Positions 1-32,474 of a DNA stretch of 32,474 nt are shown piece after piece. A program made the translations under genes and the position numbers. The notes below the pieces were generated by a model. The model worked only from the letters and a program-made list of their open reading frames with translations. It had not been told where the DNA came from and ran no database searches. How positions within the stretch are numbered: position 1 is the first letter of the stretch; the number at the start of each line of letters is the position of its first letter. The DNA comes from Roseburia sp. (lineage in GTDB: Bacteria > Bacillota > Clostridia > Lachnospirales > Lachnospiraceae), in the NCBI GenBank assembly GCA_023662875.1, contig JAMPIG010000042.1, positions 1-32,474 on the forward strand. The letters run 5' to 3'.

Positions 1-25
1 ATCAAATTTATAATTAAGGGACTGA

Positions 26-1396
26 CATGCTACCCACTATCATGCCAGAAGCCTCGATAAAAACCATGAATTATACGAGTTAAAAACAGCCCTTTATGAC
101 GCGGAGCAGGAAATAGCCGCATTAACGGCGCGTATCAACAAGGACTATACGAACTCTTCCAAATCCTCCTCGCAGAGCCCTGACCACAAAACCATTCCAA
201 ACGGAAGGGAAAAAAGCGGCAGAAAACCTGGCGGCCAGAAGGGACATATCCATCATGAGCGTAAGCAGCTGGAGCCAACAGAGGTGGTAGCCATTCCTGC
301 ACCTTCTATCTATACAGACGACCCAAGCTTTAAAGAAACCGGCAGAATCATCCGCAAGCAGCTGATAAAACTGCATGTGGATGTAGAAGTAATTGAGTAC
401 CATACACCGGAATTCAGGAACCGAACGACAGGACAGAGAGTACATGCTGTTTTTCCGGAAGGCTTAAAAGATGAAGTGACCTACGACGGAACGGTAAAAG
501 CATTCGCATACCTGTTGAATAATGAATGTTATGTCGGGGTCGGAAAAACACAGAATTTTATAAAGGAGATCACCGGCGGGGAACTGGATTTGTCCACCGG
601 CCTCATCTGCAATCTTTCCAAACAGTTTTCAGAAAAAACAAAAGAAGAAAGGAATGAGATTTTTCGGAAGCTTTTTTCTTCTCCCGTCATGCATGCGGAC
701 TTCACATTTGGAAGGATGAATGGAAGTCAGACTGCTGTTATGATCTGTGCCGCAGGCGATACGGTATTATACCAGGGACGTCCTAAAAAAGGGGATGAAG
801 GTGTGGAGGGCTCTCCTCTTGAATTTTATGATGGTATCCTGATAAGCGACCATGAAGCGGCGCTGATAAAACATGGCTCCCAAAATCAGGAATGCATGGC
901 GCACATAAAAAGAACTGTCATTAGCAGCATCGAAAACGAGAAAGGTCTCACATGGAACACCATGATGAAGGAATGGATCAGAGATGCGGTCATCTACTGG
1001 AATGATGTGCATGGCGGAGGGAAGGAAGCGCCGGAAAAAGCAGCCGAATTAGACCGGAGGTATGATGAGATCATGGCGACTGCAAAAACGGAATATGAAT
1101 ATGAGCCACCCAGCGAATATTTCAAAGACGGGTATAACCTTTACAAACGGATGGCAGAAGAAAAAGAGAGATACACACTCTTTTTACACGATCCAAGGGT
1201 GGAACCGGATAACAACCTTGCAGAAAGATGTGCAAGAAAATTTAAACGGAAAGCGGCCCAGGTGATGTGCTTCCGCAGCCAGGATGGAGTAAACTGGTTC
1301 TGCGATGGTTTAAGTATCGTCCAGTCCATCAAAGCGGCAGGTAAAAATTTATACGAATCGGTCAAAGAGAGATTTAATGCCGGTCTGGAGGTGTGA
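26..1396 (+). pseudogene. IS66-family transposase, 5'-truncated
   Basis: The frame is open from position 26, after an in-frame TGA at 23-25, to the TGA at 1394-1396, and encodes about 456 residues. It has no ATG, GTG or TTG start before the ATG at 284, which lies well inside the conserved region. IS66 transposases usually have about 500 residues. Visible IS66 landmarks are the coiled N-terminal remnant (ELKTALYDAEQEIAALTARI), the NSSKSSS and KPGGQKGH motifs, a D of the DDE triad in HADFTFGRMNG, a second D in ILISDHEAALIKHG, and the C-terminal DNNLAERCARKFKRKA block with the likely catalytic E. The catalytic core looks complete, so the defect is at the 5' end: truncation or a frameshift just upstream. 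A short reading frame from the ATG at 28 stops at 82-84 and could be the other side of a frameshift. The accessory IS66 genes (tnpA/tnpB type) are not visible; they could lie left of the window. Confidence 0.85.
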
Positions 1397-1431
1397 TATT
1401 AAAAATACACAGACACCTCTATTAACTATGC

Positions 1432-1465
1432 AAAAACCCCGCCATCAATATCTGCGGGTTTTTTC
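1432..1465 (+). terminator. Rho-independent terminator after the IS66 gene
   Basis: An A-run and CCCGC are followed by an 11-nt loop, GCGGG and a T-run. The stem is short, but flanking A/T pairing extends it and makes it usable in both directions. It lies about 40 bp after the transposase stop. Confidence 0.65.
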
Positions 1466-1539
1466 CTTATCGGCCAGGCCATGAATTGTAACTCGGAGGT
1501 TTGGGAAAAACGTCCCTGACTTCAGTATCTATTTGGAGC

Positions 1540-1568
1540 TTGTTCCGGGGAGAACAAAATGGTATGAT
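1540..1568 (+). promoter_or_regulatory. Likely sigma-A promoter for the 1654 gene
   Basis: TTGTTC (1540-1545) and TATGAT (1563-1568) are separated by 17 bp, and the -10 is extended by TG at 1560-1561. It lies about 85 bp upstream of the chosen ATG at 1654 and downstream of the IS66 terminator, so the next gene probably has its own promoter. Confidence 0.55.
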
Positions 1569-1653
1569 AAAAATGGAAACAAACAGTCAAAGAAATTGCG
1601 CTTCAAAGGCGTACAAATTAAAAGTTTCTGTCAAAGCGACAGGAGGCGTACTT

Positions 1654-2457
1654 ATGAAGATTAAAAAATGGATCCTGCTTCTTCTGATTGTTTTTCTTTT
1701 TGCTGGAGTCGGGATATCTGTTTATTGGAAGAATGCTCCCGGCGAGGGAGAGTATGTGGCTATGGCGCTCGCGTATTTAGAAGAACAGAAAGCGGCCCCA
1801 TATGAGGCGGAAACAATCCCGATTGAGTTAGACCCGGAGACCAACAGAGTGATTCGCGTGCAAGCGGATCACTCGGCCACGGTTGACAAGGTTATTTCAT
1901 ACATCAAGAAGGCCACAAGGGTGCAACAAGTCAAAACGATTCCGGAGCTTGCGTATCCACATATCTATGTGGGCGATAAGATAGTGGGAAACAATGAAAA
2001 ACTATATTATTCCAAAGGCGGTAAAATCCTTGAGTTTTCCCTGAGCGAGACGGACAGTCTGGGCTTCTTGCTTTATCTTACTGGAGGAACCGGCGAGATG
2101 TATCCGGAGGTCAGGGAGACATTTTCGGCGGGAGCAATCATGCAGCTCCAAAATGAAATAGTCTTCGGGGATCAAGATGTCTTGACATTCAGCAACGGTC
2201 GTTTGGAGTCAATTGATATCAAAACGCGGGAGACAGCGGAAATGCTGTTTGCGTGTATCAGGAATTGTGTTCAAATTTTTGACTATACGGATGTAAGTCT
2301 TATACCTATGGAGCTTCCGATTGAAATAAACGGGAAAGAACGAGGCACATTTGACACATTATTTGTTACTTATCAGGAAACGGGACAGTTTATCGGCATC
2401 AGCTTTTCCAGGGAGGATTCTGAAAACTTCTATCATTATGTGATGTCGCTTCAATAG
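1654..2457 (+). CDS. Membrane-anchored protein of unknown function
   Basis: I do not recognise this 267-residue protein. The start is ATG 1654, preceded by an AGGAGG ribosome binding site at 1641-1646; the frame is open upstream to 1501, but that part has no binding site and overlaps the likely promoter. The N-terminus is a Lys-rich start followed by a hydrophobic stretch (about residues 6-24, ILLLLIVFLFAGVGISVYW), so it is a signal anchor or uncleaved signal peptide with the remaining ~240 residues outside the cell. There is no lipobox cysteine. The exported part is mixed alpha/beta in character with no repeats or catalytic motifs I can name. Base composition is more AT-rich than the GH43 gene downstream. 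It lies between the IS66 remnant and another membrane-anchored gene, which may mean it was acquired; that is inference. Confidence 0.7.
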   Translation: MKIKKWILLLLIVFLFAGVGISVYWKNAPGEGEYVAMALAYLEEQKAAPYEAETIPIELDPETNRVIRVQADHSATVDKVISYIKKATRVQQVKTIPELAYPHIYVGDKIVGNNEKLYYSKGGKILEFSLSETDSLGFLLYLTGGTGEMYPEVRETFSAGAIMQLQNEIVFGDQDVLTFSNGRLESIDIKTRETAEMLFACIRNCVQIFDYTDVSLIPMELPIEINGKERGTFDTLFVTYQETGQFIGISFSREDSENFYHYVMSLQ

Positions 2458-2592
2458 ATCAACAACTATTTCTCTTTTTGCGCGAATATTTGTCAATTGT
2501 TTGGGAAAAAATTTCATAAACCGGTATTTTTTTCAGGCCGGAAGGCGCAGGAAACGGAGAAATGTCCGAATAGCGGACGGATGGGAGCAGGA

Positions 2593-3594
2593 ATGAGCAT
2601 TGTTTGGCTGGCGGCGGTGATAACTGCGATGTTCTTTGGATTTTGTGCGGGACGGATGACCCTGGCGGAGAGCGGCGCGGAGGAAATTCTGCAGGAGACG
2701 GGAGAGAGCGGCGGAAAGGCCGCGGGAAGGTTCGGGAAGGGCCGCCTGCTGTCCGAGGGGCGATATGAGGCGGATGAAGCAGAAAAGACTGCCGAGAGAG
2801 GACGGAGGAAGGGAGTCCTGCTGTTTAAGGATCAGTATAATACGGCGGAAAGAGCCGGGAGCGTCCTGGAGGAAGACAGCGACGGATACGGGGAGATAGC
2901 GGAACCGGGGAATGGCGCGGGGCAGGACGAGAGAATCGGACAGCCCGGAATGGGGCGAGACCGAAGGGGTGGGCAATCCGGATTGGGAAGGGAGCGAAGG
3001 CCAGGTCAGCCTGATTTGGAACGAGACCGGAGAGTCGGGCGGATCGATTCGGCGCGGAACCGAAAGTCGGGAGGGAACGGCCGGGGCAGGGAAAGCGGGA
3101 GAACCGGAGCCCTGCGGAGCCGGGAGATTGCAGAAGGGCCGCGCGGTCTCGCGGGAGCGGTAGGCAGTCCGGTATCCGGCGAGATAGAGGATCTCTGGAA
3201 GGACGGGAGTCGTGCGGTGGTAATCCGACCGGAGGAGGATAAGCTTTATGCGCCGACGGGCGGAAAGATTTTGAAGCTCTTTCCTCTGGGAAACGCCTTC
3301 CTGTTTCGGACAGAGCTTGGCGCTGAGCTGTATATTCAGGCCGGGGAGGGAGAGGACGAGCTGCTGGGGAGGTATTATCGTCCCAGAGTCGTGCGGAATG
3401 AAATTGTGGGCAAGGGAAAGCTCTTATTGGAATTTGACCGTCAGGGGCTTAAGGCACAGGGAATTTTCCCCAGAGTTTTCGTCACGGTGGAAAACAGTCT
3501 GTACGGGAGCGAGGTCATGGCGGAGCAGGGAGAGCGGATCCGGGCGGGCGAGGAAATCCTGCGGATCGGACAGCCGGAGGGAGAGCAGGGCTGA
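2593..3594 (+). CDS. Membrane-anchored protein with histidine-less PTS EIIA(Glc)-like domain
   Basis: The protein has about 333 residues. The start is uncertain: ATG 2593 has GGGAG at 2583-2587, while ATG 2581 and TTG 2497 are in frame but have poorer sites. The order is one N-terminal transmembrane segment (IVWLAAVITAMFFGFCAG), a ~140-residue low-complexity linker rich in Gly, Arg and Glu, and a C-terminal domain of about 140 residues (from about residue 193) that reads like the EIIA(Glc)/Crr fold: PVSGEI start, KLYAPTGGKILKLFP, GAELYIQAGEG, GKGKLLLEFD and VFVTVEN end. In real EIIA(Glc) the phosphorylated His lies in an L-I-H-I-G motif and a second His in a K-H-A motif. Here these positions are Gln (about 249) and Asn (about 234). 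It therefore probably cannot carry phosphate and may be a binding or structural domain. No EIIB or EIIC gene is nearby. A terminator follows. Confidence 0.7.
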   Translation: MSIVWLAAVITAMFFGFCAGRMTLAESGAEEILQETGESGGKAAGRFGKGRLLSEGRYEADEAEKTAERGRRKGVLLFKDQYNTAERAGSVLEEDSDGYGEIAEPGNGAGQDERIGQPGMGRDRRGGQSGLGRERRPGQPDLERDRRVGRIDSARNRKSGGNGRGRESGRTGALRSREIAEGPRGLAGAVGSPVSGEIEDLWKDGSRAVVIRPEEDKLYAPTGGKILKLFPLGNAFLFRTELGAELYIQAGEGEDELLGRYYRPRVVRNEIVGKGKLLLEFDRQGLKAQGIFPRVFVTVENSLYGSEVMAEQGERIRAGEEILRIGQPEGEQG

Positions 3595-3638
3595 GCAGAG
3601 CAGGCGTGAGCTGAAAAACGGAATGAATGGGGTTAGAC

Positions 3639-3667
3639 AAAAAGTGCGCGCGGAAGCGCACTTTTTT
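3639..3667 (+). terminator. Rho-independent terminator
   Basis: AAAAAGTGCGC, a 6-nt loop and GCGCACTTTTTT form a strong stem with a U-tract, 45 bp after the EIIA-like gene. It separates that gene from the GH43 gene. A possible extended -10 (TGGTAAAAT, 3742-3750) lies downstream before GH43, without a convincing -35. Confidence 0.85.
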
Positions 3668-3803
3668 GCGTGGACAGCGTCGGAAAGGAGAAAGGGAAAT
3701 CGAATTTCTTCTCGTAAAGGGTAGGAAAACGGGGGTATTTATGGTAAAATAGACAAAAAACAGGAAGCGTCCGCTTCGGGAGCGAACCGGGAAGGGAGTA
3801 CCT

Positions 3804-5354
3804 ATGGAGAGAGAAAAAGTACGAAAAATGTGGATAGCGGATCAGGGGGACGGAACCTACCGCAATCCGATTCTTTACACGGACTATTCGGATCCGGACG
3901 TGATTCGGGTGGGAGAGGATTTCTTTATGGTGGCGTCCAGCTTCTGCAACACGCCCGCCGTACCGCTGCTGCATTCCAGGGATCTGGTCAACTGGAAGGT
4001 GATTAATTACTGTATCGATCGGCTGCCCTACAGCGCCCTGAATGATTATGACAAGCCGGTGCATGGCTGCGGAGCCTGGGCACCCTCCATCCGTTATCAC
4101 GAGGGAGTCTATTATGTGTTCGTCCCCATGCCGGACGAGGGGATTATGATGTGCAGGACGGAGGATCCCTGGGGAGAGTGGAGCAAGCCGACCTACGTCA
4201 GAAAGGTCGTGGGCTGGATCGATCCCTGTCCCTTCTGGGATGACGACGGGAAGGCTTATATGGTGACCGCTTTCGCCAGAAGCCGGATCGGGTTCAAGAG
4301 TATGCTTTATATGTCGCCGATTCAGCCGGACTGCACCGATGTGCTGGACGACGGACAGTTTATCTATGACGGTCATGAAACGCAGCCTACGATCGAGGGG
4401 CCAAAGCTCTATAAGCGCAACGGTTATTATTACATATTTGCCCCGGCGGGCGGGGTGAAGACGGGCTGGCAGACGGTGCTTCGTTCCCGGAATATTTACG
4501 GCCCCTATGAGGAGAGGATTGTGATGCGGCAGGGAGGTTCCCCGGTGAACGGCCCTCATCAGGGTGCCTGGATCGATACGCCCTCCGGGGAGGACTGGTT
4601 CATTCATTTCCAGGATGTGGGGAACGCGGGCCGGATTATTCATCTGCAGCCCATGCGCTGGGAGGACGACTGGCCGGTCATCGGGGTCAACGATGCGGAT
4701 GGCTGCGGAGAGCCTGTGATGCGCTGCCGAAAGCCGGATGTGGGCGCAGTTTATCCTATCGACGCGCCGGAGGACAGCGATTTCTTTGAGGGAGAGAAGC
4801 TGGGGCTGCAGTGGCAGTGGAACGCGAATTACAGGGAGGATTGGTATCGGCTGGGAGACGGGGGACTGACCCTGTATGCGCAGCCTGTGGAGAAGGAGAG
4901 GCAGCTTTGCGACGTCGGCAGCTTACTGCTTCAGAAATGGCCCGCGCCGGAGTTTCAGGCGACGGCCCTGCTGCATGTAGAGCAGCTGGCGGAGGGCGAT
5001 ACGGCGGGGATGGTTTCCCTGGGCGGCCGTTATACGGCCCTGGCGCTGCAAAAGCGGGAGGGCAGGCTCATCCTGCAGCAGAGAACCGGCGAGTGGAATC
5101 GGAACAACGAGAAGAAAACAGATCTGGAGGAGTTTACCGGCGACCGGATTTTTATCCGGATGCGGGTGGAGCGGGAGAAGGACGTTTCCTTTGAGGTCAG
5201 CGGCGACGGTGAAACCTTCCGGACAATCGGAGAGAAGACGGAAGCGACTCCGGGCCGCTGGGTAGGAGTGAAGCTGGGACTTTTTGCAATTCAGGAGGAA
5301 GGGCAGCCCGGCGGCAGCGTCAAGGCCGACTGGTTTGTATTTGAGAGGCTCTGA
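3804..5354 (+). CDS. Glycoside hydrolase family 43 (beta-xylosidase / alpha-arabinofuranosidase type)
   Basis: The 516-residue enzyme has no signal peptide and is probably cytoplasmic, acting on imported xylan- or arabinan-derived oligosaccharides. ATG 3804 follows GAAGGGAG. The N-terminal ~310 residues form the five-bladed propeller typical of GH43: the catalytic base Asp in TDYSDPDVIRVGEDFFMVAS (about D30), the pKa-modulating Asp in GWIDPCPFWDDDGKAYMV (about D140) and the acid Glu in PTIEGPKLYKRNGYYYIF (about E198). The C-terminal ~190 residues form a second beta-sandwich domain, as in two-domain GH43 xylosidases, ending in ADWFVFERL. Its stop is one base from the stop of the convergent GntR gene. 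The exact substrate cannot be read from sequence. No sugar transporter is next to it. Confidence 0.9.
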   Translation: MEREKVRKMWIADQGDGTYRNPILYTDYSDPDVIRVGEDFFMVASSFCNTPAVPLLHSRDLVNWKVINYCIDRLPYSALNDYDKPVHGCGAWAPSIRYHEGVYYVFVPMPDEGIMMCRTEDPWGEWSKPTYVRKVVGWIDPCPFWDDDGKAYMVTAFARSRIGFKSMLYMSPIQPDCTDVLDDGQFIYDGHETQPTIEGPKLYKRNGYYYIFAPAGGVKTGWQTVLRSRNIYGPYEERIVMRQGGSPVNGPHQGAWIDTPSGEDWFIHFQDVGNAGRIIHLQPMRWEDDWPVIGVNDADGCGEPVMRCRKPDVGAVYPIDAPEDSDFFEGEKLGLQWQWNANYREDWYRLGDGGLTLYAQPVEKERQLCDVGSLLLQKWPAPEFQATALLHVEQLAEGDTAGMVSLGGRYTALALQKREGRLILQQRTGEWNRNNEKKTDLEEFTGDRIFIRMRVEREKDVSFEVSGDGETFRTIGEKTEATPGRWVGVKLGLFAIQEEGQPGGSVKADWFVFERL

Positions 5355-5355
5355 G

Positions 5356-6063
5356 TCAGGAATCCCGGAGCAGGTGATCCCGATAGCGTCCGATGCATTC
5401 CGTAAACAGGCGGACGGCGCTGTCGGCGTCGCCGTTTCGGATATACCAGGTCGTCTGTACCAGCGCGCGGTAAGTATTTTGGCGGCCGGTGTATTCGCAA
5501 TAGTCTATCCAGGCGGGGACGGAGGCGGTAAAAAAGGCGTTCATGATCAGGGGCGAGATCACGTTTCCGCTGAGAGCGGCCAGCGTCTTACGGTACAGAA
5601 AGAGGGTCGTAGCGAAGGTCTCGGCGTCGGCGGCCAGGGATTTTCTCATATTTTCCTGGAGGGCTTCCAGCGTTCGGATATCCTCCGGGTCGCGGCGCAG
5701 GGCGATCTCCCGGATCGCCGGGCATTCCAGGCCCAGGCGGATATCCAGGAGGCTGACCAGCATCTTTTTGTCGGGCATACCGCCCCGGAAGCGTATGATG
5801 GCAAAGAGGGTGTCGATATTGCCGGTGCTGGTATAGTCCGCCACATAAATTCCCTGCCGGGAGACCACATCGAGAAAGCCCATGCGGGCCAGCTCCCGGA
5901 TCCCGTCGTGGACGATAGTCTTACTGATCCCCATGGTCTCCGCCAGCTCCCGCTCTGTGGGCAGGCGGTCGTTGGGCTTCAGCTCGCCGGAGAGGATCAT
6001 TTCTTCTATCTGGGACAAAAACAGCTCTTTGATCGATGGAGCGTCAATTTTTTGAAAGCGCAA
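5356..6063 (-). CDS. GntR-family regulator, FadR (FCD) subfamily
   Basis: The 235-residue protein has an N-terminal winged helix (about 8-75; LPTERELAETMGISKTIVHD and the wing SRQGIYVADY) and a helical FCD-type effector domain (about 95-230; DIRLGLECPAIREIAL). The start is TTG at 6063, chosen because AAGGAGG lies 7 nt upstream on the minus strand and no better start exists. FCD domains commonly bind a metal through one Asp and three His. The Asp-containing helix is present, but the usual His positions (F-H-x-x-L helix and the C-terminal E-H-x and H-L helices) are occupied by other residues (FLYRKTLAALSGN, TECIGRYRDHLL), so metal binding may be lost. It is convergent with GH43 and divergent from hypB; either could be its target. 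A palindrome matching the subfamily's operator type lies upstream. Confidence 0.88.
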   Translation of the reverse strand: MRFQKIDAPSIKELFLSQIEEMILSGELKPNDRLPTERELAETMGISKTIVHDGIRELARMGFLDVVSRQGIYVADYTSTGNIDTLFAIIRFRGGMPDKKMLVSLLDIRLGLECPAIREIALRRDPEDIRTLEALQENMRKSLAADAETFATTLFLYRKTLAALSGNVISPLIMNAFFTASVPAWIDYCEYTGRQNTYRALVQTTWYIRNGDADSAVRLFTECIGRYRDHLLRDS

Positions 6064-6199
6064 GAGGATTCCTCCTTATCCGTGAACAGGTTCGTTTTTT
6101 CTCGACAGGAAACTGCAGCGCAGCGCCTTTTCAATAGAATTTGAAGCCTGCGCCGGAATCGACGTGTCAGAAGCTGCCGCACATTATATCCATGTTACG

Positions 6200-6228
6200 A
6201 TTTTAACAGCTGATACCATTTTTGTCAA
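6200..6228 (-). promoter_or_regulatory. Sigma-A promoter for the GntR regulator
   Basis: Read on the minus strand, TTGACA (6223-6228) and TAAAAT (6200-6205) are exactly 17 bp apart. It lies in the 301-bp divergent gap (6064-6364), which also holds the palindrome at 6237-6247 and no gene. For the plus-strand hypB side I found only a poor candidate (TTGTCA then TATGTC, 17 bp apart). Confidence 0.75.
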
Positions 6229-6236
6229 GGGAAATG

Positions 6237-6247
6237 TGGTCAGACCA
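6237..6247. promoter_or_regulatory. Putative FadR/GntR-type operator
   Basis: TGGTC-A-GACCA is a perfect inverted repeat of the TGGT-N3-ACCA type typical of FadR-subfamily operators. It lies 8 bp upstream of the -35 of the regulator's promoter and 118 bp upstream of hypB; another ACCA follows 2 bp later. Autoregulation and control of the hypB-led cluster are both possible. Confidence 0.6.
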
Positions 6248-6364
6248 AGACCAGAAAAAAGTTCGACAATATTTTGGACGATTTGTCAATTTACAAGAAG
6301 CGAAATATGTCGGAAGATAAATATGTGAGAGTTTGTGCCAGGTGGCGAAAGGCGGAAGAAGGAT

Positions 6365-7045
6365 ATGGAGAACGAAAGGGAATTGCGTGTTATCGAGGTA
6401 AAGAGAAGTATTTTCGAGGATAACGATAAGGATGCGGAAAGGCTGCGGCAGGAGTTGAAGGAGAAGAAGGTCTTTCTCCTAAATCTGATGTCCTCGCCGG
6501 GCTCCGGGAAGACGACGACTCTCCTTGCGTTGGCGGAGGCGCTGAGGGGCCGGATCCGGATGGGAGTCATGGAGGCGGATATCGATTCCGCGGTGGATGC
6601 GGAGAAGATGATGGCGGCGGGCGTAAAGTCCATCCAGATCCACACAGGCGGCATGTGCCATCTGGACGCCGATATGACCAGGCAGGGCCTGTACGAGTTC
6701 GGAATGGACGACGCGGAGCTGATCGTGTTGGAGAACGTGGGCAATCTGGTCTGTCCCGCGGAGTTCGACACGGGGGCGGTGAAGAATATGACGATTCTCT
6801 CGGTGCCAGAGGGGGATGATAAACCGCTGAAGTACCCCCTGATGTATGAGAGATGCGACCTGCTGGTGGTCAACAAGACGGATGTCATGCCGTATTTTGA
6901 CTTTGACCGGGAGAAGATGGAGAAGTATGCGAAAATGCGCAATCCCGGGATCAAGATTCTGTATATTTCCGCGAAGACCGGGGAAGGAATTTCGGAGCTG
7001 GCGGATTGGATTGTGGAGCAGGCGCGGGAGTGGAGAGGCTGTTGA
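6365..7045 (+). CDS. hypB: HypB, nickel-incorporation GTPase
   Basis: The 226-residue SIMIBI GTPase helps load nickel into NiFe hydrogenase (and in some organisms urease), working with HypA in the cytoplasm. ATG 6365 is preceded by GAAGAAGGA; a GTG at 6335 is in frame but weaker. Visible motifs are the P-loop SSPGSGKT (43-50), switch and G-domain metal ligands C98-H99 (GGMCHLDADM) and C130 (NLVCPAEFD), and the guanine-specificity motif NKTD (170-173). The N-terminal high-affinity CxxCGC site of E. coli HypB and the His-rich stretch of other HypBs are both absent, so it is the minimal form. The partner hypA lies 11.5 kb downstream on the same strand. No hydrogenase structural gene occurs in the window. 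About 231 bp of gene-free sequence follows. Confidence 0.93.
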   Translation: MENERELRVIEVKRSIFEDNDKDAERLRQELKEKKVFLLNLMSSPGSGKTTTLLALAEALRGRIRMGVMEADIDSAVDAEKMMAAGVKSIQIHTGGMCHLDADMTRQGLYEFGMDDAELIVLENVGNLVCPAEFDTGAVKNMTILSVPEGDDKPLKYPLMYERCDLLVVNKTDVMPYFDFDREKMEKYAKMRNPGIKILYISAKTGEGISELADWIVEQAREWRGC

Positions 7046-7276
7046 GGCTTGCGCAGAAGACAAAGAAAGTGTTGCAAGCCCGGTGCCGGTACATCGCAAG
7101 TGTGCTTTGGTTTACAGCGGGGTTGTCGACTGGCTGAATCGGAACGCTGCATGAGACAGAGCAGAACCGGAATCAGATAACAGCAGGCAACAGGACGGAA
7201 AATAAACGATTCTCGTGTGGAGCGTCTGCAGACGGCAGATCTGTCCGGGAAACGAGACAGAAAACGAGGGAGATTT

Positions 7277-8047
7277 ATGGGACAGAAAGAGACAAAGATT
7301 CTGGCGGTGGCCGGTAAGGGAGGCGTGGGAAAAACTTCTGTCGCGGCTACGCTTGTGAGGCTCCTTGTGGAGGCTTATCCGGGAAAGAAAATACTGGCGA
7401 TTGATGCCGACCCCGCGGTGGGGTTATCTACCGCGCTGGGGATCGAAGTAAAAACTACGGTGGACGATATCCGCAAGGCTGTGGTAGCGACAGTGGAGGA
7501 CGGGGATACGAAGAGCGCGATCGAGCTGCTGGGGGAGGCGCGCTACCGTATCTTTGACGCGCTTGTGGAGACGGACGGCTTCAGCTTTATCGCTATCGGG
7601 AGGCCGGAGAGCGCGGGCTGCTACTGTAAGATCAATTCTTACCTCAAGGAGGTAATCAGTATCCTCTCGGAGAATTTTGATTATGTGGTGATTGACGGTG
7701 AGGCTGGCATCGAGCAGATCAATCGGCGGGTCATGGAGAAGGTGACCCACCTGCTTTTGATTACCGATTCCAGCAAGAAGGGAACGCAGGTCATTCAGAC
7801 GATCCGTCAGGTGGCGGACGAGCTGGTGATGTACGAGAAGATCGGCGTGATCGCAAACCGGCTGCCGTCCATGGAGGTAAAGGGGCTTCTGGATACGGGG
7901 GATCTTCCGGTGCTGGCCTGTATTCCTTCGGATGCGGCGCTGGCGGAGTTTGACTTAAAGGGCGAGAATGTCTTTTATCTGCCGGGGGATGCGGCGATTG
8001 TCCGGGGAGCGCGGGAAGCGCTGACAAACATCGGGATCCTGGATTGA
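7277..8047 (+). CDS. cooC: CooC-like nickel-insertion ATPase
   Basis: The 256-residue MinD/SIMIBI-type ATPase resembles the maturation factor for the Ni-Fe cluster of CO dehydrogenase. ATG 7277 follows GAGGGAGA; the open frame upstream to 7217 has no better site. It shows the deviant Walker A GKGGVGKT (13-20), the DADP switch region (43-46), a C-Y-C motif (C115, C117) matching the C-x-C dimer-interface metal site known from CooC, and the switch II stretch IDGEAGIE (139-146). CooC relatives also include AcsF and other metallocentre ATPases, so the client need not be CODH. No cooS/acsA catalytic gene is in the window. It sits between hypB and the dehydratase genes, with 281 bp before the next gene. 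Confidence 0.85.
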   Translation: MGQKETKILAVAGKGGVGKTSVAATLVRLLVEAYPGKKILAIDADPAVGLSTALGIEVKTTVDDIRKAVVATVEDGDTKSAIELLGEARYRIFDALVETDGFSFIAIGRPESAGCYCKINSYLKEVISILSENFDYVVIDGEAGIEQINRRVMEKVTHLLLITDSSKKGTQVIQTIRQVADELVMYEKIGVIANRLPSMEVKGLLDTGDLPVLACIPSDAALAEFDLKGENVFYLPGDAAIVRGAREALTNIGILD

Positions 8048-8299
8048 AGGAACGGTTGCCGGTTGGCTCTTTCCCGCGGAGGGTAACAGCTGCGTTGATG
8101 ATAGCCTACTTTTCGTATCGAAAGCTTCAATCCGGCTTTGGGTTCGATCTGTCTGCTTTGCGTGGAGTCAAATCCCAGGATCAGGAAGGCATCTATGAAA
8201 GCAGAAGGAAAACAGAAAATTGCGCTGTGGTCAGGGAAAGAAAGGGAAGCGTTTTGCCAGGCACCATGGAGAGACGATTTTTGTACGGAACGTGAAAAC

Positions 8300-8312
8300 G
8301 CCGCGAAGCGGC
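8300..8312 (+). other. Small hairpin just before a ribosome binding site
   Basis: GCCGC-GAA-GCGGC forms a 5-bp GC stem directly before the GAGGGGG ribosome binding site of the dehydratase gene at 8329. It could shape translation of that gene; it has no U-tract. The rest of the 8048-8328 gap shows no feature I can support. Confidence 0.35.
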
Positions 8313-8328
8313 GAACGAGGGGGTTGTT

Positions 8329-9519
8329 ATGAAGGACTTAAAACACTTGTACTACTTTGAAAAGCTCCTGGAGGACGCGAATAACGAGCTGGTCCGTCAG
8401 GCGAGGCAGGAGGGGAGGAAGTGTGTCGCTACGCTCTGCGAGAATGTGCCGGAGCCGCTCCTGAATCTGCCGGGAACCTTTTCCGTGCGGCTGCGTGCGC
8501 CGCGCACCGGCTCCATCGAGATGGGAACCTACTATCTGACCAGCTTTCTCTGCGAGTATACGCGGGCGCTTCTGGAGCGGGCGATCGAGGGCGGCTTTAA
8601 TTTTACGGACTGTATGATTGTCCCAGACGGCTGCACGATGTTAAACCGCTGCGCGGAGAACATGGAGCTTCTAAAGACTATGAAGGAGGAGCATTTCTTC
8701 CACGAATACATGGAAATTCCCATGAAGGCGGACGACAATGGCCTGAATCTCTATACGCTGCAGTGTACGAACCATATTCTGAAGCCTCTGGCGGAGAAAT
8801 TCGGCATCGATACCTCCGACGGGGCGATCCGCAAGGCGGTGGAGGAGCACAACCGTATCTGCGACCTGATCCGCAAAATCGGCGATTACCGCAAGGAGGA
8901 GAATCCCAGGATCACAGGCTACGAATTTCATATCCTTACCATGGCCTCCTATGCCGCGCCGAAGGATCTGTTGCTGGATAAGCTGGAGGAGACTCTGGAG
9001 GAGCTGAAGACCAGAAAGCCGGACGAGAAAAATCCTTATCGGGCGAGAGTGGTGCTGGTGGGCTCCGAGGTGGACGACGTGGACGTGGTGCGGCTCATCG
9101 AGGAGTGCGGGGCTTATGTCTGCGCGGACCGTTTCTGCTACGGCTCCTTCCCCGGCAGGGACAGGATCGAATTGAACGATGAGGAGGACGCATTGACGCA
9201 GATCTGCCGCCAGTACATGTACCGGGGGCAGTGCGCGAGATATATGAATCAGGACAAGATTCAGGAGAGGCGCAGATACATAGATGAGCTGGCGAAGGAA
9301 TACCGCGCGGACGGCATTATTTACCAGCAGATCAAATTCTGCGACCCCTGGGCTTACGAGCGCACCGTGGGGACGCAGGTGCTGCGGGAGGATTACCATT
9401 ATCCGGTGCTTTCCGTGGATCGTCCTTACGCCATCGGAAATTCCGGCCAGCTGCGCACCCGCGTACAGGCCTTTATGGAAAGCGTTGAACTGAAAAAAAT
9501 TCAGGGAGGTGGCAGATAG
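8329..9519 (+). CDS. 2-hydroxyacyl-CoA dehydratase-family subunit (HgdA/HgdB-like), first
   Basis: The 396-residue protein belongs to the family that includes 2-hydroxyglutaryl- and (R)-lactoyl-CoA dehydratases, class I benzoyl-CoA reductase subunits and double-cubane-cluster proteins. Such subunits carry a [4Fe-4S] or related cluster and receive electrons from an ATP-dependent activase. ATG 8329 has a GAGGGGG site. Likely cluster cysteines are C102 and C108 (VPDGCTMLNRC) and C338 in the very typical IIYQQIKFCDPWAYE segment; further Cys lie at 260, 265 and 270 (EECGAYVCADRFC). The stop overlaps the start of the second subunit by one base, which argues for a heterodimer made in equal amounts. 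The actual substrate is not shown; no CoA-transferase or acyl-CoA dehydrogenase gene is nearby. Confidence 0.85.
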   Translation: MKDLKHLYYFEKLLEDANNELVRQARQEGRKCVATLCENVPEPLLNLPGTFSVRLRAPRTGSIEMGTYYLTSFLCEYTRALLERAIEGGFNFTDCMIVPDGCTMLNRCAENMELLKTMKEEHFFHEYMEIPMKADDNGLNLYTLQCTNHILKPLAEKFGIDTSDGAIRKAVEEHNRICDLIRKIGDYRKEENPRITGYEFHILTMASYAAPKDLLLDKLEETLEELKTRKPDEKNPYRARVVLVGSEVDDVDVVRLIEECGAYVCADRFCYGSFPGRDRIELNDEEDALTQICRQYMYRGQCARYMNQDKIQERRRYIDELAKEYRADGIIYQQIKFCDPWAYERTVGTQVLREDYHYPVLSVDRPYAIGNSGQLRTRVQAFMESVELKKIQGGGR

Positions 9520-11069
9520 TGGGAAAGGAAGTCGGAAGTGAAAAATTGGGAAGCTTCTATACCACCGGCAAGGTGAGAAAACGCCGGGAATGGCGGGGCG
9601 TGCAGGATACGCTTTACGATTATGTGCGCTGGCTCCACATCATGGGGATTCTGGCGAAATTTATCGTAAAGCCCCGGAACATCAAGGCGTTCTTCCGCTA
9701 TCGCTGGATGAGCAACTATCTGGCGGCACCCATGATGGTAGACCGCCATACCCAGGGACTGCGGGGGCCGCAGCTGCGCATCGCTCATACGGAATTTGAC
9801 CTGGTGATGGAGGATGTGGCAAAGCTGCTTGACAATCTGTTTAAGGGAGACCGGAAGGTCGGGAATAACAAGGCCTTTTCCGACAAGGTGGTTCTCATGG
9901 ATGAAAACGAGATGACGGCGGTAATGATGGGATTCCCGACCCTGAAGGGGTTAAGCCGGGAGACGCCGTCGGTCTATGTGTCCGTGCTGCTGAATCAGTA
10001 TGCGGCCTGCCATTATATCGATGTGGCCCAGGAGTTTGGCCTTCCCGGGGATGTCTGTCCCATGCCAGAGGCGGAGGCGGGGGTATCCATCGACGACGAC
10101 TTCCCGGTGCTGGGAGCCTGCGCCATCCAGTGTAATACGACCTGCGACGGCTCGCTGATGGGAAACGGCGTGATCTCAAAGCGTCTGGAGCTGGAGGACG
10201 GGATTCCCTGCTTTCAGCTGGCCGCTCCCCTGCGCCACAGGGAGGACGACGTACAGGAATACGCGGCACAGGAAATCCGCAACGCCATTGCGTTTATTGA
10301 GAAGCACACCGGCGAAAAGTGGGACTGGGATTATTACTTTGAATGTGCGAAGCGGGTGAACGAGTCCACCCGCCACCGGCTGGAGTGGCTGGAGATGAAC
10401 AAGACGGACTACCCGCAGGTCTTCGGCTCCAATCTGGCTCTTTACACGGAGACCAACTACATGGCGATCTGCGGCAAGCTGCAGGAGTTTGTGGAGGCGG
10501 ATCGGAAGATTTCGGCCCTCGCGGAAAAGGCTTACAAAAAGAAAACCATGGTGGTGAAGGAATACCGCCACAGGGCGATCATCTGGGGCGTCCAGTCTCA
10601 TTTCTATTTTGATTTCCTGATCTGGCTGCAGAATTGCTGGGGAATCCTGCCGCTCACCGATATGCTTTCCATGGTGTCTACCAAGGTGCTTTCGGAGGAT
10701 GACAGGGAGCAGGCGATCTACGATATGGCGTGGCTGACGGAAAACATGATCATGCGGAACCGGACCCACGGCGGCTACAAAGTGCTGCTGGATGAGCTCT
10801 GGGAGTACTGCGAGGAGTTTCGGGCGGACACGGTGATCCTCTGGGAGCACATCAGCTGTAAGGCGCTGGACGGTATGCACGGACAGTTCGAGGAGAAAGC
10901 GCGGGAGAAGGGAATCCACCTGATCTGGGTGGATCACGATCTCTTTGATCCCAGGGTGATTTCCCGGCAGGAGATCCGGGATCAGGTCAACCGCTACATG
11001 CGGACGGTCTTTCGGGAGGAGCCGCTGGATCCCACGCTGGAGGTGCTCACGGACGAGCATTCCTGGTAG
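9519..11069 (+). CDS. 2-hydroxyacyl-CoA dehydratase-family subunit, second (larger)
   Basis: The 516-residue protein starts at GTG 9519, overlapping the previous stop (TAGTG), with GGGAGG upstream. It is longer than common HgdA/HgdB subunits (about 380-480 residues), mainly by an N-terminal extension of ~60 basic residues. Cys-rich segments that may bind the Fe-S cluster are DVCPMPEAE (C180) and GACAIQCNTTCDGS (C201, C205, C209). The C-terminal part (about 400-500) ends with WVDHDLFDPRVISRQEIRDQ followed by a helical tail, in place of the KFCDPW segment of its partner. This division of motifs suggests one subunit carries a different cluster ligand set. It most likely forms a heterodimer with the 8329 product and is activated by the 11685 product. 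Confidence 0.82.
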   Translation: MGKEVGSEKLGSFYTTGKVRKRREWRGVQDTLYDYVRWLHIMGILAKFIVKPRNIKAFFRYRWMSNYLAAPMMVDRHTQGLRGPQLRIAHTEFDLVMEDVAKLLDNLFKGDRKVGNNKAFSDKVVLMDENEMTAVMMGFPTLKGLSRETPSVYVSVLLNQYAACHYIDVAQEFGLPGDVCPMPEAEAGVSIDDDFPVLGACAIQCNTTCDGSLMGNGVISKRLELEDGIPCFQLAAPLRHREDDVQEYAAQEIRNAIAFIEKHTGEKWDWDYYFECAKRVNESTRHRLEWLEMNKTDYPQVFGSNLALYTETNYMAICGKLQEFVEADRKISALAEKAYKKKTMVVKEYRHRAIIWGVQSHFYFDFLIWLQNCWGILPLTDMLSMVSTKVLSEDDREQAIYDMAWLTENMIMRNRTHGGYKVLLDELWEYCEEFRADTVILWEHISCKALDGMHGQFEEKAREKGIHLIWVDHDLFDPRVISRQEIRDQVNRYMRTVFREEPLDPTLEVLTDEHSW

Positions 11070-11082
11070 GAGGAAATGGGGC

Positions 11083-11646
11083 GTGAAGACTTTGATATGG
11101 AACGGCTCCCCAAGGCGGAACGGCGATACCGCCAGTTTGATTGAAAAAGTCACCGAAGGAATAGAAGGCGAGTATAAAATTGTAAATGCGTACAGGTGCA
11201 ATATTTCTCCCTGCGTCGATTGCAGGTTTTGCCGGGAAAACAGAGGATGCGCTATAAACGATGAGATGACGGAGCTGTACCAATACATACAGGAATGCGA
11301 CAATATTTTGATCGCTTCGCCTCTCTATTTTTCGGAATTAACGGGGAAGCTGCTGGATGTCGGAAGCAGGCTTCAAACCTGGTTTTGCGCCAGATTTTTC
11401 AGGAAGGAAGAACCTGTTCCGAAATCAAAAAGAGGTGCGGTTATTTTAACAGGGGGAGGAGACGGCAATATCGATAAGGCTTATGACACGGCCTGTACGC
11501 TTTTGCACCATATGAATTGTCATACGATTCATGAAGCGGTATTCAGTCATCACACCAATGAAAGACCTGCGGTTGAGGACGAAAAGGTACTGTTGGGAAT
11601 AGAGAGTATTTTGAGTTTTTTTGCAAGTGAAAACAGGACGGAATAG
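11083..11646 (+). CDS. Flavodoxin-fold NAD(P)H-dependent FMN reductase
   Basis: The 187-residue protein has the N-terminal FMN phosphate-binding motif LIWNGSPRRNGDTASLI (residues about 4-20), then SPCVDCRFCRENRGCAINDEM with a C-x2-C-x2-C-x5-C arrangement, and IASPLYFSELTG, as in iron-sulfur flavoprotein-like and NADPH-dependent FMN reductases. The start is GTG 11083 behind TAGGAGG. It lies 13 bp after the dehydratase subunit and 38 bp before the activase, so it is very likely co-transcribed. Its base composition is visibly more AT-rich than both neighbours, which suggests a later insertion. It might pass electrons within the cluster or be a passenger; sequence alone does not decide. Confidence 0.82.
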   Translation: MKTLIWNGSPRRNGDTASLIEKVTEGIEGEYKIVNAYRCNISPCVDCRFCRENRGCAINDEMTELYQYIQECDNILIASPLYFSELTGKLLDVGSRLQTWFCARFFRKEEPVPKSKRGAVILTGGGDGNIDKAYDTACTLLHHMNCHTIHEAVFSHHTNERPAVEDEKVLLGIESILSFFASENRTE

Positions 11647-11684
11647 GAAGGAAAAACCTGTGTAAAAAGGAGGAAGAGAGGAAG

Positions 11685-12521
11685 ATGAAATATTACGGAG
11701 GATGTGATTCCGGAAGCACCTATACGAAGTGCGTGATCATCGACGAGAACGGCAAGATGGCGGCGGACGTCACCCTGCGCAGCCGGATCAATTCGGTGCT
11801 CAGCGCCCAGGACGCTTTAAAGCAGGCCGTAGAGCAGGTGCCGGATTTAAACAGTCCGGAGGAGCTGGAATATCTGGTGGGAACCGGTTACGGGCGGAAC
11901 AAGGTGCCCTTTGCGGACGAAAACATCTCGGAGATCAGCTGTCACGCTATGGGGGTTCATGTGGCGGATCCCAGCGTAAAGGCCATCATCGATATCGGCG
12001 GGCAGGACGTCAAGGGAATTTCCGTAGACACGGACGGGACGGTGTTGAACTTTGCCATGAACGATCGGTGCGCGGCGGGAACGGGACGTTTTTTTGAGGC
12101 GATGGCGAGAGCCTTCGAGATGGATCTGGAGGAGTTTTCCAAGCTGTCGCTGAAGGCGAAAAACGTGATTCCCATCACGTCGCAGTGTACCGTGTTCGCG
12201 GAGTCGGAGGTCATCTCTCTGGTGGGCGAGGGAAAGCCTATGGAGGAGATCGCGGCGGGAATCGAGCTTTCCGTTGCCAAGCGGTGCTTCGTCATGTCGA
12301 AGAAGGCGGGGGCGGTGGAAAAGATTACCCTGACCGGCGGCTGCGCGAAGAATGAGGGGCTGAAGGAGGCCATCGAGAAGGTGCTGAATCTGAAGGTGAT
12401 CGACCTGCCCATCGACCCGCAGCTCATGGGAGCGCTGGGGGCGGCGGAGTATGCAAGGCAAAAATGTGCACGGAATGAAGATTTTCTAAGGTTGGAAAGT
12501 ACCCAACCTAAGAAAATCTAA
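11685..12521 (+). CDS. 2-hydroxyacyl-CoA dehydratase activase (HgdC-type ATPase)
   Basis: The 278-residue protein is of the BadF/BadG/BcrA/HgdC family (ASKHA fold), a homodimer with one bridging [4Fe-4S] cluster that couples ATP hydrolysis to low-potential electron transfer into the dehydratase. ATG 11685 follows GGAGGAAGAGAGG. Motifs are the phosphate-1 loop GCDSGSTYTKCVIID (6-20), IDIGGQDVKGI (102-112), the cluster Cys C129 in NDRCAAGTGRFFE and C168 in TSQCTVFAESEVIS, and the adenosine motif LTGGCAKNEGL. The family core ends around GALGAAEYARQK; the last ~18 residues (ARNEDFLRLESTQPKKI) are encoded by a long hairpin and look like an added tail. It serves the two upstream subunits. Confidence 0.92.
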   Translation: MKYYGGCDSGSTYTKCVIIDENGKMAADVTLRSRINSVLSAQDALKQAVEQVPDLNSPEELEYLVGTGYGRNKVPFADENISEISCHAMGVHVADPSVKAIIDIGGQDVKGISVDTDGTVLNFAMNDRCAAGTGRFFEAMARAFEMDLEEFSKLSLKAKNVIPITSQCTVFAESEVISLVGEGKPMEEIAAGIELSVAKRCFVMSKKAGAVEKITLTGGCAKNEGLKEAIEKVLNLKVIDLPIDPQLMGALGAAEYARQKCARNEDFLRLESTQPKKI

Positions 12522-12530
12522 ATCATTCCG
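12471..12530 (+). repeat. Long hairpin overlapping the 3' end of the activase gene
   Basis: The arms CGGAATGA + AGATTTTCT + AGGTTGG pair with CCAACCT + AGAAAATCT + TCATTCCG: 24 base pairs, with an A-A mismatch and a 3-nt bulge, around a 7-nt loop. The activase stop TAA (12519-12521) lies in the right arm. There is no U-tract. It may be an mRNA-stability or processing element or a small inserted palindromic element. Confidence 0.75.
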
Positions 12531-12601
12531 GGAAGAACGCCAAGAGGGGGCGCAGCCCACCTCTTTGGGCGGGCGTTCTTCCGGACTTGCAGCAATTGTT
12601 C
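12531..12601 (+). repeat. Second long hairpin, containing 61-bp repeat copy A
   Basis: It directly follows the previous hairpin. GGAAGAACGCC (12531-12541) pairs with GGCGTTCTTCC (12572-12582); inside, AAGAGG pairs with CCTCTT and GGGC with GCCC around a 3-nt loop. Bases 12541-12601 match 30043-30103 at 55 of 61 positions, so this is one copy of a dispersed intergenic repeat. Confidence 0.8.
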
Positions 12602-12627
12602 ATAACGGAAAGGAACGGTGAAGGAGA

Positions 12628-12792
12628 ATGCTGGCGGTCAAGATAATCGGGATTATTGCGGCGGTAATCGCGGGGCTGTTTGTGTTGACGTTTCTGGTCT
12701 ATTTTTTCAATCTCGACATGAAGCTGACGTCAATGCTTGCGCCTTTGTTCGAGAAGCATTATGATAAAATAGACAGGGATAAGCATTTATAG
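12628..12792 (+). CDS. 54-residue single-pass membrane protein
   Basis: This short gene has a good ribosome binding site (GAAGGAG, 5 nt before ATG 12628) and ends 5 bp before the next start, so it is probably translated with it. The product begins MLAVKIIGIIAAVIAGLFVL, continues with TFLVYFF, and so has one transmembrane helix of about 25 residues followed by a short tail (NLDMKLTSMLAPLFEKHYDK) with amphipathic character. I know no named family. Its place between the activase and the cysteine-motif protein suggests a membrane anchor or small partner for the cluster's enzymes; that is inference. Confidence 0.7.
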   Translation: MLAVKIIGIIAAVIAGLFVLTFLVYFFNLDMKLTSMLAPLFEKHYDKIDRDKHL

Positions 12793-12797
12793 ACGAT

Positions 12798-13526
12798 ATG
12801 AAACTGTACGATGAAACCATACAAAAATTTCAGGCGCTTCTGGGGACGGGGCAGGAACGCAGCCTGCCTCTGGGCGAGACGGACTGGAAGGACGTCTCGG
12901 ATCGGAGTATGATCCTGCGGAGCGAAATGGCCTATGAGCTGGGCGGGGAGGGATTTCCCGCCACCGGCTGTACGGTGGTTACGGCGGATTCGGATTTGGT
13001 TCCGGAGGACAAAATCACGCTTCTGGGTCCGGATCTTCCTCAGATCGACCGGGATGTACCCTACGCCCGAATCGCCTTTGTGAGGGTGACGGAGGAAGCG
13101 CTGGGAGAAGGGCAGGCCCTGTATCAGGCGATCCGGAATCTGGAATATACGAGATACCACTTCTACCCGGAAGGATTTATGATGCGCGTCTCCGCTTCCG
13201 GGCAGAAGGAAAGCGTCCGGGTCGGCAGAGAGGCCCTGAAAAGAGGACTGGATTTTACGAAGACCGGAAATCGGATGATAACCGCTTTCCGCAGACGGAT
13301 CTCCGTCGAGGCGGTGCAGATCTTTTATGTGACGGCGAAGGAGGCGGATTATCCGGCGCTGCGGCAGTATGCCGCGGAGGCGGAACGCATTACAAAGACC
13401 ATTGATCACATTATGAAGACGGCGGTGATGGATTGCGGCGCCTGCAGCCTGCAGAAGGTCTGCGACGAGGTGGAAGGGCTGAAGGCCCTGCATTTCCGGG
13501 AGAGACGGGGTTCGTCCGTCGGGTGA
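12798..13526 (+). CDS. Cysteine-motif protein, possibly related to CO dehydrogenase/acetyl-CoA synthase
   Basis: The 242-residue soluble protein starts at ATG 12798, 5 bp after the small membrane protein gene; a spaced ribosome binding site lies in that gene's last codons (ACAGGGATAAG). Readable segments are an N-terminal LGETDWKDVSDRSMIL region, a middle PYARIAFVRVTEEALGEGQ and RYHFYPEGFMMRVSAS region, and a C-terminal MDCGACSLQKVCDEVEGLKA segment giving C213-x2-C216-x5-C222, a plausible metal or Fe-S site. The style recalls proteins annotated as acetyl-CoA synthase/CODH-related (CdhC-like) in acetogens, but this is from memory and the A-cluster motif of real acetyl-CoA synthase is not visible. 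With HypA, HypB and CooC nearby, a nickel-linked role is attractive but unproven. It could equally be an uncharacterised Fe-S protein. Confidence 0.6.
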   Translation: MKLYDETIQKFQALLGTGQERSLPLGETDWKDVSDRSMILRSEMAYELGGEGFPATGCTVVTADSDLVPEDKITLLGPDLPQIDRDVPYARIAFVRVTEEALGEGQALYQAIRNLEYTRYHFYPEGFMMRVSASGQKESVRVGREALKRGLDFTKTGNRMITAFRRRISVEAVQIFYVTAKEADYPALRQYAAEAERITKTIDHIMKTAVMDCGACSLQKVCDEVEGLKALHFRERRGSSVG

Positions 13527-13560
13527 CGCCAGGATATATCAAAAACGGTTCTGCGACATG

Positions 13561-13674
13561 GAAAGATTTGCGATGCGTGTTGCAAATTGTTCACTACTAC
13601 TGAAAGATTTGCGGCGTTTATTACAAATCTTTCACTACTACTGAAAGATTTGCTTGATTTTTGAAAAATCTTTC
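13561..13674. repeat. Three tandem 41-bp units, each a hairpin
   Basis: Units start at 13561, 13602 and 13643, an exact 41-bp period. Each begins GAAAGATTTGC, has a variable 8-12-nt centre, closes with a version of CAAATCTTTC (perfect in unit 2, imperfect in units 1 and 3) and the first two end with ACTACTACT. The 23-nt stretch at 13590-13612 is repeated exactly at 13631-13653. The array lies directly upstream of the ATPase gene and covers its likely promoter. Confidence 0.85.
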
Positions 13675-13682
13675 AGTATGAT
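13654..13682 (+). promoter_or_regulatory. Likely promoter for the ATPase gene, inside the repeat array
   Basis: TTGATT (13654-13659) and TATGAT (13677-13682) are 17 bp apart. The -35 lies in the loop of the third hairpin and the -10 just after it. Transcription would start only about 15 bp before ATG 13704, at the GGAGG ribosome binding site, giving a very short leader. Confidence 0.5.
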
Positions 13683-13703
13683 AAGGCTGGAGGTGTTTTC
13701 AGG

Positions 13704-14894
13704 ATGATTGTCAGAGAGCATTATATTCAGCCAATCCGGGAGTTTTACGATTCGGATTTGATTAAAATTATCACGGGAATCCGGCGCTGTGGCAAGTCCG
13801 TTATTTTGCAGCAGATTATGCGGGAAATCGGGCAAAGGACGGATAACCTGATTTTTATTAATTTCGAGGATAAGCGCGTATCGGCCAATATTTCCGATGG
13901 AAATGCACTGATAGATTATGTGGAGAGCCATCGCAAAAAAGGGAAATGTTATCTGTTTTTTGATGAGATACAGGTGCTTGACGGCTGGCAGGATGCCTGT
14001 AAGACGTTGCGTCTTTATGACTATTCTCTTTTTATCACAGGTTCTAATTCGAAGCTGCTGTCTGGGGAGTTTACGAAGGAACTGAGCGGAAGATATGTTT
14101 CGTTTCGTATCCGCCCGTTTGTCTATAAGGAAATTCTGGAATATGAAAAGGAGCTGGGGAAAGAGAATGCTTCCATAACGGATTACCTGGTCTGGGGCGG
14201 ATTTCCGAAGCGATTTGAATTCGACAGCCAGGAGGCGCAGCGCAGATATCTCGAAGATTTGGACGAAACAATTATCACGAACGACCTGATCCACAGGCAC
14301 AGAATCCGGAAGGAGAACTTGTTTCAAAGTTTTGTGAATTTCGTTTTGCGTTCTAACGGCAGGATTATTTCGGCACAGTCCGTTCGCGATTATATCAAAA
14401 GAGAACATGAGTCCTGTTCGATCAATACGATCATGAAATATCTTGGGTATTTGGAAGAGGCGTATATTATAGAATCGATTAAGAGGTACTCTACAAGAAC
14501 AAAGCGAGAGCTCAGCTATTATAGAAAAACATATAATGCAGATGTATCGTTTAATTCGCTGCGGTGTATGGATAACCGATTTGACCTTACGCATAATCTG
14601 GAAAATGTGGTATATAATGAATTAATTTATATGGGTTACAAGGTATGGGTATACGATAATGCGGGAAAAGAAATTGATTTTCTCGCGCAGAGCGGAAACA
14701 AAAAATATTATATCCAGGTTGCGTATAGCGTAGCGGAAGAGAAGGCGTATACACGGGAGTTTGGCGCATTCTCTGGAGTGGAGGATTTGTCGCGGAAAAT
14801 ATTAATCACAAATGATGACATAGATTATTCTACAAGTGTCGTCCGTCATATCAAATTATATGATTTTCTGCGGATGGACAGTCTGGAGGACTGA
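13704..14894 (+). CDS. AAA_14 / DUF4143-type ATPase
   Basis: The 396-residue protein belongs to the widespread ATPase family with an N-terminal AAA domain and a C-terminal DUF4143 domain. Walker A is GIRRCGKS (25-32), Walker B YLFFDEIQ (D87, E88), the sensor-like motif ITGSNSKLL follows, then RIRPFVYKEIL and the typical WGGFPKRFE. A winged-helix section lies around 215-270. The C-terminal part (LENVVYNELIYMGYKVWVYD, then GKEIDFLAQ and YYIQVAYS) carries the E...D...Q-x-A/K arrangement of a restriction-endonuclease-like fold. Family function is not settled. ATG 13704 has GGAGG about 10 nt upstream. The gene is AT-rich compared with its surroundings and breaks the metal-redox cluster, which suggests horizontal acquisition. 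Confidence 0.88.
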   Translation: MIVREHYIQPIREFYDSDLIKIITGIRRCGKSVILQQIMREIGQRTDNLIFINFEDKRVSANISDGNALIDYVESHRKKGKCYLFFDEIQVLDGWQDACKTLRLYDYSLFITGSNSKLLSGEFTKELSGRYVSFRIRPFVYKEILEYEKELGKENASITDYLVWGGFPKRFEFDSQEAQRRYLEDLDETIITNDLIHRHRIRKENLFQSFVNFVLRSNGRIISAQSVRDYIKREHESCSINTIMKYLGYLEEAYIIESIKRYSTRTKRELSYYRKTYNADVSFNSLRCMDNRFDLTHNLENVVYNELIYMGYKVWVYDNAGKEIDFLAQSGNKKYYIQVAYSVAEEKAYTREFGAFSGVEDLSRKILITNDDIDYSTSVVRHIKLYDFLRMDSLED

Positions 14895-14954
14895 TAGCGG
14901 ATTGTTTTAAACCCGGTCGGGAAGTGTATGCCGGAGCGGAAAGGAAGAATCCAT

Positions 14955-15665
14955 ATGCAAGATGCTTATGTGGGAGATATAGGGGACTATGGCAAATATG
15001 GATTGTTGAGAAGGATAAGCAAGACTTCGTTCTGCTTGGCAGTTAATTGGTATAAAGTGAAACCTGCAGGAGTAGATAAACAAAAGGATGAAAAAGGGAT
15101 TGAGTACCTGAACCGCCCGGAAATATATCGAAAATATGATCCGGAATTATTTGACGAATTGTTTCGTCTGGTAATAAAGGAACAGAAGCGTAAAATCGAA
15201 GAAATAGAAGCGCTGGATATTGGCGCTGCCAGTTTCTTTTCTGAGGAAATTCCGAAGGAAAGAGACATGTGGCATGAGCAGGGGTTACTGGAAACGCAGA
15301 GAGCAGATATTGTTTTTTTAGATCCGGATAATGGTTTGGCTACCGGAAAAATGATAAAAAGAAATACTTATTCTGAAAAACATGTTTTATGGAAGGAATT
15401 AAGAGATTATTATGTCAGGGGTCAAAGTGTGATTTTATATCAACATCGACCGCGGATGACAAAGGATGAGGCCGTGTTGGAAGGAATCAGGGAATTTAAC
15501 AGGTCATACCTGAAGGCAGATTTTCTGTCAGGGCTTAAATTTACACCGTATCAAAACAGATATTATTTCTTTTTCTGCCATAAAGAACATGTGGATGAAT
15601 TAAAAAAGGTGATTGATGATATGGACGAAAACTGGCAGAAAATATGTAAACAAATTGAAATTTAA
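14955..15665 (+). CDS. Uncharacterised protein with DIGDYGKYGLLR and DPDNG motifs
   Basis: The 236-residue protein starts at ATG 14955 behind AAGGAAG (7-nt spacing); an in-frame ATG at 14928 has no such site. I recognise the family pattern but no function: YVGDIGDYGKYGLLRRI at the N-terminus (5-21), IVFLDPDNGLATG (119-131), VILYQHRPR (159-167) and YYFFFCHKE near the C-terminus. The acidic DPDNG and conserved His/Arg suggest an enzyme, possibly nucleotide- or nucleic-acid-acting; that is a guess. Like the ATPase 60 bp upstream it is AT-rich, so the two probably arrived together. It ends 33 bp before the large flavoprotein gene, whose own strong ribosome binding site is retained. Confidence 0.7.
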   Translation: MQDAYVGDIGDYGKYGLLRRISKTSFCLAVNWYKVKPAGVDKQKDEKGIEYLNRPEIYRKYDPELFDELFRLVIKEQKRKIEEIEALDIGAASFFSEEIPKERDMWHEQGLLETQRADIVFLDPDNGLATGKMIKRNTYSEKHVLWKELRDYYVRGQSVILYQHRPRMTKDEAVLEGIREFNRSYLKADFLSGLKFTPYQNRYYFFFCHKEHVDELKKVIDDMDENWQKICKQIEI

Positions 15666-15698
15666 GATTAAGAACAAAAAACAAGGAGGATAAAAAAC

Positions 15699-18509
15699 AT
15701 GGCTTTTGACATGGAGCAGTACGAAAGGTGGCCTGCAAACCACAAACACGATCAAAATCCCAGCAAGAAGATTCTTGCCCTGGGAAAAAAGATCACGGAT
15801 GTAGCCGCCCACAAGCTGGGAAGCGTAAAGGTGGAGGATCCGGAATATTGGGGTCTGGCCGAGCTGATCACGGAGGAGATGGCGGAGGTGGGCCTCGCCA
15901 TGAAGCTGAGGACGCCCTATACCTTTGCCGAGATGTGTAAGCTGTGCAAGATCGACAAAGCGGGGGAGGAGAAGTTCCAGAAGCTCTTAGACGAGATGAG
16001 CTACATCGGTCTTCTGGAGTATGATTACGGTTATCACTACGATCATAACGGCCGCACCCACGAGCAGACGGAGCGCAGATATGTGCTGCCTATGTTTGTG
16101 CCCGGCTCGGCGGAGCTGTTCAACATGGAGGAGCTGCCCGACAGGAGTAATCCCAGACTGCGGGATCATCCGGACGTTGCTTCCTTTTTTGAGCGCATGA
16201 CCTATATTCCCCTGGCGGGCATTACCCAGATGGTGCCGCCCGGAGGCGCAGGGATCGGTATGCATGTCATCCCGGTGGAGAAGGCGATCTCCATGGAGAA
16301 TCAGTCGGTGGATCTGGAGCATCTCTCCTACTGGCTGAAAAAGTACGAGGGTCACATCGGTGTGGGACGCTGCTCCTGCCGTGCTTCCCGCAAGGTGCTG
16401 GGAGAAGGCGTGGCGGACGACGATTTCGGCTGGTGTATCGGGGTAGGCGATTTCGCGGATTACTGCCGCGAGACGGGCAAGGGCCACGATATCACCTACG
16501 ACGAGGCGATGGCGATTCTGCAGAGGGCGGAGGAGAACGGCTTCGTACATCAGGTTACCAATATCGACGGCGAAAATAAGATTTTCGGTATCTGTAACTG
16601 TAACGTCAATATCTGTAACGCCCTGCGTACCTCGCAGCTCTTTAACACGCCGAATATGTCCCGTTCCGCCTATGTGGCGCATGTTGACAAGGAAAAGTGC
16701 GTGGCCTGCGGACGCTGCGTGGAGTACTGCCCCGCGGGAGCGACAAGGCTCGGCCAGAAGCTTTGCACGAAGGACGGCAAGGAGGTCGAATATCCGAAGC
16801 AGGAACTTCCAGACGAGGTGAAATGGACGAAAGACAAGTGGGATCTCGACTACCGCGACAACAACCGGATCAACAGCCACAAGACGGGCACTGCGCCCTG
16901 TAAGACAGCCTGCCCGGCTCATATAGCGGTACAGGGTTATCTGAAGAAGGCTTCCCAGGGCAAGTACAAGGAGGCTCTGGCCCTGATCAAGAAGCAGAAT
17001 CCCTTCCCGGCGGTGTGCGGCCGGATTTGTAACCGCCGCTGCGAGGACGCCTGCACGAGAGGAACCATCGACGAGGCGGTTGCCATCGACGCGGTAAAGA
17101 AGTTTATTGCGGATCAGGATCTGAAGGCGGAGACCAGGTACATACCGCCCGTAGTGATCCCGGCCAGCATCCATATGGATCATTTCCCCGAGAAGATCGC
17201 CATCATCGGCGGCGGCCCCGCGGGGCTGAGCGCGGCCTTCTATCTGGCGGAAAAAGGGTATCGTCCTACGGTGTTTGAGAAGAATGAAAAGCCCGGCGGT
17301 ATGCTGCAGTATGGAATTCCCTCCTATAAGCTGGAGAAGGATGTCATTGAGGCGGAAATCGACGTCATGCGCGAGATGGGCGTAGAGATTAAGACCGGCG
17401 TGGAGGTCGGAAAGGACGTTACCTTAAAGCAGCTGCGCGAGCAGGGCTATAAGGCGTTCTATATTGCCATCGGCTGCAGCGCGGGACGGCGTCCGGGCGT
17501 CCCGGGGGACGACGCGGAGGGAACCATGACAGCCATCGACTACCTGCATGAGGCAAATACGGGAAATACCTCCTTTACGGGAAGAGTCGTCGTCGTAGGC
17601 GGCGGAAACGTGGCGGTGGACGCGGCGAGAGTCAGCGTCCGGAGCGGCGCTTCGGAGGTTACCATGCTCAGCCTGGAGTCCGAGAAGGAGATGCCTGCTT
17701 CCGCGGAGGAAATCCGGGAAGCGACAGAGGACGGCGTCCTGATCAAGAACGGCTGGGGTCCGAAGGAAGTATTGACCGAGGGCGGAAAGGTGACAGGCGT
17801 TGTATTTAAGAAGTGTCTCTCCGTTATGAACGCGGAAGGGAAATTTGCGCCTGCCTATGACGAGAACGATACGATTACGCTGGAGTGCGACCGGGTGATC
17901 TTTGCCATCGGCCAGAGAACGGTATGGGGGAACCTGCTGGAGGGAGAGAAGACCGAGTTTAACGGCCCCGCGATTGTGGCGGATAAGCTGACCTTCCAGA
18001 CCGGCCAGCCGGATATCTTTGTGGGCGGCGACGTCTATACAGGGCCGAAGTTTGCCATCGACGCGATCGCGGCGGGACATTACGCGGCGGAGTCCCTGCA
18101 CCGCTATGTTCATAACGGTCATATGACCATCGGCCGGAACCGCTGGGAATTCAACGAGCTGGATAAGAACAATATCCGTGTGGAGAGCTATGATAACTCT
18201 TCCCGCCAGATTGAGGCGCTGGATCCTTCCGTTCCCGCAAAGTCCTTCAGGGATGCGCATGTCACCTTTACCGAGGAACAGGTGAAGAAGGAGACCGCGC
18301 GCTGCCTGGGCTGCGGCGCTACCATAGTGGACGAGAACAAGTGTATCGGCTGCGGCGTATGTACTACGAAGTGCGAGTTTGACGCGATCACGCTGCACCG
18401 CGACCGTCCAGAGTGTACGAATATGATAAAGGCGGAGGATAAGTTCAAGGCGATCATCCCTTATCAGCTGAAGCGTGCGGTGAAGATTGTGAAGAATAAG
18501 AATAAGTAA
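15699..18509 (+). CDS. Multi-cluster Fe-S / FAD / NAD(P)H oxidoreductase (GltD-like)
   Basis: The 936-residue protein starts at ATG 15699 after AAGGAGG. Order: an N-terminal region (1-320) with Cys-rich segments GRCSCRASRK (C225, C227), DFGWCIGVGDFADYC (C246, C256) and GICNCNVNICN (C299, C301, C306); a ferredoxin motif KCVACGRCVEYCP (334-345); a GltD/dihydropyrimidine dehydrogenase-type Fe-S domain (CKTACP at 401 and CGRICNRRCEDAC at 440-452); the FAD site IAIIGGGPAGLSAAFYLAEK (500-519); the NAD(P)H site VVVVGGGNVAVDAARVS (about 630); the flavin closing motif GGDVYTGPKFAIDAI; and a C-terminal ferredoxin motif KCIGCGVCTTKC. It can move electrons between NAD(P)H and a low-potential carrier and is the best candidate donor for the activase. 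hypA follows after 17 bp. Confidence 0.85.
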   Translation: MAFDMEQYERWPANHKHDQNPSKKILALGKKITDVAAHKLGSVKVEDPEYWGLAELITEEMAEVGLAMKLRTPYTFAEMCKLCKIDKAGEEKFQKLLDEMSYIGLLEYDYGYHYDHNGRTHEQTERRYVLPMFVPGSAELFNMEELPDRSNPRLRDHPDVASFFERMTYIPLAGITQMVPPGGAGIGMHVIPVEKAISMENQSVDLEHLSYWLKKYEGHIGVGRCSCRASRKVLGEGVADDDFGWCIGVGDFADYCRETGKGHDITYDEAMAILQRAEENGFVHQVTNIDGENKIFGICNCNVNICNALRTSQLFNTPNMSRSAYVAHVDKEKCVACGRCVEYCPAGATRLGQKLCTKDGKEVEYPKQELPDEVKWTKDKWDLDYRDNNRINSHKTGTAPCKTACPAHIAVQGYLKKASQGKYKEALALIKKQNPFPAVCGRICNRRCEDACTRGTIDEAVAIDAVKKFIADQDLKAETRYIPPVVIPASIHMDHFPEKIAIIGGGPAGLSAAFYLAEKGYRPTVFEKNEKPGGMLQYGIPSYKLEKDVIEAEIDVMREMGVEIKTGVEVGKDVTLKQLREQGYKAFYIAIGCSAGRRPGVPGDDAEGTMTAIDYLHEANTGNTSFTGRVVVVGGGNVAVDAARVSVRSGASEVTMLSLESEKEMPASAEEIREATEDGVLIKNGWGPKEVLTEGGKVTGVVFKKCLSVMNAEGKFAPAYDENDTITLECDRVIFAIGQRTVWGNLLEGEKTEFNGPAIVADKLTFQTGQPDIFVGGDVYTGPKFAIDAIAAGHYAAESLHRYVHNGHMTIGRNRWEFNELDKNNIRVESYDNSSRQIEALDPSVPAKSFRDAHVTFTEEQVKKETARCLGCGATIVDENKCIGCGVCTTKCEFDAITLHRDRPECTNMIKAEDKFKAIIPYQLKRAVKIVKNKNK

Positions 18510-18526
18510 GGAAAGCAGGGATTGAC

Positions 18527-18871
18527 ATGCATGAGCTGGGAGTCGTGTTTTATGTCGTCCGCGACGTAAAACAGGTGGCGGAGGAGAACGCCGTGGAAAA
18601 GATTTCCTCCGTGACGCTGCAGATCGGCGAGGTGTCGGGGATTATCCACGATTATCTGATCGACTGCTGGAACTGGGCGAAGAAGAAGGAGCCCGTGATG
18701 GAGGAGGCGGAGCTTAAGATTGAGCAGATCGACGCAGTCACCTTCTGCGAGGACTGCGGGCAGGAATACCCGACGGTACAGTATGCGAAGGTCTGTCCGC
18801 ACTGTGGCAGCGAGCATACTTATCTTCGACGGGGGAACGAGTTCCTGATAAAAGAAGTAGAAGCATATTGA
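18527..18871 (+). CDS. hypA: HypA, nickel metallochaperone
   Basis: The 114-residue HypA/HybF-family protein delivers nickel together with HypB. The nickel-binding N-terminus M1-H2-E3 is intact, and the zinc site has two CxxC pairs: C74/C77 (FCEDCGQEY) and C90/C93 (VCPHCGSEH), the classical arrangement. Length is normal for the family. ATG 18527 is 17 bp after the large oxidoreductase, with GGAAAGCAGGG upstream, so the two are surely co-transcribed. It closes the cluster begun by hypB; a perfect palindrome follows 4 bp after the stop. Its separation from hypB by ten kilobases of redox genes, and the lack of any hyp C/D/E/F gene, are unusual. Confidence 0.95.
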   Translation: MHELGVVFYVVRDVKQVAEENAVEKISSVTLQIGEVSGIIHDYLIDCWNWAKKKEPVMEEAELKIEQIDAVTFCEDCGQEYPTVQYAKVCPHCGSEHTYLRRGNEFLIKEVEAY

Positions 18872-18875
18872 CGGG

Positions 18876-18909
18876 AGGCCCGGCGCTGGAATATTCCAGC
18901 GCCGGGCCT
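18876..18909. terminator. Perfect 34-bp palindrome after hypA
   Basis: AGGCCCGGCGCTGGAAT is followed at once by its exact reverse complement. The folded RNA is a very stable GC-rich hairpin 4 bp after the hypA stop. It lacks a U-tract, so it may be a bidirectional 3'-end or mRNA-protecting structure and not a classical terminator. Confidence 0.6.
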
Positions 18910-19066
18910 GACTGCGTGCGGAAAGCAACAGCAGAACTGTTTTTGGAAAGAATCGTTCCGTTCCGAGGTCGTTTTTGCTGTAAGTCGACGTCAGCAGAAA
19001 AGCTGCGCAGGAAACCGGCAATTCTTTTAACGCTTCTTTTAACTGGGAAAAAAAGTAAAAAAACTA

Positions 19067-19095
19067 TGTACATAAGAACCGAAAAAGGGTAAAAT
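19067..19095 (+). promoter_or_regulatory. Possible promoter for pepD
   Basis: TGTACA (19067-19072) and TAAAAT (19090-19095) are 17 bp apart. The -10 is good, the -35 only moderate. It lies about 80 bp upstream of the pepD ATG, in the 306-bp gap 18872-19177 that otherwise holds only the hypA palindrome. Confidence 0.4.
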
Positions 19096-19177
19096 GAGGA
19101 ATGGTCGGAGGGAACGCGGTTTTCCATAAGGCTTGCGGGAGACCGGCCGACAAAGACAGGATCAGAAAGGGTGTAGT

Positions 19178-20620
19178 ATGGGAGTTTTATCGGAATTGGA
19201 GCCGAAGAGCGTCTTCGGCTACTTTGAGGAAATCACAAGGATCCCGCATGGGTCGGGCAACGTAGATCGGATCAGCGATTACCTTGTGGAGTTTGCGAAA
19301 AAGCAGGGATTATTTTACCGACAGGATGAATTGAAAAACGTGATTCTGGTAAAGGAGGCCACGCCGGGGTACGAGGAGAAGCCTGCTGTTATCCTGCAGG
19401 GACATATGGATATGGTGGCGGTGAAAAAGCCGGGATGTGAGATCGATCTGGAAAAGGAGGGACTGCGCGTCGCCGTGGAGGGAGACCGGGTCTATGCGGA
19501 GGGCACCAGCCTGGGCGGAGACGACGGGATCGCCGTGGCTTACGCGCTGGCCCTGCTGTCCTCGGACACCCTGAAGCATCCGAAGCTGGAGGTAATTCTT
19601 ACGGTGGATGAAGAGGTAGGAATGGACGGCGCGAGAGGAATCGACCTTTCCGGGCTCACAGGCCATCGCATGATCAACCTGGACTCCGAGGAGGAGGGGA
19701 TCTTTTTGACCAGCTGCGCCGGGGGCGCGCGGGTAAAGTGCCGGATTCCGGTGGCGGAGAGCCCGGCGGAAGGACTGACATACCGCGTGACGGTGGACGG
19801 ACTGCTGGGCGGACACTCCGGCGGCGAGATTCATAAGGAACGGGGCAACTCCAACTGTCTGTTTGGAAGACTGCTGTACCGACTCTGTCAGAGGATGCCC
19901 GTGCGGCTGGCTGAGCTGCAGGGCGGACTGGCGGACAATGCGATTCCCCGGGAGACGACGGGACTGCTGGTGATTCGGAAGGAGGACAGCGAAAGCTTTG
20001 GAGCCCTGCTGGATACGGTGGAGAAGGAGCTGCAGGGAGAGTTATCCGGGAAGGATCCCGGCCTGCGGATCCGTGCGGTCGAGGAAGAGGGAAAAACGAC
20101 ATGTATCAGCGCGGAGGATACCCTGCGGACGGCAGCCTTTTTGTGGAGTCTGCCCAACGGCGTCCAGGCCATGAGCGCGGATATGCCGGGGCTGGTGGAA
20201 ACCTCTCTGAACTTAGGGATCCTGCAGTACAAAGACGGAACGGTATGCGCTGAGTTTTCGGTGCGCAGCAGCGTGGAGAGCGCGAAGAAGGCCCTGATCC
20301 GGAAGCTGCAGGCTGTCACTGGGCTGGCCGGGGGCGAGGCGGAGGTGAGCGGGGATTACCCGGGCTGGCGTTTCCGGAAGGATTCTCCCCTGCGGGAGAA
20401 GATGGTGGCGCTGTACGAGGAGATGTACGGGGAGAAGCCGAGGGTAGAGGCGATCCATGCGGGATTGGAGTGCGGTATTTTAGGCAGTAAGATCGAGGAT
20501 CTGGATTGCGTCTCCATGGGCCCCGATATGCGGGATATCCATACGACGGAGGAAACCTTAAGTATTTCTTCTGTGCGGAGAGTCTGGGAATACCTGGTGA
20601 GGCTGCTGGAAAGTGTGTAA
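19178..20620 (+). CDS. pepD: Aminoacyl-histidine dipeptidase (M20 family, PepD)
   Basis: The 480-residue cytoplasmic metallopeptidase cleaves Xaa-His and other dipeptides. ATG 19178 is preceded by AGAAAGGGTG; the frame is open to a TTG at 19133 without a better site. M20 metal-site motifs are present: QGHMDMVAV (H76, D78), GGDDGIAVAYALA (D115/D116), TVDEEVGMDGARG (E145 catalytic, E146 metal), and the late HAGLECGILGSK with the closing GPDMRDIHTTEETLSISSV. The lid domain SGGEIHKERGNSN is typical for PepD. Length matches the family (about 480-490). It probably stands as a single gene or leads a short unit with lacZ 133 bp downstream; no functional link is evident. Confidence 0.93.
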   Translation: MGVLSELEPKSVFGYFEEITRIPHGSGNVDRISDYLVEFAKKQGLFYRQDELKNVILVKEATPGYEEKPAVILQGHMDMVAVKKPGCEIDLEKEGLRVAVEGDRVYAEGTSLGGDDGIAVAYALALLSSDTLKHPKLEVILTVDEEVGMDGARGIDLSGLTGHRMINLDSEEEGIFLTSCAGGARVKCRIPVAESPAEGLTYRVTVDGLLGGHSGGEIHKERGNSNCLFGRLLYRLCQRMPVRLAELQGGLADNAIPRETTGLLVIRKEDSESFGALLDTVEKELQGELSGKDPGLRIRAVEEEGKTTCISAEDTLRTAAFLWSLPNGVQAMSADMPGLVETSLNLGILQYKDGTVCAEFSVRSSVESAKKALIRKLQAVTGLAGGEAEVSGDYPGWRFRKDSPLREKMVALYEEMYGEKPRVEAIHAGLECGILGSKIEDLDCVSMGPDMRDIHTTEETLSISSVRRVWEYLVRLLESV

Positions 20621-20708
20621 GGGATGGTATGTGTCGGCCGCGCGGACATGGGCAGGTATCAGGAAAACAGGAAAATCTGCAAGAAGGCGCAGAGCGCAGA
20701 AACCTTGA

Positions 20709-23843
<3,135 letters not shown>

Positions 23844-23907
23844 CAATTTTTTGCGCGGAGGGCCGAAGTCGCCGAACAGTGTGGCGCGGCCCGGAAAGGA
23901 TATTATT

Positions 23908-25677
23908 TTGGATAGTTTGGAAATGGAAACAGAGCAGGAGACATGGGAGATGCAGATCGACGAGAGGATCCGGAGAGCAGTACAGGAGATGGGCTTTGAG
24001 AATTTTTCGCCGATTCAGGAGATGGCGATTCCCTGCCTGTTGAACGGAGAGGATATCATCGGACAGGCACAGACCGGAACGGGAAAAACGGCGGCCTTCG
24101 GAATTCCGGCGCTGCAGAGGATCGACCCGGAGCTGCGAAAGCTCCAGTGCCTGATTCTTTGCCCGACCCGGGAGCTCGCCATGCAGGCGGCGGACGAGCT
24201 GCGTAAAATCGCAAAGTATATGCACGGGATCCGGATTCTGCCGGTATACGGCGGTCAGGAGATCGGGAAGCAGATCAGCGGCCTGCGGGGGGTGCAGATC
24301 ATTGTCGGTACGCCGGGCCGGGTGATGGATCATATGCGCCGCCATACCATCAAGCTGGATCACGTAAACACGGTAGTGCTTGACGAGGCGGACGAGATGC
24401 TGAACATGGGCTTTCGGGAGGACATGGAGCTGATCCTGGGGCAGATTCCCAACGAGCACCAGACAGCGCTTTTTTCCGCTACCATGCCCCAGCCTATTCT
24501 GGAGATTACGGATCAGTTCCAGAAGAACGCGAGAATGATCCGGGTAGCGGCCCGGGAGCTGACGATTCCGCTGGTATCCCAGCGGTATTACAGGGTCAGC
24601 AGCCAGAACAAGGACGCGGCCTGCATCCGGCTGCTGGAGTACTACCAGCCCTCGCTTTGCCTGATTTTCTGCAACACAAAGGTCAAGGTGGACGAGCTGG
24701 CGGAGGTCTTGAAGCGGGCTGGCTTCGGGGCGGAGGGCCTTCACGGCGATATGTCCCAGCATCAGCGGGATCAGGCCATGCGCCGCTTTCGGGAGGGCAG
24801 CACGGGCATCCTGATCGCGACAGATGTGGCGGCCCGTGGAATCGATGTGGATAACGTAGAGGTGGTGATCAATTATGACCTGCCTCAGGATATCGAATAC
24901 TATGTACACCGTATCGGAAGAACGGGGCGCGCGGGAAAAACGGGACGTTCCTTTACCTTTGTGACGGCCAGGGAGAGCTATCGGATCCGGGAGATCGAGC
25001 GGGTATGCCATACGACCATCGAGGAAAAGAAGCTGCCGGGGGCCTCGAAGGTGATGAAGGCCAAGGCAGACAAATATCTGAACCGGGTCTGGGAGCTGCA
25101 TGAGCATGAGGATATTGAGCTGATGAAGAGCTTTCTGCAGCGCAAGATGGAGGAAGAAGAGTGCGACGCCCTGGAGCTGGCGGCGGCGATGCTGAAGGCC
25201 CAGGTGGGCGATAAGGGGCCGGAAATCGAGGTAGACCGACCGGTGAGCAGAGGACGCGGGGAGCGCCTCTGGGACAGGAGAGGAAGAGAAGGCGGCCGGG
25301 ATGGCAGGTTCCGTGGACGGAACGAGGACGGCAGACAGAACGGGAGATTCCGTGGACGTGACGAGGACGACAGGCGGAACGGGAGATTCCGTGGACGTGA
25401 CGAGGACGGCGGCCGGGACGGGAGATTCCGTGGACGTGACGAGGACGACAGGCGGAACGGGAGATTCCGTGGACGGGACGAGGACGACAGGCAGAACGGG
25501 AGATCTCGTGGACGGGACGACCGGCGGAGCCCGGAGGAGGGCCGGGAAGAAAACAGCAGCCGGAGCGGGAGATTCCGTGGACGTGACGAGGACGGCGGCC
25601 GGGACGGAAGATTCCGGGGTCGGGACGACCGGCGGAATTCGGAGAGAAGATCCAGAGGAAAACAGCAGCAGAAGTAA
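23908..25677 (+). CDS. DEAD-box RNA helicase with Arg/Gly/Asp-rich repeat tail
   Basis: The ~589-residue cold-shock-type (CshA/DeaD-like) helicase unwinds RNA during ribosome assembly or decay. I choose TTG 23908 because GGAAAGGA lies 7 nt upstream; ATG 23923 is an alternative, and earlier in-frame starts would overlap lacZ. Motifs: Q (FENFSPIQEMAIP), I (AQTGTGKT), Ia (PTRELAMQ), II (DEAD), III (SAT), IV (LIFCNTK), V (ATDVAARGIDVDNV) and VI (HRIGRTGRAGKTG). After the core comes a helical region to about residue 445, then about 125 residues built from 13-residue units such as GRFRGRDEDDRRN, ending RSRGKQQQK. Such tails bind RNA and can drive condensates. The canonical DbpA-type RNA-binding domain of DeaD is not evident. 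Confidence 0.93.
   Translation: MDSLEMETEQETWEMQIDERIRRAVQEMGFENFSPIQEMAIPCLLNGEDIIGQAQTGTGKTAAFGIPALQRIDPELRKLQCLILCPTRELAMQAADELRKIAKYMHGIRILPVYGGQEIGKQISGLRGVQIIVGTPGRVMDHMRRHTIKLDHVNTVVLDEADEMLNMGFREDMELILGQIPNEHQTALFSATMPQPILEITDQFQKNARMIRVAARELTIPLVSQRYYRVSSQNKDAACIRLLEYYQPSLCLIFCNTKVKVDELAEVLKRAGFGAEGLHGDMSQHQRDQAMRRFREGSTGILIATDVAARGIDVDNVEVVINYDLPQDIEYYVHRIGRTGRAGKTGRSFTFVTARESYRIREIERVCHTTIEEKKLPGASKVMKAKADKYLNRVWELHEHEDIELMKSFLQRKMEEEECDALELAAAMLKAQVGDKGPEIEVDRPVSRGRGERLWDRRGREGGRDGRFRGRNEDGRQNGRFRGRDEDDRRNGRFRGRDEDGGRDGRFRGRDEDDRRNGRFRGRDEDDRQNGRSRGRDDRRSPEEGREENSSRSGRFRGRDEDGGRDGRFRGRDDRRNSERRSRGKQQQK
25291..25640 (+). repeat. 39-bp coding tandem repeats in the helicase tail
   Basis: About seven units, in part 39 bp in length (GRFRGRDED + 4 variable residues), vary mainly at the GGRD / DRRN / DRQN positions, with one interrupted stretch around 25510-25570. 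Near-identical units make this a likely spot for expansion or contraction by slippage. Confidence 0.85.
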
Positions 25678-25787
25678 CGGCGGATTCTGAGAAAGCAACG
25701 AGAGCAGCAGCTATAGCGGGTTTCACGGCATGTTGAGGTTTGTGCGCATGGTTGACAAGCCAAAGGGCGGCGGAAAGAGGTGCGAAA

Positions 25788-26318
25788 ATGAGAATCGGAA
25801 CAGGATATGATGTTCATCGGCTGACGGAGGGACGGGATCTGATCGTCGGCGGAGTGAAAATTCCTTATGAAAAGGGGCTTTTGGGACATTCCGACGCGGA
25901 TGTACTGCTACATGCCGTGATGGACGCGCTGCTGGGCGCGGCGGCGCTGGGCGATATCGGCCTGCATTTTCCGGATACAGATCCCGCGTATCGGGGGATT
26001 TCCTCGCTGCTGCTTTTGGAAAAGACGGGAGAAATGCTGCGTGAAAAGGGCTTTTTTGTGGAGAACATCGACGCTACTATTATCGCCCAGGCTCCTAAAA
26101 TGCGCCCTCACATTGACGCCATGCGGGAAAATATTGCCCGAACGCTGGAGTTGGATCCCGGCTGCGTCAACGTAAAGGCCACAACCGAGGAGGGGCTGGG
26201 CTTTACGGGAGCGGGAGAAGGAATCGCAGCGCAGGCGGTATGCCTGCTGACCAGTCCCTCTGATATGAGTGCTTCCGGGATATTAGGCTGTGCAAGCTGC
26301 AGCGGCTGTGGAAGGTAG
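25788..26318 (+). CDS. ispF: 2-C-methyl-D-erythritol 2,4-cyclodiphosphate synthase
   Basis: IspF catalyses the cyclising step of the MEP isoprenoid pathway in the cytoplasm, as a trimer with one divalent metal per subunit. ATG 25788 follows AAAGAGGTG. Metal ligands D8, H10 (GTGYDVHRL) and H42 ([20 protein letters not shown]) are all present, as are [12 protein letters not shown] and [20 protein letters not shown]. The family is normally about 155-160 residues; this one has 176 because of a C-terminal extension [20 protein letters not shown] with three Cys. IspD is not next to it. It is separated from the helicase by 110 bp. Confidence 0.95.
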
Positions 26319-26380
26319 ATGGAGCTCTGTATTTACAGACTTTTGTTCTCACACTCGGTAACAGCGGGATTTTAATTGTT

Positions 26381-27142
26381 CTATTCACTCCCGCATTCTG
26401 ATAACAGCTTTTGGAAATAAGCGTCGTCTTCCGTAGCTTTCCAGAGTTCTTCCTGCCGTCCGTCCTTTAACAGTTGTCGAATCAACTGGAGGCAATTTGT
26501 TACGGCTTTCTTTTCTCCGTTTTTCAGCCCTTCTTCCAGTCCTTCTTTCAGTCCCTCGTTTCGCCCCTCTTCCCTTCCAAATTCTCTTTCCTGTTCCCGA
26601 ATCACTTTCATTACGACTTCTTCATTGTACTCATAAATACTCATAGGCATTACCTCCGCTTTGTTTTGCCGCAGGAAATGGGAGAGAATTCCCTCGCGGA
26701 TACACTGATCAACCGCCAGGGGCACAGCGTCCTTTACCGGCATTACTTTCGCCTTTTCCCGCACGCATTCTACATATTGCATATATTCCTTCAGAGGCAG
26801 GCACTGTTCTTTCAGCGGTTCGTTGTATCCGGGATTGATGTTCCAGACCTGTACGCGCAGCTCCAGTTGAGGAGGCCCGGACATCTGCCGTAAAGGTTTC
26901 GCCAGCGTCTCTTCGTCTGGTTCTCCCCCAGGCTCGTCCTGTGCCGCTTCGGTTTGTCCTTCAAAAAGCTCGTCCTTCGCTGATTCTCCATTCCGTCCCA
27001 AAAAGGATTCCGATAGCTTCAGTTCCACTCGTTCCGGCAGCTTTTCCGTCCCGTTGTAAAACACCGCAAACTGCGCCTCCGGCAGCATGAGCCTTTTTCG
27101 ACCGTACATAAGCCCTATGTCTTTTTTGCGTTCTTCTTTCAT
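26381..27142 (-). pseudogene. Rpn/YhgA-type nuclease-family protein, N-terminally truncated
   Basis: The minus-strand frame gives 253 residues from ATG 27142 (AAAAGGAAG upstream), with an open but unlikely extension to 27241. The middle segment LPEAQFAVFYNGTEKLPERVELKLSESF, LELRVQVWNINPGYNEPL and the end CIREGILSHFLRQNKAEVM match the C-terminal half of Rpn/PD-(D/E)XK transposase-family proteins common in Lachnospiraceae. The N-terminal ~100-150 residues holding the nuclease active site are missing, replaced by a short MKEERKKDIGLMYGRKRLM. A charged E/G-rich linker (residues about 65-90) and a late coiled repeat (REEGRNEGLKEGLEEGLKNG) are visible. It may be a decayed copy or a shortened form still expressed; the good ribosome binding site leaves this open. 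Confidence 0.65.
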
Positions 27143-27374
27143 ATACTTCCTTTTCCATGGGGTACGCGAAAAAAAGACGCCGGAACCGCTTTCGTTTTCC
27201 CGAACCCTATGCCTGTTTAAAACAATGTGAGTGAAAAGCATAGAATTCGTTGAGATCAGACAGATTCTGATAGAATAGTAGATGTTTGCTTCAAGAATAT
27301 ATGCTTTAAAAGAATTGTATCAGAAGAGGGAAGAGTTGGCAACTGTTTTTTCAGGGACAAATGCTGAAAAAAGA

Positions 27375-27403
27375 TTGACAAAACCCAGAAAGTTGCATAT
27401 TCT
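27375..27403 (+). promoter_or_regulatory. Sigma-A promoter for the cysE-cysS transcript
   Basis: TTGACA (27375-27380) and TATTCT (27398-27403) are exactly 17 bp apart, just upstream of the T-box leader. The stretch 27143-27374 upstream shows nothing else I can support beyond a short ATCAGA/TCTGAT inverted repeat near 27257. Confidence 0.75.
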
Positions 27404-27409
27404 GAATTA

Positions 27410-27691
27410 TGAGATCAGTGGCTGCCGTATACGGAAAGCGAGATAATGGCAAATGCGGAGAACGGAAAGAGTACCTTTTCGAAAGGGTGTAAGAGAGGGA
27501 GCGTCAATGGGCTGAAAGCGTTCCTCATCGGCGAAAGGGGAAGTGCATCCGGGAGCAGGTTCGGCGAGCGTCATCGACGGGTAGCCGGACACGTGAGCGC
27601 GCGTTAAGCGTAAAGAGGGGAGGGCTTGTTGCCCTTAAGCAGAGTGGAACCGCGGGAAATCGTCTCTAAGATGGATTTCCCGCGTGTTTTT
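27410..27691 (+). promoter_or_regulatory. T-box riboswitch, cysteine-specific
   Basis: The leader carries the T-box sequence AGAGTGGAACCGCGGG (27641-27656). Its TGGA bulge would pair with a tRNA ending UCCA, and tRNA-Cys has U at the discriminator position, which fits control of the cysE and cysS genes. A TGC at 27544-27546 is a candidate specifier codon; the Stem I fold was not computed. Uncharged tRNA-Cys would favour the antiterminator and raise expression. It ends in the attenuator at 27651-27691. Confidence 0.85.
27651..27691 (+). terminator. T-box attenuator (intrinsic terminator)
   Basis: CGCGGGAAATC (27651-27661) pairs with GATTTCCCGCG (27674-27684), 11 bp, followed by TGTTTTT. The left arm overlaps the T-box sequence, as needed for a switch between terminator and antiterminator. 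Confidence 0.9.
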
Positions 27692-27860
27692 GCGGTATAA
27701 CCTTATTCGAGGCAGGAAACGTCCGGATGGCCTCCATATCGTAATTACGGGGCAATCCCGGGAAAACGCTCTGCGGCGGAAAGCGCACGGTTGGCTATGG
27801 GCGTCCCCGCATTGCGAACCATGCTTTTGACAGCTGACGGAAGACGTAAGGAAGGTGTTT

Positions 27861-28547
27861 ATGGGTATATTCGGAAACATGCGGGAGGAGATCCGGATCA
27901 TACGGGAGCGGGATCCGGCGATCCATTCCTCTCTGGAGGTATTCCTCTATCCGAGCTTTAAGGTGATGATGCATTACCGGGCGGCGCACAGGTTGTATGA
28001 GAAGGGCCATTATTTCTGGGCAAGATGGGTTTCCCAAAGGGCGGTGCGCAAGACCGGCATCGAGATTCATCCGGGAGCGAAGATCGGGAAGGGCTTTTTT
28101 ATCGATCACGGGAACGGGGTGATTATCGGGGAGACCGCCGTGATCGGAGACAATGTGACGCTGTATCAGGGGGTCACGCTGGGCGGAACAGGAAAGGAAC
28201 ACGGGAAACGGCATCCCACGGTGGGCAATAACGTCATGATCAGCGCGGGGGCAAAGGTGTTGGGCTCCTTTCGCATCGGGGACAATTCCAAGATCGGCGC
28301 GGGCAGCGTGGTTTTGAGCGAGGTGCCGCCCTGCTCCACTGTAGTGGGTGTGCCGGGGAGAGTGGTGAAGAGAGGAAACAGGGCGCTTCCCCAGGAAACG
28401 ATGAATCAGACGGATCTGCCGGATCCGGTGAGAGAAGACATCGCCAATCTGCAGAGGGAGAATGCGGAGCTGACGAATCGGCTGCTGGAGCTGGAGAACG
28501 AATTGCGGCGGATGAAGAAGAGGCAGGAAGAGCGGGAGAATAGGTAG
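27861..28547 (+). CDS. cysE: Serine O-acetyltransferase
   Basis: CysE makes O-acetylserine from serine and acetyl-CoA, the first committed step to cysteine. The protein has 228 residues. ATG 27861 is chosen with AAGGAAGG upstream over GTG 27855. After a short helical N-terminus (FLYPSFKVMMHYRAAHRLY) comes the left-handed beta-helix with hexapeptide repeats (IEIHPGAKIGKGFFIDHGNG, VIIGETAVIGDNVTLYQGVT, then KRHPTVGNNVMISAGAKVLG); the catalytic His is likely the one in IDHGNG. The C-terminal ~35 residues (REDIANLQRENAELTNRLLE) form a coiled coil not seen in short CysE. It is controlled by the cysteine T-box and is followed after 58 bp by cysS, pairing cysteine supply with cysteinyl-tRNA charging. 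Confidence 0.93.
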   Translation: MGIFGNMREEIRIIRERDPAIHSSLEVFLYPSFKVMMHYRAAHRLYEKGHYFWARWVSQRAVRKTGIEIHPGAKIGKGFFIDHGNGVIIGETAVIGDNVTLYQGVTLGGTGKEHGKRHPTVGNNVMISAGAKVLGSFRIGDNSKIGAGSVVLSEVPPCSTVVGVPGRVVKRGNRALPQETMNQTDLPDPVREDIANLQRENAELTNRLLELENELRRMKKRQEERENR

Positions 28548-28605
28548 GAATGTAAGTGCCGAAAAAGGGAAATCGGTATGTATGAGCGCATAGGAGGAAC
28601 AAATC

Positions 28606-30057
28606 ATGGAAAACAAGCTGCATTTTTATAACACACTGACAAAGCGGGTGGAGAAATTCGTGCCAAACGAGGACGGGAAGGTAGCGATGTATACCTGCGG
28701 CCCCACGGTGTATCATTTTGCCCACATCGGGAATCTGAGAAGCTATATCATGGAGGATCTGCTGGAGAAAACGCTGCGTTATATCGGTTACGATGTAAAG
28801 CGCGTCATGAATATCACGGACGTGGGGCATCTTTCCAGCGACGCGGATACCGGCGAGGATAAGATGTTAGAGGGGGCGAAGAGAGAGCATAAGTCCGTGA
28901 TGGAAATTGCGAAATTTTACACGGACGCGTTTTTTGAGGATTGCCGCAGCCTGAACATTAAGACGCCCGACGTGGTGGAGCCTGCCACCAACTGCATCCC
29001 GGAGTTCATCCATATGATAGAGGCTCTGCTGCAAAAAGGCTTCGCCTATGAGGCCGGAGGCAATATTTATTTTGATACGTCAAGACTGAAGGATTATTAT
29101 GTGTTTTCCAACCAGAGCGAGAAGGAGCTGCTGGTCGGCGTCCGGGAGGACGTGGAGGAGGATGAGAACAAGAGGAATAAGAGCGATTTTGTGCTCTGGT
29201 TCACCAAGTCCAAGTTTGAGGATCAGGAGCTGAAGTGGGAGAGTCCCTGGGGGCTGGGCTACCCCGGCTGGCATATCGAGTGCTCCTGCATCAGCATGAA
29301 GCATCTGGGCGAGTATATGGATATCCACTGTGGTGGCGTGGATAATATCTTCCCCCATCATACCAACGAGGTGGCGCAGAGCGAGTCGTATCTGGGGCAT
29401 AAGTGGTGCAATTACTGGTTCCATGTGCATCATCTGAACGACCGCTCCGGGAAGATGAGTAAGTCTAAGGGGAATTTTCTGACGGTTTCCCTGTTGCGGT
29501 CCAAGGGCTACAATCCGCTGGTTTACCGTCTGTTCTGCCTGCAGTCTCACTACCGGAAGCCTCTGGAATTTTCCTTCGAGGTGCTGGATAACATGAGCGC
29601 AGCCTATGAAAAGCTGGTGAAAAGGATCGGGAGCTTAAGCCGGGAGGGGCAGACGGACGAGGCGGCCTTTGCGGCGTATCGGGCGAAGTTTGAGGAGGCT
29701 CTCTGCGACGATCTGAACTCTTCCATGGCGATCACGGTGCTTTACGACATGCTGAAGGCGGATATCCCGGACGCCACGAAGTTTGCGCTGGCGGAGGATT
29801 TCGATCGGGTGCTTTCGCTGGATCTGACGACGGCGCATGAGGCGGCAAGGGCGGAGAGCGGCGTTGACGAAGAGCTGAAGGCTTATGTTCTGGGGAAGAT
29901 CGAAGAGAGGAAGGCGGCCAAAAAGGAGAAGGATTTCGCAAAGGCGGACGCGATCCGGGCGGAGCTTCTGGAGAAGGGGATTGTCCTGGAGGACACCCGG
30001 GAAGGGGTTAAGTGGAAAGTGTGCAAAGAAATTATAGGCGGTCAAGAGGGGGCGTAG
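28606..30057 (+). CDS. cysS: Cysteinyl-tRNA synthetase
   Basis: The 483-residue class I synthetase charges tRNA-Cys. ATG 28606 follows AGGAGG. Motifs: the zinc Cys C31 in YTCGPTVYHFAHIGNLRSY with the HIGH-type HIGN (40-43), ECSCISMKHLG with a zinc Cys, GGVDNIFPHHTNEVAQ with a zinc His, and KMSKS in SGKMSKSKGNF (about 283-287). DALR-like and C-terminal anticodon-binding helices follow. Length fits the family (about 460-480) with a few extra residues. Its last codons (QEGA) and stop lie inside copy B of the 61-bp repeat, so that repeat has been tolerated or has even replaced the original end. It belongs to the T-box-controlled unit. Confidence 0.96.
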   Translation: MENKLHFYNTLTKRVEKFVPNEDGKVAMYTCGPTVYHFAHIGNLRSYIMEDLLEKTLRYIGYDVKRVMNITDVGHLSSDADTGEDKMLEGAKREHKSVMEIAKFYTDAFFEDCRSLNIKTPDVVEPATNCIPEFIHMIEALLQKGFAYEAGGNIYFDTSRLKDYYVFSNQSEKELLVGVREDVEEDENKRNKSDFVLWFTKSKFEDQELKWESPWGLGYPGWHIECSCISMKHLGEYMDIHCGGVDNIFPHHTNEVAQSESYLGHKWCNYWFHVHHLNDRSGKMSKSKGNFLTVSLLRSKGYNPLVYRLFCLQSHYRKPLEFSFEVLDNMSAAYEKLVKRIGSLSREGQTDEAAFAAYRAKFEEALCDDLNSSMAITVLYDMLKADIPDATKFALAEDFDRVLSLDLTTAHEAARAESGVDEELKAYVLGKIEERKAAKKEKDFAKADAIRAELLEKGIVLEDTREGVKWKVCKEIIGGQEGA

Positions 30058-30103
30058 CCCATCTCTTTGTGCGGGCATTCTTCCGGACTTACAGCGATTG
30101 TTC
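30043..30103 (+). repeat. 61-bp dispersed repeat, copy B
   Basis: It matches 12541-12601 at 55 of 61 positions. It overlaps the last 15 bp of cysS including the stop. The left outer hairpin arm found in copy A is absent here; only the inner AAGAG/CTCTT pairing remains. Confidence 0.8.
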
Positions 30104-30106
30104 TTG

Positions 30107-30136
30107 ACAATAGAATCGACTCTCTGATTCTATTGT
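30107..30136. repeat. Perfect inverted repeat between cysS and mrnC
   Basis: ACAATAGAATC and GATTCTATTGT, 11-bp perfect arms with an 8-nt loop, directly after repeat copy B. It has no U-tract. It could be a protein-binding site or a 3' mRNA structure. Confidence 0.65.
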
Positions 30137-30251
30137 ATGTGCCGTTGGAGGCGGCATAACGGGAAGTGTGCCAGGAAAATCCAGGTTACGCAAGGCGAGC
30201 AGGTTCGTAAGGCCAGCTTGCTGGCTTGGGAGAACGCCCGGAAGGGATAAG

Positions 30252-30749
30252 ATGACGGGACAGAAAGTGACAGAGCAGAAAATGACAGGACAGGAAGCGA
30301 TGGAACAGAAGACGGTGGGAGAGGAGCTCCTGGCGAAGATCAGGGAAGTCTTCCCCGGTAAGAAACAGGATATCCGAAGCTATTCTCCCCTGACGCTGGC
30401 CTATATCGGGGACGCGGTTTTCGACCTGATGATCCGGACGGCGGTTGTGGAGCAGGCGAACCGCCCCGCCAACGATTTGCATCATATTGCGGTAAAATAT
30501 GTCAACGCCGGAGCTCAGGCCAGGATGATTGCCGCGCTGGCGGACAGGCTTACGGAGGAGGAGCGGGCGGTGTATCACAGGGGAAAGAACGCCAAACCTC
30601 ATACCATGGCGAAGAACGCCTCCGCCGGGGATTACCGGAGGGCTACGGGCTTTGAGGCGCTGGTGGGATGGCTGTATCTACAGGGTGATCTGGATCGGAT
30701 TCTGGAGCTGGTAAAGGAAGGGATCGCCGCCGCGGGGCTGGAGCTTTGA
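30252..30749 (+). CDS. mrnC: Mini-ribonuclease III
   Basis: MrnC trims 23S rRNA precursors in Gram-positive bacteria and is an RNase III catalytic domain without the dsRNA-binding domain. ATG 30252 follows GGAAGGGATAAG; an upstream in-frame start at 30168 has no comparable site. The protein has 165 residues. The signature TLAYIGDAVFDLMIRTAVVE carries the catalytic acidic residues, then HHIAVKYVNAGAQA, RGKNAKPHTMAKNASAGDYR and the second acidic helix GFEALVGWLYLQGDLDRI. The first ~20 residues (MTGQKVTEQKMTGQEAMEQK) are a low-complexity Gln/Glu/Lys extension. Its place between cysS and rlmB is the conserved Firmicute order. Confidence 0.92.
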   Translation: MTGQKVTEQKMTGQEAMEQKTVGEELLAKIREVFPGKKQDIRSYSPLTLAYIGDAVFDLMIRTAVVEQANRPANDLHHIAVKYVNAGAQARMIAALADRLTEEERAVYHRGKNAKPHTMAKNASAGDYRRATGFEALVGWLYLQGDLDRILELVKEGIAAAGLEL

Positions 30750-30942
30750 GAGGCGGGTGGAGAGACAAAGTCCGAGAGACGAGAGCCTTGAGAAGAGGGC
30801 GAAAGAGACAGAACAAAGGATGAAAGGCGAGAGCCTTGAGAGGCGGATGGAAGAACCGAAGAATGCCTGACCGGAGTTTTGAAGCGATCGGGAAAGCTTT
30901 GCGGAAAAAGGTTTCGTGCAGTCGGAAAGGGAAAGAAAATAC

Positions 30943-31524
30943 ATGATATATCATATTTCGGAAACTCCCGGAATCAAGGTTTTGACTCCGAAGGTTTCCA
31001 CACACAAAAAGGCATACGTCTACGGAGTTGAGAATCTGGTCACGGGACTGCTGTTCGGCGTAAGGCAGGACGATTTTGATTTCATGATTTATACGGACGA
31101 CGAGGACAGGCCGCATATATGTGAGTGCTACCCCGACGGGATGCGAAAAAAGTATGCAGGCAGGAGCTGTTCAGTCTATGAGCTGCCGGAGGAAGGGTTT
31201 CTGCGGGGTATGACATCCTGGAGCTCGGAGCTTGTTTCGACGCAGGAGGTCAGGGTGCAGAGAGAAACGGTGGTGCCGGATTTGTATCAGAGGCTGTTGG
31301 AGGAGGAAGCGAAGGGGACGCTCGTCATCCACAGATATCAGGACAGTCCGGAATACAGGAAGATGATTTCCGAACATATTGTGGATCGGCTGGTTCGCTT
31401 TGATATCCTGAAAGGAGACTGGGAGAAGGATGAAAGATTCGCGGGCTGCTACAGGCCCGTCATCGAGGCGCTGCTGTCCGTGACGGACGGGCATCTGCTC
31501 TGCGGGGAGCCGGAAACGGTATAG
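30943..31524 (+). CDS. Uncharacterised protein between mrnC and rlmB
   Basis: I do not recognise a named family. ATG 30943 (193 residues) is preceded by GGAAAGGGAAAG; a GTG at 30916 is also in frame. The N-terminus MIYHISETPGIKVLTPKVS, followed by HKKAYVYGVENLVTGLLFG, recalls the start of small ADP-ribosyltransferase-like folds (Tyr-His-Ile-Ser, then a -L-x-P- element and a VY strand), but the match is by eye only. No membrane segment is present. Its 3' end lies in the first copy of a 23-bp direct repeat. In many relatives thyX occupies this position between mrnC and rlmB; here that gene is absent. It is probably co-transcribed with mrnC; the 193-bp gap between them is purine-rich with repeats of GAGAGCCTTGAGA. 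Confidence 0.65.
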   Translation: MIYHISETPGIKVLTPKVSTHKKAYVYGVENLVTGLLFGVRQDDFDFMIYTDDEDRPHICECYPDGMRKKYAGRSCSVYELPEEGFLRGMTSWSSELVSTQEVRVQRETVVPDLYQRLLEEEAKGTLVIHRYQDSPEYRKMISEHIVDRLVRFDILKGDWEKDERFAGCYRPVIEALLSVTDGHLLCGEPETV

Positions 31525-31621
31525 CGGACGGCGGCGAGGGAGCAGGGAAACGCAGGAGGCGCCAATTGCGAAGAAGCGTGGAACATGTGCGGCGGGAACC
31601 GGAAACGGTATAGCGGACGGC
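31510..31621 (+). repeat. Direct repeat pair, 89 bp apart
   Basis: The 23 bp at 31510-31532 (CCGGAAACGGTATAGCGGAC...) recur exactly at 31599-31621, and the next ~20 bp are similar in both. The first copy contains the stop region of the upstream gene, so this looks like a partly decayed 89-bp tandem duplication. Confidence 0.8.
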
Positions 31622-31691
31622 TGGCGAAGAAGCCGGGAAACAGGTATCCGCGAGGCAGAACCGATGGATCGGTCAAAACGAGGAGGGCATC

Positions 31692-32435
31692 ATGTCATAT
31701 CAGGAGTATACCATAGAGGGACGGAATGCGGTCATGGAGGCCTTTCGTTCCGGAAAGACCATAGACAGGCTTTATATTCAGGACGGCTGCCAGGACGGCC
31801 CGATTCTTTCCATCAAGCGGGAGGCAAAGAAGCAGGATACCTTAATCAAGTATGTGACGAGGGAGCGGCTGGATCAGATATCCGAGACGGGAAAGCATCA
31901 GGGCGTCATCGCGTCGGCCGCCGCCTATGAGTACGCTGAGGTGGAGGACATTTTACGGGCAGCCCGGGAGAAGGGGGAGCCGCCCTTTGTATTCCTGTTG
32001 GATAACATTGAGGATCCTCATAACCTGGGGGCGATCATCCGCACCGCCAATCTGGCGGGAGCGCATGGGGTGATTATCCCCAAAAACCGTGCGGTGGGGC
32101 TGACGGCGACAGTGGCAAGAACCTCCGCGGGGGCGCTGAATTATACGCCGGTGGCTAAGGTGACGAACCTTGCCAAGACCATTGAGGAGCTGAAAAAGGA
32201 AGGAATGTGGTTCGTCTGCGCGGATATGGACGGCACGGTGATGTATGAGCTGGACCTGAAGGGGGCGATCGGACTTGTCATCGGCAGCGAGGGCGAGGGG
32301 GTAGGCCGATTGGTAAAAGAGAAGTGCGATATGACGGCGGCGATTCCGATGAAGGGCAATATTGATTCCCTGAACGCTTCCGTGGCGGCGGGAGTGCTGG
32401 CTTACGAGGTGGTTCGGCAGCGTCTGCGGGGGTAA
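31692..32435 (+). CDS. rlmB: 23S rRNA 2'-O-methyltransferase, RlmB/TrmH (SpoU) family
   Basis: The 247-residue SPOUT methyltransferase is expected to methylate guanosine 2251 of 23S rRNA. ATG 31692 has a strong GAGGAGGG site. The N-terminal RNA-binding domain (YTIEGRNAVMEAFRSGKTID to about residue 75) is followed by the knotted SPOUT domain with motif 1 DNIEDPHNLGAIIRTANLAG, motif 2 IGSEGEGVGRLV and motif 3 IPMKGNIDSLNASVAAGVLA. All are complete, with the Arg, Glu and Asn expected in the family. It continues the cysS-mrnC block. The exact methylated nucleotide is inferred from family and synteny. Confidence 0.93.
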   Translation: MSYQEYTIEGRNAVMEAFRSGKTIDRLYIQDGCQDGPILSIKREAKKQDTLIKYVTRERLDQISETGKHQGVIASAAAYEYAEVEDILRAAREKGEPPFVFLLDNIEDPHNLGAIIRTANLAGAHGVIIPKNRAVGLTATVARTSAGALNYTPVAKVTNLAKTIEELKKEGMWFVCADMDGTVMYELDLKGAIGLVIGSEGEGVGRLVKEKCDMTAAIPMKGNIDSLNASVAAGVLAYEVVRQRLRG

Positions 32436-32465
32436 GAAGACGGCATTAGCAGAAAGGAAACGGAT

Positions 32466-32474
32466 ATGGCGGGG
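32466..32474 (+). CDS. Start of next gene (partial)
   Basis: ATG 32466 is preceded by AGAAAGGAAACGG, a usable ribosome binding site 30 bp after rlmB. Only M-A-G is visible before the window ends. By synteny a YacP-type RNase or sigH often follows, but the sequence does not show which. Confidence 0.4.

Follow-up and report, generated by a model that had tools for sequence, protein, structure and literature searches.

The window, a stretch of 32,474 nucleotides of Roseburia sp., carries a conserved gene core that joins two HGD-D subunits (HgdB1 and HgdB2) and an activase to a membrane peptide, an AcsF-like ATPase, and CdhCs, a free-standing homologue of the ACS A2 domain. In the reading that we prefer, held as a whole at slightly under even confidence, this core specifies a membrane-tethered reductase that is driven by ATP and belongs to the class I benzoyl-CoA reductase/DCCP superfamily; a dedicated, probably nickel-loaded accessory Fe–S protein would serve it. 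The initial annotation had described nickel chaperones wrapped around an ATP-activated dehydratase-type module; its observations are confirmed in part, and its interpretation is supported in part. All genes it named lie on the plus strand in the place and order given, and its suspicion of something new that involves nickel is upheld for a different reason, an ACS relative that had gone unseen. This suspicion is strengthened because the ACS-domain homologue comes together with an AcsF-like ATPase.

All features of the locus are encoded on the plus strand. Furthest upstream is a HypB-type GTPase (6365–7045; TIGR00073, 236 bits, cut-off 121), whose start at 6365 is an ATG within a longer frame. 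There follow the AcsF-like ATPase of the CooC family (7277–8047, in a frame open from 7217), the BzdN-like subunit HgdB1 (8329–9519; PF06050, 1e-85, 289 bits, cut-off 28), the BzdO-like subunit HgdB2 (9519–11069; PF06050, 1e-35, 124 bits, cut-off 28), an FMN_red protein (11083–11646; PF03358), an HgdC-type activase (11685–12521; TIGR00241, 228 bits, cut-off 125), a 54-residue single-helix membrane peptide recognized by the one hydrophobic stretch in its sequence (12628–12792), and CdhCs, a 242-residue protein with a CX2CX5C motif and a match to Pfam CdhC (12798–13526). An IsrA-like Fe–S/FAD/NAD(P)H oxidoreductase of 936 residues (15699–18509) and a HypA-type nickel chaperone (18527–18871; PF01155, 3e-32) complete the set. 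The FMN_red gene has a GC content of 0.45 and recurs in 3 of 80 HgdB2 loci, once as a strong match at the same place (L035) and twice as a weak match at other places; the protein is probably a late addition outside the core.

Between CdhCs and the IsrA-like gene lies a low-GC pair (13704–15665), consisting of an AAA_14/DUF4143 gene (13704–14894, GC 0.42) and a gene for a 245-residue protein without known family (14928–15665, GC 0.38). The pair is absent at the corresponding place in the relatives examined and looks like a recent insertion that split the operon; AAA_14 homologues occur elsewhere in the loci of two relatives (L058 and L074). Low GC and absence at this place in relatives led us to reject both genes as parts of the system. 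The surroundings are ordinary: an IS66-family transposase gene (284–1396), a PTS EIIA-domain protein and a GH43 protein upstream (2497–6144), and an M20 peptidase, a beta-galactosidase, a DEAD helicase, an IspF-type (YgbB) protein, CysS, an RNase III-domain protein, and a SpoU methylase downstream (19133–32435).

HgdB1 and HgdB2 have the ligand positions of a class I benzoyl-CoA reductase. Specifically, six cysteines of HgdB1 align with the ligands of BzdN and are kept in 103–109 of 109 homologues, and three cysteines of HgdB2 align with those of BzdO and are kept in 103–106 of 106, with C209 one position off, between the neighbors Cys128 and Cys129 of BzdO. These are the six [8Fe-9S] and three [4Fe-4S] ligands named in the accessible part of PMC11971306. 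HgdB1 is thus predicted from its sequence to carry an [8Fe-9S] double-cubane site and HgdB2 a three-cysteine [4Fe-4S] site. Besides the three cysteines that match BzdO, other cysteines of HgdB2 are conserved as well (C373 in 105/106, C201 in 94/106), those at C201 and C205 incompletely; HgdB2 also has an N-terminal helical extension. Its structure model matches DCCP, HadB, and BzdO, DCCP best. Among the activase homologues, the first cluster cysteine motif is kept in 64/64 and the second in 63/64.

Both subunits exceed the PF06050 cut-off and are accompanied by an activase, which places them in the superfamily. The scores for its curated families all stay below cut-off: 92 bits against 454 for the Bzd-type family TIGR03190, 152 and 40 bits against 350 for the DCCP family NF040772, 90 bits against 700 for HadC, and 23 bits against 750 for HadB. 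In support of the initial annotation, each subunit forms its own clade at support 99 and is separate from eight DCCP-type references, in a tree whose references include no certified dehydratase (HadC was the top match for 5 of 10 scanned, all below cut-off). The genome of the window (G000) holds a second HgdB1–HgdB2 pair on contig C63 (L169, 7212–10021) that has no CdhCs alongside and is followed by a dihydrofolate reductase-family gene. In two genomes, HSP90-family proteins directly follow paralogous sets of HgdB1, HgdB2, and membrane peptide (L173, 11149–13005; L174, 1030–2919).

CdhCs qualifies the earlier statement that the window holds no classical nickel enzyme, because it scores 34.4 bits against a cut-off of 24 for Pfam CdhC (the beta subunit of ACS) and has the ACS A2-domain fold. 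It is the only CdhC-family match in the window's own genome (151 contigs, 92% complete). The three cysteines of CX2CX5C are kept in 63/63 distinct CdhCs proteins. The complete A-cluster motif CX2CX8CX9C occurs in 0/63, compared with 30/30 reference ACS, and the CGC triplet is missing in 61/63, so the site may hold only iron. The correspondence of the cysteines to the A-cluster comes from a MAFFT alignment and from a part of the model that has low confidence, and the profile–profile alignment of CdhCs with ACS ends before the cysteine motif; the comparison suggests an ACS A2 domain with a three-cysteine remnant of the A-cluster site. A tree of 45 sequences, built by a quick method from 22 of 30 ACS and 23 of 68 short forms, separates the ACS from the short forms by a branch with support 100; long-branch warnings were raised, one of them for L188, and our claim leaves aside the placing of distant forms. 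Retention of CX2CX5C in every CdhCs and the split in the tree led us to reject a decayed ACS. A corrinoid partner, prompted by the ACS fold, was likewise rejected, as none was recognized among those neighbors that were scanned, a part of all. We judge it somewhat more likely than not that CdhCs carries nickel.

By its place in the tree, the ATPase of the window groups with the ACS-side members of the CooC family. Its best match among solved structures is Carboxydothermus CooC1 (1.6e-17), with the CYC motif aligned, and a CxC motif is present in 51/51 ATPase homologues of HGD-D operons. We examined 18 CODH/ACS loci from other members of the Bacillota: two CooC-type ATPases are present in 13, one kind only in four, and only the other kind in one; the two ATPases of the 13 loci (from L193–L209 and L180) fall into clearly separate clades. 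In a midpoint-rooted tree of 59 sequences, with the two kinds labeled by similarity score, 17 ATPases of the first kind, most of them adjoining CODH, split off at support 100. The 28 HGD-D-operon ATPases taken from the 51 form a clade at support 98, which stands beside 14 ATPases of the second, ACS-side kind at support 78. The AcsF-like ATPase adjoins CODH in 2 of the 18 CODH/ACS loci (L208 and L209). AcsF inserts nickel into ACS. The naming of these ATPases varies between papers (the accessible part of PMC8671834 calls the first ATPase of the Moorella cluster acsF and the within-cluster ATPase an isoform); we therefore use AcsF-like for the second type, however it is named.

The 936-residue oxidoreductase contains a GltD-like core (residues 398–804) and an N-terminal part without family match. 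Its CxC motifs at residues 225 and 299 are 74 residues apart, as are those at 180 and 254 of IsrA (VUZ27132.1), described in the available text of PMC10134865 as a 901-residue FAD/NADH/multi-Fe–S protein in which the authors propose nickel. The assignment to the IsrA group (clade 9; ~900 residues, GltD-like core, two CxC motifs, HypA/HypB neighbors) reflects likeness in build, motifs, and neighbors. The same text reports HypA near 73% and HypB near 56% of 988 IsrA homologues. In our loci, the IsrA-like gene is present in 25/26 that hold HypA and 13/15 that hold HypB, and in the three exceptions (L181, L035, and L045) the locus runs to the contig end; HypA is missing nearby for 29/46 CdhCs genes. 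Because nearly all HypA and HypB loci hold the IsrA-like gene, the two chaperones probably serve this flavoprotein. The idea that they load the HGD-D pair, on which the initial annotation had built, was rejected, since both track the IsrA-like gene. Butyrivibrio has a different flavoprotein after CdhCs, of 687 residues and of the Old Yellow Enzyme/BaiCD/bilirubin reductase kind (scanned in one locus, L170), and frames of similar size are found in L171, L172, and L178.

The gene set is conserved in other genomes, as the initial annotation had expected. Of 61 related genomes, 11 carry CdhCs and the same 11 carry HgdB2; all 11 belong to the genus of the window. Kinship ignored, an identical set is one arrangement in C(61,11), or 2.4e-12, a degree of co-occurrence that chance does not explain. 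Scanning named genomes with HgdB2, an approach that favors HgdB2 carriers, confirmed 414 relatives, of which 80 were kept; by their titles these are mostly Lachnospiraceae, Oscillospiraceae, and Butyrivibrio, with some Erysipelotrichia-type and Treponemataceae bins. Around these 80 HgdB2 genes, many of them on short contigs, we found the membrane peptide in 76 loci, HgdB1 in 71, CdhCs and activase in 35 each, the ATPase in 30, the IsrA-like gene in 29 (one weak), HypA in 22, and HypB in 11. TIR-domain proteins with Sel1 repeats occur among scattered operon genes in L032 (11255–13237) and L033 (4598–7555).

Most loci were fetched by HgdB2, so genome-wide figures and loci found by CdhCs alone are less biased; the latter hold an HGD-D subunit in 12/12. 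Whole-genome search of 24 carriers, chosen from the 80 as cultured strains, long contigs, and varied groups, gave one short CdhCs in 24/24. HgdB2 and activase adjoin CdhCs in 17 of the 20 loci returned, as the operon first found or a different one, and the other three loci are short or partial. For 46 CdhCs genes preceded by 5 kb or more of sequence, drawn from 61 distinct genes over 110 loci, same-strand neighbors within 7 kb are the ATPase (45), HgdB1 (45), HgdB2 (45), the activase (44), the membrane peptide (40), the IsrA-like gene (19), HypA (17), and HypB (10). Six genomes carry 14 HGD-D pairs in all, one to four each, and one CdhCs per genome. Exceptions are G334, with two CdhCs; L177, with CdhCs and ATPase and no HGD-D within 7 kb; and L028, with CdhCs and the pair but neither activase nor ATPase close by.

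A CODH match is lacking in the window's genome and in 33 of 35 carriers; the two that have one also hold the only full ACS found among the 24 carriers searched. Urease gave no match in any of the 35 carriers. The [NiFe]-hydrogenase large subunit PF00374 has no match in the window's genome (92% complete), and its matches in 10/35 carriers are partial, covering only the first 69–70 of 508 positions. These results support the initial annotation; the absences are provisional because many carrier genomes are drafts. Over 398 genomes of the phylum, the CdhCs profile matched in 69: short frames in two (G000 and G160), three frames of 412–416 residues in two genomes, and otherwise ACS-sized frames of 684–784 residues.

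G160 belongs to another order of the phylum, in which short CdhCs genes occur in 6/71 genomes. Where contigs are long enough to be read (L034, L188, and L192), the distant operon runs through two acyl-CoA dehydrogenases, one or two helical proteins, HgdB1, HgdB2, two activases, CdhCs, and the ATPase. The earlier remark that no acyl-CoA dehydrogenase is present thus holds within the window but not for this version. The helical proteins of 594 and 227 residues and their relatives lie between the acyl-CoA dehydrogenases and HgdB1 (L034, 14186–16685; L188; L192); the 594- and 227-residue proteins gave no Pfam match at 1e-5 and no NCBIfam match at 0.01.

The analysis establishes the families, the cysteines, the conservation of the genes, the clades, and the co-occurrence across genomes. 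We infer the following working, from electron path and substrate to the role of CdhCs and its nickel. Electrons from NAD(P)H would enter via a flavoenzyme whose kind differs by lineage. The activase would spend ATP to push them into the [8Fe-9S] double cubane of HgdB1, from which they would pass to the three-cysteine [4Fe-4S] cluster of HgdB2, the putative site of a difficult reduction. The target of this reaction may be a membrane-associated molecule that is either dearomatized or reduced at an unactivated C=C bond. We propose that the substrate is unsaturated or aromatic because IsrA (putatively), the Old Yellow Enzyme-type proteins, and the acyl-CoA dehydrogenases all act on C=C bonds; a membrane association is suggested by the membrane peptide and by the extra N-terminal part of HgdB2. 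The AcsF-like ATPase would charge CdhCs with nickel, and HypA and HypB would serve the neighboring IsrA-like flavoenzyme. CdhCs itself would be a redox activator or carrier common to all reductase pairs of the cell, acting upstream of the reductase or passing metal to it. A bolder form of the idea, which we regard as possible but doubtful, is that CdhCs is a living small ACS nickel site: a three-cysteine Ni–Fe–S centre loaded by the AcsF-like ATPase, recharged with the help of the ATP-driven activase, and the obligate partner of a new double-cubane reductase clade. Bacteria mostly devoid of CODH/ACS would then possess an ATP-driven Ni–Fe–S reductase system.

Nickel would be dispensable if CdhCs were a plain three-cysteine [4Fe-4S] electron carrier, donating to the activase in place of ferredoxin and built or docked with the help of the ATPase. 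Class I benzoyl-CoA reductases require a low-potential electron donor, and the invariant three cysteines combined with an A-cluster motif that is never complete would suit such a carrier. However, the ATPase is of the kind whose task is nickel insertion into ACS, and there is no evident reason for building a carrier on an ACS fold; we give this explanation a minor but real share of our confidence. Closest to the idea of the initial annotation is a CdhCs that acts as nickel carrier or insertase and, with the AcsF-like ATPase, loads the open cluster site of HgdB2, making the reductase itself a Ni–Fe–S enzyme. One CdhCs for one to four pairs and the extra cysteines of HgdB2, C373 and C201 among them, would fit this role, which is nevertheless unlikely, as C201 and C205 are incompletely kept and, in the accessible part of PMC11971306, the Fe-only cluster of BzdO needs no more than three ligands.

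The sharing of CdhCs between several pairs and its tight linkage to reductase genes are also what would be expected if CdhCs and the ATPase helped to assemble the HgdB1 [8Fe-9S] cluster and had neither a redox nor a nickel role. According to the available text of PMC11971306, E. coli with a bzdNO plasmid produced BzdNO that contained its [8Fe-9S] cluster. Clusters of this type therefore do not in themselves require such factors, and we hold this explanation to be improbable, marginally more so than the insertase. The superfamily and the activase type would also be those of an ordinary 2-hydroxyacyl-CoA dehydratase that lies by chance beside unrelated nickel genes. The separate clades of both subunits (in a tree without a certified dehydratase), the distance to the HadC and HadB cut-offs, and the conserved partner genes make it highly improbable, and we rejected it.

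Double-cubane reductases operate at very low potential; the benzoyl-CoA/dienoyl-CoA couple lies below -700 mV at pH 9 (PMC11971306, accessible part). The gene set suggests an undescribed, possibly nickel-assisted route to very hard reductions, and no description of the core module was found in the open-access papers searched, subscription journals lying mostly outside the search. A conserved link between a double-cubane reductase and a piece of ACS, in gut and rumen anaerobes mostly without CODH/ACS, would join two old metal systems, and cultured Butyrivibrio would then permit a direct test of a role for nickel. With 414 HgdB2 relatives in one genome collection, the activity may occur commonly in animal guts, whichever substrate it acts on.

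Several known systems share parts of this assembly. DCCP with its reductase has the double-cubane cysteines and the activase in common with it and is the best structural match of HgdB2. CdhCs is not known to accompany DCCP. DCCP is a homodimer in the accessible part of PMC11971306, whereas two different subunits in separate clades are found here. The class I benzoyl-CoA reductase Bzd/Mbd (BzdNOPQ), as described in the same text, shares the HGD-D heterodimer, the six plus three ligand cysteines, and an ATP-dependent activase. In contrast, the subunits described here form clades of their own, score below the family cut-off, go with a single activase gene (the distant operon has two), and are partnered by the membrane peptide, CdhCs, and the AcsF-like ATPase; no benzoate genes were recognized in the window. 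ACS (AcsB/CdhC) with AcsF shares the A2 fold, the start of an A-cluster-like cysteine motif, and the ACS-side ATPase, but ACS has about 700 residues and CdhCs about 240, with an incomplete motif and mostly no CODH/ACS in the genome. IsrA, the putative isoprene reductase of Acetobacterium wieringae, shares with the 936-residue protein the GltD-like core, an N-terminal part without assigned family, two CxC motifs at the same spacing, and HypA/HypB neighbors, whereas the isr operon given in the available text of PMC10134865 is without HGD-D pair, activase, or CdhCs. The activation complex of methyl-coenzyme M reductase (PMC12176620) likewise combines ATP with complex 8-iron clusters, there reducing a nickel centre; it is archaeal, uses McrC, Mmp7, and component A2 instead, and its nickel is held in F430.
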